Below, in pieces: positions 1 to 64,000 of a DNA stretch of 64,000 bases. The notes beneath the pieces were generated by a model. The model did no database searches. It had not been told where the DNA came from and saw only the letters and a program-made list of their open reading frames with translations. Origin of the DNA: Bacteroidales bacterium (GTDB lineage Bacteria; Bacteroidota; Bacteroidia; Bacteroidales; GCA-2748055). Position 1 is the stretch's first letter; every line of letters begins with the position of its first letter. The stretch spans positions 124,001 to 188,000 of the forward strand of contig JARGFP010000002.1 in assembly GCA_029210585.1 (NCBI GenBank), written 5' to 3'. The position numbers were made by a program, and so were the translations under genes.

Positions 1-533
1 CAGGTGCTAGGGCTCGTGAATATGAGGATGCATTGCTTTGGCTGGAGGAAGCAGGGCTTGTTTACCGTGTGTATAATGTATCGAAACCTGGTATTCCGCT
101 CAGCGCTTACCGGGATATTTCGGCTTTCAAATTGTATGCATTTGATTGCGGAATCTTAAGAAGGTTGTCAAAATTGTCACCGGATATTATTTTGTCGGGT
201 CACCTGGGTTTTACCGAATTTAAAGGTTCGCTGGCAGAAAATGCGATATTGCAGTCGCTTGAGCCACAATTTGATGATCAACTTTATTACTGGACCTCCG
301 GAAACAAAGCCGAAATTGATTTTTTGCTTCAGACAGCCACGCAAATTATTCCGGCAGAAGTTAAATCTGAAAACCGGGTGAGTGGTAAGAGTTTATCGGT
401 TTACCATAAAAAGTTTGCTCCTGAAATCAGGATAAGATTTTCAATGAACAACCTTCATCAGGAGAAAGGTTTGCTAAGTATTCCGGTTTTTTTGGCAGAC
501 TGGTCAACAAAACTTATTGAAATGAGTGATTGA
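1..533 (+). CDS. AAA ATPase with DUF4143, C-terminal fragment (cut by window edge)
   Basis: The reading frame is already open at base 3 and ends at a TGA at 531-533, so the N-terminal part with the P-loop lies outside the window. The visible part is the DUF4143 region that follows the AAA domain in a widespread family of bacterial and archaeal ATPases. Signs are the segment around GARAREYEDALLWLEEAG, the VYNVSKPGIPL stretch and a C-terminal nuclease-like fold with a YYWTSGNKAEIDFLL motif (compare the D-E-K pattern of restriction-like nucleases, here D, then EVKSE). The cellular role of this family is unclear. Such genes are often near mobile DNA, and here transposase debris follows at once. 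Family assignment is confident; function is not. Confidence 0.8.
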   Translation, partial: GARAREYEDALLWLEEAGLVYRVYNVSKPGIPLSAYRDISAFKLYAFDCGILRRLSKLSPDIILSGHLGFTEFKGSLAENAILQSLEPQFDDQLYYWTSGNKAEIDFLLQTATQIIPAEVKSENRVSGKSLSVYHKKFAPEIRIRFSMNNLHQEKGLLSIPVFLADWSTKLIEMSD

Positions 534-572
534 GTAGACGAGATTGCTCCTCGTGCCTCGTCGCGTTCTCGG

Positions 573-761
573 ATGGGGGTGTGTGTGACAAAACAATCGA
601 GACGCAAATTCAGTGCGGAATTCAAGGCCAAGGTTGCCTTGGAAGCCATTAAAAATGAGTAGACCATGGCCGAACTGGGCCACCAATTTGAAGTTAATCC
701 TGTGACGATCTCCAAATGGAAAAATGAGTTTTTAGAAAGAATGTCGGTCGTTTTTGAGTGA
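573..761 (+). pseudogene. IS3-family transposase OrfA remnant
   Basis: The frame starting at ATG 573 reads TKQSRRKFSAEFKAKVALEA, the typical start of an IS3-family OrfA helix-turn-helix protein. It then meets an in-frame TAG at 660-662. Reading through, it continues with TMAELGHQFEVNPVTISKWK and stops at 759-761, shorter than a normal OrfA of about 90-100 residues. No OrfB (DDE integrase) follows. The gene is therefore broken twice, by a nonsense codon and by a missing 3' part. I did not find clear terminal inverted repeats. Confidence 0.8.
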
Positions 762-868
762 AGTACTACCTATTCTTAGGACCACTGAAAGTGGTTTCTT
801 AATTTATTTCTTCTCTCTTTATGATGATGTAATACCGTGTTAATAACCGGAAATAACTCGTAGCATAG

Positions 869-1225
869 CGGAGAGTTATTCTGGCTGATTTTATCTCTGA
901 GCATGCCTGGGAGACCCTGGGTGTATACCATGTTGCTCCTCCAGCCCATCATAAGCGCATTAGAACCACCAATATGGTGGAGAGGGTTAATCAGGAGCTC
1001 CTAAGACGTAGTAAGGTGATCAGGATATTCCCTAACCCCAAGAGCTGTTTGAGGCTCTTCTCGGCCCTTTTGAAAGAGTGGCATGAGGACTGGGTGTCTG
1101 GGCGACGATATTTGAATATGGACCGGCTGAGGGAGTGGGAGGCCGAGCGCGCCGCTCATCCCCAGGACCGCGGTCCTGGGGATGAGCAGTCCCCTATGAA
1201 GGAAAAAGAATTAACCGTGGTTTGA
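869..1225 (+). pseudogene. IS256/Mutator-family transposase, C-terminal remnant
   Basis: The frame is open from 869, just after an in-frame TAG at 866-868, to TGA 1223-1225. It encodes the end of an IS256-type (Mutator) transposase: HHKRIRTTNMVERVNQEL, then RRSKVIRIFPN, a conserved LRLFSALL stretch and GRRYLNM. In the family this region carries the last catalytic acidic residue (the E of the TTN..ER motif) and the C-terminal tail. The N-terminal two thirds are missing, so the protein cannot be active. The tail after GRRYLNM is unusually long and is interrupted at DNA level by a perfect 34-bp palindrome at 1154-1187. Confidence 0.8.
1154..1187. repeat. Perfect 34-bp palindrome
   Basis: The two 17-base arms, each GCTCATCCCCAGGACCG or its exact complement, meet without any spacer at 1170/1171. 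The palindrome lies inside the last codons of the IS256 transposase remnant. As RNA it would form a very stable GC-rich hairpin. No T-run follows, so it is not a standard terminator. Confidence 0.95.
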
Positions 1226-1300
1226 TAATTTTACAGAAAATAAGTTGCACAACTTTTTAATGCCGATTGTGGAGAAAATGCGGGGAAAATACCAAAAAGA

Positions 1301-1339
1301 AAAAATGCAATCAACTAAATACGAGTCGATTGCATTTTT
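1301..1339 (-). terminator. Rho-independent terminator after tRNA-Pro
   Basis: Twelve-base arms AAAAATGCAATC (1301-1312) and GATTGCATTTTT (1328-1339) form a perfect stem. Read on the minus strand, the hairpin is followed by a T-rich run (complement of 1291-1305). It sits just 3' of the minus-strand tRNA-Pro gene. Confidence 0.75.
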
Positions 1340-1345
1340 ATTATG

Positions 1346-1419
<74 letters not shown>

Positions 1420-1719
1420 AATGTGGTGAACAGATGCAAAATTAACATTTTTTCCTTTTTTAATGAAAGTTTGGATGAGATTTTATTCGTGCGATGGTCC
1501 CCTGGTACGGGGTTCCGAAATAGTGGGTCAGAACTATGCCTGCCGCAATAAAATGCTGATATTTAATACGATATGAATATATATATTAAAAAATATATTA
1601 AAATAACTATAAATAGCACTATTAAAATATATATATGATTTTGCAGGCTGGATTCAGGGTTTTAAATGTACTATGTGAAAACTATTTATGTTTGATCATT
1701 TTCAGGAAATGTACTTGCA
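1420..1719. other. Non-coding AT-rich stretch
   Basis: I see no convincing gene between the tRNA and the polyferredoxin gene. Positions about 1560-1645 are a run of nearly pure A/T with many ATATAT steps. Short open frames here have no recognisable family signature. Confidence 0.6.
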
Positions 1720-2691
1720 TCAGATCTTTGCCAGCACCATGGTCATGGCATGCAGGGTGATGGTGATGCCCAGGTAGATATTGCGCGACATCGCGGGCTT
1801 GAGGTTGAATAGTTTGTACTGCAGGGAGCCGGCATGACAGGAGGTTACACAGTCTCCGCAAAGGGTGCAGGTAGACGCGGGTTCCCGGGCCAGGATATCC
1901 TCTTTTTTCAGCGCATTGTATTTGCAGTGCGCACTGCAGAGCATACAACTCGTGCAGCTGTCGTTGATGGTCAGCCGGATGGGATTGACGTATTTTGCCC
2001 CGCTGACAATCGTTCCAATGGGGCACCAGGTAAGACAGTGCACCATCTGTCCCTTCTTCCTGGAAAACAACAGCATCACCACCAGTCCGCCAACACCGAA
2101 TCCAATGGCGATCAGGGTGGCGACCAACAGGTCCACGGCAAAGACCCGCAACAATATGGTAACAGCGATGATGGTAAGGATGAACGGGATCTTCAGCCTC
2201 CAGATTTTGTCCAGCCGCTTCCGTCTTTTTTTCTTTCCAGCTGCCCAGCCATCCAGCGCTCCGAAATAGCAGAAATGGCTGCACCAGGCGGGTCCTGAAA
2301 GCAGGATTGTACTCACGAACAGGATGGACATCACAGAAAATTCACCGCGGTAGATGGGACCGCTCATGATCATCATGGGTATGGGCAGGTGCAGATCACC
2401 GGTCATCAGGAATTTTTCAGAAACCGTCACCCCGAGAAGCAATTGTGAAAAGAAAACGATGGAAAATGTTAGCCAGGTCACCTGTCGCCACCTGGCCGAT
2501 CGTGCAGGATCGTACATGAACCAGGCTACCACACCGCCGTATGTTGCTGCAAGGAATATTTCCACCCAGCCGCCGCCATCAATAAAACGTTCGAGAATCA
2601 GCAACGGATTTTCGACTTTCAGCTGCACAAAGCTCAGCAAAACGGCAACCACCAGGAAAACCGTCAACGAGAGTATGGTCCTGCTTTTCAT
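1720..2691 (-). CDS. Polyferredoxin-type membrane protein (NapH/MauN/CcoG-like, Fer4_5)
   Basis: A 323-residue membrane protein with about five or six hydrophobic segments and two kinds of cysteine motif. The first kind is the paired GPAWCSHFCYFGAL and HCLTWCPIG signature (Fer4_5), found in NapH, NosR and MauN. The second is a pair of ferredoxin-like clusters near the C-terminus, CTSCMLCSAHC and CTLCGDCVTSC, each suited to bind one 4Fe-4S cluster. Such proteins pass electrons between the quinone pool and periplasmic or maturation partners. No nitrate, nitrous-oxide or methylamine genes lie nearby, so the partner is unknown. The cupin gene lies just upstream on the same strand, 36 bp away, so the two may be co-transcribed. 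Confidence 0.85.
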   Translation of the reverse strand: MKSRTILSLTVFLVVAVLLSFVQLKVENPLLILERFIDGGGWVEIFLAATYGGVVAWFMYDPARSARWRQVTWLTFSIVFFSQLLLGVTVSEKFLMTGDLHLPIPMMIMSGPIYRGEFSVMSILFVSTILLSGPAWCSHFCYFGALDGWAAGKKKRRKRLDKIWRLKIPFILTIIAVTILLRVFAVDLLVATLIAIGFGVGGLVVMLLFSRKKGQMVHCLTWCPIGTIVSGAKYVNPIRLTINDSCTSCMLCSAHCKYNALKKEDILAREPASTCTLCGDCVTSCHAGSLQYKLFNLKPAMSRNIYLGITITLHAMTMVLAKI

Positions 2692-2727
2692 AACGCAAAA
2701 ACAGTTAGAAGAACATGGTTCTGTTTT

Positions 2728-3057
2728 TTATTTCGATTTGATCATGGTGAGCAGCATCTTGAATTGCTTTTTGGCTTCCAGGGCATGTGGAATATTTGCC
2801 GGCATGATGATGAATTCGCCGTTGCCCACCACATGTTCCTTCCCATCGATATAAATCGCTGCCTCTCCATCCACCACCTGCACCATGGCATCGAACGGGG
2901 TGGTATGTTCACTCAGTCCCTGGCCTGCATCAAATGCAAACAATGTCACGGTCCCGGTTTCTTTCTTGATCAGCGTCTTGCTTACCACTGCCTCTTTCGC
3001 ATATTCTGCCAGCCCGGCAAGGTGTGCTTTTCTTGAAGTTTCAAATTCCTGTTTCAT
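2728..3057 (-). CDS. Small single-domain cupin protein
   Basis: A 109-residue protein filling one cupin_2 domain. The first motif is around GQGLSEHTTPFDAMVQVVDGEAAIYIDG, where H and E can serve as metal ligands. The second is NGEFIIMPANIPHALEA, with the usual PxxxPH. There is no signal peptide, so it is cytosolic. The substrate is unknown; related proteins bind small acids or act as redox or sugar-related enzymes or sensors. It is the first gene of a short minus-strand pair with the polyferredoxin gene. A second unrelated cupin lies at 47831-48160. Confidence 0.85.
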   Translation of the reverse strand: MKQEFETSRKAHLAGLAEYAKEAVVSKTLIKKETGTVTLFAFDAGQGLSEHTTPFDAMVQVVDGEAAIYIDGKEHVVGNGEFIIMPANIPHALEAKKQFKMLLTMIKSK

Positions 3058-3276
3058 GATTGATAATTTAAATGATTTCCTGGTTTTATCTGTGATTGCG
3101 TCAGCAGACCGGGGTGAGGTGCTGCTTCATACCGGTTTGACAATCCGGGAGCAAAGCTAGTAATTGACGGGGGAATGGTTCGTAACAATTGTTACAATCC
3201 TGAACCGGATTCTGTCAGGATGATCATTCCTCTGGATCACCCAAACGACACCGCCCCTTCATTTCATCAAAACAGC

Positions 3277-3356
3277 TGTTCATTGACATTCTCAAATGTT
3301 CATTGACATTCATCAATGTTCATTCACTTTCCGCAGTGTTCATTCACATTCGCCGA
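3277..3356. repeat. Four tandem 20-bp repeats across the 3' end of the trehalose gene
   Basis: Four head-to-tail 20-base units begin at 3277, 3297, 3317 and 3337, each starting TGTTCATT and continuing (G/C)ACATTC or a close variant. The fourth unit encodes the last residues and stop codon of the T6P synthase/phosphatase on the minus strand; the other three are just downstream. Units 1-2 share 15 of the first 15 bases and units 3-4 differ at few positions. Confidence 0.9.
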
Positions 3357-5568
3357 CCCCATTGAAGCAGATCAGCAGTTCCCTCACTTTCCCGACGTCT
3401 TCAATATAGTACTTGGCTTCGGTGGTCTTTGCCCCTACTTTGATGGTGTAGGCTTGATCAGGCATGGATTCGAATGTATATTCATCGGTCCAGTCGTCTC
3501 CGACGGCAAAGATAAAATCGTAAGGTACATCGCCCATTTTCTGCAGGGCGGCACGTCCTTTATTAATTCCTGAATACTTGATCTCCAGCACCTTGTCTCC
3601 GTCCATGATCTCCAGGTTGAGGTTGGAGGTCAGGGTACGCAATTCATCCTTAAGCTCCCATGCACGTTGAATACCCAGGTCGGGATCGGCTTTCCTGTAG
3701 TGCCATACCAGGGAGAAGTTTTTGTGTTCGATGAAGGACCGCGGGGTCTGGTCCACGTAATATTCCAGCAGGGGCTGGACCGATTCCTTCCACTGGTTGT
3801 CGATCTGTTCCAGCATGTGCCAGTCGCCGCCCGGATCTCTCAGCCAGACACCGTGTTCAGCAATAAAGTGGATGTTCCAGCCAACATCGAACCAGCGTCC
3901 CAGTGTTTCCTTGTCGCGCCCGCTGATAATGGTAACGGTATTTTTCGGGTCCCTGGAGAGTTTGTCGAGGATGGCATACAGTTCTTCATCGGGTTTGGCG
4001 TCTTCCGGGTTCTTTTGAAATCCCGACAGGGTACCGTCGTAATCCAGGAACAGGATACGGTTACCGGCTTCCTTGTATGCCTTCACCACTTTTTTCACAT
4101 GTCCTGAACTGATCTTCCGGGTGAGGGATGTCTTTTGTGTTTCGATCACATTGCCCAGGCTGCTGATAAATTCATTGGCCCACCTGTCGATGGTATACCT
4201 GTTCAGGCGCTCCTGCATCACCAACATTCTTCTTTCCTGTTCTTCACGTGGCATCTGGAGTGCTTCCCTGATCGCAGTTACCACTTCGCCCAGGTTATTC
4301 GGATTGACAATCAGGGCTTCGTGCAGTTCCTTCGATGCACCGGTCATCTCGCTGAGAATCAGCACACCGTCGTGATTAAACCTGGAAGCCACGAACTCCT
4401 TGGCCACCATGTTCATGCCATCCCGCAGGGGCAGGATCAGGGCGATATCTGCAAGGGAATACATTTCAATCAGTTCATCGATGGTAAACTCCTTGTTCAG
4501 GTACCTCACCGGCATCCAGGAGATGGTGCCGAATGTGCCGTTGATGCGTCCCACGAGCTCATCCACTTCCCGTTTGAGTGCTTCGTAGAACTGGCTGCGT
4601 TCTCCGGAGATCAGTGCCAGAAGGATGAAGCTTACTTTTTCGATGTATTCCGGGTGTTCCTGAAGGAAGAGTTCGAAGGCCTGCAGCCGGTTGGGGATTC
4701 CTTTTGTATAGTTCAGTTTATCGATGGAGAGGATGATTTTTTCATCACCTTCGGTATTCACCAGGTGCTTCATCATCATCCGTACCTGTGAGTCGGATTC
4801 CTCAGCCCTTTTATGATAGGCTTCAGCCTTTGAGGCAAATCTTTCCGCATTGATCCCTTTGGGGAAGGCATCTACTTTCAGTGTCCGTTCCCCGATCCTG
4901 ATGCGGTTGAAAACGGTTTCATAGCCGAATATCCTCCTGACACAGCTGAGGAAGTGCCGCACGTAGTCGTAGGTATGGAATCCCACCAGGTCTGCGCCAA
5001 GCATACCCTGCAATATTTCTTCCCGCCAGGGAAGGAGCCGGAATATTTCGAAGGAGGGGAATGGAATGTGAAGGAATATTCCGATGCTGACCCTGGGCAT
5101 GCGTTCCTTGATCATGTCGGGCAGCAGCATGAGGTGAAAATCGTGGATCCAGACAATATCCCCTTCGTCTGCCAGCTGGAGTATCTTTTCAGCATACTGG
5201 CGGTTTACACGCACATAGGCCGCCCATTCGCTGTCGTCGTATTCGGTATTCTGTGTGAAATAATGGAAGAGCGGCCAGATCGTGTTCCGGGAAAATCCAT
5301 GCAGGTATTGTTCGTAATCGACCGGGTCGGGAAATATGGGAACGCACTTGTATTCCAGCAGTCTGCTTTCGAGGTACTGCATGTTCCTCCTGGTCAGTTC
5401 ATCTTCTTCCAGTCCTGTTAGACCGATCCATTTTGCCTGGTATTTGTTGTAGAACTGATCCAACCCGGTCACCATGAACTCGTCGGTTGGTTTTATTTCG
5501 AAACCATCCCCAGTCTTTATGGTATGGACAGGTATCTGGTTGGATGCTATAAACAATCGTTTTTTCAT
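3340..5568 (-). CDS. Bifunctional trehalose-6-phosphate synthase/phosphatase (OtsA-OtsB fusion)
   Basis: A 742-residue cytosolic fusion. Residues about 1-470 are a GT20 trehalose-6-phosphate synthase: WIHDFHLMLLP, FLHIPFPSFEIFR, GFHTYDYVRHF and the donor-site RDGMNMVAKEF are all present. Residues about 490-735 are a HAD-type trehalose-6-phosphatase with FLDYDGTLSGF (nucleophile motif) and VGDDWTDEYTF (metal-binding motif). Together they make trehalose from UDP-glucose and glucose-6-phosphate, for osmotic or stress protection. The start ATG at 5568 fits the family (KRLFIASNQIPV). It diverges from the phosphorylase/mutase gene that breaks trehalose or a related disaccharide down. The last codons lie within a 20-bp tandem repeat, so the C-terminal tail is probably variable. 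Confidence 0.93.
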   Translation of the reverse strand: MKKRLFIASNQIPVHTIKTGDGFEIKPTDEFMVTGLDQFYNKYQAKWIGLTGLEEDELTRRNMQYLESRLLEYKCVPIFPDPVDYEQYLHGFSRNTIWPLFHYFTQNTEYDDSEWAAYVRVNRQYAEKILQLADEGDIVWIHDFHLMLLPDMIKERMPRVSIGIFLHIPFPSFEIFRLLPWREEILQGMLGADLVGFHTYDYVRHFLSCVRRIFGYETVFNRIRIGERTLKVDAFPKGINAERFASKAEAYHKRAEESDSQVRMMMKHLVNTEGDEKIILSIDKLNYTKGIPNRLQAFELFLQEHPEYIEKVSFILLALISGERSQFYEALKREVDELVGRINGTFGTISWMPVRYLNKEFTIDELIEMYSLADIALILPLRDGMNMVAKEFVASRFNHDGVLILSEMTGASKELHEALIVNPNNLGEVVTAIREALQMPREEQERRMLVMQERLNRYTIDRWANEFISSLGNVIETQKTSLTRKISSGHVKKVVKAYKEAGNRILFLDYDGTLSGFQKNPEDAKPDEELYAILDKLSRDPKNTVTIISGRDKETLGRWFDVGWNIHFIAEHGVWLRDPGGDWHMLEQIDNQWKESVQPLLEYYVDQTPRSFIEHKNFSLVWHYRKADPDLGIQRAWELKDELRTLTSNLNLEIMDGDKVLEIKYSGINKGRAALQKMGDVPYDFIFAVGDDWTDEYTFESMPDQAYTIKVGAKTTEAKYYIEDVGKVRELLICFNGVGECE

Positions 5569-5767
5569 TCTTATAAAACTTGTTATCGATTTCTTCTTCG
5601 TTATTTAGGCGCACACACGTGTCAATATACAAAATTTTCCGCTGATTTCGGCAACGTGTATACAATGGGCTGCGCCACAGCCGTATGTCAAATATTTTTG
5701 AATGGTTGCGGAAAAATAGATACCTTAAAGGCTTCATTTCATTGTTAAACCTAAAAAACTGAACGGT

Positions 5768-8700
5768 ATGTTGGAATTCGATGCAGTAATTTTCGACCTC
5801 GACGGTGTGATCACCAAGACTGCCCTGGTACACGGCTCTGCGTGGAAAAGAATGTTTGATGACTATCTTAAATCACGGGAGGAACGTTTTGGTGAACCCT
5901 TCAGGGAATTTACGCATGCGGATGATTACCTTCCCTATGTGGATGGAAAACCGCGGTACAAAGGGGTCCAGTCATTTCTCGAATCGCGCGGGATAGATAT
6001 TCCGTTCGGGGATCCATCTGATGATCCTGAAAAAGAAACAGTGTGTGCACTTGGGAACAGGAAAAATGTGCTGTTCAATGAAGTACTTGATGATGAGGGC
6101 GTGGAGGTATACGATTCAACAGTGGAATTGATCAAACAGTTAAAAAAGGCGGGCGCACGCATTGGGGTTGCTTCTTCCAGCAAAAACTGTAAACCGGTAT
6201 TGGAAACAGCGAATCTGCTGTATTATTTCGAGACCCGCATCGATGGTGTTGTCTCCGCGGAAATTGGTCTGCACGGAAAGCCTGAACCGGATATTTTCAC
6301 CACTGCATGTGACCGGCTGGGGGTGGAATACCACCGGGCGATCGTGGTGGAGGATGCCGTATCGGGGGTACAGGCCGGCAGGAACGGGAATTTCGGTCTT
6401 ACCATTGGTGTGGCCCGCGAGGAAAATGTGCGGGAACTGCAGATCAACGGCGGGGATATTGTCGTGGAGGACCTGGGTGAACTCACCCTGGAAGATCTGA
6501 ACAACTGGTTCAGGAACGGCATTGCAGAGGATTCCTGGCAGCTGCATTACTATGACTACAACAAGGAAAAGGAGCGGTCGCGGGAGGCGCTGCTGACCGT
6601 GGGCAACGGCTATTTTGGGACACGGGGAGCGCTGGAGGAAAGTGAGGCAAACGAGGTGAATTACCCCGGGACATACATGCCGGGATTGTTCAACAGGAAG
6701 ACTTCAAGGGTAGGCGACCATGATATTGAGAACGAGGATTTTGTCAATGCATCCAACTGGTTGCCGGTGAGTTTCCGGATCGATGGAGGGGAATGGTTTG
6801 AGTTCAAGCCCGACGCCACCTTCAGCATAGAAAAGATCCATCGCCGGCTTGATATGCGTAACGGAACACTGTTCAGGTTCATGATTGTTGCGGATGACCA
6901 GGGGCGGCGTACGATGATCAAGAGCACCCGGTTTGCAGGGATGCACGATCCGCACCGCGCAGCAATGAGCTATGCCATCACTCCCCTGAATTATTCAGCC
7001 CCTGTGGAGATCCAGTCCATGCTCTCCGGCGACCACATCAATGCAGGCGTGGAACGCTACAGTGATTTGGAGCAGGAGCACCTGGAGCCGGTGAGCGAAA
7101 ACGCCAAGGACGGTATCCTGCAGTTGCTGGTGAAGACCACGCAGTCGGATGTGAACATTGCCATGGCGGCCAGGCACCGGGTCAACCGGATCCATATCGA
7201 CAGCAAAATCAAAACAGGCCGGGCGAAGATCTCGGAATTATTCAGGCTGGAGGCAAATGAGGGAGAGGAGATCATGCTTGAAAAAATGGTGACGGTATAT
7301 ACCACACTGAAAAATGACTCTGAAGAACCCATCAGGGATGCAGTCAGGGCCATTAACGAAGTGGAAGGTTTCCAGGATGAGCTTGATAAATCAGCTGCGG
7401 CATGGAAGGAAATCTGGGACAGGATCAACATCAGGATAACAGCCGACAGGAACGCGCAGCGACTGCTTCACCTGCACCTCTATCACATGATGGTAACAGC
7501 TTCCCCGCACCATGCGAAAATGGATTCTGGTATTCCTCCGAGGGGACTGCACGGTGAAGCCTACCGGGGCCACATTTTCTGGGATGAACTGTATATCCTG
7601 CCGTTGTACAATATCCACTTCCCGGAGGTGACACGCTCCACACTGATGTATCGCTACAAGCGCCTGGCTGAAGCCAGGAAATATGCCCGGGAATACGGGT
7701 ATGAAGGGGCGATGTTCCCGTGGCAAAGCGGCAGCGATGGCAGGGAAGAGACGCAGGTCGTTCACCTGAATCCCATGTCGGGAGAATGGGGCGACGATTA
7801 CAGTTCATTGCAGCGCCATGTATCGCTGGCCATCGCCTTCAACCTCTGGAATTATTACCATGCCACGGCTGACAGGGAGTTTATGGTCAACTACGGGAAC
7901 GAGATATTCCTTGATATCTGCAAATTCTGGATCAGCAAGACTGAGAAGGGGGAGGATGGCAGGTACCATATCGACAAGGTGATGGGTCCGGATGAATTCC
8001 ACGAGAAACTTCCCGGAAGTGAGGAGGGAGGAGTTACTGATAATGCCTACACGAACATCATGGTCAGCTGGATGCTCACCAGGGCCGAGGACCTGGTGGA
8101 AGATTTCGGTTCGGAAGGAATTGCAGATGTGTTGCAGCAGCTGGGGATATCGGAGTCAGATTTTGACAAGTGGAAAGAGATTGAACGTAACCTGACACTA
8201 CATATTAATGATGACGGGATTATTGAACATTTTGACGGATATTTCGGGCTGGAGGAACTGGACTGGGATGCATACGAGGAGAAATACGGGGATATCCATC
8301 GCCTGGACCGGATCCTCAAGGCCGAGGGGAAATCGCCTGATGCCTATAAATTATCGAAGCAGGCCGATCTCCTGATGGCCTTCTACAACCTGGGCAATGC
8401 AGAGGTGACTGCCATCATTGAAAAGATGGGATACACGGTGCCTGGTGACTATGTTCAGAAGAATTTTGATTACTACATCCACCGCACCTCCCACGGTTCC
8501 ACCCTGAGCAGGCTGGTTCATGCGCGGCTTGCATTCAATGCCGGGTTAAACGAGAAGGGATGGCAACTGTACATGGAATCGCTTGAGAGTGACCTGAACG
8601 ACATACAGGGAGGTACTACGGGGGAAGGCATCCACTGCGGCGTAATGGCAGGGACCGTGTATGACAGCCTGGTGGCGTTTGCCGGTCTGGATCTTTCTGG

Positions 8701-8914
8701 CGAAGTGCCGGCGCTTGATCCGGAACTGTCTGCCGGCTGGAAGGGTATGGAATTCTGTTTCGGTTTCCGCAGCAACAGGTTTGCGGTTTCCATTTCAGAT
8801 GCGGAGTGTAAAATAACATTGCAGGAATCTGCAAAAGACAAAATAAACATTCATATTTGTGGCACGGAAAAGGAGTTGAAACCGGGGGCGACACTAAAGG
8901 TTGCCCTGGATTAA
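5768..8914 (+). CDS. Beta-phosphoglucomutase / GH65 disaccharide phosphorylase fusion
   Basis: A 1048-residue two-enzyme fusion. Residues about 1-240 are a HAD-family beta-phosphoglucomutase: FDLDGVITK with Asp10 and Asp12, GVASSSKN, GLHGKPEPDIF and VVEDAVSGVQAG. Residues about 255-1045 are a family-65 glycoside phosphorylase. They include the substrate loop HGEAYRGHIFWDELY, PWQSGSDGREE, and the catalytic acid Glu in MGPDEFHEK near residue 742. GH65 phosphorylases split trehalose, kojibiose, nigerose or maltose with phosphate to give glucose and beta-glucose-1-phosphate, which the mutase turns into glucose-6-phosphate. The neighbouring OtsAB fusion makes trehalose the most likely substrate; this is inference. 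No signal peptide. The kinase gene follows after 18 bp. Confidence 0.92.
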   Translation: MLEFDAVIFDLDGVITKTALVHGSAWKRMFDDYLKSREERFGEPFREFTHADDYLPYVDGKPRYKGVQSFLESRGIDIPFGDPSDDPEKETVCALGNRKNVLFNEVLDDEGVEVYDSTVELIKQLKKAGARIGVASSSKNCKPVLETANLLYYFETRIDGVVSAEIGLHGKPEPDIFTTACDRLGVEYHRAIVVEDAVSGVQAGRNGNFGLTIGVAREENVRELQINGGDIVVEDLGELTLEDLNNWFRNGIAEDSWQLHYYDYNKEKERSREALLTVGNGYFGTRGALEESEANEVNYPGTYMPGLFNRKTSRVGDHDIENEDFVNASNWLPVSFRIDGGEWFEFKPDATFSIEKIHRRLDMRNGTLFRFMIVADDQGRRTMIKSTRFAGMHDPHRAAMSYAITPLNYSAPVEIQSMLSGDHINAGVERYSDLEQEHLEPVSENAKDGILQLLVKTTQSDVNIAMAARHRVNRIHIDSKIKTGRAKISELFRLEANEGEEIMLEKMVTVYTTLKNDSEEPIRDAVRAINEVEGFQDELDKSAAAWKEIWDRINIRITADRNAQRLLHLHLYHMMVTASPHHAKMDSGIPPRGLHGEAYRGHIFWDELYILPLYNIHFPEVTRSTLMYRYKRLAEARKYAREYGYEGAMFPWQSGSDGREETQVVHLNPMSGEWGDDYSSLQRHVSLAIAFNLWNYYHATADREFMVNYGNEIFLDICKFWISKTEKGEDGRYHIDKVMGPDEFHEKLPGSEEGGVTDNAYTNIMVSWMLTRAEDLVEDFGSEGIADVLQQLGISESDFDKWKEIERNLTLHINDDGIIEHFDGYFGLEELDWDAYEEKYGDIHRLDRILKAEGKSPDAYKLSKQADLLMAFYNLGNAEVTAIIEKMGYTVPGDYVQKNFDYYIHRTSHGSTLSRLVHARLAFNAGLNEKGWQLYMESLESDLNDIQGGTTGEGIHCGVMAGTVYDSLVAFAGLDLSGEVPALDPELSAGWKGMEFCFGFRSNRFAVSISDAECKITLQESAKDKINIHICGTEKELKPGATLKVALD

Positions 8915-8932
8915 GAAAAAGAACTGCGCGAT

Positions 8933-9601
8933 ATGCTTGGAGACATTTTACTGATCAACGATATGCACAAAGAGGCTGCAGAAGCCATTTGTGTGCATGT
9001 GTTGGAAAATCTTGCAACAAAAGAGGAGAGGTACAGGTATATCGTTGGCATCTCCGGCGAGAGTGGTTCGGGTAAATCCGAGCTGTCGCATGCCCTTGGA
9101 AAAGCGCTGAAGTCACACCATATCAGGGTGAAGGTTGTTCATACCGATAACTATTACAAGATACAGCCACTGCTCAGGGAGGAGTGGAGGAGGAACAAGG
9201 GGTTCGATATGATAGGGCAGGATGAATATGACTGGGTAAAGATCCAGAAAACAATCCGTGATTACAAGGAGGAGCAGGAGACCATGATGCCCTGCGTGGA
9301 TTTGATCCCCGAGCAGGTGGACAAGCTGCTTGTGGATTTTGAGAAGATCGACCTGCTGATCGTTGACGGGTTGTATGCCATCAAGGCTCCGGATATTGAC
9401 CTGCGTATTTTTATTGATCTCACCTACCACGAAACCAAGATCAACCAGATCATCAGGATGAAGGAGGCCATGACCGATTTCAGGCTGAACATACTGGAGC
9501 GGGAGCACCAGGCCGTAAGGGCACTCAGGCCCATGGCGGACATGATCATCAACAAGGCTTACCAGTTCAAACGCCCCGAAGAGGTGGAAGAGGATGAGTA
9601 G
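8933..9601 (+). CDS. Uridine kinase / phosphoribulokinase-like P-loop kinase
   Basis: A 222-residue cytosolic protein with Walker A GISGESGSGKS at residues 39-49, the DNYY motif (HTDNYYKIQP) of uridine kinases, and a LLIVDGLYAI Walker-B-like strand. A lid region with IRMKEAMTDFRLNILERE follows. The family phosphorylates uridine, ribulose-5-phosphate or pantothenate. The sequence differs enough from canonical Udk that the substrate is uncertain. It lies 18 bp after the phosphorylase/mutase gene and is probably in the same operon, so a role on a sugar or nucleoside linked to disaccharide breakdown (for example freeing or trapping glucose units) is possible but unproven. Confidence 0.75.
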   Translation: MLGDILLINDMHKEAAEAICVHVLENLATKEERYRYIVGISGESGSGKSELSHALGKALKSHHIRVKVVHTDNYYKIQPLLREEWRRNKGFDMIGQDEYDWVKIQKTIRDYKEEQETMMPCVDLIPEQVDKLLVDFEKIDLLIVDGLYAIKAPDIDLRIFIDLTYHETKINQIIRMKEAMTDFRLNILEREHQAVRALRPMADMIINKAYQFKRPEEVEEDE

Positions 9602-9738
9602 GGATATATTCTGCAACATATTTAACAGTTTCTTCAAAGAATCGTTGCATAGGATTGCTATATTTATAGTTGCAGCAATACGAGGGTGACTGATTCTGTG
9701 TGATACACATTATAACCTGTTTTACGGTGTTTTTGGTA

Positions 9739-9780
9739 TTCCGGGGTTTCCGGAACGGATCGTTTTCCCTTTTAGTTTTG
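9739..9780 (+). promoter_or_regulatory. Candidate promoter region of the secreted-protein cluster
   Basis: A box TAGTTTTG at 9773-9780 matches the Bacteroidota -7 consensus TAnnTTTG, about 70 bases before the ATG at 9850. An inverted repeat TTCCGG-GGTTT-CCGGAA at 9739-9755 lies at the expected -33 zone or just upstream and could be an operator. The -33 element itself is poor. The rest of 9602-9849 holds no gene that I can support. Confidence 0.3.
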
Positions 9781-9849
9781 CTGGTAAGTTGATGTTTTGA
9801 AAGCATTGTAAACAATTATTACAGCAAATATTAACCAAAAATTTACACT

Positions 9850-12800
9850 ATGAAGAAATTTTACCTACTGTTGATGATCGGATTTATGACAATTGGATTG
9901 TCGGCTCAAAATTTAGTGTTAAATCCTGGCTTTGAAGCCTGGGATGATGCGAATACTCCAACGAGTTGGACGAAAGCAGAGAATGTGGAACAGGAATCTG
10001 TTGCAGAGAATGTGCATTCTCAAACCTATTCTGCAAAACATACTGCGGATGGGACCAAAGACCTCAGTCAAACGTTTGCTGTTGAAGCAGGAAAGACCTA
10101 TAAGCTTTCCATTTGGTATAAGAATGAAAATGGAGATGGTACAGATTGCAGAATATGGTCCAACTGGGTAGCTGATGGCGTAAGCCTCACAGATGATGAT
10201 GCAATTTTGAAGAACAATTCAGCGTATTTCACAAGCAGTGCTACCTGGAACGAATATTCGGTTATACTGACTGCTCCTTCGAATGCTACAGATTTTTATT
10301 TAGAAGTCAGGAGTTACGGAAGTGCTATTACTTACTGGGAGGATTTCTCATTTGAAGAGATTACAGTAACGAAGACCGCATCACCCCTGTTCTTCTCAGA
10401 ATACATTGAAGGAAGTTCCAGTAACAAGGCACTGGAGATTTACAATCCGAATGATGCTGAAGTTGATCTCTCCTCATATCAAATTGCACAATCCAGTAAT
10501 GGGGGAGGGTGGCAATATTACCATGAATTTCCAGTTGGAGCGGCAATTGCTGCGGGGGATGTTTGGGTTATTGTAAACAGCCAGATTAGTTCTACACTTT
10601 TTCCTCCGGAAAATGCAGATGAAGTATTATCCGGAGGCAGTGCTGTCAGTTTTAACGGTGATGATGCACGTGCAATTGTGTATATTACCGACACTGATAC
10701 GACGATATTGGATGTAATCGGAATTCCCGTTGAGAGTCCATATGGTACATGGGATGTTGCAGGTGTTACTGGAGCAACGAAAGATCACACACTCATTCGT
10801 AAAGATGGCACTACCATGGGAACGGATGACTGGGCGGCGAGTGCAGGAACTGATGCTGATAATTCGCAATGGATCGTATTTGATCAGAATTATTTTGATG
10901 ACTTGGGATCCTATGGTCCGGATGTTAAGGCTCCTGAAGTGGTTTTCAGTCCGGAAGACGGAGCCATGAGTGTTTCCACCGGAGTACAGGTTGTTCTCAC
11001 TTTTAATGAACCCATTTTTGGAACCGGGGGTGCAGAAATTACGGATCCTACTGCACTTGTTGAATTGCGCGAAACAGATAATGCTGGCGCTGTCGTTCCT
11101 TTTACAGCTTCCATAAATGCAGAAAAAACTGAAATTACAATCGTGCCGGATGCAGCACTTAGTAATGACCAGTTATATTTTGTTGCACTGCTGGCGGGTG
11201 TAGTTGAGGATGAGGTTGGTAATGGCATTGAAACCGTAATCAGTTCAACATTTACAACCATTGGCCCGATTGAGGTGACATATCCTGCAGGTGGCGAGGT
11301 GTTCTATCCAGGAAAGGATGTTCATATCGACTGGATCTCAGATAACGTGGGAAATATTACCATTTGGGTCTCTTTCAACAACGGTGTCGACTTTGTCCCG
11401 ATTGTTGAGAATATTGATCCTGCTCCGGGTACTGTAAATTATACAATTCCTTCAGATTCACCAGCTTCCCTTGAGGCTGTTATTCGCATAACTGAGGCTA
11501 CCAATACGACATTCGAGGCAGGCGAGCCGATGGATGATTCAGAACCCTTCTATATCCTGCCGGTATTCACTATCAGTGACATACAGGGAACGCTCGAAGC
11601 TGATGGTAATTCAAGTTATGAAGACACCATTTGTATTACAACAGGGATCGTTACCTATGCCAATGGCACGAATGAATACTATATTTCAGATGGTACAACC
11701 AATGATTACAGTGCTATTGCAGTCCGGGACAATGTTAATAAACCAGCCGTTGGTGACAGTATTGTCATCGCCGGAACGGTTGATGAGTATTACAACCTGA
11801 CGCAGATGAATGACCTGCTCCATTATGAATTGATTGCTTCAGGTAAAAACGTTCCTGCGCCGGTTTCTGTTACAACTGGAGCTGCAGGAGAAGCACAGGA
11901 AGGGTTAATTGTCTCCATAGCAGATGCCGTTGTTACGAAAGAGGCAAATAATTTTGGTGAGGTTGAAGTGGATGATGGCAGTGGTGTTATCCTGATCGAT
12001 GATGTGTATTTTGCTGGTATATTCAACCTGGGCGGAACTTATAATGTTACCGGACCACTCTCATTTGCATATAATAAATGGAGAATTTACCCGAGAACTG
12101 CAGATGATGTAGTTGAAGTCCTTTCCTCAGATGCTACGCTCACTTCAGCGCAATACACTGTGGATAATGACCTGGGTACCATTGCGGATGTCCCGGCCCT
12201 TGAGGACCTTGCAACATTTGAATCAAATCTTGTTGCAGCTTATGGCGCTACATTCGAAGTGTATGAAGCAGACGGGACAACGGTTGCAAATGACCTGAAG
12301 TCGGATTACAATGTGATTGTTACGGCGCAAGATGGTACAACAAAAACGTATATCGTTACAAAAGCAGCGTTAAGCAGTGATGCTACGGTATCATCCCTGG
12401 TGTATGCTATCGATGACAATGCCGGCACCATCAACGGAGTGCTCTTTAAAGCATCTGTGAGCACTTTCGAGGCATTGCTTTTACCTGCAACTGGCGCTTC
12501 TTTCTTCACTTACCAGGCAGATGGTGTGACTGAAGCGACTGACCTGGCAACAGGTTACAAGCTCATTGTTACTGCTGAAGACGGAACAACCACCAAAACC
12601 TATACGATCACTATTGAAACGGAAATGCCTGCGGACCTGATCTTCTCTGAATACATTGAAGGAAGTGGGAATAATAAGGCGATCGAAGTCTTTAATCCGA
12701 ATGATGAAGCCATTAAGCTGGATTACTACCAGGTAGCACAAATCAGCAACGGTGGCGATGACTGGGAATATTTCCATGCATTCCCGGTAGGTTCAGTATT

Positions 12801-13713
12801 GGGTTCACATGAAACGTGGGTAATGATCACTGATCAGACCGAAGAAACAATGTTCCCTTCTGCAAATGCTTATGAGGTTCTCTCTTATCCGAGTGTTGTG
12901 CACCACAATGGTGATGATGCACGCGGTCTCGTTATCGTTACCGGGTTGGATACCACACTGGTTGATATCATTGGAGAAGTCGGTCCAGATCCAGGATCAG
13001 GTTGGGATGTAGCAGGAGTAACAAATGCAACTGCGGAACACACGATCATCAGGAAAGGAAGTATTTTAGAAGGGAATACGGATTGGGCTTCCAGTGCGGG
13101 AACCAATGCTGATGATTCAGAATGGATCGTGAAGGATCAAGACTTCTTTGATAGCCTTGGTGTCCATATTATTGTAGCTCCTGAACCTTCAGACGATGCA
13201 ACACTCAGTGACCTGCTGGTAGATGGTACTTCCATCGACGGGTTTACTCCGGCGCAGTTGTCTTACTTTGTTACGCTGCCTTCAGGCACAACCACAGTAC
13301 CCACGGTTACAGCTACCACTGCAGATGCGAATGCAACAGTGAATATCGTGGATGCCACGGATCTTTCCGGTGATGCCGCAGCCCGCACTACAACAATTGA
13401 AGTTACGGCAGAAGACGGAGTTACCATGAAGACCTATTCCGTTGAATTCACGGTTGACGTGAGTGCAAGGGATGCCATGCTGAACAGGGTACAGATCTAC
13501 CCGGTTCCGGCAATTAATACCCTGCACCTTGCAAATGCTTCGGAAATCCGTACACTTACGGTGTATGATATCACCGGGGCAGCAGTACAGCAAACGAAGA
13601 ATGCAGGTGAAGCCCGCATTTCCATGGACATTACTTCGCTCGACAGCGGCGTGTATATGATCAGGTTGGAGAATGAGGATGCCACCCGCGTAGTGAGATT
13701 TGTAAAGCAATAA
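9850..13713 (+). CDS. Secreted T9SS protein with two lamin-tail domains and an OB-fold-like domain
   Basis: A 1287-residue exported protein with a signal peptide ending near SAQ (residue 20). Domains in order: carbohydrate-binding-like beta-sandwich (about 20-170); lamin-tail domain LTD1 (178-356, FFSEYIEGSSSNKALEIYNP); Big_5-like Ig domain (361-467); Kre9/Knh1-like domain (474-570); OB-fold/DUF5689-like domain (573-755); two short beta-sandwich repeats (757-925, each ending near TAxDGTTKTY); LTD2 (928-1110, FSEYIEGSGNNKAIEVFNP); cadherin-like beta-sandwich (1116-1204); T9SS type A sorting domain (1214-1287, VQIYPVPA ... GVYMIRLEN). The LTD plus OB-fold layout recalls ExeM-type extracellular nucleases, but I see no endonuclease/exonuclease/phosphatase domain. 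It is probably a cell-surface binding protein; nucleic acid as ligand is inference from neighbours. Confidence 0.85.
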   Translation: MKKFYLLLMIGFMTIGLSAQNLVLNPGFEAWDDANTPTSWTKAENVEQESVAENVHSQTYSAKHTADGTKDLSQTFAVEAGKTYKLSIWYKNENGDGTDCRIWSNWVADGVSLTDDDAILKNNSAYFTSSATWNEYSVILTAPSNATDFYLEVRSYGSAITYWEDFSFEEITVTKTASPLFFSEYIEGSSSNKALEIYNPNDAEVDLSSYQIAQSSNGGGWQYYHEFPVGAAIAAGDVWVIVNSQISSTLFPPENADEVLSGGSAVSFNGDDARAIVYITDTDTTILDVIGIPVESPYGTWDVAGVTGATKDHTLIRKDGTTMGTDDWAASAGTDADNSQWIVFDQNYFDDLGSYGPDVKAPEVVFSPEDGAMSVSTGVQVVLTFNEPIFGTGGAEITDPTALVELRETDNAGAVVPFTASINAEKTEITIVPDAALSNDQLYFVALLAGVVEDEVGNGIETVISSTFTTIGPIEVTYPAGGEVFYPGKDVHIDWISDNVGNITIWVSFNNGVDFVPIVENIDPAPGTVNYTIPSDSPASLEAVIRITEATNTTFEAGEPMDDSEPFYILPVFTISDIQGTLEADGNSSYEDTICITTGIVTYANGTNEYYISDGTTNDYSAIAVRDNVNKPAVGDSIVIAGTVDEYYNLTQMNDLLHYELIASGKNVPAPVSVTTGAAGEAQEGLIVSIADAVVTKEANNFGEVEVDDGSGVILIDDVYFAGIFNLGGTYNVTGPLSFAYNKWRIYPRTADDVVEVLSSDATLTSAQYTVDNDLGTIADVPALEDLATFESNLVAAYGATFEVYEADGTTVANDLKSDYNVIVTAQDGTTKTYIVTKAALSSDATVSSLVYAIDDNAGTINGVLFKASVSTFEALLLPATGASFFTYQADGVTEATDLATGYKLIVTAEDGTTTKTYTITIETEMPADLIFSEYIEGSGNNKAIEVFNPNDEAIKLDYYQVAQISNGGDDWEYFHAFPVGSVLGSHETWVMITDQTEETMFPSANAYEVLSYPSVVHHNGDDARGLVIVTGLDTTLVDIIGEVGPDPGSGWDVAGVTNATAEHTIIRKGSILEGNTDWASSAGTNADDSEWIVKDQDFFDSLGVHIIVAPEPSDDATLSDLLVDGTSIDGFTPAQLSYFVTLPSGTTTVPTVTATTADANATVNIVDATDLSGDAAARTTTIEVTAEDGVTMKTYSVEFTVDVSARDAMLNRVQIYPVPAINTLHLANASEIRTLTVYDITGAAVQQTKNAGEARISMDITSLDSGVYMIRLENEDATRVVRFVKQ

Positions 13714-13733
13714 CAGGTTTCAGACAATAATTG

Positions 13734-13770
13734 AACCGGAACGGCAATGCCTGCCGTTCCGGTTATTTAT
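13734..13770 (+). terminator. Rho-independent terminator
   Basis: A 13-bp stem AACCGGAACGGCA / TGCCGTTCCGGTT (13734-13746 with 13752-13764) and a 5-base loop are followed by ATTTATCTT. It ends the transcript of the 1287-residue protein and partly separates it from the downstream four genes. Confidence 0.75.
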
Positions 13771-13845
13771 CTTAAGTTGTTTAAATTGATAGCATAAGGA
13801 CACCAGGAGGCATTGGAAAAAAGTACATAAATAAAGCAAAAGTAT

Positions 13846-14889
13846 ATGAGAAGGATTATTATAATGGTGGCCATGGGAATTGCTGCCGGTACATTGTTTG
13901 CCCAGGACTGTTCCGAATTGTTCATTTCGGAATACCTGGAAGGAAGCGGAAACAATAAAGGGCTGGAGATCTACAACCCTACAGATGGTGTGATCAACCT
14001 GGGTTCCTATTGGGTGGCGAGGTACAGTAACGGCAGCAATACTTATACGGATGGAGGCATTACACAACTGGAAGGCTTTATTCAGCCGTATGGAACACAT
14101 TTGATCGTAAATGGACAGACCACTTCAACGGAAGCATCCCCGGCATCTGATCCTAATTTGCGTGCAATTGCACAACAACCGGACCACGATTACCCGGCAC
14201 CAACATACATGAACGGCAACGATGCGATTGCCCTGTTCAAGGATACAGGCGGGAGCGGCGATATTAACGATTTTGTTCTGGTCGACCTTTTCGGAATTAT
14301 TGGTGGTGGTATGCCCTCCAACGCAGAGGGGTGGGCGTCGATCACCGAACATTGGGTGTACAGGAATATCTATGAAGATGGCGAGATTGTTGGGCAGGAC
14401 AGCACCTATATCACCAATTATATCATTCCTGATGGTTACTATTTCCTGAGATGGTGGCTCTGGAGTGCCAACCATTCGCTGGTAAGAAAGCCAAACATTA
14501 AGAAAGGGGTGACTGCAGACAGGATGCCCAACGTGGAATTCAATGTGACGATTGAATGGGATACCGTTCCCGGGGGCGTGGATAAGTGGGATTCGCTGAA
14601 TGCCCATTATTGCGTGTGTGAATTCGGTACGGATATTGAAACCTCGGAGGTGATATGCTCGTTCAGCCTGTACCCGAACCCAACAGGATCATTTGTTAAT
14701 ATTTCATACGAAGAAGGCATCGACCGGGTAACCATTCATGACATGTCAGGTAAGCTGGTATACAGGTCTGAAGATCTGAAGGGGGTACGCCAGGAGGAGT
14801 TCACCATTGATCAGTTGTCGGATGGTATGTATATGTTACGGATCCGATCTGGGGAACGGATACTATCCAGGAAACTGATTAAAAATTAG
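13846..14889 (+). CDS. Secreted lamin-tail-domain protein with T9SS sorting domain
   Basis: A 347-residue exported protein. The signal peptide ends at LFAQ (about residue 20). A single lamin-tail domain follows directly (LFISEYLEGSGNNKGLEIYNP), close in sequence to both LTDs of the preceding gene. The C-terminal 75 residues are a T9SS type A domain (FSLYPNPTGSFVNISYEEG and GMYMLRIRSGERI). No catalytic motif is visible. LTDs in bacteria occur in extracellular nucleases and surface proteins, where they are thought to help binding. The gene is 33 bp upstream of the TonB-dependent receptor, so the product may be a surface accessory of that receptor. Confidence 0.88.
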   Translation: MRRIIIMVAMGIAAGTLFAQDCSELFISEYLEGSGNNKGLEIYNPTDGVINLGSYWVARYSNGSNTYTDGGITQLEGFIQPYGTHLIVNGQTTSTEASPASDPNLRAIAQQPDHDYPAPTYMNGNDAIALFKDTGGSGDINDFVLVDLFGIIGGGMPSNAEGWASITEHWVYRNIYEDGEIVGQDSTYITNYIIPDGYYFLRWWLWSANHSLVRKPNIKKGVTADRMPNVEFNVTIEWDTVPGGVDKWDSLNAHYCVCEFGTDIETSEVICSFSLYPNPTGSFVNISYEEGIDRVTIHDMSGKLVYRSEDLKGVRQEEFTIDQLSDGMYMLRIRSGERILSRKLIKN

Positions 14890-14922
14890 ACCTGGACAAA
14901 ACCAAATTCCAAAACATTTTCG

Positions 14923-17688
14923 ATGAACAGATTTTTTTTTATTGTATTGCTGATTACAGGTGTACTTTCTTTGAGCGCGCAGCATGTTGCGGTTTCGGGA
15001 TTGGTGAAAGATGCACAGACAGGGGAGCCGCTTATTGGAGCCAATATTGTTTATGGACCCACGCAAGGGACCGTTTCGGATTACTCTGGCAACTTTACGC
15101 TCCGGTTGTCACCGGGTGAGTATACATTGAATATATCTTATGTAGGTTATGAAAAGGAAGTCAGGCAGATAACGGTCATAGACAGACCGGTGCTTCTTAC
15201 AGTGGAACTTGAGTCTATGACCATTGACGAGGTGATAGTGACCGCAGATATGGCCATCTCCAGGGAGACCCCCGTGGCATTTACCAATGTAAATCCGGCA
15301 AAGATACAGGAGGAGCTGGCCGGACAGGATCTCCCCATGATCCTGAATACCACCCCGGGGGTGTATGCCACCCAGCAGGGTGGGGGAGACGGGGATGCGC
15401 GGATCACCATTCGTGGTTTCGACCAGCGCAACCTGGCCGTGATGATTGACGGGATTCCGGTGAACGATATGGAGAATGGTTGGGTGTACTGGTCCAACTG
15501 GTTCGGGCTTGATCTGGTTACCCGTACGATGCAGGTACAGCGTGGATTAGGGGCTTCACAACTGGCGCTGCCTTCAGTTGGGGGAACCATCAATATCCTT
15601 ACAAAAGGTATTGAGAACAAGAGACAAACCACTATCAAGCAATCGGTCGACAGCCAGGGGAAAATCCAGACAAACCTGGGTTTTACCAGTGGCCAGCTTG
15701 CCAATGGATGGGGCATCACCCTGGCCGGAGCCTACAAGCGTGGTGATGGCTGGGTGGACAATACCTATTCGGAAGGCTGGTTTTATTATGCCAAGATTGA
15801 CAAGCGTTTCAAAAAACACCTGTTGACGTTCACGGCGATGGGTGCGCCACAAATGCATGACCAGCGTTCGTATAAGCGCCCCATTTCGACGTATGATATA
15901 GCATATGCCAAAGAACTGGGAGTGAACCTGGATGAACTGCGCGCCTCCAATCCAAGATACAATATTTATGATGCTGGCATCACTTACAACCAGCACTGGG
16001 GTGTGTTACGCCGGGACAAGAATGATCCTGATGCACCATTAGAGCGGTTATCTTCAGCATCCAATCAATACCATAAGCCACAATTTGTTTTGCGTGATTT
16101 CTGGACCATCTCCGATCGATTTACCATGTCGAACAATATTTACCTCAGCATTGGCAAAGGTGGTGGCGACAACCCCCAGAGCAGTATAAAGGATACCCGG
16201 CTGATCCATGATCCTGACGATCCATATTATGGTCAGATCAACTGGCAGGGCATCTATGATGACAACTGGAAGCCACAGCCTCCGTTGAATCTCAGACCAA
16301 TCAATCGAACCTACTCCGATTCGCTTACTTATGCCAGCAATTACATGATCAGGAGACACAACGAACACTATTGGGTGGGTCTGTTGTCTAAATTTGATTA
16401 TAGCCTTAGTGAAAGCCTGGATCTGAGCGGAGGTGTTGACCTACGATCCTATAAAGGCATTCACTTTACTACCGTGCGCGATCTCCTGGGAGGTGATTAT
16501 GTGATTGATAAAAGCGATACGCGTGTAAATTATGCCGAAAACGTGATGGAAGCTGTGAAGCTTGAAGGCGATACCATCGCTTATTATTATGATGGACTTG
16601 TCCGCTGGGGAGGAATTTTTGGTTTACTGGAATACAGTAACAACAGGTTTACATCCTTCCTGAACCTGTCTTCAGCGATCACTTCACTGAACAAAGTTGA
16701 TTACTATCTCAATTCGGAATCGGGATGGCTGAACAGGTATGGTTTTACTGTTAAAACCGGGGCAAATTACAACCTCACGGAAAGATCAAATATCTATATG
16801 AACCTGGGTTTGCTGTCCAAAGCGAAGGCATACAGGCATTATTACCTGGGATATACCACTGAATTTAAACCAGATATCAATAACGAACTTGTAAAAGCCT
16901 TTGAGCTGGGGTATAATTATGCTTCTTCCAGGTTTTCTGCCAATCTGAATGCTTATTACACGGTCTGGGAAAACAAACCCCTGAGTACAATATATTCCAC
17001 ATACACATTGCGGGAAGGGGACCCGGGATACGTGGAAGGCGATCCTGATCAGAATGCCGAAAAACGTGTATTTGCAGATATCACAAATATGCATGCAAGG
17101 CACATTGGCGTGGAGATGGATTTTATATATAAAATACGATACAACCTGGAACTTCAGGGTACCGTTTCCCTGGGCGATTGGATTTATGATTCATACATCG
17201 AGGACCTTCAATACTATCTTTATGAAGGGAATTTCCCTCCCGTACAGAAAGTGATTGATGTGGATGCACGGGGGATACACGTAGGAGATGCGGCGCAAAC
17301 CCAATTGGGTACCAGCATCAGGTATGAACCTTTCAAGGGCTTTTATATGAATCTTCGTCAGACATACTTCGGAAAATATTATTCCAATTTTTCTCCGGAA
17401 GCAACCCTGGATGAGAGTGGACAGGTACATGATTCATGGGTCATGCCAAATTTCAACCTGTTTGATATACATGCGGGATATGGTTTCAGGCTGCCTGCGA
17501 TGGATCAGATGCGTTTCAATCTGCGTTTTTCCATGCTGAATGTGTTGGATACAAAATATTTATGGGATGCAACCAACAATGATCCTTACAGTCCCTACTC
17601 GGAATTCCAGGATTTTGATGCAGAATCAGCCACGGTGTTCTTTGGAATGGGAAGAAGATTTACAACTTCATTTACCGTTACTTTTTAA
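14923..17688 (+). CDS. TonB-dependent outer-membrane receptor
   Basis: A 921-residue outer-membrane receptor. The signal peptide ends at LSAQ (about residue 19). A carboxypeptidase-regulatory-like beta-sandwich follows (about 22-105, VSGLVKDAQTGEPLIGANI). The plug domain is at about 125-230 (PMILNTTPGVYATQQGG, ITIRGFDQRNLAVMIDGIPVND), then a 22-strand type barrel ending in a terminal phenylalanine (TTSFTVTF). No SusD partner is adjacent, so it is not a classic polysaccharide-utilisation SusCD pair. Its neighbours are lamin-tail proteins and two nucleases, which suggests uptake of nuclease products such as oligonucleotides or nucleosides. The substrate is inference. Confidence 0.92.
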   Translation: MNRFFFIVLLITGVLSLSAQHVAVSGLVKDAQTGEPLIGANIVYGPTQGTVSDYSGNFTLRLSPGEYTLNISYVGYEKEVRQITVIDRPVLLTVELESMTIDEVIVTADMAISRETPVAFTNVNPAKIQEELAGQDLPMILNTTPGVYATQQGGGDGDARITIRGFDQRNLAVMIDGIPVNDMENGWVYWSNWFGLDLVTRTMQVQRGLGASQLALPSVGGTINILTKGIENKRQTTIKQSVDSQGKIQTNLGFTSGQLANGWGITLAGAYKRGDGWVDNTYSEGWFYYAKIDKRFKKHLLTFTAMGAPQMHDQRSYKRPISTYDIAYAKELGVNLDELRASNPRYNIYDAGITYNQHWGVLRRDKNDPDAPLERLSSASNQYHKPQFVLRDFWTISDRFTMSNNIYLSIGKGGGDNPQSSIKDTRLIHDPDDPYYGQINWQGIYDDNWKPQPPLNLRPINRTYSDSLTYASNYMIRRHNEHYWVGLLSKFDYSLSESLDLSGGVDLRSYKGIHFTTVRDLLGGDYVIDKSDTRVNYAENVMEAVKLEGDTIAYYYDGLVRWGGIFGLLEYSNNRFTSFLNLSSAITSLNKVDYYLNSESGWLNRYGFTVKTGANYNLTERSNIYMNLGLLSKAKAYRHYYLGYTTEFKPDINNELVKAFELGYNYASSRFSANLNAYYTVWENKPLSTIYSTYTLREGDPGYVEGDPDQNAEKRVFADITNMHARHIGVEMDFIYKIRYNLELQGTVSLGDWIYDSYIEDLQYYLYEGNFPPVQKVIDVDARGIHVGDAAQTQLGTSIRYEPFKGFYMNLRQTYFGKYYSNFSPEATLDESGQVHDSWVMPNFNLFDIHAGYGFRLPAMDQMRFNLRFSMLNVLDTKYLWDATNNDPYSPYSEFQDFDAESATVFFGMGRRFTTSFTVTF

Positions 17689-17771
17689 ATCTTCCTCCGG
17701 GAACCAATGTGAAATGGTGTTTTGAGTGTTTTTAAAGCGTTTATGTATAATAAATCAGATAGAATACAAAT

Positions 17772-20249
17772 ATGAAGAAGTTATGTATAATGATCAGCCT
17801 GTTACTGGCTGGGAATCTTGCCCTTGAGGCGCAAGAGAATATTGCTGCAGCGCGGGCGCTGGGAGTGGGAGCTGAAGTAACAGTTACCGGGATCGTTACC
17901 AATGGCGATGAACTGGGACTCATTCGGTATATGCAGGATGCCACTGGTGGTATAGCAGTTTATTCCTCTGCGTTGAGCGATGTACAACGCGGTGATGAGG
18001 TAACGGTAACCGGCATTATCAAGGATTATAATACGTTGCTGGAGATTGATCCTGTTTCCGCGGTGACCGTGAATTTAACAGGGAACCCTTCACCTGATCC
18101 TGTTGTACTCACACCCGCCCAGTTGGCAGTGCAGTATGAAGGTATGCTGGTGAAGATCAATAACGTGGATTTCGATGCATCGGGAACTTTCGAGCGGAGT
18201 TCATATACATTTACGGCTGACGGGGAAGCAGGTCAGATCTATGTCAATTCCTTTGACTCCCCATTGATCGGAATGGTGATCCCCACCAATCCTGTTTCGG
18301 TGGTTGGTCCACTCGGTGCATATGGCGGTACCTACCAGCTGCTGCCCCGCGACCAGTTCGACATCCTTTCATCAAGCGTGATCAACATGACCAGTGTTCC
18401 GGAATTGAGCAATTTGTCAACAACAGGATTTACTGTATCCTGGACCACGGATGTGGCGGGGACCACCGAAGCTTTTTACGGAAATACCACGGAACTGGAA
18501 CTGGGCAAATTGTCGGAATCAGGAGAAACCACTTCACATGCCATCAACCTATCAGGGCTTGCTGCTTCAGAGCTGATCTATCTTCAGCCCTTTTCGGTAA
18601 AGGACCAGGATACCATCAAGGCAACCGTACAGGTATATATCACGCAATCCGAATCATCAGGCGACGTGAAAGCTTATTTCAACCGGTCGGTGGACAATTC
18701 CGTTTCGCTGGGACTGCTGGAGGCAAAATATCTTGACCATGCAATCGATGATACACTGATTAATTATATCAACAGGGCAGAGGAGTCGATCGATTTTACT
18801 ATTTACAATTTCAATAACAATGGGATCTCAAACCTTTCTGATGCGCTGAATGCAGCGCATGACCGTGGCGTGACCGTGCGGGTGATCTATGACAGCAACA
18901 TTGATGCGGTGGGCGTGGAATCACTGAATGCGGCCATCGGCAGACTGGCAAGTCCGAAATCTGAATTCCCGTTGTATGGCATCATGCACAATAAATTTAT
19001 TGTCTTTGATGCCGATGCGGCTGATCCTGACAAACCGGTGGTCTGGACCGGCGCAACCAATTTCACTGATGGACAGATTAACCGGGATCCCAACAATGTG
19101 ATCATCGTGCAGGACAAGAGCCTGGCAAAGGCCTTCCAGATGGAGTTTAACGAGATGTATGGAAGCGACGAATCTCAGCCTGACCCTGCAAGGGCCAGGT
19201 TCGGACCTGACAAGGAAGACAATACCCCGCACGAATTTATCATCAACGGCAGCCGGGTGGAATGCTATTTCAGCCCTTCGGATGGAACGCACAACCAGAT
19301 TCTCAATGCCATCGCAACAGCCGATCATTCGATCCACATTGCCACGATGCTGATCACCAAATCAGATATCGGGTATGACCTGAGCGAGAAAAATGATGCG
19401 GGAGTGGATGTGAAGGTGCTGATCAATGACTTTGATCAATATGGCGAGCCTATTGTAGAACAGCTGAAATCAAGCCTGGAGGACGATATCAGGGTGAAGG
19501 GTGAAACAGGAATCATGCACCATAAATACATGATCGTCGACCAGGGCCATGCAGATTCTGACCCCATCCTCCTGACGGGTTCACACAACTGGAGTTCGTC
19601 TGCACAGTTCAGGAATGATGAAAACACACTGATCTTTCACAGCCAGGCAGTGGCGAATGCCTATTACCAGGAATTTGTGGAGCGATTCTCGTTCGGCGAA
19701 CTGGTAGTTCCCAAACCGGAACTCAAGAACGATTTTGTTACCATGAGCGGCGGGTCCTCTTTCAGGTACGATGTGCTGTATAATGATGACCTGCCAGGGG
19801 CAGTGAATGTTTCCATCAGCTCCCAGCCATCGCACGGTGATGCCAGGGTGGAAACAGACAAAACCATCACCTATACCCCGGAGCCCGGGTTCAACCAGGC
19901 CATTGATACAGTTGTCTACCAGGTTTGCCTGGTCAACACTTCGATTTGTGACAGTGCGCTGTTTGTGATCTATGTGAACAAGCCTGTATCTGTGACAGAA
20001 ACGGATCTTGACAGGTATGTTTCTGTGTACCCTGTGCCTGCATCGGACCTTGTTTCCATCAGCGTAGCCGGAGGCCGGAACTTCAGGAGCATCGGGATGT
20101 ACGACCAGGCCGGCAGGGAAACATTCCGGAGCGGACAACAGCCCGGGAACGAATTTGTAATTTCAGTCCGGGATTTTGAACCGGGGCTGTATTACCTGAG
20201 AATGGAACTGGATGAAGGAGTGGTCAGCAGGAAGATTATCATACAATAA
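17772..20249 (+). CDS. Secreted phospholipase-D-superfamily nuclease-like protein with T9SS sorting domain
   Basis: An 825-residue exported protein with a signal peptide ending at LEAQ (about residue 21). An OB-fold/DUF5689-like domain (about 25-200) is followed by a fibronectin-III-like domain (205-300). Two PLD half-domains carry HxK(x)4D motifs: HNKFIVFD near 404-411, followed by TGATNFTDG, and HHKYMIVD near 582-589, followed by TGSHNWS. A cadherin-like beta-sandwich (645-740) and a T9SS type A domain (VSVYPVPASD ... GLYYLRMEL) complete it. Two HKD motifs in one chain form a complete active site for phosphodiester cleavage, of phospholipid or nucleic acid. The OB-fold and the adjacent endonuclease I make nucleic acid the likelier substrate. 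All key residues are intact. Confidence 0.88.
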   Translation: MKKLCIMISLLLAGNLALEAQENIAAARALGVGAEVTVTGIVTNGDELGLIRYMQDATGGIAVYSSALSDVQRGDEVTVTGIIKDYNTLLEIDPVSAVTVNLTGNPSPDPVVLTPAQLAVQYEGMLVKINNVDFDASGTFERSSYTFTADGEAGQIYVNSFDSPLIGMVIPTNPVSVVGPLGAYGGTYQLLPRDQFDILSSSVINMTSVPELSNLSTTGFTVSWTTDVAGTTEAFYGNTTELELGKLSESGETTSHAINLSGLAASELIYLQPFSVKDQDTIKATVQVYITQSESSGDVKAYFNRSVDNSVSLGLLEAKYLDHAIDDTLINYINRAEESIDFTIYNFNNNGISNLSDALNAAHDRGVTVRVIYDSNIDAVGVESLNAAIGRLASPKSEFPLYGIMHNKFIVFDADAADPDKPVVWTGATNFTDGQINRDPNNVIIVQDKSLAKAFQMEFNEMYGSDESQPDPARARFGPDKEDNTPHEFIINGSRVECYFSPSDGTHNQILNAIATADHSIHIATMLITKSDIGYDLSEKNDAGVDVKVLINDFDQYGEPIVEQLKSSLEDDIRVKGETGIMHHKYMIVDQGHADSDPILLTGSHNWSSSAQFRNDENTLIFHSQAVANAYYQEFVERFSFGELVVPKPELKNDFVTMSGGSSFRYDVLYNDDLPGAVNVSISSQPSHGDARVETDKTITYTPEPGFNQAIDTVVYQVCLVNTSICDSALFVIYVNKPVSVTETDLDRYVSVYPVPASDLVSISVAGGRNFRSIGMYDQAGRETFRSGQQPGNEFVISVRDFEPGLYYLRMELDEGVVSRKIIIQ

Positions 20250-21780
20250 CAGGATTCCGACTGGAAGAGAATCCGGATTAGAAGGCAGATCCAAAACTGA
20301 ACGACGAACTACAGAAGGACGAGCAGCTGAAGGTCGAACTTCAGAATTGAGAACTGCGGAAGTACGATCTACAGAAGTACGATCTGTAGCAAAAGTACGA
20401 TCCGCAGCAGCACATCAAACCTTCAGGTCAGTCCTGCTATTGTGGCTGGTCGCGTTTTCGGGAACCTTCCTCTTTGCCCAGCCTGCCGGCTATTATGCAA
20501 TGGCAGAGGGAAAGCAAGGGGAGGAGCTGCAGTGGGCGCTGCATGAAATCATTGATGACCATGTGGTATTGAGCTATTCAGATCTGTGGACCGCTTTTCG
20601 CAGTACCGATAAGCGTGCCGACGGATCGGTGTGGGATATGTATTCCGACCGTCCCGGTGATACGCCGCCGTATGTATATACCTTTGGCACAGACCAGTGT
20701 GGCAATTACAGCGGGGAGGAAAGCTGCTACAACCGCGAGCATTCCTTCCCGAAGAGCTGGTTCAATGATGCCTCTCCCATGTACACCGACCTGTTCCATC
20801 TCTATCCCACAGATGGCTATGTGAACGGAAAACGCAGCAACTTTCTTTTCGGGGAGACCGGTAATGCCTCCTGGACTTCTCTAAACGGTTGTGAGGTTGG
20901 CCCCTCCTCGGTGGATGGCTATTCCGGGACCGTCTTTGAACCGATCGATGCCTACAAGGGAGATTTTGCACGTACCTATTTCTACATGGCAACCAGGTAC
21001 TACGGTGAAGATGCCGGGTGGCCAGGTAGCCCGATGGTGGATGGCGCACAGCTTGAACCCTGGGCCAGGGAAATGATGGTGCGGTGGCACAATGAAGATC
21101 CCGTGAGCGGGAAAGAGACCGCGAGGAATGATGCAGTTTATGCTTTGCAGCGGAACAGGAATCCATTTATTGACCGCCCGGAGTTCGTACAGTTGATGTA
21201 CAGTGATGGTGGAGGTGAAATTCCCGACGAACTCGCACCCGACCTGGACAGCATCACAGTTGTGAGTGCCACGGAAATCACGTTGTTGTTCAATGAGCCG
21301 CTCGACAGCCTGAATGCCTCCGACCCGTCGCATTATAAGATCAGCAGCAGTGTGGTGGTGGAACGTGCCGCATGGAGCTCCGCCAACCCGGCCGGTGTGT
21401 TGCTCGGGGTTTCCGGACTGGAAAACGGCACCTATTCACTGATATTGAATGGTGTATCCGATACTTCCGGCAATGTCCTCCAACAAGCTTTCTATCCCTT
21501 TGAAGTCACTACACTTTCTGGTGAGGGAATGTCCGCCGGGGTTGATTTCAGGGTCTATCCCAATCCCTCTGAAGGGATCTTTCATATTGAATTTTCCGGG
21601 AACCACGGGCCGGTCGACCAGCTGGTTGTGCTGGATATTGCCGGCCAGAGGGTGCCGGCTGAATGGAGCCGTTATGCTTCCGGCATCCGCGTTTCCACAC
21701 CTGCCGATGCTGGTGCCTACCTGGTTGCAGGCCTCTTGAAAGGCACGGTTGCCTGGCGCTTCCGCATACTTGTTTATTAG
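20212..21780 (+). CDS. Secreted endonuclease I (EndA/NucM family) with T9SS sorting domain
   Basis: The longest frame gives 522 residues. A hydrophobic signal segment (SVLLLWLVAFSGTFLFAQ) ends near residue 90, followed by an endonuclease I domain (about 95-330). This has YTFGTDQCGNYSGE and the catalytic CYNREHSFPKSWF near 173-185, then DLFHLYPTDGYVNGKRSN. A Big_5-like domain (about 345-440) and a T9SS domain (VDFRVYPNPSEGIFHIEF onward) follow. The family cuts DNA and RNA non-specifically outside the cell. The start is unclear: ATG 20212 overlaps the previous gene by 38 bp and gives an Arg-rich, repeat-encoded N-terminus, whereas TTG 20347 in the same frame would give a shorter n-region. I give the full frame. 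Confidence 0.85.
   Translation: MKEWSAGRLSYNNRIPTGRESGLEGRSKTERRTTEGRAAEGRTSELRTAEVRSTEVRSVAKVRSAAAHQTFRSVLLLWLVAFSGTFLFAQPAGYYAMAEGKQGEELQWALHEIIDDHVVLSYSDLWTAFRSTDKRADGSVWDMYSDRPGDTPPYVYTFGTDQCGNYSGEESCYNREHSFPKSWFNDASPMYTDLFHLYPTDGYVNGKRSNFLFGETGNASWTSLNGCEVGPSSVDGYSGTVFEPIDAYKGDFARTYFYMATRYYGEDAGWPGSPMVDGAQLEPWAREMMVRWHNEDPVSGKETARNDAVYALQRNRNPFIDRPEFVQLMYSDGGGEIPDELAPDLDSITVVSATEITLLFNEPLDSLNASDPSHYKISSSVVVERAAWSSANPAGVLLGVSGLENGTYSLILNGVSDTSGNVLQQAFYPFEVTTLSGEGMSAGVDFRVYPNPSEGIFHIEFSGNHGPVDQLVVLDIAGQRVPAEWSRYASGIRVSTPADAGAYLVAGLLKGTVAWRFRILVY
20288..20402 (+). repeat. Degenerate short repeats encoding an Arg-rich leader
   Basis: Short direct repeats of the type ACAGAAGTACGATCT and looser variants (GAAGGTCGAACT, GCGGAAGTACGATCT) run through the 5' part of the endonuclease gene. 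They encode a TEVRS/AEVRS-type Arg/Glu-rich stretch ahead of the signal peptide. This could be a translated leader or a non-coding spacer before a later start. Confidence 0.6.
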
Positions 21781-21796
21781 ATTTCAGAAAATTTTA

Positions 21797-21813
21797 TTGG
21801 CACGATCATTGCT
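21797..21813 (+). promoter_or_regulatory. Sigma-54 (RpoN) promoter, -24/-12
   Basis: TTGGCACG at 21797-21804, a 4-base spacer ATCA, and TTGCT at 21809-21813 match the sigma-54 consensus YTGGCACG-N4-TTGCW without a mismatch. The invariant GG is at 21799-21800 and the GC at 21811-21812, correctly spaced. Transcription would start near 21823, about 60 bases before the ATG of the lipoprotein gene at 21886. I found no equally good match elsewhere in the window. Confidence 0.7.
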
Positions 21814-21885
21814 ACATCCTGCAATTGATGTAACGATCATGCGTTATATACATAGAACGAAGCGTGAGAAAAAAATACAAAGATT

Positions 21886-22710
21886 ATGAAATTGAAAATG
21901 TTAAGACCTATATACTTACTGATGATCGTATCCATGGGACTCATGTTTACAATATCCTCATGTGAAAAGGATCCGGCACCCATGGAACTGCCACCGGCAG
22001 AATCCCTTGTGATCAACTGGGACAAGTTTCCTTCCAGTACAAGTAAAAGTGCTGACGATGCACTTTTGATGGGCAACTGGTTCTATTCAGCCCGTTCCAT
22101 CGTTGTATGGAATGCCGTAGTAGGTGCAAATATTGTTGTTCCCACAGTAGCCTATGGTGCGGCGTTCAACCATGACCCGGTATACCTTGGCGATGAAACC
22201 TGGGAGTGGAGCTACAGCGTAACTGTGAGCCAGCGGACCATCGTGGCACGACTGGTGGGAATGCGGATCGATAACGAGACGTTCTCCATGGAAATGTACC
22301 TGGCGGAGACTGGAAATTTTGAAGCTTTCAAATGGTTCGAGGGGGTCATCAGGTATGACCATACCGCTGCAGACTGGACCCTCTATCACAGTCCGCAAAA
22401 TTCTGTTGAATACCTGGATATTTCCTATCAGAAAGATTTTGAGAATGAGATCAAAAACATCAGGTACACTGTGGTTGACCCGGAAAATGAACTTTACAAC
22501 GGGTACATCGATTTTGGAATTGATGCGACCATGACGGATTATGATGCACACTACACGATTTCCAAACCTGATACCACGACCTATATCGAATGGGACACAA
22601 CAACCAGGGCTGGAAGGGTGATGGACCAGGAGCGTTATGGAGATGCACTCTGGCATTGCTGGGATACGATGTTGCAGGATGTCGAATGTCCGGCAGAAGA
22701 AGTTCAGTAA
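21886..22710 (+). CDS. Lipoprotein of unknown function
   Basis: A 274-residue protein with a lipoprotein signal (hydrophobic LLMIVSMGLMFTISSC, acylated Cys26). A Pro/Glu-rich linker EKDPAPMELPPAES and a beta-rich domain without a family I recognise follow. Trp and Tyr are frequent and there are few cysteines (one near the end, in DVECPAEE). No serine after Cys+1 is visible that would enforce inner-membrane retention. It is the only gene in the window with a sigma-54 promoter and it lies directly downstream of the secreted nuclease cluster, but its own transcript. It ends before a strong bidirectional terminator. Confidence 0.85.
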   Translation: MKLKMLRPIYLLMIVSMGLMFTISSCEKDPAPMELPPAESLVINWDKFPSSTSKSADDALLMGNWFYSARSIVVWNAVVGANIVVPTVAYGAAFNHDPVYLGDETWEWSYSVTVSQRTIVARLVGMRIDNETFSMEMYLAETGNFEAFKWFEGVIRYDHTAADWTLYHSPQNSVEYLDISYQKDFENEIKNIRYTVVDPENELYNGYIDFGIDATMTDYDAHYTISKPDTTTYIEWDTTTRAGRVMDQERYGDALWHCWDTMLQDVECPAEEVQ

Positions 22711-22743
22711 TAGCCGGAAACTTCAGTATTAGCAGGGTAAGAA

Positions 22744-22806
22744 GAAAAAAACAACCGGACCCCGAATTGATGATCAGCATCAGTATCGGGGTCCGGTTGT
22801 TTTTAT
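22744..22806. terminator. Bidirectional rho-independent terminator
   Basis: Arms ACAACCGGACCCCGA (22751-22765) and TCGGGGTCCGGTTGT (22786-22800) pair over 15 bases. A-rich bases precede the stem (22744-22750) and T-rich bases follow it (22800-22805). It serves both the plus-strand lipoprotein gene and the convergent minus-strand GTPase gene. Confidence 0.85.
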
Positions 22807-22820
22807 TGGTTCAAAGCGGT

Positions 22821-24158
22821 TCAGAGGTCATGTTTCTTCATAAAATCCGCGATCACTGAATCCAGGTTCGGATCCCCGATCTCCTGGAGATCATAGAATA
22901 CCCTTGTATTTGGTTTTTTAATATTGATGATCCTGTTCAGGTCAATGGGTGTGCCGATGACCACCGCCTCGCAATCTGTTCCATTGATGGTGGCCTCCAG
23001 GTCTTTCAGTTGTTGTTCCCCGTATCCCATGGCGGGCAGCAATGTGCCAATTTCAGGGTAGATCTCGAAAGTTTCTTTCAGTTTTCCAACGGTGTATGGA
23101 CGTGGATCCACCAGTTCGGATGCACCGAATTTCCGTGCAGCAACAATACCGGCACCGATCTTCATCTCTCCGTGGGTAAGCGTGGGACCGTCTTCCACGA
23201 CCAGTACCTTCCTGCCCCTGATGACAGCAGGATCGTCCACCTTGATGGGAGATGCGCCATCGATCACGATTGCACCCGGATTGATCGCTTCAATGCTGTC
23301 CCTGACTACCTGGATGTTCTCAGGTGCGGCACTGTCCATTTTATTGATCACGATTACGTCTGCAATACGCATGGTGACTTCCCCCGGGTAGTAGGAAAGT
23401 TCATGTCCCGGCCTGTGGGGATCGGCCACGGTAACAGTGAGATCGGGTTGGTAAAACGGGAAATCGTTGTTTCCACCGTCCCACAGGATTACATCACAAC
23501 CATCCGGGTCGTTTTCCGCTTCGCGCAGGATGGCTTCATAATCCACCCCGGCATAGATGACATTCCCGCGCACAACATGGGGTTCATATTCTTCCATCTC
23601 TTCGATGGTGCATTTGTGTTTGGCGAGGTCTTCCACGGTGGCAAAGCGCTGGACCTTCTGGGCCACGAGGTCGCCATACGGCATCGGGTGCCGGATTGAA
23701 ACCACCTTGAGTCCCTTCTCCATCAGCAGTTCAATGATCCTTCTTGATGTCTGGCTTTTCCCGCAACCTGTCCGGACGGCGCCGACGGCGATGACCGGCT
23801 TGTTGCTCCGGATCATGGTATCCCTGGTTCCCAGCAATTCAAAATTGGCGCCGGCAGCATTAACAATGGCACTGATATTCATTACTTTCTGGTAGGGCAG
23901 GTCACTGTAGGAAAAAACACATGTGTCTGCTTCCAGGTCCCTGATCAGACCAGGCAATTCCGCCTCTGCGTAAATGGGAATCCCATCTGGATACAGCGAC
24001 CCTGCCAGTTCGGCCGGGTACTTCCTGCCATCGATGTCAGGTATTTGTGCTGCGGTAAAGGCCACCACTTCGTACGCTTCGTTATCCCTGTACACGGTAT
24101 TGAAATTATGAAAATCCCTTCCTGCAGCACCAATGATGATGATTCGTTTCTTTGACAT
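22821..24158 (-). CDS. Cyclic 2,3-diphosphoglycerate synthetase-like GTPase/P-loop protein
   Basis: A 445-residue cytosolic protein. The N-terminus is a nucleotide-binding-like fold (KRIIIIGAAGRDFHNFN). A P-loop follows near residue 125 (GAVRTGCGKSQTSRR), then ILWDGGNNDFPF and DVIVINKMDSA (an NKxD guanine-specificity motif). This matches the family named after archaeal cyclic 2,3-diphosphoglycerate synthetase, which also occurs in many bacteria. The true bacterial reaction is not known to me; cyclic-DPG synthesis should not be assumed. It stands alone between two terminators or divergent promoters. The region 24159-24395 upstream holds no gene; a TAAATTTG box on the minus strand (24190-24197) could be its -7 element. 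Confidence 0.8.
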   Translation of the reverse strand: MSKKRIIIIGAAGRDFHNFNTVYRDNEAYEVVAFTAAQIPDIDGRKYPAELAGSLYPDGIPIYAEAELPGLIRDLEADTCVFSYSDLPYQKVMNISAIVNAAGANFELLGTRDTMIRSNKPVIAVGAVRTGCGKSQTSRRIIELLMEKGLKVVSIRHPMPYGDLVAQKVQRFATVEDLAKHKCTIEEMEEYEPHVVRGNVIYAGVDYEAILREAENDPDGCDVILWDGGNNDFPFYQPDLTVTVADPHRPGHELSYYPGEVTMRIADVIVINKMDSAAPENIQVVRDSIEAINPGAIVIDGASPIKVDDPAVIRGRKVLVVEDGPTLTHGEMKIGAGIVAARKFGASELVDPRPYTVGKLKETFEIYPEIGTLLPAMGYGEQQLKDLEATINGTDCEAVVIGTPIDLNRIINIKKPNTRVFYDLQEIGDPNLDSVIADFMKKHDL

Positions 24159-24395
24159 ATTTGAATAGTTTTAGTGTTTCTGATATGAACAAATTTAGCG
24201 AAATCACGCCTTGTCCCTCTGATTTATGCTGAACAAAAGGTTTTATGGTTAATTGTCAAATATTCAGTATATTAATACGCAAATAGCAGGCATATTTGTA
24301 TTCTGTATGTTTTTTAACGTATGATTTGGAACAAGTTTTGAGAGAACTACGTAGGATTTAACAGGTTTTGAATATCTTGCCGCGCATAATCCAGG

Positions 24396-25055
24396 ATGAG
24401 TCAGATGAATTTTCTAGCGCACACATATCTTTCCGGGTGCAATGAGCAGATCATTGTAGGGAACTTCATGGGCGATTACGTGAAAGGGAAAAATTATGTA
24501 CATCTTCCGGAACTGGTGCGCAAGGGAATACTGATTCACCGCGACATCGACACTTTTACAGACACCCATTCCATTACCCGGAGAAGCCGTCTCAGGCTGG
24601 TGGAGCGTTATCATAAATATGCCGGTGTGATCGTGGATATTTTCTATGATCATTTCCTGGCCAGTACCTGGATAGATTATTGTGGAATCCCGTTGCGTGA
24701 ATACGTGGACCGCATCTATGATCTGCTGAAACGCAACTACAAGACCCTTCCACAGGGGATCAAAGTATGGTTTCCCACCTTCCTGGAGAACAACTGGATG
24801 CTGGCTTACCAGCGGGTGGAAGGGATTGAGCTGGTGCTTGACCGTATGTCTGCCAACACCAGTCTGCCCGACCACACTTCCTTTGCCATTGAGCGGTTGC
24901 GAGGGGAATATGATGCCTTCAGCCAGGATTTCCGGGATTTCTTTCCCCAGATTATTGATTTCATAGAAGACAAATACGGGGTGGATATCAAATCCCAGGT
25001 TGACTGGAAGGAAGGATGCGGGGATGGTGGAGTGAAACAGCCGCGGACCGAATAA
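24396..25055 (+). CDS. Acyl carrier protein phosphodiesterase (AcpH family)
   Basis: A 219-residue cytosolic protein that begins with the family signature MNFLAHTYLSG, followed by GNFMGDYVKG and ILIHRDIDTFTDTHS. Its conserved His/Asp residues fit the HD-like fold of AcpH, which removes the 4'-phosphopantetheine arm from holo-ACP. A second ATG three codons in (24405) is the usual start in homologues and may be the real one. It is divergent from the GTPase gene and converges on the KamA gene. Confidence 0.85.
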   Translation: MSQMNFLAHTYLSGCNEQIIVGNFMGDYVKGKNYVHLPELVRKGILIHRDIDTFTDTHSITRRSRLRLVERYHKYAGVIVDIFYDHFLASTWIDYCGIPLREYVDRIYDLLKRNYKTLPQGIKVWFPTFLENNWMLAYQRVEGIELVLDRMSANTSLPDHTSFAIERLRGEYDAFSQDFRDFFPQIIDFIEDKYGVDIKSQVDWKEGCGDGGVKQPRTE

Positions 25056-25156
25056 AGTTTGTCCTGGACCAATACTGATCTTACTGTTTTGTATGGACTG
25101 CTGGCGTCATGCCCGGCACGGATTCTGCCTGGATCCAGCCACCCGGCCTGAAGCGA

Positions 25157-26512
25157 TTATGCCGACTGGAGGTCTTCCGAAGCGAGGGATCTTCCCGGAA
25201 GTTTGCTTACTTTCAGTAGTTTATGATATTCTTTCTGGTAGAAGAATTCCTTTTCGCCAAAAGCAGGTTCCAGTTCATTCAGCCAGAGTGCCTTCGGATC
25301 ATATTTTGCGAAGAAGGGTTTTCCTACCCACTCCGGAACCCTGCCCTGGATAAAGTTAAGCACGTAGACCTTTTCTCCCCTGATTTCACTGATTCCGGAA
25401 ATACAGACCTTGCCGGGACCAGCTGACATTGAGGGTCCACGAACGGTACGACAGATACCGCTGACCTGCTGGTAGGCATCCCTGAAGATGTTCAGGGATC
25501 TTTCCATATTCACTCCGAAGTAGTTCTGTGCACCTGTATCACGTGCCATAAACATATAATAGGGAATCATTCCCATATCGACCTGTTTTCTCCACATTGT
25601 TGCCCACACATCTGCGTCTGCATTGATATGGTTCAGGATGGGAGACTGCGTCCGGATTTGTGCACCTGTTTCACGGATTTTTCTGACTGCCGCGGCAACC
25701 GCTTCCGTTTCCAGTTCCCTGTGATGATTGAAATGCGCCATCAATGCCAGGTGAATACCCCTGTCAGCTACTTTCTTAAAGAGATCAAGAATTTCCTGTG
25801 CATCCGGATCGGTCAGGTACCTGTAAGGCCAGAATGAAAGCGATTTGGTGCCGATACGAATCACTTTGATATGGGGCAGGTCGGCATCCAGTATCGCATT
25901 GATATAATCTTTTAAAATACTGGCTTTCATAACCATAGGGTCTCCGCCTGTGAAAAGCACATCGGTGATTTCCGGATTCTGCCTCAGGTATTCGATCATC
26001 AGGCCGGTTTGTTTCATGGCAAATTTGATTTCGCTCATGCCTGTAAACTGCGGCCACCTGAAACAAAATGTACAGTATGCATGACAGGTTTGTCCCTGGG
26101 AGGGAAAGAACAGCAAGGTTTCCCTGTATTTATGCTGGATTCCCCTGATCCTTTCTCCATTCAGTGTCGGTACATTATGTTCCAGCTGACCTGCGGGGTG
26201 GGGATTCATTTTTTCGCGGATGCTGTTGACATAGGTGAGCATTTCTTTTTTCGGCGTATTCCTGTCAGGCATCCTGGACAACTCGTTGAAATCATACCTG
26301 GAAAGCATGTCCCTTTGGGGAAAATTGAGGATGAACATGGGGTCATTTTCAAAATTGTCCCAGTCAATCAGTTCGTTCACTACATAATTGTTGGTTTTAA
26401 ACGGGAGGACCTGGGCAACTGTTTTGATCGCTGATTTCTGTACACTATCAAGGTTGGAAAGTTGCGGGATTTTCAGGTAATTACGGTTGTTATATGCTTT
26501 GTATTCTTTCAT
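25157..26512 (-). CDS. KamA-family radical SAM protein (lysine 2,3-aminomutase-like)
   Basis: A 451-residue cytosolic protein. The radical SAM cluster motif CHAYCTFC has Cys143, Cys147 and Cys150 (CxxxCxxC). FTGGDPMVMK is the SAM-binding GGD motif, and IRIGTKSLSFWP and HFNHHRELE match the aminomutase barrel. Lysine 2,3-aminomutase and the EF-P modifying enzyme EpmB belong here, but neither EF-P nor lysine-fermentation genes are nearby. The residues after the third Cys (FRW instead of RRR as in classic KamA) suggest a different substrate. The stretch 26513-26698 upstream holds no gene. A second, longer KamA homologue is at 60174-62360. Confidence 0.82.
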   Translation of the reverse strand: MKEYKAYNNRNYLKIPQLSNLDSVQKSAIKTVAQVLPFKTNNYVVNELIDWDNFENDPMFILNFPQRDMLSRYDFNELSRMPDRNTPKKEMLTYVNSIREKMNPHPAGQLEHNVPTLNGERIRGIQHKYRETLLFFPSQGQTCHAYCTFCFRWPQFTGMSEIKFAMKQTGLMIEYLRQNPEITDVLFTGGDPMVMKASILKDYINAILDADLPHIKVIRIGTKSLSFWPYRYLTDPDAQEILDLFKKVADRGIHLALMAHFNHHRELETEAVAAAVRKIRETGAQIRTQSPILNHINADADVWATMWRKQVDMGMIPYYMFMARDTGAQNYFGVNMERSLNIFRDAYQQVSGICRTVRGPSMSAGPGKVCISGISEIRGEKVYVLNFIQGRVPEWVGKPFFAKYDPKALWLNELEPAFGEKEFFYQKEYHKLLKVSKLPGRSLASEDLQSA

Positions 26513-26698
26513 TGTTCAAATTTTTTGCCGGTGAAAAATTCAGCATCAAAAATTCAGGCAGGGGTACAAAGGTACAAAAAAACGGGCATTTTTCCAGATT
26601 TTCCGTGGGCTGCGAATGTGTCAGGCGCGGCGGTTGGCCCCAATCATGCCAATCTCAGCAGGTTGGGAGCCTATGTTTTGCAACACCAATTGTGGGTT

Positions 26699-28123
26699 TT
26701 ACCTGAGCAACTCAAGGCGGTTGGAATCCAGTTTCAGGAAGATGAATAAAAAGAGTGTAAAAGCCAGCAGAGATGAACCTCCGTAGGAGAAAAAGGGCAG
26801 GGGAATGCCAATAACAGGAAGCAGTCCGATGGTCATGCCGACGTTTACCGTGAAATGTACAAAAAGGACAGCAAGCAGTCCATATCCATAGATGCGGCTG
26901 AAATGTGATCGTTGCCTTTCAGCGAGGATCACCAGCCTTGTGATCAGTACCACGAACAGGATGACCACCAGTGAGGTCCCTATAAATCCCCATTCTTCAC
27001 CCACCGTACAGAAGATGAAATCGGTGCTCTGTTCCGGGACAAACTGCAGCTTGGTCTGCGTTCCTTTCAAAAAACCTTTGCCAGCGAATCCGCCTGAGCC
27101 GATGGCGATTTTCGACTGGTTGACATTGTACCCTACGCCCTGGGGATCATCTTCCATTCCAAGGGTGACATAAATACGTTGCTGCTGGTGTTCCTTCAGG
27201 AGATTGTTCATGGCGTAGTCGACAGAAACCACGAACAGGACTGTCACAAACATCCCGACAAGGATCTTGAGCATGGCTGGCTGGCGCGATTTGAGGGCAG
27301 CGACAAGCGAAGCAATGCTGGCACCTGCGAAGGCCGCCAGCGTGACATGGTAGATGGGAAACTTCATGCCGGAAAAATAATTCGCAGCGAAGAGCAGACC
27401 GAAGATTGCAATACCGGGTATGAATATTCCGGTAACAACCTTTTTACCTCCCACGTTGAACCTGAAGAGAAAAAGTGCTACCAGCCAGATGCCCAGAACG
27501 ATGAGGCTCTTGTCAGTAAGCAGGGTGATGATAAAAAGTACCGCCAGGCTGGCTCCCAGTATCATCGTGTTCTGGGAAAACCCTTCGCGGTAAAGCACGA
27601 GGAGAAATGCAAAATACACCAGGGTGGATCCCATATCGGGCTGTACCAGGATCAGCAGCGCAGGAGTAAAAATAATCATTCCGGCCAGCACAAGTGAACG
27701 TTTGCTTTTCAGTGTGAAACCATGAGAGGAGAGCAGTCGCGCAAGTGCAAGTGCAGTAAAAGGTTTGGCAAATTCCGAGGGCTGGAACTGGAATCCTCCC
27801 AGGACGAACCACGATTTGGCACCGTTGATCTCTTTCCCGAACAGGAACACCGCGATCAGCATCATGACCATTAATCCGTATAATGGGTAGGCAAAAAACG
27901 GAAAAAACTTGGCATCCAGGATAAATACGATCACGATGAGCACGACGGAAACGCCGATCCACAGCATCTGTTTGCCGTAGCGCTGGGAAAAATCCAGGAT
28001 TGTTCCATCACCGTTCATGATGTTGGCCGAGTAGATATTCATCCAGCCAAAAACGATCAGCAGCATCCATATCAGAATGGAAATCCAGTCCACATTTGCA
28101 TATATGTTATTCCTACGGGTCAT
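26699..28123 (-). CDS. rodA: RodA, SEDS peptidoglycan glycosyltransferase
   Basis: A 474-residue integral membrane protein with about ten transmembrane helices. SEDS-family motifs present include FQFQPSEFAKPF, LLILVQPDMGSTLVYF, GFLKGTQTKLQFVPEQSTDFIFC and PLPFFSYGGSSLL near the C-terminus. RodA polymerises glycan strands for cell elongation together with PBP2 (MrdA). It is longer than the roughly 370 residues of E. coli RodA because of an extended middle membrane region, common in Bacteroidota. It is the last gene of the leftward purH-mreBCD-mrdA-rodA cluster, 70 bp after mrdA. Confidence 0.95.
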   Translation of the reverse strand: MTRRNNIYANVDWISILIWMLLIVFGWMNIYSANIMNGDGTILDFSQRYGKQMLWIGVSVVLIVIVFILDAKFFPFFAYPLYGLMVMMLIAVFLFGKEINGAKSWFVLGGFQFQPSEFAKPFTALALARLLSSHGFTLKSKRSLVLAGMIIFTPALLILVQPDMGSTLVYFAFLLVLYREGFSQNTMILGASLAVLFIITLLTDKSLIVLGIWLVALFLFRFNVGGKKVVTGIFIPGIAIFGLLFAANYFSGMKFPIYHVTLAAFAGASIASLVAALKSRQPAMLKILVGMFVTVLFVVSVDYAMNNLLKEHQQQRIYVTLGMEDDPQGVGYNVNQSKIAIGSGGFAGKGFLKGTQTKLQFVPEQSTDFIFCTVGEEWGFIGTSLVVILFVVLITRLVILAERQRSHFSRIYGYGLLAVLFVHFTVNVGMTIGLLPVIGIPLPFFSYGGSSLLAFTLFLFIFLKLDSNRLELLR

Positions 28124-28193
28124 CTTTACTCCTTCACATTTTCTTTATCCAGTTTTTCCACGCTTTCATTCTTTGTCCACACTTCCATTCCCA

Positions 28194-30068
28194 TTATCCT
28201 TCCTCTTCATTCCCTGTATCTTCAGTGCCCTGCGCAGCTTCTTCGTTTTTCTTTTTCTTTGTATTTCCATTCAACACATACTGTTCCAGCCAGGTCCTGT
28301 TGGTTTCACCTTTGAGATAGTGTTCGATCATCAGGCTGGCGATGGGGGCTGCCCAGGTGCCGCCGAAGCCTTCGTTTTCCACGTATACTGCCAGTGCAAT
28401 CTGCGGATTATCTTTTGGGGCGAAAGCGATGAAGATGGAATGGTCTTCTCCATGGGGATTTTCGGCGGTGCCGGTTTTTCCGCATACCGTGATATCCTGT
28501 ATTTTTGCAATGCGTGCGGTGGACCCCGGACCGCCATTCACTGCCAGGTCCATCCCTTCCACGATGGGTTCATAATGTGCCGCATCAATGGTTGTATAAT
28601 GCTTCTCCTTGTATTTCGGATCAATATTCGGTTCACCTTCGATCTCTTTTGCCAGGTGTGGCGTATAAAACCACCCCCTGTTGGCGATGGTGGCGGTCAT
28701 GTTGGCCATCTGCAGGGGTGTGATCAGCAACTCCCCCTGTCCGATGGCCATGGAGATAATTGTCAGGAAATTCCAGTGCCCGCTGGTATAATAGCGGTCG
28801 TAATAGGCTGCTGTGGGAATGTTCCCTTTCAGCTCGTTGGTAAAGTCTGAACCGAGTTTTTCGCCAAATCCGAATGAGGCCACATGGTCCCTCCAATGGT
28901 TGAATGCCTCCTCGGTGTTCTCATAGTCGGGATCTTCCATGATCCTCCTGAAAACGTTGCAGTAATAGGTATTGCAGGAATGCTGTATGCTTTCCACCAG
29001 GTTCAGAGGCGCCCTGTGTGTGTGGCATCTCACGTGGACCCCGCGGTAATAATACCCGTAATCGCAGTAGTAGGAGGTGGTGGTGTGGAGGACACCTTCC
29101 TGCAGTCCGATCAATGCATTGATGGTCTTGAAAGTCGACCCCGGGGGGTATTGTGCCATCAGGGCCCTGTTAAACAGGGGGTTCAGGGTATCTGCTGAGA
29201 GTTTCCGGATGGTTTCACCGAGGTTACGGCCGATAAGCATATTGGGATCCACGGTGGGTGAGCTGACCATGGTGAGGATTTCGCCCGAGGCGGGTTCAAT
29301 GGCCACGATACTTCCGACAAATTCCTGCATGAGTTTTTCACCATATTCCTGCAAATCTGCATCCAGTGAAATGGTCATGTTCCTGCCGACCTTCACCGGT
29401 TTGTCGTATTTCCCCTCTTCGTAGGAGCCGATGATGCGGTTGTGCACATCCTTCAGGAAGATCTGCAGTCCTTTCTCCCCCCGGAGGATGTTTTCATATG
29501 ATTTTTCGATCCCGATCACCCCGATATAGTCGCCCATGGCATAATACGCGTTTTCTTCCAGGATTCGTTTGTCCACTTCCCCGATATATCCAAGGAGGTG
29601 GGAAGCAACGGGACGGGCATATTTGCGGAGTGTCCTGGACTGAAGGGAAAAGCCGGGAAACCTGTACATCTTTTCCTGGAGGATCGCTGCCACATCAAAG
29701 CTGACCTGTTTCATAAAAACGGATCTTACGCGCCAGGAATAATTCTTTGCACGCTGCAGCCGTTCTTCGAGATTTTGTTTCGTGATGTCGAGGATATTGC
29801 AAAACCAGGTGGTATCAAATGCACGTACATTGTTCGGAACCACCATGATGTCGTAGGCGGCCTGGTTGGAGACAATCAGCTCGTCGTTGCGGTCATAGAT
29901 CAGCCCCCTGGCCGGGTAGACAACCACGTGGCTCTGGGAGTTATTGAGAGCTGAAACCTTGTAGGAGCTTTCCACTACCTGCACGAAAAACAGGCGCACG
30001 ATGAATACCAGCCCAATCAGGACCGTGAATACAATAAACACGTATCGTCTGTTGTCAAATAAGTTCAT
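28194..30068 (-). CDS. mrdA: Penicillin-binding protein 2 (MrdA), elongasome transpeptidase
   Basis: A 624-residue inner-membrane protein. One N-terminal membrane helix (FIVFTVLIGLVFIVRLFFVQ) is followed by the PBP dimerisation domain and the transpeptidase. The active-site motifs are intact: PPGSTFK (SxxK), SCNTYYCN (SxN) and GKTGTAENP (KTG). It cross-links peptidoglycan made by RodA at the lateral wall. The C-terminus carries a short Lys/Glu-rich tail. It begins directly after mreD, one base after that stop codon, so translation may be coupled. Confidence 0.95.
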   Translation of the reverse strand: MNLFDNRRYVFIVFTVLIGLVFIVRLFFVQVVESSYKVSALNNSQSHVVVYPARGLIYDRNDELIVSNQAAYDIMVVPNNVRAFDTTWFCNILDITKQNLEERLQRAKNYSWRVRSVFMKQVSFDVAAILQEKMYRFPGFSLQSRTLRKYARPVASHLLGYIGEVDKRILEENAYYAMGDYIGVIGIEKSYENILRGEKGLQIFLKDVHNRIIGSYEEGKYDKPVKVGRNMTISLDADLQEYGEKLMQEFVGSIVAIEPASGEILTMVSSPTVDPNMLIGRNLGETIRKLSADTLNPLFNRALMAQYPPGSTFKTINALIGLQEGVLHTTTSYYCDYGYYYRGVHVRCHTHRAPLNLVESIQHSCNTYYCNVFRRIMEDPDYENTEEAFNHWRDHVASFGFGEKLGSDFTNELKGNIPTAAYYDRYYTSGHWNFLTIISMAIGQGELLITPLQMANMTATIANRGWFYTPHLAKEIEGEPNIDPKYKEKHYTTIDAAHYEPIVEGMDLAVNGGPGSTARIAKIQDITVCGKTGTAENPHGEDHSIFIAFAPKDNPQIALAVYVENEGFGGTWAAPIASLMIEHYLKGETNRTWLEQYVLNGNTKKKKNEEAAQGTEDTGNEEEG

Positions 30069-30575
30069 CTATTTCCTGAAGATAAAAAACTGGCTCAAAA
30101 TGATTGTCGATGTGGTCAGAGCAGTGCTCAGAATGACCCGCAGTAAAGTAGTAAAAAAATACTGGAAGTGGAAAACTTCCACATAAAAGAGCACCAGATG
30201 GTGCAGGAATGTGAGAATGACTGCATACCCGGCAAACCAGCCGAGGCCATAATAGTGTATCCGCGGATAGGTTTCGGGCTCGTAGCCGTCCCTTGGTGCA
30301 AACATACTGAGGACCCACGGGCGCATGAAGGCCATCAGCACCGTAGCGGCTGTCTGCATCCCCAGGGTATTGGTAAAAATATCCATGCTCAGTCCCAGGA
30401 GAAACCCGGCCACAAGCAGCAACCACCTGGGCGTTTCAAAGGGCATCAGGAGAATGAAGAGTACATAAAAGTAGGGATTGAGGTATCCGCCCAGCAATAC
30501 ATTATCCAGTAACAGCACCTGCACCAGGATGAGAATAAAGAACCGGATGATATTTCGTGCCAGTAATCTGATCAT
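30069..30575 (-). CDS. mreD: Rod shape-determining protein MreD
   Basis: A 168-residue membrane protein with about five helices, matching the size and position of MreD (FFILILVQVLLLDNVLLGGYLNP is the typical first helix region). It links MreC to the elongasome in the inner membrane. Its start overlaps the end of mreC by 4 bp (ATGA type). Confidence 0.9.
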   Translation of the reverse strand: MIRLLARNIIRFFILILVQVLLLDNVLLGGYLNPYFYVLFILLMPFETPRWLLLVAGFLLGLSMDIFTNTLGMQTAATVLMAFMRPWVLSMFAPRDGYEPETYPRIHYYGLGWFAGYAVILTFLHHLVLFYVEVFHFQYFFTTLLRVILSTALTTSTIILSQFFIFRK

Positions 30576-31387
30576 TGCTTCAGTGATGCTTCGAGTTCCA
30601 CTTGTTCTTCCCTGTTGAAATTATTGATAACGTTGACATGAAACAGTTTCTGAAAATCTGTTCCAAGCTGAACACGGATGGTATAAAAATTCCCTTCCTG
30701 CTGTTCCACTTCCTTTACATTACCCACATACAATCCTTCCGGAAATACTGCCGAATATCCACTGGTGACAACGGAATCTCCGATTGCCACATCGGCATGA
30801 AAAGGAATCTCATTCAGGCTGGCAATACGGTGGGACATTCCTTCCCAGCTGAGAACGCCCACGAAATCATTTTTGCTGATCTTCACGCTCAACCTGAAAT
30901 CGCGGTTAATGACGGGAATTACGGTAGCATAGTTTTCCGAGCTTTCCAGCACGATTCCAACGATGCCCTGCGGCCCGATGACACCCATGTCACTGGCAAC
31001 ACCCTGCCTTCGCCCTTTGTTGATGGTGAGGTAGTTGAACTGCTTATGAAGTGTGCTGTGGACGATCTCGGCCGGGAAGAAGAAATAATCACCAACCTGA
31101 CTGGGATTTACAACAGTATCACCTAACTGTTCATCAAGGGCCTGTATCCTGTTCCTGAGCCTGGTGTTTTCCTCCACCAGAATCTTATTGGTAGCCCCCA
31201 TTTTCATGTATTCCCGGGCACCTTCAACTGCCTCGAACAGTGTGCCGGCGATTTCCCTGTTTGCATTGATAAGTATGCTGTGCTGGTAACGGTTGTTATT
31301 ACTCAGCATGATGATGGCCATGGCTTCCAGCAAAATGAAAACCAGCACATAGTTATACTTTCTCAGCAGTAAGAGAAGGCCTTTCAT
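30572..31387 (-). CDS. mreC: Rod shape-determining protein MreC
   Basis: A 271-residue protein with one N-terminal membrane helix (YVLVFILLEAMAIIML), a short coiled coil (about residues 65-90) and the beta-rich periplasmic domain with QGVASDMGVIGPQGIVGIV and SGYSAVFPEGLYVGNV. MreC scaffolds the elongasome and activates PBP2. It lies 18 bp after mreB and overlaps mreD. Confidence 0.95.
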   Translation of the reverse strand: MKGLLLLLRKYNYVLVFILLEAMAIIMLSNNNRYQHSILINANREIAGTLFEAVEGAREYMKMGATNKILVEENTRLRNRIQALDEQLGDTVVNPSQVGDYFFFPAEIVHSTLHKQFNYLTINKGRRQGVASDMGVIGPQGIVGIVLESSENYATVIPVINRDFRLSVKISKNDFVGVLSWEGMSHRIASLNEIPFHADVAIGDSVVTSGYSAVFPEGLYVGNVKEVEQQEGNFYTIRVQLGTDFQKLFHVNVINNFNREEQVELEASLKQ

Positions 31388-31405
31388 GAGCTATCTGTCT
31401 GTCAT

Positions 31406-32425
31406 CTATTTCATCAGGAACGGGAATTTATCCACGTTCTTCAATGCAATTCCTGTTCCACGGGCAACGGCCTGCAGCGGATCTTCGGCAATATGGAATG
31501 GAATGGATATCTTATCACTCAGCCTTTTGTCGAGCCCCCTGAGCAGTGCTCCGCCGCCTGCCAGGTAGATTCCCCTTGCCACGATATCGGCATACAGTTC
31601 CGGTGGTGTTTGTTCCAGTACAGAAAGCACGGCAGTTTCGATCTTCGACAATGATTTGTCGAGACAGTGTGCAATCTCCTGGTAGGAGACGGGGATCTCG
31701 ATGGGCATGGCGGTCATCAGGTTGGGTCCCCTGACATTAAAGTCTGTAGGCGGATCTTCCAGCTCGGGAAGTGCTGATCCCACGTGGATCTTGATCTCTT
31801 CAGCCGTTCTTTCACCTATCTTGATATTGTGCTGGTGCCGCATGTAGGTTTGAATATCATTGGTGAAACCGTCACCAGCGATCCTGATGGACTGGTTGCA
31901 CACGATACCTCCCAGTGCGATCACGGCGATCTCAGTGGTTCCTCCCCCGATATCCACCACCATGCATCCATCAGGGGCCTCCACATCCAGCCCGATGCCA
32001 ATGGCAGCTGCCATGGGTTCGTAGATCATATAGACGTCACGTCCACCGGCATGTTCCGAAGAATCGCGCACCGCCCGGATCTCCACTTCGGTACTCCCGG
32101 AAGGAATGCAGACGACCATTTTAAGGGATGGAGTGAACAGTCTTTTCTTCTGGTTGATCATCTTGATCATTCCCCTGATCATCTGTTCTGCTGCGTGAAA
32201 GTCGGCGATCACACCGTCCCGCAAGGGCCGGATGGTTTTAATGTTCTCATGGGTTTTGCCGTGCATCTGCCGTGCTTTCTCCCCGATGGCAATCAACTTC
32301 CCGGTATGCTGGTCAATGGCAACGATCGAAGGTTCATTCACAACCACCTTGTCGTTGTGAATGATGATCGTATTGGCCGTACCCAGGTCAATTGCAAGTT
32401 CCTGCTGAAATGAAAAAAATCCCAT
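31406..32425 (-). CDS. mreB: Cell-shape actin homologue MreB
   Basis: A 339-residue actin-like ATPase. AIDLGTANTIIIH (phosphate 1), VVDIGGGTTEIAVIALGG (phosphate 2) and YLAGGGALLRGLDKRLS (adenosine loop) are all present. It forms membrane-bound filaments that guide lateral wall synthesis, implying a rod-shaped cell. It is 18 bp downstream of purH and starts the shape genes. Confidence 0.97.
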   Translation of the reverse strand: MGFFSFQQELAIDLGTANTIIIHNDKVVVNEPSIVAIDQHTGKLIAIGEKARQMHGKTHENIKTIRPLRDGVIADFHAAEQMIRGMIKMINQKKRLFTPSLKMVVCIPSGSTEVEIRAVRDSSEHAGGRDVYMIYEPMAAAIGIGLDVEAPDGCMVVDIGGGTTEIAVIALGGIVCNQSIRIAGDGFTNDIQTYMRHQHNIKIGERTAEEIKIHVGSALPELEDPPTDFNVRGPNLMTAMPIEIPVSYQEIAHCLDKSLSKIETAVLSVLEQTPPELYADIVARGIYLAGGGALLRGLDKRLSDKISIPFHIAEDPLQAVARGTGIALKNVDKFPFLMK

Positions 32426-32443
32426 TTATTCTGAATCTATTAT

Positions 32444-33967
32444 TTAATGTTTAAAATGTCTGAATCCGGTAGTGACCATGGACATCCCATGCTGGTCGCA
32501 ATAATCGACCGAATCCTGGTCCCTGACCGATCCCCCCGGCTGAATCACCGCTGTGATTCCAGCTTTGTAAGCGATCTCCACGCAATCGGGGAAGGGGAAA
32601 AAGGCATCTGATGCCATCACGGCGCCCTTCAGGTCGAATTTGAAATGTGTTGCCTTGGCAATGGCCTGTTCCAGTGCATCCACCCTGGAGGTCTGGCCAA
32701 CACCCGATGCAACCAGTTGCTGGTTCTTTACAAGCACGATCGCATTGGATTTCGTATGCTTCACCAGTTTATTGGCAAAGAGAAGGTCTGCCACCTGTGC
32801 TTCAGATGGTTGTTCTTTTGTGACCACCTTTAGTTCTTCAGGAACCTCGGTTTTATCATCGCGGTCCTGGCCAATAAAGCCGTTGAGCACTGTACGAATG
32901 TTCCTGCGCTGAAGCGTGCCGTCTTTCAGCACCAGGATGATCCGGTTTTTCTTTGATTTCAGGATTTCCAGTGCATCTTTATCATAACCAGGTGCAATGG
33001 ATACCTCGAAGAAGATCTTGTTCATTTCTTCAGCGGTTGCAGCATCAATTACCTGGTTGGTAACCAGGATGCCGCCGAATGCTGAAACCGGATCCCCCGC
33101 CAGTGCATCCTTCCATGCATCCGTTAGGTTTTCCCTGGAGGCGATGCCACATGCATTATTGTGTTTTAGAATGCCAAATGTCGTAGCCGTAAAATCATTG
33201 ATCAGGCCAACTGCCGCGTCGATATCAAGTAAATTGTTGTAGGAAATCTCCTTGCCCCAGAGCTGGTCGAACATTTTTTCAAAATCGCCATAGAAAAATC
33301 CTTCCTGGTGTGGATTCTCGCCATAGCGTAATTTTTTTGATCCACGCACACTTACCTTCAGACTGCTTGCCTGGTCCTGGTCGAAGTAACCGAATATCTG
33401 GCTGTCGTAATGCGAGGAGATGTTGAAAGCTTCCCTGGCAAATTCCCGGCGTTGTTCGATCGTGGTTGCTCCGCTGCCTTTTTCCAGCAGGTCACTCAAA
33501 CCTGTGTACTGTTCCCTTGAGGCGACGACCAGTACATCCTTGAAATTTTTTGCAGCAGCACGGATCAGTGAGATTCCGCCTATGTCAATTTTTTCTATGA
33601 TATCCGATTCATCTGCACCTGAGGATACTGTTTCCTCGAAAGGATACAGGTCGACGATTACAAGATCGATTTCCGGAATAGCGTATTCTTTGATCTGACT
33701 GGCGTCGTTTTCATTGTCACGACGCGTAAGTATACCGCCGAATACTTTGGGGTGAAGGGTTTTTACCCTTCCCCCGAGAATGGAAGGGTAGCTTGTGAGT
33801 GATTCAACGGAAGAGACTTCTGCCCCCTGGGATTCAATGAATTTTTGGGTCCCCCCGGTGGAATAGATCGTCACACCCAGCTGGTTGAGTTGCTGAACGA
33901 TCTTTTCGAGGTTGTCCTTGTAATAGACAGAAATCAGTGCGGAACGAATCTTTTTTGTTGTGCTCAT
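32444..33967 (-). CDS. purH: PurH, AICAR transformylase / IMP cyclohydrolase
   Basis: A 507-residue bifunctional enzyme for the last two steps of IMP synthesis. The N-terminal MGS-like cyclohydrolase (about 1-190) has SVYYKDNLEKIVQQL, GGRVKTLHPKVFGGIL and VDLYPFEETV. The C-terminal AICARFT domain has RYGENPHQEGFFYG, KHNNACGIA and the SDAFFPFPDCVE stretch. It is the upstream gene of the mreB cluster, an association seen in several Bacteroidota. The end GFRHFKH is normal for the family. Confidence 0.97.
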   Translation of the reverse strand: MSTTKKIRSALISVYYKDNLEKIVQQLNQLGVTIYSTGGTQKFIESQGAEVSSVESLTSYPSILGGRVKTLHPKVFGGILTRRDNENDASQIKEYAIPEIDLVIVDLYPFEETVSSGADESDIIEKIDIGGISLIRAAAKNFKDVLVVASREQYTGLSDLLEKGSGATTIEQRREFAREAFNISSHYDSQIFGYFDQDQASSLKVSVRGSKKLRYGENPHQEGFFYGDFEKMFDQLWGKEISYNNLLDIDAAVGLINDFTATTFGILKHNNACGIASRENLTDAWKDALAGDPVSAFGGILVTNQVIDAATAEEMNKIFFEVSIAPGYDKDALEILKSKKNRIILVLKDGTLQRRNIRTVLNGFIGQDRDDKTEVPEELKVVTKEQPSEAQVADLLFANKLVKHTKSNAIVLVKNQQLVASGVGQTSRVDALEQAIAKATHFKFDLKGAVMASDAFFPFPDCVEIAYKAGITAVIQPGGSVRDQDSVDYCDQHGMSMVTTGFRHFKH

Positions 33968-34090
33968 ACAGAATTTTTATGCAATGACCGAGTTAGTAAT
34001 TAAGGAGTTATGAATGTACTTATTTTACACCTGTTGAACAAGCATGCTGAAAGTCAGCCGCAATGTTTTAACTTGCGTAAAAATACGGTG

Positions 34091-34124
34091 CAAAATTAAC
34101 AAACCTTTTACTAGTTCCTAACAA
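34091..34124 (-). promoter_or_regulatory. Candidate Bacteroidota-type promoter for purH-mre-rod
   Basis: Read on the minus strand, TAATTTTG (34091-34098) fits the -7 consensus TAnnTTTG, and a TTG at 34122-34124 lies 23 bases upstream, within or slightly above the usual -33 spacing. It is about 120 bases before the purH start and next to the divergent permease start. Confidence 0.35.
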
Positions 34125-34128
34125 TGGT

Positions 34129-35391
34129 ATGATGATTATTTTCAGGTTGTTTTGGGAGAGCCTGGTCATGGCAGTCCAGACCTTCAGGGGAAACAGGCTC
34201 AGATCGATGTTAACCCTCCTCGGGATTACCATTGGTATTTTCGCGATCATATCGGTATTTACGGCTGTGGACTCTCTTGAAATGAACATCAGGGAGAGCG
34301 TATCTTCCCTTGGCGACGATGTGGTGTATATTCAGAAATGGCCGTGGGCGCCACCGGAAGGGGAAGAGGATTATCCCTGGTGGAAATATCTGAATCGTCC
34401 GCTGGTCACTTTGAAAGAGAATGACTACATCCGCAATAATTCCCGCCTGGCGGCTCAATCCTGCTTTGTAGCTACCACGCAACGCACCGTTAAATATGGG
34501 AATAACAGTGCCGAAAACATAACAATCATGGGGGCTTCAGACGGTTTCCAGGAGATAAGGTCCTTTGAAATTGCAGAAGGCCGGTATTTTTCTCCTTTCG
34601 AGGTAACCGGGGGAAAGAATATCGCTGTTGTAGGAGCAGACCTCGCAGAGGAGCTATTCGAATCTGAAAGTCCGGTTGGGAAAGAGGTGAAGATCTCAGG
34701 TTTCAAGGTAACGGTCATAGGTGTCACCAAAAAAGAGGGACAGGGTACGTTTGATGACAATAACCTTGATGAGCTGGTTTTGCTACCCATTCATTTTATG
34801 AAAAATATTGTTGATCTTCGCAGTGAAAGTGCCAATCCGCAGATATGGGTGGAGGCCAGAGAGGGTGTGGATGTGGATGACCTCTCCATGGAACTTACGT
34901 CGCTGTTGCGGTCTGTACGAAGACTCAGCCCGATGGATGAGAACAATTTTGCGCTCAACCAGACCAGTATCATCAATAACCAGCTCGACCAGTTGTTCAA
35001 GGTGATCAATATCGCCGGTTTTTTCATCGGGATATTCTCTATTATCGTAGGGGGATTTGGTATTGCAAACATCATGTTTGTCTCGGTCAAGGAGCGGACC
35101 CACATCATCGGGATCGAGAAGGCCATTGGCGCCAAAAACTGGTTCATCCTGATGGAATTCCTTGTGGAATCTATCATCCTTTCTTTGATTGGCGGGATTG
35201 TCGGGCTGCTCATTATCGGTATCGGGACCCTGGTCATCAACCTTTCGGGTGATTTCACCATGTACCTTACCATGGGAAACATTTTGCTGGGGCTGGGGAT
35301 CTCGTCAGCGATCGGACTGATCAGCGGATTTGCACCGGCCTGGCAGGCGGCGCGTATGAATCCCGTGGTGGCGATCAATACTACTTTCTAG
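34129..35391 (+). CDS. MacB/FtsX-type ABC transporter permease, no ATPase alongside
   Basis: A 420-residue inner-membrane protein. One N-terminal helix (MLTLLGITIGIFAIISVFTAV) is followed by a periplasmic MacB-PCD domain (about 50-260) and three C-terminal helices of the FtsX domain (GFFIGIFSIIVGGFGIANIMFVSV, FLVESIILSLIGGIVGLLII, ISGFAPAWQAARMNPV). This topology belongs to exporters of lipoproteins, peptides or antibiotics. The ATP-binding partner normally follows or precedes; none is here, so it must be elsewhere. Start is ATG 34129 or the adjoining 34132. Confidence 0.9.
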   Translation: MMIIFRLFWESLVMAVQTFRGNRLRSMLTLLGITIGIFAIISVFTAVDSLEMNIRESVSSLGDDVVYIQKWPWAPPEGEEDYPWWKYLNRPLVTLKENDYIRNNSRLAAQSCFVATTQRTVKYGNNSAENITIMGASDGFQEIRSFEIAEGRYFSPFEVTGGKNIAVVGADLAEELFESESPVGKEVKISGFKVTVIGVTKKEGQGTFDDNNLDELVLLPIHFMKNIVDLRSESANPQIWVEAREGVDVDDLSMELTSLLRSVRRLSPMDENNFALNQTSIINNQLDQLFKVINIAGFFIGIFSIIVGGFGIANIMFVSVKERTHIIGIEKAIGAKNWFILMEFLVESIILSLIGGIVGLLIIGIGTLVINLSGDFTMYLTMGNILLGLGISSAIGLISGFAPAWQAARMNPVVAINTTF

Positions 35392-35445
35392 GATCAGCAG
35401 GGGGTATGGTCTGTAAACCTGTGCATGAAATGCCGGGGATCCGGC

Positions 35446-36813
35446 TCAGATGACTGCGAATGCATCATACAATATCCGGCCCATCAGAAAGTAGATGAAC
35501 AATCCCATGATGTCGTTGGTGGTGGTGATAAACGGACCAGTTGCGAGTGCCGGATCCAGCGTCATTTTATCCAGGAACAGGGGGATCATGGTGCCGAAAA
35601 TGGCTGCAAAAATGATCACTACAAACAGCGAAATACTGACAGTATAGGTGAGAGCCAGTCCCTGTTGCATAATCAGGTTGTACGCCAGCAGCAGCAGGGA
35701 GAGGATCAGCCCGTTCATGATCGCAACAAAAAATTCTTTTACCAGTTTCCTGAAGGTGCTTTCCAGTCCGAGACTGTTGCTTGCCAGGCCCTGGACAATG
35801 ATTGCAGAAGACTGGATTCCTACGTTTCCCGCCATGGCAGCGATAAGCGGAATGAAAAATGCCATTTCGGGGTTGAGTTTGATATCCCCTTCGAATTGGG
35901 AAATCAGTGCGGCAACAAGAACGCCGCCTACCAACCCGATGATCAGCCAGGGGAGGCGTGCCCGGGACAACCGCAGGGGTGAGTCGGTGGTCTCCACATC
36001 CGATGAGATACCCGAAGCCATCTGGTAATCTTTTTCAGCTTCGTCACGGATCACGTCCACAATATCGTCAATGGTGATCCGGCCAAGCAGTCGCCCGATA
36101 CTGTCCACAACAGGTAAAGCCACGAGGTCGTATTTTTCCATGATCTGGGCCACTTCTTCTGAAGACGTGTCTGTGCGAACGAACCTGACTTCCTTATCGT
36201 AAATGTCTTTAATAATCGTGCTGCCCGTGGCGATGAGTAAGGATTTCAGGGAGACGACCCCGGTAAGTATATTGTCATCATTGACCACGTATATATAGAA
36301 CAGGTCATCGACCTCCTCTGCCTGCTTGCGCATTTCACGCAGACAGGTGGTGAGGCTCCAGTTCTCGTTCACCTTGATCAGCTCCTTGGCCATCAGCCCC
36401 CCGGCGGAATGCTCATCATAGGAGAGAAGGTCCACGATGTCACCGGCCTGCTCAATGTCCTTGATGTGCTTCAGCACTTCCTGTTTCACCAGGTCATCCA
36501 GGTCAGCGATAACGTCTGCGGCATCGTCGGAGTCCATGTTGTTGATGAACTGGCTGGCGATCTCTTCTGCCGGCAGGGCCCTGAGGAACTGCTCCCTGTC
36601 ATCCTCTTCAAGTTCCACCAGTACATCGGAGGCCACTTTCGGATCAAGGATCATGTACAGGTACTTGACTTCATCGATATTGAGCTCCTGGTAGATCTCT
36701 GCAATATCAGCAGGGTGCAGGTCGTTCATCATTGCCAGTGCTGCCTTGTCATCCCTGGCTTCGATGATCGCCCTCAGTTCGCTGATATATTCCCTGGTGA
36801 GTTCCAGATTCAT
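35446..36813 (-). CDS. mgtE: Magnesium transporter MgtE
   Basis: An MgtE-type Mg2+ channel of 455 residues from the ATG at 36813. The longer frame from 36855 would overlap rsmA and adds a non-homologous leader. The order is MgtE N-terminal domain (about 5-115, LHPADIAEIYQEL), a CBS pair (about 120-240, SAGGLMAKELI and LVALPVVDSIGRLLGRITIDD) and five membrane helices (about 280-455, with MAGNVGIQSSAIIVQG and FLDKMTLDPALATGPFITTTND). The cytosolic part senses Mg2+ and gates the pore. No Mg2+ riboswitch is visible upstream; rsmA lies 22 bp ahead on the same strand. Confidence 0.95.
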   Translation of the reverse strand: MNLELTREYISELRAIIEARDDKAALAMMNDLHPADIAEIYQELNIDEVKYLYMILDPKVASDVLVELEEDDREQFLRALPAEEIASQFINNMDSDDAADVIADLDDLVKQEVLKHIKDIEQAGDIVDLLSYDEHSAGGLMAKELIKVNENWSLTTCLREMRKQAEEVDDLFYIYVVNDDNILTGVVSLKSLLIATGSTIIKDIYDKEVRFVRTDTSSEEVAQIMEKYDLVALPVVDSIGRLLGRITIDDIVDVIRDEAEKDYQMASGISSDVETTDSPLRLSRARLPWLIIGLVGGVLVAALISQFEGDIKLNPEMAFFIPLIAAMAGNVGIQSSAIIVQGLASNSLGLESTFRKLVKEFFVAIMNGLILSLLLLAYNLIMQQGLALTYTVSISLFVVIIFAAIFGTMIPLFLDKMTLDPALATGPFITTTNDIMGLFIYFLMGRILYDAFAVI

Positions 36814-36835
36814 GATCCTTAAGACTGTGGATGTT

Positions 36836-37603
36836 TTACATCCGCGATGAAACAAAATTTGTCAGTTCAATGAATTCCCCGACGCCCAATTGTTCAGGGC
36901 GCATGGACAGGAGTTCATTTTCGTCACCCAAAGTTAGTAAAATTGTTTTTAGTGAGTTTCGAATTGTCTTGCGTCTTTGATTGAATGTTGTTTTCACCAC
37001 CCGGAAAAACAACGCCTCGTCACAATCCAGCTTTGTTGTGTCATTCCGGGTAAGGGTGAGTACTGCAGATTTCACCCTGGGCGGTGGAAAAAAGGAACCT
37101 GGGTTCACGCTGAACCTGTATCGGGGAACGTAAAAGGCCTGCAGAAGCACGGAAAGAATCCCGTATATTTTGGAGCCGGGTGGTGCTGCGATCCTGTCGG
37201 CAACCTCTTTTTGCAGCATGCATACCACCGAATCCACCCTGTCGCGGTGAGCAAGGATCCTGAACAGGATCTGACTCGATATGTTGTACGGGAAATTACC
37301 AATGATATACAGGGGGGATTCCCGGAGCACCGGGTCATCCATTTTAAGAAAATCTGCATGAAGCAGGGAATCGCGAAGTTGCGGGTACTTGTTGCGGAGG
37401 TATACCACAGATTCATCGTCAATCTCTACGGGAACGTACTTTTTATATGGTTTCTGCACCAGGAATCTTGTCAGCACCCCGGTCCCGGGCCCGATTTCTA
37501 TAACGGTCATATCCTCTTCCGCCGGCAACAGTTCGACGATCCTTTCCGCTAAGGCCGGATCGGTGAGAAAATGTTGTCCCAGGTATTTCTTTGGCTGCAC
37601 CAT
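36836..37603 (-). CDS. rsmA: 16S rRNA dimethyladenosine transferase RsmA (KsgA)
   Basis: A 255-residue SAM-dependent methyltransferase that dimethylates two adjacent adenines near the 3' end of 16S rRNA. PKKYLGQHFLTD at the N-terminus, VIEIGPGTGVLTRFL (SAM motif I) and IGNFPYNISSQILF (the NxPY motif) are diagnostic. Coupled with mgtE downstream. The divergent gene at 37763 leaves a 159-bp non-coding space. Confidence 0.96.
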   Translation of the reverse strand: MVQPKKYLGQHFLTDPALAERIVELLPAEEDMTVIEIGPGTGVLTRFLVQKPYKKYVPVEIDDESVVYLRNKYPQLRDSLLHADFLKMDDPVLRESPLYIIGNFPYNISSQILFRILAHRDRVDSVVCMLQKEVADRIAAPPGSKIYGILSVLLQAFYVPRYRFSVNPGSFFPPPRVKSAVLTLTRNDTTKLDCDEALFFRVVKTTFNQRRKTIRNSLKTILLTLGDENELLSMRPEQLGVGEFIELTNFVSSRM

Positions 37604-37762
37604 ACGCGATTAAAACCGGAATTATTGCCCGCTGCAATTTATAAATATTAAATTTGAAATTTCCTGTATATCGTTGAATTATGAGAAAAGGCAGCCGATG
37701 TCTTGTGACAGGATCATATACATATACTAAAAAAATTTACGATCATAAAGAAGACAATTACC

Positions 37763-38950
37763 ATGAAATACGATTTTGACAGGGTGATAGAACGCAGGGG
37801 GACGGACTCGGTAAAGTATGATATACTTCAACCATTGTACGGAAAGGAGGATGTCCTTCCCATGTGGGTGGCAGATATGGATTTTGCCGTGCCTGATTTT
37901 ATTCAGGAGGCGATTATCCGGCGAGCAGAACACGAGGTTTACGGGTATACGATAAGACCAAGGCGCTATAATGAATCCATTGCAGGATGGATATCGCGCA
38001 GGCATGGATGGAACGTGGATCCGGGCAACATTGATTTTAGTCCTGGCGTAGTGCCGGCGCTGGTGCTCAGCGTGCTGGGCTATACAGAACCCGGCGACAA
38101 AATCCTGGTGCAGTCGCCTGTTTATTTCCCGTTCTTTTCTTCCATTGAAAACCATGGCAGGAAACTGGTCAACAATCAGCTGGTGGACGATAAAGGTGTG
38201 TACAGTATGGATTTTGATGACCTGGAAGAAAAATTCCGGTCAGGTATTCGCATGATGATGTTCTGCCATCCGCACAATCCTGTGGGAAGGGCATGGTCCA
38301 TGGAAGAACTACAGCGGCTTGCTGCGCTTGCAATTCAGTATGATGTGCTTATACTAAGTGATGAGATACATTCCGACCTGCTGCTTTTTGGCCACAGGCA
38401 CATTCCGCTGGCCAGCCTCGGGAAAGAGATCGCCTCGCGGACAATCACATGTGTCGCCCCCAGCAAGACTTTCAACCTTGCGGGACTGCATACTTCAGCG
38501 GTGATCATTGAGGATCCTGTATTGAAGAAAAAATATGAGAAGATCCTGGAAGATATCCATATTGGTGGAGGAAATATCTTCGGGTTTGTGGCGCTTGAAG
38601 CCGCATACACAAATGGAGATGCCTGGCTGGAACAGCTGCTGAAATACCTGGAGGGAAATTTTACATTCGCCAGGGATTTCATGGAAAACAACCTGCCGGG
38701 GATCAGGGTTTCTCCGCTTGAAGCCACCTACCTGGCGTGGATAAATTTCGAAATACTCGGCCTGGAAGACAAAGCGCTGATGGAGATGATGGTCAAGGAT
38801 GCCGGCCTCGCTTTTGTGGATGGTCCCCGTTTCGGTGCGGGAGGCGCACAGTACCTGAGGATGAATATTGCGACACCACGCACAGTGATGGAGACAGCCC
38901 TGAACCAGATGCTCCAGGCCTTTCAGAAACAATTCCCGGGAAAGTTTTAA
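37763..38950 (+). CDS. MalY/PatB-type PLP aminotransferase (cystathionine beta-lyase-like)
   Basis: A 395-residue fold-type I PLP enzyme. It starts with the MalY/PatB signature KYDFD...LPMWVADMDFAVP. The substrate and PLP sites show FCHPHNPVGRAW, LSDEIHSDLL and the Schiff-base lysine in APSKTFNLAG. The family includes C-S lyases that release homocysteine or thiol from cystathionine and cysteine conjugates, and E. coli MalY. Substrate is not resolvable from sequence. The next gene starts 10 bp later on the same strand, so the two may be co-transcribed. Confidence 0.9.
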   Translation: MKYDFDRVIERRGTDSVKYDILQPLYGKEDVLPMWVADMDFAVPDFIQEAIIRRAEHEVYGYTIRPRRYNESIAGWISRRHGWNVDPGNIDFSPGVVPALVLSVLGYTEPGDKILVQSPVYFPFFSSIENHGRKLVNNQLVDDKGVYSMDFDDLEEKFRSGIRMMMFCHPHNPVGRAWSMEELQRLAALAIQYDVLILSDEIHSDLLLFGHRHIPLASLGKEIASRTITCVAPSKTFNLAGLHTSAVIIEDPVLKKKYEKILEDIHIGGGNIFGFVALEAAYTNGDAWLEQLLKYLEGNFTFARDFMENNLPGIRVSPLEATYLAWINFEILGLEDKALMEMMVKDAGLAFVDGPRFGAGGAQYLRMNIATPRTVMETALNQMLQAFQKQFPGKF

Positions 38951-38960
38951 ATTTATAGCG

Positions 38961-39932
38961 GTGAGATCACGCATTTCCATATTGTTTCCCGGACTGGTTT
39001 ATGCCATTTTACTGCTCATACTGCTATCGCTGATCGTATTTCTCAGGGATGCAGATGATGAGATTCTGCTGTTGCTTTCAGGCGGAGCAGTGGTCATCGT
39101 GGTGGCTGCTTTGGTTCATTTCATTACCGGGGTGTTTCTACCGCTTCATCACCTGCGTAACCAGTTCAGGAGACTTAAGGATGGCGAACCATTGCAACAT
39201 TCAGAAGGAGGTTCCTCACGTGAGTTCAGACAAATGGAGGAGGTATTGCAGGAATATGCCGACAGGAGGGGTGAGATTATCCACGTGCTTACGAAGCTTT
39301 CGGAAGGAAATATCGATGAACAACTGCCTGTGAAGGAGCCCGATGATGCGCTGGGAAAGGCACTTGCCCTGCTGGGACAGAGTATCATGCGGCTGAACAT
39401 CGAATCCCGCAAGCGCAGGAAACTGGACGAGCAGCAGAACTGGGCCTCAAAGGGGATGGCGAAGTTCGGTGAGCTGATGCGCGATGCGGGTCCTGATCCC
39501 GGGCAACTTTCATCTGCACTGATCAGTGAACTTGCCAGGTACCTGGAGGTGGAAGCAGGGGCTTTGTTCCTGCTGCAGTACACCGATAAAGGCAAACCAT
39601 GCTATGTGTTGCAGGGCGCCCATGCCTGCGATGATGCACATAATCTCAAAAAATCATTCGACCCGGGAGAAGGTCTGGTGGGCCGTTGCGCGCTTGGCAG
39701 GGAAACCATTGTTCTTACGGATCTGCCGGAAGATTATATCCGGATACGTTCAGGGTTGGGCGCCGGCGATCCTGCCACGATCATCCTGGTACCCGTTGTG
39801 TTCGATGGCGAGGTACTGGGTGTGATTGAGCTGGCAACATTCAGCATCGTGAAACAATACAAGATTGAATTCCTGGGACACCTGGGCAACAGCATGGGCG
39901 CTTCATTCTCAAAACTTATTCCTGTTGGCTGA
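38961..39932 (+). CDS. Membrane HAMP-GAF protein without an output domain
   Basis: A 323-residue protein with GTG start at 38961, 10 bp after the aminotransferase gene. Two membrane helices (PGLVYAILLLILLSLIVFL and LLSGGAVVIVVAALVHFITG) are followed by a HAMP-like linker (about 65-125), a second helical stretch and a GAF domain (about 170-318; GEGLVGRCALGRETIVLTDLP and PVVFDGEVLGVIELATF). GAF domains bind small ligands or chromophores. No kinase, cyclase or HTH follows, so it would signal through a partner. Its 3' end overlaps the convergent GH92 gene by 17 bp. Confidence 0.85.
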   Translation: MRSRISILFPGLVYAILLLILLSLIVFLRDADDEILLLLSGGAVVIVVAALVHFITGVFLPLHHLRNQFRRLKDGEPLQHSEGGSSREFRQMEEVLQEYADRRGEIIHVLTKLSEGNIDEQLPVKEPDDALGKALALLGQSIMRLNIESRKRRKLDEQQNWASKGMAKFGELMRDAGPDPGQLSSALISELARYLEVEAGALFLLQYTDKGKPCYVLQGAHACDDAHNLKKSFDPGEGLVGRCALGRETIVLTDLPEDYIRIRSGLGAGDPATIILVPVVFDGEVLGVIELATFSIVKQYKIEFLGHLGNSMGASFSKLIPVG

Positions 39933-42252
39933 CCGGGCCGGAAACTGAGAATGGTGCATCTGCTGGTGTGGTCCCGCGCGTCCTGTCAGGCGAAGTGTCC
40001 ATCTCCAGGTGCAACGTTCCGCCTTTCATGATTTCATCGTGGGCAATAAAATTCCTTGTCCATGGCTTATCGTTCAGCCTTGCATTCCTGATATAATAGT
40101 GTTTGGGACTGTTTTCGGGAGCCTCGATGCGAAAGGTATTCCCGTTTTCCAACTGCAGGGTCACTGCGCTGAAAAGAGGCGATCCGAGTGCATACTGACC
40201 GGCACCCGGGGTGACAGGGTACATTCCCATGGCGGAGAATACATACCATGCAGAGGTCTGTCCATTGTCCTCGTCACCGCAAAGACCATCTGCTTCAGGG
40301 GTATACAGCCTGTCCATGATATTCCGCACATGGTATTGTGTCTTCCAGGGCTGACCGGAATAATTGTACAGGTAGGGCATATGCTGTATGGGCTGGTTTC
40401 CATGGGCATATTGTCCCATGTTAATGATCTTCATCTCCGTGATTTCGTGGATCTGGAAGCCATAATAGGAATGATCTGCTGTGGGCGGAGTTGTAAACAC
40501 CGCATCCAGTTTTTTGTTGAAGGCTTCATTTCCACCCATCAGGCCGATCAGTCCTTCCACATCATGGAAGACGCACCATGTCCAGTGCCAGGAACAGCCC
40601 TCGGTGAACGCATCTCCCCATTTATCGGGTCTGAACGGCTGCTGGAATGTCCCGTCGAGGTTCTTTCCACGCATGAAATTAATGGTTGGATCAAAAACAT
40701 TTTTGTAGTTCATTGACCGTTGCCTGAAAAGGCCCACCTCCTCAGCCGGGCGGCCTGACTTTTCTGCCATTTCCGCAATGGTGAAGTCATCGTAGGCATA
40801 TTCCAGGGTCCTGGCAGTATTCTCATTGATCCCCACATCGTAGGGAATATAGCCAAGCCGATTGTAATAGTCTACCCCGTACCGTCCCACTGAACGTAGA
40901 GGTCCCTCGTTTTCGGAATTTTTCAGGATGGCTTCATAGAGGATGTCGCGGTCAGGCATATCAATCCCTTTCAGGTAGGCATCGGCAATGATGGAGGCCG
41001 AGTTGGAGCCGATCATCACCGACCGGTGTCCCGGGCTTGCCCATTCCGGAAGCCACCCGCTTTCCCTGTAAGTATTGGCCAGACCCTGCATGATTTTGCT
41101 GTTGAGGTCTCTGAACATCAGGTTAAAGAATGGAAAAACAGCCCTGAAGGTATCCCAGAATCCATTGTCGGTAAACATATACCCCTCCTCGACATTCCCA
41201 TTATACGGACTATAATGTATGGGCTGCCCGTTTGCCCCGAACTCGTAGAATTTTCGAGGAAACAGCATGGTGCGGTAAAGCGCTGTGTAAAAAGTAATGA
41301 GCTGGTCCCTGGTTCCACCTTCTACCCTTATCCTGTTCATGTGTTCGTTCCAGGTCTGCCTGGCTTTTGTGCGGACCTGGTCGAATGTGTCATTGCCGAT
41401 TTCGTTTTCCAGGTTGCGCTCAGCCTGCTCCCAGCTGATGAAGGAAGAGCCGGTTTCCAGGTGTACCTGTTCGCCGGCTTTGGTATTGAACCTGATCAGC
41501 GCGCCGGAATGCGCACTCTCATTGGTCAGCTTCCCCGGGATGATCTCCGTGTTTTCCACACCGAAAATTTCATCAAAGGGTGTATCGGATTTGATTACGA
41601 AATAGTTTTTAAAGTTTTCAGGAACGCCGCCATGGTTGTTCATGGCATACCCGATGATCTTCTTCTCTTCCGGTATGATCTGCACAAAAGAGCCCTTGTG
41701 GAACCCGTCCACCACAAGAATTGCCGAATCGGTTTCGGGCCAGGTGATCCTGAACATCGCGCACCTTTCCGTGGGTGTCACTTCGATGGTCGTGTGATAA
41801 TCGCCCAGGTATACACTGTAATAATATGCTTCGGAAACCTCCGACTTGTGCGAGAACCACGATTGCCGCTCCTCCTCGGTAAAGGCCAGTTTGTCGGTGA
41901 GCGCAAATATGGCAAAGGCTCCGTAATCGTTCAGCCAGGGCGATGCCTGGTGGGTCTGCTTGATCCCGTTGATCTTGTCTGCACAATACTGGTAACACCA
42001 GCCGTTGCCCATCTCGTTCGTTTTCGGCGTCCAGAAGTTCATTCCCCAGGGCAGTGCGATGGTTGGATAGGTATTGCCATTGCTGAGCAGGAATTCCGAA
42101 TCTGTTCCTATCATCGGGTTAATCAAACCGGCCAGGTCTTCGCTTTCTCCTGCCACTGGCATGATGGCGGCATCGTTCTTCGGATCTGTGTTCATGCAGG
42201 AGGTTGCCAGGAACAGCACCGTAATCAGGATAAACAGTTGTTTTACTCGCAT
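39916..42252 (-). CDS. GH92 alpha-mannosidase lipoprotein
   Basis: A 778-residue lipoprotein (FILITVLFLATSC, acylated Cys19). It is an exo-acting calcium-dependent alpha-mannosidase: LINPMIGTDSEFLLSNGNTY near the N-terminus, TEGCSWHWTW and CGDEDNGQTSAWYVFSA are conserved family-92 motifs carrying the active-site acids. Family members trim alpha-1,2 or alpha-1,3-mannose from glycans. Surface or periplasmic location follows from the lipid anchor. There is no adjacent SusC/SusD pair, so this is an isolated glycosidase and not part of a visible polysaccharide locus. Confidence 0.93.
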   Translation of the reverse strand: MRVKQLFILITVLFLATSCMNTDPKNDAAIMPVAGESEDLAGLINPMIGTDSEFLLSNGNTYPTIALPWGMNFWTPKTNEMGNGWCYQYCADKINGIKQTHQASPWLNDYGAFAIFALTDKLAFTEEERQSWFSHKSEVSEAYYYSVYLGDYHTTIEVTPTERCAMFRITWPETDSAILVVDGFHKGSFVQIIPEEKKIIGYAMNNHGGVPENFKNYFVIKSDTPFDEIFGVENTEIIPGKLTNESAHSGALIRFNTKAGEQVHLETGSSFISWEQAERNLENEIGNDTFDQVRTKARQTWNEHMNRIRVEGGTRDQLITFYTALYRTMLFPRKFYEFGANGQPIHYSPYNGNVEEGYMFTDNGFWDTFRAVFPFFNLMFRDLNSKIMQGLANTYRESGWLPEWASPGHRSVMIGSNSASIIADAYLKGIDMPDRDILYEAILKNSENEGPLRSVGRYGVDYYNRLGYIPYDVGINENTARTLEYAYDDFTIAEMAEKSGRPAEEVGLFRQRSMNYKNVFDPTINFMRGKNLDGTFQQPFRPDKWGDAFTEGCSWHWTWCVFHDVEGLIGLMGGNEAFNKKLDAVFTTPPTADHSYYGFQIHEITEMKIINMGQYAHGNQPIQHMPYLYNYSGQPWKTQYHVRNIMDRLYTPEADGLCGDEDNGQTSAWYVFSAMGMYPVTPGAGQYALGSPLFSAVTLQLENGNTFRIEAPENSPKHYYIRNARLNDKPWTRNFIAHDEIMKGGTLHLEMDTSPDRTRGTTPADAPFSVSGPVSQQE

Positions 42253-42449
42253 AGGTTTCTATTAATTTTTTGTTGGCTTTTTACCAGGTATGAACCTGTA
42301 ATTCTAAAACTAAATTCATCCTGCTTGTCAGTAAGAATGAACCAAATAGGCAGTATAAATATTTAAAAACAGACAAAATGACATATAAAATCCAACGGCA
42401 CATAAATTGACCATAAGGTTACAGAATTTAAGTCAAACAAAAATTAATT

Positions 42450-42455
42450 AGGAGG
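42450..42455 (+). promoter_or_regulatory. Strong Shine-Dalgarno of hsp20
   Basis: AGGAGG, 7 bases before the ATG at 42463, is a near-perfect anti-16S match. Most other genes in the window lack such a site, as is usual in Bacteroidota, so it suggests high or conditional translation of the chaperone and fixes its start. Confidence 0.75.
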
Positions 42456-42462
42456 ATAAAAA

Positions 42463-42888
42463 ATGATAGCAAAGTATAGAAATTGTTATGCACCTGCATA
42501 CAGGGATGATTTTTTCAACGACCGTGTATCACAGAAGTATTACGGGAGAGATTTTGCCTCGACACCGGCTGTGAACATCATTGAAGAGAACGATGGCTTC
42601 AGGATTGAAGTAGCTGCGGCCGGATTATCGAAGGATGATTTCCGCATTCACCTTGAGGATGATGTACTGACTATTTCTGCCGAAAAGGAGCAGGACGGGA
42701 ATGATGAGCAGGGCAAATATACCCGCAGGGAATTCAACTACACTTCATTTAAGCGGAGTTTCCGGCTGGATGAGTCCATTGACCAGGAGGCTGTAAAGGC
42801 TGAGCATGCAAATGGTATTCTGAAGATTCACTTGTCAAAGCGCGAGGAAGCTGTAAAGCAGGGGCCGAAAAGCATTGAGATCAGCTAA
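42463..42888 (+). CDS. Small heat-shock protein, Hsp20/alpha-crystallin family
   Basis: A 141-residue cytosolic chaperone. The alpha-crystallin domain spans about residues 35-135 (PAVNIIEENDGFRIEVAAAG, LEDDVLTISAEKE, AEHANGILKIHLSK) and the C-terminal tail carries the IEI oligomerisation motif. It holds unfolding proteins under stress. Monocistronic: the upstream gene is divergent and a terminator follows. Confidence 0.95.
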   Translation: MIAKYRNCYAPAYRDDFFNDRVSQKYYGRDFASTPAVNIIEENDGFRIEVAAAGLSKDDFRIHLEDDVLTISAEKEQDGNDEQGKYTRREFNYTSFKRSFRLDESIDQEAVKAEHANGILKIHLSKREEAVKQGPKSIEIS

Positions 42889-42913
42889 AAAATTGCAGGT
42901 TATAATGTAAGCA

Positions 42914-42947
42914 GGAGCGGGGTTCATACGGATCCCGCTCCTTTTTT
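42914..42947 (+). terminator. Rho-independent terminator of hsp20
   Basis: The stem GGAGCGGG (42914-42921) / CCCGCTCC (42934-42941) is followed by six T residues. The right half overlaps the last codons of the convergent exporter gene. Confidence 0.8.
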
Positions 42948-43856
42948 GCTTTTGAACTTCATCTTTCCCAGGACCAGGATGACAACGCCCAGAATGGTAA
43001 TGATTCCGCCGATAAGTTGCCAGGGAGTAGGAAGGATTGCAAGATAGATCATCGATCCGATCATCACAAACAACCCGCGTGTTGACTGGATGATCATGGT
43101 GCGGGAAGCTTCGATGAATTTCAATGCTGAGTACATGCTCAGGCCGGTAAGGAAAGGACCGAGTATTGATCCGGCGATCATGTTGAAAATGGCACTTGCC
43201 GGAACAGCCAGGGTGTCCTGGCGGATCAGCACGGCAATCAGTCCGAACATGAACAGGTACACTACCCTGTTGATGGTGAGTATGCTTGGGTGCAGTTTCT
43301 TAATATTCTTTTTTGCGAACACGGTGCTGATGGAGAGAAACATTGAGGAGACCAGTATCCAGCCGCTTCCTTCACTGAAGAATTGTTCCAGGGTCATGTT
43401 CCGGGTATAGGTAATCATGACTACGCCACCGATGGTCAGCAGGATTCCGATGGCTTCGATGGTATTGAACCTTTCTCCAAGAAAACGGATTCCGAAAAGG
43501 GTGACGAAAATGGGTGTGGCATTGGAAAGGAAGGATACAATGGCAGGATTTTCGGCGAGCTGGATTGCAAGGAACATGGTGGTGGCTGCAGAAAGTTCCA
43601 GGAAACCAAGAATGACCAGGTTGATCAACGATCTTTTTTCAAGCCGGGGGATCATGCGGACCAGCCCGGTTGACCAGAGGTAGATCCCGTTCCAGAGCAA
43701 TGCAAATGCGAACCAGAAAAACTGGAACTGGAAAAAATTCACCTCCAGCAATGCTGCTTTCGAGAATACATATACATTGGCCATTCCTATTGTTGCCAGG
43801 AACGCCAGGCCGATGCCCTTTACATTGGGACTGAGGTTCGTAAGGTATTTTATCAT
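42924..43856 (-). CDS. EamA/DMT-superfamily transporter
   Basis: A 310-residue inner-membrane protein with ten predicted helices in two EamA repeats (each about 130-140 residues). The first has NVYVFSKAALLEVNFFQFQF and the second FLTGLSMYSALKFIEASRT. It belongs to the drug/metabolite transporter superfamily, which exports amino acids, nucleosides or other small molecules. Substrate unknown. Its start lies inside the T-run of the pgi terminator, so it likely has its own promoter or reads through weakly. Confidence 0.9.
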   Translation of the reverse strand: MIKYLTNLSPNVKGIGLAFLATIGMANVYVFSKAALLEVNFFQFQFFWFAFALLWNGIYLWSTGLVRMIPRLEKRSLINLVILGFLELSAATTMFLAIQLAENPAIVSFLSNATPIFVTLFGIRFLGERFNTIEAIGILLTIGGVVMITYTRNMTLEQFFSEGSGWILVSSMFLSISTVFAKKNIKKLHPSILTINRVVYLFMFGLIAVLIRQDTLAVPASAIFNMIAGSILGPFLTGLSMYSALKFIEASRTMIIQSTRGLFVMIGSMIYLAILPTPWQLIGGIITILGVVILVLGKMKFKSKKGAGSV

Positions 43857-43885
43857 AAAAAAGACCGGGCTTTCTGCCCGGTCTT
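43855..43885 (-). terminator. Rho-independent terminator of pgi
   Basis: Read on the minus strand, a 10-bp stem AAGACCGGGC/GCCCGGTCTT (43861-43870 and 43876-43885) is followed by TTTTTT and then immediately by the ATG of the exporter gene. Confidence 0.8.
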
Positions 43886-43913
43886 ACAACATTGCAACGT
43901 TCACTTTGTTCGT

Positions 43914-45257
43914 TCAGATCCGGTCTTTGATTTTTCTGGTCTCCGCTTCAAATCCTGGTTTTTCCAGGAGTGCGAACATGTTTTTCTTATAAGCTTCAAC
44001 GCCGGGCTGGTTGAAGGGATTCACCTCCAGCATATACCCGCTGATTCCGCAGGCCAGTTCGAAAAAATATATGAGTTGACCCAGGTACCTTGCATTCAGC
44101 TGCGGCACCACGATCCTGAGATTCGGCACACCGCCGTCAACATGGGCCAGGGTCGTGCCCAGTTCTGCCATCTTGTTCACATCATCGATCTTCTTTCCTG
44201 AAAGATAATTCAGTCCGTCCAGGTTGTCGGCATCTTTGGGGACAACCATCTCGTTGTCGGTTTCACCGATGGAGAGTACAGTCTCGAAAAGAATGCGTTC
44301 TCCCTCCTGGATATATTGTCCCATGGAATGGAGGTCTGATGAATTATCCACGGCTGCAGGAAAGATTCCTTTTCCATCTTTCCCTTCGCTTTCCCCGTAA
44401 AGTTGCTTCCACCATTCTGCCACATAGTGCAGTTTACTGTGATAATTGACCAGGATTTCGATCTTTTTCCCTTTCCGGTACATGGCATTCCTGGTGGCAG
44501 CATACAGTGCTGCCGGGTTCTTTTCCATGGATGGTTCAGTGCGCGCTGCCTGTTCCATTTCAACGGCACCGGTAACCAGCTGACGTATGTCAAATCCTGC
44601 AACCGCCAGTGGAACCAGTCCGACCGGGGTGAGTACCGAGAACCTGCCTCCCACATCATCCGGGATCACATAGGATTCGTATCCTTCCTGGTCTGCAAGC
44701 TTGCGCATTGCGCCCTTGCTGCCGTCGGTGATGGCAACGATCCTGTCGCGTGCCGCTGAAATTCCGATTTTGCTGACCAGGTGCTCCCGGAGGATCCTGA
44801 AGGCGATGGCGGGTTCGGTGGTCGTACCCGATTTCGAAATGGCAACGATAGAGTACGTGCAATCGTCAAGCAACCTGATCAGTTCGTGCATGTAGTCTTC
44901 GTCGATATTATGACCGGCAAAGATCATCATTGGATCTTTCCTGTTCTTTCGCCACGATGCGAAATTGTCGCTGAGTGCATCGTTGACAGCTTTTGCGCCA
45001 AGATAGGAACCACCGATACCGATGACCACGACGATCTCAGATGTTTCTCTCAGCCGGCGGGCCGTTTTTTCAATGGCATTGAAGTCCTCTTCCGCAATTG
45101 AAGACGGAAGATTGAGCCAGCCCAGGAAATCATTGCCTGCACCGGTGCCGGCATTTAGTTTTTCCATGCTTTCGCTGACTTCCTGCTGCATTCCCCTGAT
45201 CTCCTGTTCGGGAATGAAATCATATACGTTTTTCAGGTCCAGTTTAATCATTTCCAT
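43914..45257 (-). CDS. pgi: Glucose-6-phosphate isomerase
   Basis: A 447-residue cytosolic enzyme that interconverts glucose-6-phosphate and fructose-6-phosphate. [47 protein letters not shown] and [10 protein letters not shown] are conserved in the short bacterial Pgi class. Product of the trehalose phosphorylase/mutase pathway in this window would enter glycolysis through this enzyme. A terminator follows. Confidence 0.96.
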
Positions 45258-45326
45258 AAATATGTATTATCGGTTGTTAAAACACTGAAAGTTAATATAT
45301 TGTGTTTTTTATTTTGCAATTGTGGG

Positions 45327-45378
45327 CAAAGTTAGAAAACTTTTCATTAAGGAGAAGCGCTGGAAACAGGTAAGTTTG
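45327..45378. promoter_or_regulatory. Divergent TAnnTTTG boxes between pgi and the peptidase gene
   Basis: TAACTTTG on the minus strand (45327-45334) faces pgi and TAAGTTTG on the plus strand (45371-45378) faces the peptidase gene, 37 bases before its ATG. Both fit the -7 box; neither has a clear -33 element. Confidence 0.3.
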
Positions 45379-45415
45379 GTACCTTTATTTCTTTTCACAA
45401 ATATACACGTATACC

Positions 45416-47050
45416 ATGACTCACAAAGCGATCATTATCTCTGTCCTCATCACTTGCATGCCTGTATTTCAAATGAGCGCCCAGAAAAAGGGGCTAAAAT
45501 CCATACAGGAGCAGGACCTTAAAATGCACATGGATTTTCTTGCTTCCGACGAGCTTGAAGGAAGGGCAACCGGGGAGCCAGGTCTGGACGTAGCCGCGAG
45601 GTACCTTGCTGTTCAGGCTGAACGGGCCGGACTGCAACCCGCAGATCCCGGGGCAGGCTATTTTCAATACTATACATTGCAGGAGCGGGCCTATGACCGG
45701 GCCAAATCCGGGATTGTGCTGGCGGACAGTACAGGAGGAAGAACCTTTAACCAGCAGAATTTTTACCTGTTAACCGGTACAAAAAAAGACCACCTGGAAA
45801 TCGAAGGGGAAGTGGTCTTCGCGGGTTATGGCATCAAAGACGAGGAGTTCGGTTTTAATGAATTCGAGGGGATCGACATCAGCGACAGGATTGTACTGAT
45901 CATGGACCGGGCCCCGATGAACGAGGATGGTACAGCGTCGCAGTTTGGTGAAAAATACAATAGCATGATGGGTTTGCGGAACAAGATACCCTATATCGCT
46001 GCGCAGCAGCCCAAAGCAATCATCATCGTTTTTAGTCCCAAAACAGGAATCAATTCCATAGAGGATGTGGAACCCCAGTTCGCAGATTACCTCGAACGAT
46101 CAATGACCCTCAAAAAAGAGAATGAGGAACCTGTCTCAGAGATTCCCGGACCGAAAATCATTTTTGCCCACAGGAGCCTTGCTGAACAGGTAGTGGAAGC
46201 CGCGGGAAAATCACTTGAAGCGGTGCAGCGTGAGATTGACAACACACTGGAATCACAATCCTTCCTTGTGGAGGGGTTGACGGCAAAGATTGAGCTGACG
46301 ATGAAAAAGAAAGACCTGGATATACCCAATGTGTTCGGTATGATTGAAGGTTCTGATCCTGAACTGAAGAATGAATTGGTGTTGTTTCTTGCACATTTTG
46401 ATCATGTGGGAACCGATGGAAAGGGTGGTGTGTTTAACGGGGCTGATGACAATGCTTCGGGGACAGTTGCTTTGCTGGAGATTGCGGAAGCATTCCAGGC
46501 AGAGAAAAAAATGCCGGGCAGAAGTGTTGGATTCCTCTGGGTTTCAGGAGAGGAAATTGGTTTGTTCGGATCGGCCTATTTTGCTGAACACCCAATGCTG
46601 CCCCTTGAGGAAATCGCTGCTGTGATCAACCTGGATATGGTGGGCAGGGTGGCAATGCCGGAGGATCGGGAAAGTGAGCGTGGCGGACTGACCATCGTGG
46701 GCAGGGATTCCGTGAAGGTGATTGGTGCACAACAAAGTGCCTTGCTGATGAAGATCAACGAGGAGACACTGGAGGACATGCGGCTTCATGGCAATTACAC
46801 CTACAATGACGTCAACCACCCCGAAAGGTATTTCTACCGGAGCGATCATATCAATTTCGCGCGGAAGGACATCCCGGTGCTGTTCTATTCCACCGGGACA
46901 CATGCCGATTACCACATGCTTACCGATGATCCTGAGCGTATTGACTATGAAAAATTCAGGCGCATGACAGCATTTTGCTTCATGGTCGGATACAATGTTG
47001 CCGGCCACAAGGGAGCGATCACGGTTGATAATCCCATGACGAAGTGGTAG
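45416..47050 (+). CDS. Exported M28-family zinc aminopeptidase
   Basis: A 544-residue protein with a signal peptide (AIIISVLITCMPVFQMSAQ). A PA-like insert domain (about 110-250) sits within an M28 peptidase. The metal ligands are visible: HFDHVG near residue 326, NGADDNASG, SGEEIGLFGS with the catalytic Glu, NLDMVGR and, at the end, HADYHMLTDDPE. The family removes N-terminal residues from peptides in the periplasm or outside. It has no T9SS domain, so it is probably periplasmic. Confidence 0.92.
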   Translation: MTHKAIIISVLITCMPVFQMSAQKKGLKSIQEQDLKMHMDFLASDELEGRATGEPGLDVAARYLAVQAERAGLQPADPGAGYFQYYTLQERAYDRAKSGIVLADSTGGRTFNQQNFYLLTGTKKDHLEIEGEVVFAGYGIKDEEFGFNEFEGIDISDRIVLIMDRAPMNEDGTASQFGEKYNSMMGLRNKIPYIAAQQPKAIIIVFSPKTGINSIEDVEPQFADYLERSMTLKKENEEPVSEIPGPKIIFAHRSLAEQVVEAAGKSLEAVQREIDNTLESQSFLVEGLTAKIELTMKKKDLDIPNVFGMIEGSDPELKNELVLFLAHFDHVGTDGKGGVFNGADDNASGTVALLEIAEAFQAEKKMPGRSVGFLWVSGEEIGLFGSAYFAEHPMLPLEEIAAVINLDMVGRVAMPEDRESERGGLTIVGRDSVKVIGAQQSALLMKINEETLEDMRLHGNYTYNDVNHPERYFYRSDHINFARKDIPVLFYSTGTHADYHMLTDDPERIDYEKFRRMTAFCFMVGYNVAGHKGAITVDNPMTKW

Positions 47051-47059
47051 GAGTGTTCC

Positions 47060-47704
47060 TTACTTTTCCACCAGGTAGATGTTTCTGAACTCCATGGGTC
47101 CGCCTTCGGACTGGATACAGATATGTCCTTTGGTTTTGGTGGGAGCGGTGCACCTGTTTTGCAGTACCCCGTTGACCACCAGTTCAATACCTGATTCATT
47201 GACCGAAATATCATAGGTGTTCCATTCACCGGGAGGATTTTCTGAGCTCTCTTCGAATTTCTCTGCCACTTTATACCGGTTCTCTTCCGATTCCACCAGG
47301 TAGTCGGTACCATTCACAGTAAGACCCACACCTTTGCCGATCAGCACGAAATCGCCTGCATTGCCTGATTTCAGCTGAGCTTCGATGCAGTTGGGCCAGA
47401 TATCCTCCCCGGTTGCATGCAGCAACACGCCGCTGTTGGCTGGCTCTGAAAGCCAGCGCCATTCCACGTGGAGTTCGTAACTGCTGTATTGGTCGAGGGT
47501 CTTGATATACCCGTTGGGGATGCCTCCGACGAATATTTTTCCGTCCTGAACACGGAAGACCGAAGCCTGTTCAACAGTGTCGGGCAGAAAAACGGACCAG
47601 TTGTCCAGGTTCTCGCCTTTAAATAACTGGATTTTTTCATCATTTGCACAGGACGACAGTATTACCAGGCCAATGACAGTTAAGGGAAAAAAAACGCGTT
47701 TCAT
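47060..47704 (-). CDS. DUF1080 (3-keto-disaccharide hydrolase-like) lipoprotein
   Basis: From the ATG at 47704 the product is a 214-residue lipoprotein (FPLTVIGLVILSSC). The longer frame to 47770 only adds a non-homologous leader. The DUF1080 jelly-roll fold is shown by LFKGENLDNWSVF, ELHVEWRWLSEPANSGVLLH and EWNTYDISV. Members act on or bind glycosides, some as 3-keto-glycoside hydrolases. Monocistronic, convergent to the peptidase gene. A second DUF1080 protein is at 51225. Confidence 0.88.
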   Translation of the reverse strand: MKRVFFPLTVIGLVILSSCANDEKIQLFKGENLDNWSVFLPDTVEQASVFRVQDGKIFVGGIPNGYIKTLDQYSSYELHVEWRWLSEPANSGVLLHATGEDIWPNCIEAQLKSGNAGDFVLIGKGVGLTVNGTDYLVESEENRYKVAEKFEESSENPPGEWNTYDISVNESGIELVVNGVLQNRCTAPTKTKGHICIQSEGGPMEFRNIYLVEK

Positions 47705-47830
47705 AATTTTTGTATGTTTGGTTTGGGTTTTGATTGGAAATTCAGGCAAAAGAGCGGGAAATTCTGGCACATACTGTATTTTTTTGTAACAGGTCCTTTT
47801 CAGAATATTTTCCGGCTTTAATCGACATTC

Positions 47831-48160
47831 CTATGGTTTAGGAAGGTACCTGTTTTTGTCCGCGAAGACATCCATCAGGTAGGTTTTTGTTTTGAATACT
47901 GCGGAGTGGGGTACCCCGGCGGGGACAAAGTAGTGGTCGCCCTTCCGGCAGGTGGTTGTTTCCCCCCCGATGGTAAGGTCCATTTCTCCCTCGAAAACCA
48001 CGCCCCACTGGTCACCGTGTTTGTGTTCTGCCACTGCACCGATTGGCTCGATCTCGAAAAACACAATCTGCTGGTCTGCTCCCTGCAAAAGCCGTCCTTT
48101 CACTCCTTCAAACGGAATGTCTGCTTCGGGGAGGTGTTGAATCATTTCCGGGTAGGTCAT
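47831..48160 (-). CDS. Cupin-domain protein
   Basis: A 109-residue single-cupin protein. AEHKHGDQWGVVFEGEMDLTIGG holds the usual HxH..E metal ligands and GDHYFVPAGVPHSAVF the second motif. No signal peptide. Function unknown; its ligand pattern suits a metal-bound small-molecule binder or enzyme. Confidence 0.87.
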   Translation of the reverse strand: MTYPEMIQHLPEADIPFEGVKGRLLQGADQQIVFFEIEPIGAVAEHKHGDQWGVVFEGEMDLTIGGETTTCRKGDHYFVPAGVPHSAVFKTKTYLMDVFADKNRYLPKP

Positions 48161-48234
48161 GTCTGGTTATTTTGGTTGTTATTATAGGTTACAGGTTACC
48201 TTGTATTTACAATCTTCAGGAGCAGGGTGATCGC

Positions 48235-49200
48235 TTATCGTTCCTCCTGGTTCCGCAGCTGGTTGATTTCGTGCAGGCGCTGCTGCAGAATTTCGCTGTA
48301 TTCCCTGGATGCTTTATTGCGGTATTTTCCCCATGCCACCTGGGCCGTTTCGTAGGCGAGGTCGGGCTGACCGGTTATCTCGTATACCACGGACAGGTTA
48401 TGAGCGGCACGTCCTTTGGTCTTTCGGTGCCCGGTTTCAATGGCAACCTGCAGGGCAGCAATGGCAGCGTCCCAGTTATTGACCTCCATCATCCTGGCGC
48501 CTTCGGCCATATTGGGATCTCTTTTTGAACGCTTGTAATATTTGCGTTCGGCGCGTATCCAGAAAGGGGTGATCCGTTTCCCGTAGATGCTGCCGGCGAT
48601 ATAGCCAGCCTTTTTCAGGGCATCATCCGTATTGAGGGTATTCAGCACAATGGCACCCGGATCGTTTCCAGGCACCTGCCCACCTTTGCCGATGCCATGG
48701 TAATACTGGAATTCATCGAGGATCATTTTTTTTGCGGGATCATACAACCTGAATCCTACCTTTACTTCCGCTATATTGTCCACATATTGGCGGCTGAAAA
48801 TTTCCAGCGAAAGTACTGCATCGGTTCCGTGTTGTTTGCAGATATTGACCACCTCGAACCATTCCATCGGTTTCGGGAAATCGAGCGCTGTGCCTGGTCT
48901 TTTTTCGACGATTCCGGTAATGACAGGTTTGACTTTATTGTACGAAAGGACCTGGTCGTGTGCACCTTCAATACAGTATTTTGACAGCCTGTCGCCCTGG
49001 CCTGAAATGGCAGACAACAATCCTTTCTCCAGCACGTTCACGACTTCATTTTCTGAATGACTGCGATCGATAATTGCCATTGAACCGATATGGGCAGGTA
49101 TATCCACGGCAGCAGGAACCAATATGTCGAAATATATATCTGCGGAGATGAGTAGTACCATGACTGCCAGGAGCAGGGTGGAACGGTAGATTTGTTTCAT
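48235..49200 (-). CDS. Exported DUF6340-like protein with TPR-like C-terminus
   Basis: A 321-residue protein with an N-terminal hydrophobic signal (STLLLAVMVLLISADIYF). The family, common in Bacteroidota, has LVPAAVDIPAHIGSMAIIDR at the start, a GTDAVLSLEIFS strand and a C-terminal helical repeat region (ARMMEVNNWDAAIAALQVAI, AAHNLSVVYEITGQPDLAYE), which fits one or two TPRs. Role unknown, likely envelope-located. The 189 bp upstream to the next gene hold no supported feature. Confidence 0.8.
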   Translation of the reverse strand: MKQIYRSTLLLAVMVLLISADIYFDILVPAAVDIPAHIGSMAIIDRSHSENEVVNVLEKGLLSAISGQGDRLSKYCIEGAHDQVLSYNKVKPVITGIVEKRPGTALDFPKPMEWFEVVNICKQHGTDAVLSLEIFSRQYVDNIAEVKVGFRLYDPAKKMILDEFQYYHGIGKGGQVPGNDPGAIVLNTLNTDDALKKAGYIAGSIYGKRITPFWIRAERKYYKRSKRDPNMAEGARMMEVNNWDAAIAALQVAIETGHRKTKGRAAHNLSVVYEITGQPDLAYETAQVAWGKYRNKASREYSEILQQRLHEINQLRNQEER

Positions 49201-49413
49201 GGCATCGTTTTTATTCGTTTAGTGATGCAATTTATATTAATTTTCGCTGGTGTAAGGGATAAGGTAAAAAAAAACATGAACAGTGGTGTCCACACTGCAG
49301 TATGATTGTTCAACAGTTTCGGGATGAAATGATCAATAAGCAGGTCATACGACTGGTCGCTGATGGATGTGGCAACAGGACAAGAGTAATTGAATCAACA
49401 AACATTTTACAAG

Positions 49414-50361
49414 ATGAAAGCAGTATATATCGACACATACGGTGGTCCTGAAGAGATTAAATTCGGTGAGATGGATGATCCAACACCTGCAAAGGGGGAA
49501 GTGCTGATCCGCGTTGCAGCCGCATCCGTTAATCCGGTTGACTGGAAGATACGCGAAGGCAGGCTGAAGCTTTTTTCAGGCAGGAATTTTCCGATGATCC
49601 TGGGAACCGAGGTGGCAGGAACGGTGGAAGAAGTGGGAGAGGGCGTCACTTCCCTCGCTCCCGGCAACCGGGTCTTTGCAGGACTGAGCCACAAGGGAGG
49701 GGGGTATGCAGAAAGGGTATGTGCTGACCAAAGTAAAGTAATACAGATCCCTGTAGAGCTGCCTTTAGGGGAGGCATCCACCCTGGCTGTGGCTGGTCTG
49801 ACACCCATGCAGGCTTTTACGCTGCACTACCATGTACAACCCGGCGACGAGGTACTGGTGAACGGCGGCTCCGGGGGTGTGGGTACGTATGCCATACAGA
49901 TTGCAAAGATCCTGGGCGCGCGAGTGACCGCGGTATGCAGTGCCCGGAATGCAGCGCTTGTGAAGCAGCTGGGCGCCGATGAAGTGATTGATTACAACAC
50001 AGAGGATTTCAGGGATCGCAGGAATGCGTTTGATGTGATACTGGATGCAGCAGCCAATGCATTTTTCCCCGGGGCGAAAGCCTGTCTAAAAAAGGGGGGC
50101 ATGCTGATCAAACTGAACCTTTCGTTGTCTGCTTTCATCAGGGGAAAGTGGTCCGTTCTCTTCTCGACAAAAAAATACAGGATGATCCTGGTGAAAAACC
50201 GGTCTGAAGACCTGCAATGGATGATCGACCATGTCATTTCCGGGAAGATACAGGTGGTTATTGACCGGACCTATTCCCTGGAGGAGGCCCGAAAGGCCCA
50301 TGAATACAGCCAGAGCGGCAGGGCAAGAGGGAAACTGGTATTGAAAACAGGGGCAGTCTGA
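49414..50361 (+). CDS. Zinc-free quinone-oxidoreductase-like alcohol dehydrogenase
   Basis: A 315-residue MDR-superfamily enzyme from ATG 49414 (MKAVYIDTYGGPEEIKF); an earlier in-frame TTG at 49390 adds an unlikely leader. GroES-like domain at about 1-120 (NPVDWKIREGRLKLF), Rossmann domain with VNGGSGGVGTYAIQIAKILGA binding NADPH. The zinc ligands of alcohol dehydrogenases are absent, as in quinone oxidoreductases. Likely reduces quinones or enones. Monocistronic. Confidence 0.9.
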   Translation: MKAVYIDTYGGPEEIKFGEMDDPTPAKGEVLIRVAAASVNPVDWKIREGRLKLFSGRNFPMILGTEVAGTVEEVGEGVTSLAPGNRVFAGLSHKGGGYAERVCADQSKVIQIPVELPLGEASTLAVAGLTPMQAFTLHYHVQPGDEVLVNGGSGGVGTYAIQIAKILGARVTAVCSARNAALVKQLGADEVIDYNTEDFRDRRNAFDVILDAAANAFFPGAKACLKKGGMLIKLNLSLSAFIRGKWSVLFSTKKYRMILVKNRSEDLQWMIDHVISGKIQVVIDRTYSLEEARKAHEYSQSGRARGKLVLKTGAV

Positions 50362-50491
50362 ATCACACCACAACACCAGGATATTCAAAGAACAGTATCT
50401 TCAGCGGCTTGCACAGCATTCCGAATACTATTGCGTGGGCTGCAGGCCATTCCGGTTGACCTTCATCATTTTTCCCCTTCTGTTTTACGTG

Positions 50492-51112
50492 CTATCTGGT
50501 GCCAAACAGCCGGTCACCCGCATCTCCCAGTCCGGGTACAATATATCCCTTTTCATTCAGTTTGTCGTCCAGGGCCGAAAGGTAGATGTCCACATCAGGA
50601 TGTGCCTCCTCGATCCTTTTTACTCCTTCGGGAGCTCCTACAATACAGACCAGCCTGATCAGGGTGGCGCCCTGTTCCTTGAGATAGGTAATTGTCGCTG
50701 ATGCGCTTCCGCCTGTGGCCAGCATGGGGTCAAGGACCATTACCACGGCGTCGGTAATACAGAGAGGGAGCTTGGCATAATACTCTTGCGGTTCAAGGCT
50801 TTCATGGTCGCGGTACATGCCTACATGCCCCACTTTTGCAGTTGGAATGAGGTTGGTGATCCCATCCACCATCCCCAGTCCTGCGCGCAGGATGGGCACC
50901 AGTACAATGTTTTTTGCCATTTCGTGCGTGGTGCATTCTGCGATGGGAGTTTCAATTTCCACCTCCCTGAGCGGCAGATCGCGGCTGATTTCGTAGGCCA
51001 TCAGCCCCGCAATTTCATCCAGGGCTTCCCTGAAATCCTTCGTTCCGGTATCTTTTTTCCTGATCTGAGTAAGTTTATGAGTGATCAGCGGGTGTTGGAC
51101 TAAGTGTAGCAT
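50492..51112 (-). CDS. upp: Uracil phosphoribosyltransferase
   Basis: A 206-residue cytosolic salvage enzyme that makes UMP from uracil and [34 protein letters not shown] (PRPP-binding motif) and [21 protein letters not shown] are conserved. The window also has a candidate nucleic-acid uptake locus at 9.8-21.8 kb, whose products would feed salvage through this enzyme; that link is only inference. Confidence 0.95.
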
Positions 51113-51224
51113 GTTCTGACGGATTATTCCTTAAAGATATAAAAAGATAAATTATTGCACCGGGAACAGAATTGGATTATCTTGATGTCGTCAAATTATT
51201 CAAATGCAAAAAACAACAGGTACC

Positions 51225-51971
51225 ATGAAGCAAATGATTGCAATCGCTCTTATCCTGGCTTTCGGAGCCGGTTTACGCGCACAGGAATGCCCTAATCCCG
51301 ACGGGATTCCCGATGGTTTCGAGATTCTTTTCAACGGGAAGGATTTTACCAACTGGAAAGTTCCGGAAGGTGACAATGGTCATTGGAAGATTATTGATGG
51401 TGTGATCGATTACGATGCAATGAGTGAAGCATCGGTAAAAGACCTCTGGACCGACCGGGAGTTCAGGGATTTTATATTGTATGTCGACTGGCGAATCAAG
51501 GAAACGCCCTATGTGAACCCGAATGTACCGATCATCCTTCCGGACGGAACCCACAAGCGCAATGCTGAAGGTGAGGAGATCAGGATGAAAGTGCCCGATT
51601 CAGATTCAGGGATTTACCTGCGTGGCAGCAGCAAGTCGCAGGTGAATATCTGGTGCTGGCCCATTGGGTCCGGGGAGGTGTATGGCTACAGGATGGACGG
51701 GAACATGCCAGCAAGAGTAAGGAGCGGAGTAACCCCATCCACGTTGGCCGACAATCATATCGGGGAATGGAACACCTTCAGGATCATGCTACAGGGTGAC
51801 CGTCTCACCGTGGACCTGAACGGTCAGCGCGTTATTGATGAAGCGCAGTTGCCAGGGATCCCTGCAGCCGGACCCATCGGACTGCAACATCACGGAAATA
51901 TGCTCAATGGAGCATGGGTGAGTCCGCCGGCACTGGTTCAATTCAGGGACATTTATGTCAAGGAATTGTAA
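51225..51971 (+). CDS. Secreted DUF1080 protein
   Basis: From ATG 51225 (KQMIAIALILAFGAGLRAQ signal peptide; a start at 51204 would add seven residues) the product is 248 residues. DUF1080 jelly roll: ILFNGKDFTNWKVP, DSDSGIYLRGSSKSQVNIW and EWNTFRIMLQGDRLTVDLNG. It may bind or hydrolyse glycosides at the cell envelope. Its stop is two bases from the end of the convergent histidine-kinase gene. Confidence 0.9.
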   Translation: MKQMIAIALILAFGAGLRAQECPNPDGIPDGFEILFNGKDFTNWKVPEGDNGHWKIIDGVIDYDAMSEASVKDLWTDREFRDFILYVDWRIKETPYVNPNVPIILPDGTHKRNAEGEEIRMKVPDSDSGIYLRGSSKSQVNIWCWPIGSGEVYGYRMDGNMPARVRSGVTPSTLADNHIGEWNTFRIMLQGDRLTVDLNGQRVIDEAQLPGIPAAGPIGLQHHGNMLNGAWVSPPALVQFRDIYVKEL

Positions 51972-51972
51972 A

Positions 51973-53982
51973 TCAGTCCTCAATACGGATGGTAACAATC
52001 GTCCCGGGATCCTTTTTTCGGTCGTACAGGTCTTCAATCGTGTAGTTGATCACACGGTGGTAATTTTTTCTGAACAGTACCAGGTATTCATCCAGGATCT
52101 GCAGTCCTTTGCCTTTGTCACGACTGATGGTCCGGGCTTTCTTTCTTCCGATCCCGTTATCAGAAATGGTAACCACTACTGCCTTGTGGCTCCTGGATGC
52201 TGTCACCTCAATATGTCCTGCCGTTGTTTTATGAAAGATTGCGTGCTTGATGGCATTTTCCACAAAAAGATGGATCAACATTTTGGGAACCTTCGTTCCC
52301 AGGTCAACGTTGCTGTCGATATTGAATGCATAAGTGAGTTTGCCGTTGAACCTTACTGATTCCAGTTCCAGGTATTGCCTTGTAAATTCAATTTCCTCTC
52401 CCAGGGATTTGTATACCTGGAATGCATTGATCATGGAACTTCGGATCAGTTCGGACAACTTGGTGAGGTTCTCATAGGCTTCATGCTTCCTGTCACTCAG
52501 AATGGAATCACCCACAGTATTGATGGCATTGAAGGTGAAATGGGGATTCAGCTGGTTCATCACTGACTGCAACTGGAGGTTGATCATCCTGTTTTCCTTG
52601 TCTTTTTTCCGGTTGCTGCGGAATACAAAGACTTTCTGCAGCAGGAAAAGCAAAAGGCAGATGATGCCATATAATAAAATGTAGTATATGAAACGCCACT
52701 GATAGAATGGATTATCACGGTAGCTGATCATCATCCTGTAGTTTTTCATCTGCACCAGGAATTTTGTCTCATTTTCAGGCTTGCTGGCAATGCTGATGCG
52801 AAGAAAGGAGGAAGGCCCGGCAGGAATCCTGCAGGTGGTCAGCGTTTTCAGATTGTCCTGTAGGATGTGTAATTTACCTTCCCTTGTATCCAACAGGATC
52901 AGTTCCATCTCAGGGTCGTTGTCCAGGTCGGCGGGTATGATTCCCCCAGGAGTAACAGCAATTTTGCCATGCTTCTTTACTACAAGATCATTTTCTATGC
53001 TTCCGATGACAGTTGCACCATCTTCCTGCGTTGTGAACAAAATCCTGCCATTTACATACCGGTAGTTTGTATTTGTATTCATGTTTTTGAGCAACAGGGA
53101 ATCTTTTCTGTTCCCTTGCGCATCGAACAGAATGGCTTTGCTGTCATTTTCCTGTCCGCGCACCATCATGGCAATCGTAAGTATGTGCAACGTATCATTT
53201 ATTTCCACCGGGAATGAACTGGACACACTTGAAGGACCTGCAATCAGGACAGGCTGGTACAGGTATTTCATATTTTTTGTAAGTACAAGGGAATAACTCG
53301 CCGTATCGCTGAAGGGCACGGGAATTTTGTAATTGTCAGTTGACCAGGAAGACAGGAAAATTTCGTCGATCCCGTCGTCATTGACATCTGCCAAGATGAG
53401 CCCGTTATTCTGCTTGGTATTCATCCCGGTGAACGGACTTCTGAGGATCCAGTCATTTTCTATGTCCCATGCATAAACCGCCCTTGGCTGCAGTGTGAAT
53501 CCGGCATTGATGGTGAACAGGTATTCGGGTATACTGTCACCGGTGATATCAGAAAAACCGAGTCCTTCGATAGCAGCATCCAGGTGCTCCTGGTACCTTC
53601 CCAGTTTTGTGACAAATTTTTTCCTGTAGTCGTTTGACCTGGGCTTCAGCACTGCCTGGTTCACAAACACGGAATCATCCGCCGTGATGGTGATGGCATA
53701 GATCTCCTGTGTGCCATCTTCATCGATGTCGTGGAAATCAAATACCGGATTCTTGAAGTAATATTTTCCATAGAGGTTCCAGGATTCAAAGATGGTCCCG
53801 TTCTGGTTGTAGCCAATGATGGTTGCATTGGTAGGCAGGTTGTAGACAAGCAACTGTTCAGAAACCCCGTCATTATTGATGTCCTCGTAAGAATAAATAT
53901 CAATCTTTTCATCATTCTGAATAGTATATTCCACAATCTCAGCTACAAATGGGTTGTGATCAACCCTGGTCAGCAGGAGCAA
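51973..53982 (-). CDS. LytS/YehU-type histidine kinase with FG-GAP-like extracellular sensor
   Basis: A 669-residue membrane sensor from a TTG at 53982. The periplasmic part (about 1-435) has five FG-GAP/VCBS-like calcium-loop repeats: DINNDGVSE, DIDEDGTQE, DITGDSIPE, DVNDDGIDE and DLDNDPEME, probably a beta-propeller. A helix (FIYYILLYGIICLLLFLLQ) follows, then the His_kinase domain with NQLNPHFTFNAINTV (phospho-acceptor His), VENAIKHAIF and ISDNGIGR (ATP site). The TTG start lies inside a hydrophobic segment; the frame is open to 54114 and encodes a longer leader with a full membrane helix. The normal start may have been lost. The usual partner is a LytTR regulator; a membrane LytTR protein lies at 58951. 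Confidence 0.82.
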   Translation of the reverse strand: MLLLTRVDHNPFVAEIVEYTIQNDEKIDIYSYEDINNDGVSEQLLVYNLPTNATIIGYNQNGTIFESWNLYGKYYFKNPVFDFHDIDEDGTQEIYAITITADDSVFVNQAVLKPRSNDYRKKFVTKLGRYQEHLDAAIEGLGFSDITGDSIPEYLFTINAGFTLQPRAVYAWDIENDWILRSPFTGMNTKQNNGLILADVNDDGIDEIFLSSWSTDNYKIPVPFSDTASYSLVLTKNMKYLYQPVLIAGPSSVSSSFPVEINDTLHILTIAMMVRGQENDSKAILFDAQGNRKDSLLLKNMNTNTNYRYVNGRILFTTQEDGATVIGSIENDLVVKKHGKIAVTPGGIIPADLDNDPEMELILLDTREGKLHILQDNLKTLTTCRIPAGPSSFLRISIASKPENETKFLVQMKNYRMMISYRDNPFYQWRFIYYILLYGIICLLLFLLQKVFVFRSNRKKDKENRMINLQLQSVMNQLNPHFTFNAINTVGDSILSDRKHEAYENLTKLSELIRSSMINAFQVYKSLGEEIEFTRQYLELESVRFNGKLTYAFNIDSNVDLGTKVPKMLIHLFVENAIKHAIFHKTTAGHIEVTASRSHKAVVVTISDNGIGRKKARTISRDKGKGLQILDEYLVLFRKNYHRVINYTIEDLYDRKKDPGTIVTIRIED

Positions 53983-54077
53983 CAGCAGGAGCAGGGGAAG
54001 TGCCAGAAGCGCCGGCCCCGTGACGGCATTGATCAGGATATCAGGTGTGCGCCAGGATGCTATTTTGGTTATCAGCT

Positions 54078-54296
54078 TCAGCTCCTGGATGCATATTTTG
54101 CTGATGCATATTTTTCACCGGTGAATTCCTCGATGGATTTGATCTCGTGTTTCGGGATAATGAACTCGCCAACAGTTTCTGTTTGCAGGAGGATCTCACG
54201 TGCGTCCTGTTTCAAAATTACGCCCACATAATCGGTTCCGTCATTTTTGGTCACGATCGATGCAGTAACCCCTGATCCGCTGGTACCATCTTCATA
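54078..54296 (-). pseudogene. Fragment of a Bacteroidota membrane/envelope protein domain
   Basis: The minus frame is open from 54296 and stops at TGA 54078-54080. It encodes SIVTKNDGTDYVGVIL, AREILLQTETVGEFIIPKHE and IKSIEEFTGEKYA, which match the short beta-domain at the N-terminus of many Bacteroidota envelope proteins (normally preceded by a signal peptide and followed by a longer domain). Both flanks are missing. A GTG at 54254 could start a 58-residue peptide. It was not strong enough to appear as an annotated gene elsewhere but I consider it a real remnant. Confidence 0.55.
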
Positions 54297-55026
54297 TTAC
54301 AGCGGGAATTTTTCCAAGCAGGAAGCAGAACGAAAATATGCCATTGAGTCGGGGACCTACTGGCTCGAAGAAGTTGAGATTGTTACAGGAGAACGGGCCT
54401 CGGTCGTTGATATTGAGCAGGAGGCAGAGAGAACCTATGGAGTCCCGCAAAAGAGGCTTAAGATCACAGAGGATGATCTTTCGTATCTGAATATTTACGA
54501 CTACCTGGAAGGAAAGTTGCCCGGGGTGCAGGTACAGGGAAATTCCATATCGATCCGGGGCGGTCTGTCTCCTACGATCCTGCTGGATGATGTGGTGAAC
54601 AACCTGGTGGATATAGGAACGATCCCATTGGGCGACATTGATCATATCGATATATTTTATTCAGGCGGACAGACTGCAGCATTTGGATCGCAAGGTGCTG
54701 ACGGCATCATTGCCATCTATTCAAAAACGGGGAGTATCAATACGGAATTCAACAGGTATGTGAGGGGAAGGGTTGCGCGGACCATCGACGGATTCCAGGT
54801 GCCCCGGAGGTTTTATTCGCCGAAGTATTACCTCGACGAGGAATTCGATAAAGTGCCGGATTACCGGCCTGCCCTTTTCTGGGAGCCGTACGTAATGTTC
54901 CTGGATGGCAAGGCAAAAGTTGATTTTTTTACATCTGACTTCAGGAGCAGGTACATTGTCATTGCGGAAGGTATCTCCGCGAAGGGGCGGATCATCACTG
55001 CCACGGAGGATTTTGAAGTAAAATGA
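54247..55026 (+). pseudogene. TonB-plug-domain protein, 5'-truncated
   Basis: The frame (open from 54232, TTG 54247) gives 259 residues. The core is a TonB-plug-like domain (YDYLEGKLPGVQVQGNSISI, PTILLDDVVNNLVDIG, SQGADGIIAIYSKTG), followed by a C-terminal tail typical of large Bacteroidota envelope proteins of about 800-900 residues (MG2/plug type). The signal peptide and the large N-terminal part are missing, so it cannot reach the envelope in its present form. It lies head to head with another fragment. Alternatively a distant start by recoding is possible but I see none. Confidence 0.7.
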
Positions 55027-55722
55027 TCAACCGGTCTCACTGATGCGGTGCAGTTTCTCCACATCGGCCACCTCCATGCTTTTCCCGTTCATCCTGATCA
55101 ATCCGTCTTCGTTAAATTTTTTTAACATGCGGACAACGGTTTCGGAACTCATGCCCGAAAGTTCAGCAATGTCTTTGCGTGAGAGGGGAAGGTCGAATTT
55201 GTCCTGTTTGAAAATCCTTTCCGACAGGCAGAGGATGATATCAGCAAGTCTTCCATAAGCCTGCTTGAAAGTAAGGCAGTAGAAACGCCCGTAAATCTGT
55301 ACGCTATTGGCACTGAGTATGTTGATGATCTCGGTAGCAAACCTGCTGTTGCTGTTCAATACACTACGAAACGCAGTTACATCTACCTGGCGTATAACTG
55401 AATTGATGTATACTTTGGCTGAATATGGGAAGGTGGCAAATTCATCCGACAGCGCTGAGAGTCCGATGAAAGAGCCATCGGGTGTGATTCGCAGTAGCAG
55501 TGAATTACCTCCGTTTTCGATAAATACCTTTGCCAGCCCTTGTTCCACGTACATGATCTGCGATACAAAGCCGCCTTGCTTGCAGATCATCTCACCTTTT
55601 TTGTAGCTGATCTGCACAGAGTTGTCATCGATAAGCTTTCTCTCCTCAGGACTCAGCAAATCGAAGCATCTGCAGTCGTAGGAACTGATCGTGCACCCGG
55701 AAAATTGCTGGTTACTGTTCAT
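55027..55722 (-). CDS. Crp/Fnr-family transcription regulator with N-terminal cysteines
   Basis: A 231-residue cytosolic regulator: cyclic-nucleotide-binding-type domain (about 20-145, KGEMICKQGG, DGSFIGLSALS) and C-terminal HTH (about 175-225, LSRKDIAELSGMSSETVVRM). Cys10, Cys17 and Cys19 at the N-terminus plus Cys48 resemble an Fnr-type cluster site in spacing type, though not in exact spacing. This suggests oxygen or NO sensing; it is inference. A 7-4-7 palindrome in its own promoter suggests autoregulation. It diverges from the decaheme cytochrome gene, so it may control it. Confidence 0.9.
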   Translation of the reverse strand: MNSNQQFSGCTISSYDCRCFDLLSPEERKLIDDNSVQISYKKGEMICKQGGFVSQIMYVEQGLAKVFIENGGNSLLLRITPDGSFIGLSALSDEFATFPYSAKVYINSVIRQVDVTAFRSVLNSNSRFATEIINILSANSVQIYGRFYCLTFKQAYGRLADIILCLSERIFKQDKFDLPLSRKDIAELSGMSSETVVRMLKKFNEDGLIRMNGKSMEVADVEKLHRISETG

Positions 55723-55741
55723 TTACTGGACTATTAATGCA

Positions 55742-55774
55742 CAAATATACAAAAGAATCAGTTAAAAAACTGAT
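55742..55774 (-). promoter_or_regulatory. Promoter and palindromic operator of the Crp/Fnr gene
   Basis: On the minus strand TATATTTG (55742-55749) fits the -7 box, 20 bases before the ATG. Just upstream, ATCAGTT-AAAA-AACTGAT (55757-55774) is a perfect inverted repeat with 7-base arms, overlapping the -33 zone, like a Crp/Fnr-family binding site. It may also serve the divergent cytochrome gene. Confidence 0.5.
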
Positions 55775-55902
55775 CCTGGTCAATTACTGCCTTGAGATAT
55801 ATCATTGCATAATCATATTTGAAACAGCCCTTATTTATAGGAAGATTCGGAGAAAACAGCAAAATTAGCACTGTGAATTTACTGTTATTCAGAAAACAAT
55901 AA

Positions 55903-57261
55903 ATGGAAATCATGAGGGCTGAATTGTATTGTAAAAGCAGGTTGATTATCATTGTGTTAACAGCAGGAATGATTGGGTTTGGATGCACGCAGCACCAGAT
56001 CCCGGATTACAGTGATGTGGCTTCTTGCGTGGGCTGCCACACGAACTATGCACATTTGAAAGAGGTATTTTCGGCTGACACAGTAGCTCCGGCCGGTGGT
56101 TGTGGAGGCGAAGCGCCGCACAATGAACCATACGACCGTGTGTTCCTGGACACAGATGATGACGGGTATAAGCAATTTAAAAGAGGATTTCACGACATTG
56201 GGTGTACCACATGTCACGGAGGCACCGACGGTACCCATGAGAAGGAGATCGCCCATACGGGAAATTTTATCAGGCATCCTTCAGAAATGTATGTTGAAAA
56301 ATGTGGTTCCTGCCACGGGGAAATTACAATAAATTTCAACACCAGCCTCCACCAGGGAACGGGCCAGAAGCGCAAGGTAACCCAGCGGATGGGACTGGCG
56401 GGACATGAAGAATTCGACCTGTTGCCCCAGCATCAGATTGAGGGATACAATGCCAACTGTGCCACATGTCATGGTACCTGCGGTAATTGCCACGTGAACA
56501 GGCCCCCGATTGCCGGTGGCGGACTGGCAAACAGCCATGCGTTTGAAAGGAATCCCGATATGCTGGCTACCTGTGTCAGCTGCCATACTTCCCGGGGCGG
56601 ACATGCCTACCTGGGAGTGGCTTCCGGTACTGTACCGGATGTGCATCTGACCGAGGCAGGATTTGAATGTCTTGACTGCCATACGGGAATGGAACTTCAC
56701 GGGAACGGCGACAGCACAGTTACCCACAGGTATGCTTATTCTGAATTACCCACATGCGAGCAATGTCACACCGGCCTTGCATCATCCAACAATTATCATG
56801 AGAAGCATATCGGGGACTTCAACTGTCAGGTTTGCCACTCCCAGGATTACAACAACTGTGGAAGTTGTCATATCCACGGAGAGGGGGCAAGGGTGCCGTC
56901 ATACCTTGATTTCAAGATTGCACTCAACCCTCTTCCCGAAAACAAGGATTTTGAATTTGCGCTTGTAAGAAGGACGCTTGCTGCGCCCGATAACTGGAAG
57001 GAATATGGTGTGGATGAATACCCGGCTTTCGATGCACATCCCACGTATAATTATACCACCCCGCACAATATCCAGCGGATCACTTCGAGAACAGAGGTCG
57101 GAGGGGAGCATTGCGCATCGAGATGTCATATCCGTACCGAAGCTGATACGGTATATAACAGGGAATTGTATTTGTTTGAATCGGACCTGCTGGACTGGGA
57201 GATCAATGCGACCGCTCATATTACGGTTGACGGTGAGCTTCCCGCAGGTTGGTTCAACTAG
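55903..57261 (+). CDS. Decaheme c-type cytochrome lipoprotein
   Basis: A 452-residue lipoprotein (LIIIVLTAGMIGFGC, acylated Cys28). Ten CxxCH heme-binding motifs occur: CVGCH, CTTCH, CGSCH, CATCH, CGNCH, CVSCH, CLDCH, CEQCH, CQVCH and CGSCH. An extra CASRCH (CxxxCH) is near the C-terminus. The spacing suggests a compact electron-transfer chain. Possible roles are periplasmic or surface electron transfer, or reduction of a sulfur, nitrogen or metal compound. The double-rhodanese lipoprotein 46 bp downstream, probably in the same operon, favours sulfur chemistry, which is inference. The exact family is not one I can name. Confidence 0.9.
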   Translation: MEIMRAELYCKSRLIIIVLTAGMIGFGCTQHQIPDYSDVASCVGCHTNYAHLKEVFSADTVAPAGGCGGEAPHNEPYDRVFLDTDDDGYKQFKRGFHDIGCTTCHGGTDGTHEKEIAHTGNFIRHPSEMYVEKCGSCHGEITINFNTSLHQGTGQKRKVTQRMGLAGHEEFDLLPQHQIEGYNANCATCHGTCGNCHVNRPPIAGGGLANSHAFERNPDMLATCVSCHTSRGGHAYLGVASGTVPDVHLTEAGFECLDCHTGMELHGNGDSTVTHRYAYSELPTCEQCHTGLASSNNYHEKHIGDFNCQVCHSQDYNNCGSCHIHGEGARVPSYLDFKIALNPLPENKDFEFALVRRTLAAPDNWKEYGVDEYPAFDAHPTYNYTTPHNIQRITSRTEVGGEHCASRCHIRTEADTVYNRELYLFESDLLDWEINATAHITVDGELPAGWFN

Positions 57262-57307
57262 AAAAAACCTTGAATTAAATAAATGATTAAACACTAATTA
57301 AAATTTT

Positions 57308-58276
57308 ATGATTATGAGAAGATTCAGAAATCTAATGTTGGGTATGTTCGCCATTTCAGTACTGCTCGTTTCCTGTGGAAAGACAGTGGACGAGTCGCTG
57401 GTGCTGGCAGAATATATGGAGTCTACCGAGAGCCCGATCGACGTAACCTCAATAAACAAGCTTATCAGCGCTGAAGCGCTGCAGCAGATGGTTGTTGCCG
57501 GTAATCCCTATATCATCGATATCCGTGGAGATGAATACAATACAATTGGTCATATCGAAGGTGCAGTGCAAGTAGCTCCTGCAAGTGTGATCGCCCATCT
57601 TGATGGGATGGATGTGACAACATACGATAAAATTGTCATCGTGTGTTACACCGGGCAAACGGCAGCTTACGTGGTTTCACTCGCCAATATGGCAGGTTAT
57701 GAGACAGTGTCCCTTGCATTTGGTATGAGTTCCTGGAACGCCGCCACTGCTGGTCCGTGGAATTCCAATGCGGTCAACACATATGCAACAGAGCTGGAAG
57801 CTTCTGCAAATCCCAAAGGTGAAGAAGGTGCCATGCCGGTGCTGGAAACCGGATTTGAGACTGGTGAAGATATTCTTGATGCAAGGATCGCAGAGGTTAA
57901 TACAGCCGGATTCGGAGCAGGCAAGATATCTGCTGCAGACGTATGGGCCAACCCGGATAATTATTACATTGTCAATTACTGGCCGGAGGAAAACTATAAC
58001 CTGGGCCACATCCCGGGTGCCATTCAGTATACACCCAATGAAAGTATGCTGACAACAGCTGATCTGAAAACATTGCCGGCAGACAAGACCATCGTGGTAT
58101 ACTGTTACACCGGACAGGGCAGCGCGTTCCTCACTCCCTACCTGCGGGTACTGGGCTATGATGCAAAATCACTGCTCTTTGGTATCAATGGTATGGCCAC
58201 CGACTGGGCAGCTGAAAAAGGGCTTACCAGCTGGGGTGCAGGCAAGATCGCTGACTACCCGCTTGTTACAGACTAA
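57308..58276 (+). CDS. Double-rhodanese lipoprotein
   Basis: A 322-residue lipoprotein (FAISVLLVSC, acylated Cys23; a start at ATG 57314 is also possible). It has two rhodanese domains: one about 45-150 with active-site Cys113 (VCYTGQT) and DIRGDEYNTIGHIEGA, the other about 200-320 with Cys266 (YCYTGQG) and NLGHIPGAIQY. Rhodaneses carry sulfane sulfur as a cysteine persulfide. In the first domain the Asp of DIRGDEY is intact. Together with the cytochrome upstream this is likely a periplasmic or surface sulfur-transfer/electron-transfer pair. A terminator follows. Confidence 0.92.
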   Translation: MIMRRFRNLMLGMFAISVLLVSCGKTVDESLVLAEYMESTESPIDVTSINKLISAEALQQMVVAGNPYIIDIRGDEYNTIGHIEGAVQVAPASVIAHLDGMDVTTYDKIVIVCYTGQTAAYVVSLANMAGYETVSLAFGMSSWNAATAGPWNSNAVNTYATELEASANPKGEEGAMPVLETGFETGEDILDARIAEVNTAGFGAGKISAADVWANPDNYYIVNYWPEENYNLGHIPGAIQYTPNESMLTTADLKTLPADKTIVVYCYTGQGSAFLTPYLRVLGYDAKSLLFGINGMATDWAAEKGLTSWGAGKIADYPLVTD

Positions 58277-58301
58277 AGAAAAAATACTTGTTCATACAGA
58301 T

Positions 58302-58335
58302 AAGGAGGGGGCCAATGAATGACTCCCTCCTTTTT
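58302..58335 (+). terminator. Rho-independent terminator of the cytochrome-rhodanese operon
   Basis: AAGGAGGG (58302-58309) pairs with CCCTCCTT (58325-58332), followed by TTTAAT. It ends the two-gene operon. Confidence 0.75.
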
Positions 58336-58391
58336 AATACCTGTGCACATGCAGGTTTGCACCTGTGCCATCAAATTCAGGCCGATACGGA

Positions 58392-58769
58392 TCAGTTGTT
58401 CCCTGAAGCAATGAAATCAACGATAAGCCAAAGCAGGTATGAGACCAGGAAGATGACCATCCCGTACATGGGTGCAATCATCGACACTTTTAATCCGCCT
58501 GCCATGATCGCAGGCGATACATCCATTGCCTGTTCGATGGCGGTAAATGCCATAAACAGCCCGATCATCTGGCCCAGTATGCCGGTAACGAGGGCAAAAA
58601 GACCGATACTTTTTATATACCTGAGCCGTTTCCTTGCTTCTTCAAGGTTTTTATAGTCCTTTCTGACAATAATCACCAGGTAGAAAACAGCAATGACCAG
58701 TATGATAAAAAGTAAACCTGTCAGGATTCCCATAAATAATGGTCCACCCATTCTGAATAAATTTAACAT
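58392..58769 (-). CDS. Orphan ExbB/TolQ/MotA-like proton-channel protein
   Basis: From the ATG at 58769 a 125-residue membrane protein; a longer frame to 58829 only adds a non-homologous leader. Three membrane helices and the MotA/TolQ/ExbB-type segment (SIGLFALVTGILGQMIGLFMAFTAIEQ, with a KVSMIAPMYGMVIFL second part) are visible. Such proteins usually power TonB or flagella with ExbD or MotB, but no partner is here. Chance of a TolQ-like role in the envelope; unknown. Confidence 0.8.
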   Translation of the reverse strand: MLNLFRMGGPLFMGILTGLLFIILVIAVFYLVIIVRKDYKNLEEARKRLRYIKSIGLFALVTGILGQMIGLFMAFTAIEQAMDVSPAIMAGGLKVSMIAPMYGMVIFLVSYLLWLIVDFIASGNN

Positions 58770-58950
58770 AGCTATAAATTTAAAAATTAATATATTATAA
58801 AGGTACGCCCTGGCCAGTGTGAAAAGCAAGGTCGAATCCGTATCAAAACATGCATTTCATCGATAATTCCGGAAGGGGTTTGTAACTGACGGATTTTTAT
58901 GCGAAATTTCATTCATGAACAACCCATCATTGGGTATCGAATTTTGACGG

Positions 58951-59682
58951 ATGAACCGATATGTGAATTTTATCTTCTGGGGGATCGTATCGATCCTGAT
59001 GTTCCTTCTTTTTGGAGTCACTTCAGGGAATTTTATCTATGCATTTTATTTTCTGAGCTTCTTTATGCCGGTCGTGATTATTACATCGTGGGTGTTCGGA
59101 AGTTACCTGGTGCCCACCTACCTGCTCAAAAAACGATACGCCAAATTTTTCCTGTTCAGTTTCTATACCCTGGTGATCTCGCTGGATATTGAATTCATCC
59201 TTGTGTTCCTGGCTTTCCTACTCATGAGTATCTATGATTTCCAGAACATGCGTACGATTATCGACAGTTATAAATGGATGCCGGTGGTGATGTACTTTAT
59301 TGTGTTGCTCTATGGATTTATTACGGTTGCCGCGGAGCTGATTCTTAAACAGGGAACTGCCGGCACTATTCCGGATGAACACATCACAGTGCGATCTGAA
59401 AGGAAGCTCCGGCAAATCAGCCTGGATACGATCCTGTTCCTGGAAAGTATGGCGGATTATGTGAAGATTTTCCTGGATACGGGGGAGACTGTTGTAACAC
59501 GGGAGAAGATCAGTACATTGCATAGCAGGCTTACCGGGCGATTTCTTCGTATCCACAGGTCGTATATCGTGAACCGTGACCGGTTGGATTCTTACAACAG
59601 GGAGGAAGTCACCACAGGAGGCAGGCTGCTACCCGTGAGCAGAACCTATAAAAAGGAGTTTTTGTCGCAGATGGGACAGTGA
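58951..59682 (+). CDS. Membrane-bound LytTR transcription regulator
   Basis: A 243-residue protein with four membrane helices in the N-terminal half (FIFWGIVSILMFLLFGV, FYFLSFFMPVVIITSWVF, FFLFSFYTLVISLDIEFIL, VVMYFIVLLYGFITVAA). The second half (about 145-243) is a LytTR DNA-binding domain: QISLDTILFLESMADYVKIF and FLRIHRSYIVNRDRL. It lacks a receiver domain, so it senses through the membrane part. The histidine kinase at 51973 is a LytS-type possible partner, but this protein has no Asp receiver to accept its phosphate. Convergent with the gene at 59683. Confidence 0.88.
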   Translation: MNRYVNFIFWGIVSILMFLLFGVTSGNFIYAFYFLSFFMPVVIITSWVFGSYLVPTYLLKKRYAKFFLFSFYTLVISLDIEFILVFLAFLLMSIYDFQNMRTIIDSYKWMPVVMYFIVLLYGFITVAAELILKQGTAGTIPDEHITVRSERKLRQISLDTILFLESMADYVKIFLDTGETVVTREKISTLHSRLTGRFLRIHRSYIVNRDRLDSYNREEVTTGGRLLPVSRTYKKEFLSQMGQ

Positions 59683-60108
59683 TTACTTTCTGCGCTTCCT
59701 GCTTCCCCTTGATACATTTGCCGCATGGATATTTCCACCACCCCAGGTGACGTCTGTATTGCGTTCCCTGAATGGTGAATCGTTCATGGTCCAGCCTTCT
59801 TTTTTTTTCGTTGTCTTTTCCCCGGAGACTTCATGGCCAGGTTCCTTTTGCAGTTTTATTTTTCTGACGGTGTCCCTGTCATTTTGATATTTCTGTATGA
59901 TCGCTTGCATTCTTTCCCTTTGGATTTTTCTTTTTTTCATGACCAAGGGCAGGTAGACAAACAAAAACACGACGCTCCCGGCAGCCAGCATGAGCAGGTG
60001 AGCTGACATGCCCATCAGAAGGGCGGTCAGCCATCCCAGTAGCAGAAATGCTGCAACGAAACCTGATATGTAGATGGTAGTTTTTATATGTATTGTTCGT
60101 AGTGTCAT
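59683..60108 (-). CDS. Small membrane protein of unknown function
   Basis: A 141-residue protein with two membrane helices (ISGFVAAFLLLGWLTALLMGM, LLMLAAGSVVFLFVYLPLVM) and a basic, Lys/Arg-rich cytosolic tail ending RGSRKRRK. No family recognised. It ends right against the end of the LytTR gene. Confidence 0.65.
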   Translation of the reverse strand: MTLRTIHIKTTIYISGFVAAFLLLGWLTALLMGMSAHLLMLAAGSVVFLFVYLPLVMKKRKIQRERMQAIIQKYQNDRDTVRKIKLQKEPGHEVSGEKTTKKKEGWTMNDSPFRERNTDVTWGGGNIHAANVSRGSRKRRK

Positions 60109-60173
60109 GGTTGTAATGGCTGCCTGTAATGCCTGATAGCGTGGAGCATGGTAATATGGGTTTTTCCTGTTGA

Positions 60174-62360
60174 TCAGACTTCCAGGTTGGTCAGTTCTTC
60201 GGTCGTCTCAAATTCATACTCCGGGTATTCATAGAGCGTCATTCGTTGTTCCGTCTGGCCCAGGCTGTATCCAAACAGTCCTTCATAATCTTCCCTCACC
60301 TCCCCGAGCTCTTCCAGTTGTGAAAGGTATTCATGGATGGATTTGGATTCGATGATGATCACCTTTCCCATTTTATGGATGATCGGGCTGTGGTGCCTGG
60401 TTTCATCGTGATCGAATTCAAGTATCCTGCGACCGTAGCGTGTAATGCCAATAACCCTGAAAGTAAGGCTTTTGCCGACACCGGGCAGGTTTAGTACATT
60501 CCTGTCTGTTGAAAGGAAAGGAACATCCAGGAACCTGCGCAGCGCTTCGATGTTCTCCACGGTATTTTTTGCCTCTTGTGAAAATGACTGAACGGTATCG
60601 TATTGTTCAGGAGGAACCTGTCCGAAGATTTTTTCCTCGAGTTCTTCCTGCACCACGCGTGCATTGGGTGTGAAGCTGAAATTATTCTCCATGTATCCCT
60701 TCACCGTGAAGGTGTAGTAGGGAAGTACGCCGGCATCATTCAGTACTTTCCTGAGCTTTGCCGAGTGCCCGCGTCGTGAGGCAGCGGTGGTGAACACCAG
60801 CTGGTTGGTTACGAGCCAGCCGGCTGCGATCAGCCGCTGGATGGCGATATTGGCTTCCGGTGTGACTTCCATCGGGGAGATGAAGTGGGTCTGGATGATG
60901 AATTGTTGTATCCCGACCTCTGTTGCTTTCTCCCGGAATTCTGAAAGTATCTTTGCAAGGCTGAGGGTCACGCGTTGCGGCAGGTAGACCGGCAGGCGGG
61001 TACCAAAGCGTACCCTGACAATCTCCGCTTTTTTCCCGCCTTCAGGAAGGGAAAGGTTGTTTTCCTTTTTCCTTTTTGCCATCGCATATATCTCATCCAG
61101 CATTTGTTTGAGGGTCTGGTCTGAACTCATGAAGGCATCCCCGCCGGTGATCAGGATATCCCTGAGTTGCGCATCCTCCTCGAAATATTTCATGAGCCGT
61201 TTCAGTTTGTCGGGCCATTTTTCATCCGGAATGAGCTTGTCGAGGTTGAAATTGAGCCTGCCCGACTGGAAATCGTACATGCGCTGACAGGAGGAGCAGA
61301 GGCCTCCACATGCCCTGCCCATGGAATCGGGGATCAGGATGGCAACTTCGGGATAGCGCCTGTGGACATTGTTATGGGAAGGCAGGATCCATCCTGCGGC
61401 ATTTGGTTCTCCCGGTTTCACGGTATCTTCCTTTTCCCAGGCAACAATCTTCCCGAATTCCTCTACCAGCTTCTTGCTGTAAATAATATAATGCCTGATG
61501 GCCAGGTCTGCCCCCACCGCAAAATAGGGAACCCTTACATGCAGCAGGGAGAGGTAGTATGGATTCACGAAGAAGGGGATGCCGGCCTCTTTGGCTTCAT
61601 AAAGAATTTTCATCGTATCCGGATCCAGGGAGAAGTCCAGCATTTCGTTCAGCAATTCCGGGGAACGGATGGCAAAATGAAGATGGAATTTGTGGTTTTC
61701 CCACCATCGTTCCATTTTTTCAAGTTTTTGCGCAAAGGTGTCCTCTTCTTCGAACATGTACCTGGCGCTTTTGATTTCGCCCGAATCCAGTTTTTGAAGG
61801 AGTATATTAATGATCCGCTGCTTGTTTTCTTCCCTCAGCTGCACGATGCGGGGATCCATCCCGGAAGGGTAATTGTCCATCCATTCCTCCACCCGGGCTT
61901 TGGTTGGCAGCTCCGTGCGTGAATCTCCGCGCAGCTGACGAAACAACTGGATCATGTCCTTGAAAAAACCTGGTTTTGCACCCCCGGTGCCCTTGTTTAC
62001 AGCAAGCCAGATCAGCCGGAGCGGATTACTTACTGCGATTTCACCACGCAGGTTCAGGTCGGGGTATTCCTTGCCTGCATGATCGATGTAATCGAGTATC
62101 CTGATGATGGCATAGTCGCGCCATTCCAGCTTTTCAAACAATTCACGGGTCGGGTGTTTTGCATGGTAGAACCTGAATGCATCCTGCCTGTCTTTCAGTG
62201 TCTTCTCAATCCAGTCGCGCACGCCCACCACTACTTCGGTCTCGTTCTTCGAATTGCGCAGTATCTCTTCAAACTCGGGGTTTTCGGCCAGCAGCTGCTT
62301 CAGCAGTTTGTGCGATTCCACATTGATTGCAATCTTGTCAAGTTTTTCCAGTTCGGACAT
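60174..62360 (-). CDS. Large KamA-family radical SAM protein
   Basis: A 728-residue cytosolic protein, much longer than the 450-residue homologue at 25157. An N-terminal helical region of about 340 residues precedes the radical SAM core with Cys351, Cys355 and Cys358 (CGGLCSSC). ILITGGDAFMSSD is the SAM-binding motif and VRFGTRLPVYLPQRV and IQTHFISPMEVTPEA complete the aminomutase barrel. A C-terminal region (about 600-728) ends in Glu-rich sequence. This long KamA type occurs in several anaerobes; the reaction is not known to me. Monocistronic. Confidence 0.85.
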   Translation of the reverse strand: MSELEKLDKIAINVESHKLLKQLLAENPEFEEILRNSKNETEVVVGVRDWIEKTLKDRQDAFRFYHAKHPTRELFEKLEWRDYAIIRILDYIDHAGKEYPDLNLRGEIAVSNPLRLIWLAVNKGTGGAKPGFFKDMIQLFRQLRGDSRTELPTKARVEEWMDNYPSGMDPRIVQLREENKQRIINILLQKLDSGEIKSARYMFEEEDTFAQKLEKMERWWENHKFHLHFAIRSPELLNEMLDFSLDPDTMKILYEAKEAGIPFFVNPYYLSLLHVRVPYFAVGADLAIRHYIIYSKKLVEEFGKIVAWEKEDTVKPGEPNAAGWILPSHNNVHRRYPEVAILIPDSMGRACGGLCSSCQRMYDFQSGRLNFNLDKLIPDEKWPDKLKRLMKYFEEDAQLRDILITGGDAFMSSDQTLKQMLDEIYAMAKRKKENNLSLPEGGKKAEIVRVRFGTRLPVYLPQRVTLSLAKILSEFREKATEVGIQQFIIQTHFISPMEVTPEANIAIQRLIAAGWLVTNQLVFTTAASRRGHSAKLRKVLNDAGVLPYYTFTVKGYMENNFSFTPNARVVQEELEEKIFGQVPPEQYDTVQSFSQEAKNTVENIEALRRFLDVPFLSTDRNVLNLPGVGKSLTFRVIGITRYGRRILEFDHDETRHHSPIIHKMGKVIIIESKSIHEYLSQLEELGEVREDYEGLFGYSLGQTEQRMTLYEYPEYEFETTEELTNLEV

Positions 62361-62453
62361 GGCGAGGAAGTTTAACGCAAAATATAAGGAAAAATCGCGT
62401 ACAAGAAAAGTCTAAATTGGTATTGTGTGCTGAAAAGCCAAATATTGAATAAA

Positions 62454-62492
62454 AGCAGAAGAGGCTGCCATTTTTTGGCAGCCTCTTCTGCT
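62454..62492 (-). terminator. Strong terminator of the repeat-protein gene
   Basis: Arms AGCAGAAGAGGCTGCCA (62454-62470) and TGGCAGCCTCTTCTGCT (62476-62492) pair over 17 bases around a 5-T loop. On the minus strand a TTTTATT run follows. Confidence 0.85.
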
Positions 62493-62513
62493 ATACGCTT
62501 CAGAAATAAAAAA

Positions 62514-64000
62514 TTATTTTACGATCAGTACCCACAGCTCCAGTCCGCCGGGAAAACAGGCCACCTTGCCTGTACCGTTAAAAATGGCCACCTTGATGAT
62601 GTTCTGATTGGCCACAAAAGTGGTCATCATGCATCCCTGCAGGTCATGATTGATAGAACCCACGATCACATTGCCCAGCTCTACCCCGGAGATGGGAATA
62701 GCAGACGACACCCAGGTTTCGCCAGCTTGGATGTTTCTTTCTCCAGGGCATCCTGGTCCTCCTTCGTTGCCAACATTGACACTCCCGGCAGAGGCACTGT
62801 TCACTCCCTGAACTCCGGACGAAATGGTGATGCTTCCCGGGCCCTGTGTAATGGCGATGCCCACACCGGCGTTGAGACTGGCCATCACCGGGTTGCTTCC
62901 CGTGATGCCAATCGGTACCTGGCCGTCGGTTCCCGCGGGAAGCGCTTCGATTGCACCTGCACCTGCACCAACCAGGAGTCCGCCGTCTGCCAGCATACCG
63001 GTACCGGTACCGCCATTTGCAACCGGTAAAATATTGGTCACCTTGGCAGTAAGGTCGATGGTGCCGTCTGCAATGTCGATATTCTGTACAGTACCATCAA
63101 GCAGTTCCTCCCCGGTAACAGCACCTGTGGCAATGTCTTCGGCGAGGATGGTCTCGTTCAGGATCTCTGAAGTTTCCACTGCACCGGTGGCGATATCTTC
63201 CGCGAGGATGGTTTCGTCCAGGATCTCAGAAGTTTCCACTGCACCAGTGGCAATGTCTTCTGCCAGGATGGTTTCGTCCAGGATCTCAGAAGTTTCCACG
63301 GAGCCGGTACCGATATCTTCTGCCAGGATGGTTTCATCCAGGATCTCAGAAGTTTCCACGGAGCCTGTGCCGATATCTTCCGCCAGGATAGTCTCGTTCA
63401 AAATTTCAGAGGTTTCCACTGCGCCGGTAGCGATGTCCTCCGCGAGGATGGTCTCGTTCAGGATTTCTGAAGTTTCCACGGAGCCTGTGCCGATGTCTTC
63501 CGCGAGGATGGTTTCATCGAGGATTTCAGAGGTCTCAACAGCACCCGTGGCAATGTCTTCAGCCAGGATCTCCTCATTTAGGATTTTCTCAGTTGTGATC
63601 GCATCATCAGCAATGTCGTCGGTATAAAAGGAGTACGGCACCGTCATCAGTTGCTGAAGGCTGACCGTTTTGTAACTACCATCATTTTGCATGGCGATCT
63701 CGACTTTCAGCCACTGGTCCGCATCGATCCAGGGCATATCCAGCAGATGATTGTAGGAGCCTTCTCCCGTCTGATCACCTTTGCCGATCACCAGGGAGAA
63801 CAGCCCGTACTGGTCGGTAAGGGTTGTGTGTGTTTCCTGGTACTGGATGGCACCATCCTGTCCCTTGAGGATGGTAAATCGTACCCCAATTTCTTTTTCA
63901 TAAAGTGGTTTCCCTTCAATGTCCATTCCAACGATTTCCTTGCCTTCTTCATCGATGGCAACGGCCTGGTAGTTAATTCCATGAAGATTGCCGATGCGTT
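62514..64000 (-). CDS. Fibre-like surface protein with 20-residue repeats (partial, cut by window edge)
   Basis: The minus frame runs past the right edge; at least 495 residues are visible. The N-terminal part matches a common Bacteroidota exported domain (NLHGINYQAVAIDEEG, then QYQETHTTLTDQYGLFSL), normally behind a signal peptide. Nine 20-residue units follow, mostly VETSEILDETILAEDIGTGS or variants. Next comes a phage-tail-fibre-like LPVANGGTGTGMLADGGL region and a C-terminal beta-domain (GVELGNVIVGSINHDLQ). The repeat pattern suggests an extended beta-structure, likely a surface fibre or adhesin. No T9SS domain is present at the end, so its secretion route is open. Confidence 0.8.
   Translation of the reverse strand, partial: RIGNLHGINYQAVAIDEEGKEIVGMDIEGKPLYEKEIGVRFTILKGQDGAIQYQETHTTLTDQYGLFSLVIGKGDQTGEGSYNHLLDMPWIDADQWLKVEIAMQNDGSYKTVSLQQLMTVPYSFYTDDIADDAITTEKILNEEILAEDIATGAVETSEILDETILAEDIGTGSVETSEILNETILAEDIATGAVETSEILNETILAEDIGTGSVETSEILDETILAEDIGTGSVETSEILDETILAEDIATGAVETSEILDETILAEDIATGAVETSEILNETILAEDIATGAVTGEELLDGTVQNIDIADGTIDLTAKVTNILPVANGGTGTGMLADGGLLVGAGAGAIEALPAGTDGQVPIGITGSNPVMASLNAGVGIAITQGPGSITISSGVQGVNSASAGSVNVGNEGGPGCPGERNIQAGETWVSSAIPISGVELGNVIVGSINHDLQGCMMTTFVANQNIIKVAIFNGTGKVACFPGGLELWVLIVK
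63061..63600 (-). repeat. Nine 60-bp tandem units in the fibre-like gene
   Basis: Eight units of exactly 60 bases (63121-63600) and a diverged ninth (63061-63120) encode 20 residues each. Two subtypes alternate in blocks: one encodes IATGA and the other IGTGS at the unit junction, with N or D in the ILxETILAED core. The high identity between units suggests recent duplication and possible copy-number change. Confidence 0.92.

Follow-up and report, generated by a model that had tools for sequence, protein, structure and literature searches.

The window analyzed here, a 64,000 nucleotide stretch (contig positions 124001-188000) of a 4.6 Mb Bacteroidales-like genome, contains a locus that probably serves to acquire nucleic acids, with a dedicated clade of TonB-dependent receptors (TBDRs) at its centre. 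The conserved unit is a triad, LTD-TBDR-(OB)nuclease, and not all five of the genes from which the locus was first recognized. The initial annotation had placed five genes for exported proteins in a row on the plus strand between positions 9850 and 21780, and all five were recovered as open reading frames at these coordinates, but a sixth gene, g6 (21886-22710, plus strand), had been overlooked; it encodes a lipoprotein of unknown family, and relatives retain it, either following g5 or replacing it. Domains in g1 to g6 were called from Pfam and NCBIfam scans. Four of the five proteins had been credited with type IX secretion (T9SS) sorting domains; these were clear on g1, g2 and g4, but the match on g5 was marginal and fell below both curated cut-offs (22.1 against 27 bits in Pfam, 21.5 against 23 in NCBIfam). 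With C-terminal sorting domains on g1, g2 and g4 and the translocon component SprA encoded in the host genome (2617 bits), these three proteins qualify as type IX secretion cargo.

The first gene, g1 (9850-13713, plus strand), encodes a large surface protein with a CBM_4_9-like domain, two LTD domains, Big_5, an OB domain resembling the N-terminal region of ExeM/NucH, cadherin-like repeats and a Por_Secre_tail. No catalytic domain was found in it with Pfam or NCBIfam, and a role in nucleic-acid binding is proposed. In most close relatives, the gene before g2 encodes an LTD/OB/T9SS protein resembling g1, of varying architecture. Between g1 and g2 lies a terminator-like or attenuator hairpin (13734-13764; -24.2 kcal/mol, z -6.9); a second one (about 22747-22804; -42.2 kcal/mol, z -9.4) follows g6, between convergent genes, where it is a probable bidirectional terminator. 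Because both hairpins are strong, g2 to g6 are predicted from sequence to form, probably, one transcription unit, with g1 on a separate transcript.

The three core genes of the triad lie next to each other on the plus strand. The first, g2 (13846-14889), encodes an LTD domain and a T9SS sorting domain (Por_Secre_tail). The second, g3 (14923-17688), qualifies as a TBDR by its Plug and CarbopepD_reg_2 domains and a C-terminal Phe (11 of 11 aligned orthologues); its barrel did not match PF00593, and its best NCBIfam partial matches were to the plug regions of BtuB-type receptors. The predicted structure of g3 (pLDDT 46.6) was too poor for binding-site inspection or a fold search. No SusD family member was found in g1 to g6 with Pfam or NCBIfam, which bears out the earlier description of the locus as being without SusD.

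The third core gene, g4 (17772-20249), occupies the nuclease slot and encodes a DUF5689/OB region (about 17865-18365), two PLDc_2 domains (1e-41), Big_9 and a Por_Secre_tail. The two intact HKD motifs attributed to it are present as HNKFIVFD and HHKYMIVD, both of the form HxKx4D, and with the two PLDc_2 domains they identify g4 as a PLD superfamily nuclease. NucT was the best NCBIfam match, and the PDB matches include the endonuclease 1byr and NucT (6ehi), and also mitochondrial cardiolipin hydrolases. The following gene, g5 (20212-21780, plus strand), encodes an endonuclease I (EndI) with a weak T9SS tail. Its catalytic domain (about 20518-21183) matched Endonuclease_1 (PF04231) over the full length (E 1e-77), it contains the catalytic Glu-His pair and the Asn of NxxR, and it aligns to the Vibrio nuclease 1oup/1ouo. 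The family motif (REH...NGxR) had been reported as intact, and we found REH and VNGKR to be conserved in an alignment with 41 relatives. The start codon of g5 is uncertain: the ATG at 20212 overlaps g4, and an imperfect 15/30-base tandem repeat, minisatellite-like (20297-20409, plus strand), lies upstream of the signal peptide. A model of g6 (pLDDT 78) matched no other fold significantly, the best E being 0.014. EndI (g5) and the lipoprotein (g6) are accessories of the triad.

Within the host genome, which contains 56 Plug-containing TBDR genes, the single EndI and the single DUF5689 domain, the latter fused to the nuclease g4, both lie less than 5 kb from the g3 plug, and their position beside g3 is more than a chance grouping. 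LTD domains are commoner in this genome, with 24 matches. One of its SusC-type receptors likewise has an LTD protein nearby.

A receptor search over 61 relatives returned same-family orthologues at 59-76% identity, and wherever these loci had enough contig, g2 lay upstream and g4 downstream of the receptor; g1-like proteins, EndI and g6 were found in a subset. Two more distant loci had the order LTD-TBDR-EndI/OB (L061 and L062), the second of them with an additional PLD protein. Scanning named genomes with a receptor profile produced 80 loci, spanning Bacteroidales, Flavobacteriales, Saprospiraceae and other Bacteroidota, whose neighbors were annotated without prior selection. An LTD gene was immediately upstream of the receptor in 72 of the 76 evaluable loci, and a nuclease gene immediately downstream in 67 of 72, or no more than three genes away in 70 of 72. 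The first refuting condition of the initial annotation, that relatives do not keep the five genes together, was not fulfilled: close relatives keep most of the block and the LTD-TBDR-nuclease core is found phylum-wide, although the five genes are not all fixed. Across 296 Bacteroidia genomes, in which the receptor was scored as present at a profile match with E below 1e-100, EndI occurred in 77 of 89 receptor-bearing and 108 of 207 receptor-free genomes (Fisher p 9e-9, with no correction made for shared ancestry); in at least 15 genomes, that of the window included, EndI was encoded on the same strand 1.2-3.6 kb from the receptor match.

The 67 nucleases immediately downstream of the receptor consisted of 32 PLD+OB proteins and 35 EndI proteins with or without a detected OB domain; whichever the catalytic domain, it was usually accompanied by the same OB domain. 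When these labels were placed on the receptor tree, at least 10 changes between PLD and EndI were required, so that the constant feature of the slot is nuclease activity and not a single fold. The active sites are largely intact: the EndI domains keep the Glu-His pair in 42 of 42 aligned sequences, and the Asn as well, bar one unresolved residue, and both HKD motifs are retained in 42 of 46 PLD proteins, the remainder including truncated gene calls. At about 13-14 loci of the Crocinitomicaceae type, the triad nuclease is followed by a 5'-nucleotidase pair, in which PF02872 and PF00149 are split into separate genes. No PF02872-type 5'-nucleotidase was found in the host genome of the window.

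The triad receptors, g3 included, formed one clade (SH-aLRT 96-99), nested in a larger clade (SH-aLRT 97-100) outside which fell 32 other TBDRs of the host genome, SusC-type or not. These trees came from quick searches, run without bootstrapping on roughly the first 640 residues, and the branching order of the three sub-groups within the larger clade is not firmly resolved. Besides the triad receptors, the larger clade holds lipoprotein-linked receptors and receptors paired with a DUF5689 lipoprotein, and two further members of it were found on one contig (C94, locus L040). Some lipoprotein-linked receptors are near EndI and 5'-nucleotidase (L034 and L066), the receptor of L066 being flanked by the two. 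Among 20 fetched loci of the DUF5689 type, the DUF5689 lipoprotein was present in 18, and an EEP nuclease (Exo_endo_phos_3) was encoded within five genes in at least 12; a 5'-nucleotidase pair was present in two, PLD in one and EndI in one.

The only experimental evidence on receptors of this kind comes, within the literature searched, from Riemerella anatipestifer, where markerless deletion of RA0C_RS04915 or RA0C_RS04920 abolished natural transformation (PMC8459023). The first of these genes encodes a carboxypeptidase-regulatory-like outer-membrane protein that is receptor-like, and the second a DUF5689 + DUF5017 protein (PMC8459023). In one genome (G080), the DUF5689 lipoprotein beside a related-clade receptor matched NCBIfam lipo_M949_1556 (NF052645) with 753 bits, and because of this match and the shared architecture RA0C_RS04915 likely belongs to the DUF5689-linked clade, although this is not directly shown and its sequence was not compared. 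The family name lipo_M949_1556 resembles a Riemerella locus tag. The gene g3 itself does not encode a DUF5689-linked receptor of the Riemerella type, as it lies in the triad clade and not in the DUF5689 clade. According to the initial annotation, its proposal would be refuted by a receptor clade with a known non-nucleotide substrate; none is known for this clade, and the related clade matches the architecture of the Riemerella receptor for which deletion shows a genetic requirement in DNA uptake.

The initial annotation had further inferred that the locus binds, cuts and imports extracellular DNA or RNA. The conserved triad and the receptor clade support this, but the import of DNA or RNA is itself only inferred, there being no transport or binding data. 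As we picture it, T9SS-secreted LTD and OB-fold proteins would retain DNA or RNA on the cell surface, and secreted nucleases would cut the nucleic acid into oligonucleotides; for this step the window encodes both PLD and EndI, and most relatives encode just one of the two. The receptor would then draw the fragments into the periplasm using TonB energy, and periplasmic nucleotidases, encoded beside the triad in some relatives, would strip the phosphate. Nucleic acid as the receptor substrate, the direction and energy of transport, the size of the oligonucleotides and the nutritional purpose are all inferences. Several observations count against acquisition. Without a PF02872 5'-nucleotidase in the window's genome, the periplasmic step is unexplained there; members of the EndI and PLD superfamilies can also serve biofilm release or defence; and some related receptors (for example L037 and L064) have lipoproteins whose role is unknown as neighbors, with no nuclease listed.

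The main use of the system is most likely nutritional, as a source of phosphorus, nitrogen, carbon or bases. The receptor might instead be a DNA-uptake channel for natural transformation, with LTD and OB domains catching dsDNA, the nuclease nicking or trimming it and the receptor passing it to ComEC. Transformation of Riemerella does depend on a receptor of a related type whose partner is a DUF5689 protein (PMC8459023), and the G080 receptor beside the lipo_M949_1556-matching lipoprotein falls in the related clade, but triad receptors and DUF5689-linked receptors form distinct clades, and in most triads the nuclease is exported by T9SS and catalytically intact, so that transforming DNA would be destroyed extracellularly. 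The recurrent extra neighbors that we recognized were, moreover, 5'-nucleotidases and not com genes. Since nearly every triad has a nuclease, exported and intact, and the 5'-nucleotidases recur, we prefer nutrition and judge uptake for transformation to be unlikely, though it is not excluded. Published work agrees with a nutritional use: EndI-LTD nucleases of Flavobacterium increase upon phosphate depletion (PMC8115612), and Lutibacter assimilates extracellular DNA (PMC8289736).

We give little credence to the possibility that the secreted nucleases and LTD proteins act to remodel the matrix, to release biofilms or to defend the cell against extracellular DNA traps while the receptor imports something unrelated. 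LTD and ExeM-type nucleases act in biofilm turnover in other bacteria and T9SS export suits surface enzymes, but an unrelated receptor substrate would not predict that in many families the receptor gene has an LTD gene on one side and a nuclease gene on the other, nor a receptor clade that is repeatedly linked to nucleases, including the related clade with its different nucleases. It also appears improbable that the imported substrate is a small compound derived from or accompanying nucleic acid (nucleotides, nucleosides, phosphate-rich ligands or a DNA-bound metal) and not oligonucleotides. Small ligands are common for TonB receptors, and the BtuB-type plugs among the partial matches of g3 fit such a substrate; endonucleases, however, yield oligonucleotides rather than mononucleotides, and nucleotides are generally able to pass porins, so that a receptor of its own is easiest to understand if the imported pieces are longer.

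Taken phylum-wide, acquisition of nucleic acids by such loci would mean that a set of unnamed loci, each with an LTD protein, a TonB receptor and an exchangeable OB-fused nuclease, actively imports nucleic-acid polymers or oligonucleotides, and that their receptors, together with the DUF5689-linked transformation receptors, make up one superclade that carries nucleic acids through the outer membrane of Bacteroidota. We regard this broader proposal as evenly poised between being right and being wrong. If true, it would add a new class of polymer to the substrates of TonB-dependent transport. The crossing of the outer membrane by transforming DNA in Bacteroidota is known, within the literature searched, from one screen only, and a nuclease-tied receptor clade found across the phylum provides a short list of genes for deletion or purification. 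Our literature search, from which subscription papers and preprints were excluded, found no paper that links LTD, TonB receptors and endonucleases or names the triad, and in the same scope the Riemerella study was the only direct precedent found, whether for DUF5689 or for DNA uptake by TonB receptors. The available portions of two DNA-degradation studies give Bacteroidota an important part in the consumption of extracellular DNA in sediments and describe them as carrying many secreted nucleases in wastewater, and periplasmic nucleotidases as well (PMC8289736, PMC11495043), and report assimilation of extracellular DNA by Lutibacter, a member of the Bacteroidota (PMC8289736); those portions name no outer-membrane route for DNA.

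The locus shares features with several known systems. ExeM/NucH nucleases of Shewanella and Vibrio also tie LTD and OB domains to an extracellular nuclease function, but the window locus lacks an ExeM-type EEP catalytic domain, and g1 and g4 were rejected as ExeM proteins because only their LTD/OB stretches matched NF033680/NF033681, far below the cut-offs. The DNA-degradation loci of Candidatus Izemoplasma (PMC8289736) similarly group extracellular nucleases, nucleotidases and transporters that serve the use of DNA; unlike the window's host, these bacteria have no outer membrane and hence no TonB receptor. EndA1 and EndA2 of Flavobacterium (Fjoh_4721/4723) are secreted EndI + LTD nucleases that increase upon phosphate depletion, but they are given as orphan genes without a linked receptor (PMC8115612). 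In the Riemerella pair RA0C_RS04915/RA0C_RS04920 (PMC8459023), a CarboxypepD_reg receptor-like protein, of the related clade as judged by architecture and NF052645, adjoins a DUF5689 protein; its partner carries DUF5689 + DUF5017 (choice-of-anchor J), in contrast to the LTD protein and OB-nuclease of the window locus. We found no previous description of the receptor clade, of its class of substrate or of a slot in which the nuclease is exchangeable. The locus was rejected as a SusC/SusD polysaccharide utilization locus (PUL), since it has no SusD and g3 lies outside the SusC-type group of the host genome. Like a PUL, it encodes surface binders, a secreted depolymerase and a TonB receptor together, but with nucleases in place of glycosidases, with T9SS sorting domains and with no SusD found; judged by this analogy, a substrate-specific TonB receptor combined with a secreted depolymerase is an arrangement of a kind known from PULs.

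Directly upstream of g1, the LTD/OB gene that opens the plus-strand row, window positions 3340-9601 hold a minus-strand trehalose-6-phosphate synthase/phosphatase-like gene, a HAD-GH65 fusion and a uridine-kinase-like gene, the last two of which also lie upstream in the relatives L054 and L056. At the other end of the row, g5 (EndI) has an extended N-terminus, ahead of the signal peptide, that contains an imperfect 15/30-base tandem repeat (20297-20409). Candidate starts are ATG 20212, which creates an overlap with g4, and an in-frame TTG at 20347, and it is unclear whether the ATG or another codon is the true start. The lipoprotein g6 (21886-22710) matched no family in Pfam or NCBIfam; it is found in at least four relatives, has conserved cysteines and tryptophans at its C-terminal end, and is kept in L054 although EndI is absent there.

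Elsewhere in the same genome (G000), a tandem of two more receptors of the window receptor's superclade was found on contig C94 at about 17-23 kb (L040). A Fib_succ_major lipoprotein lies next to them, as does a T9SS cargo protein, and no nucleases accompany either receptor. The only other LTD and receptor genes found within 6 kb of each other in this genome were a large LTD protein upstream of a SusC-type receptor (C21:77102-83729).

In the triad (LTD, TonB-dependent receptor and nuclease genes) of L107 the receptor is followed by three successive EndI-type genes. The triad of L152 lies in a record titled Glaciecola amylolytica, a gammaproteobacterium (CP034120.1). The L152 flanks, including citrate synthase, are Crocinitomicaceae-like, and the record is probably mislabeled rather than evidence of triad transfer.

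A glycosyltransferase-dihydroorotase gene pair adjoins or is near 15 of the 80 triads (L085, L088, L092, L093, L097, L098, L101-L105, L113, L119, L123 and L156), and the same pair lies alongside one DUF5689-type receptor locus (L050). Its position near these receptors might reflect a common ancestral arrangement or a link to pyrimidines.
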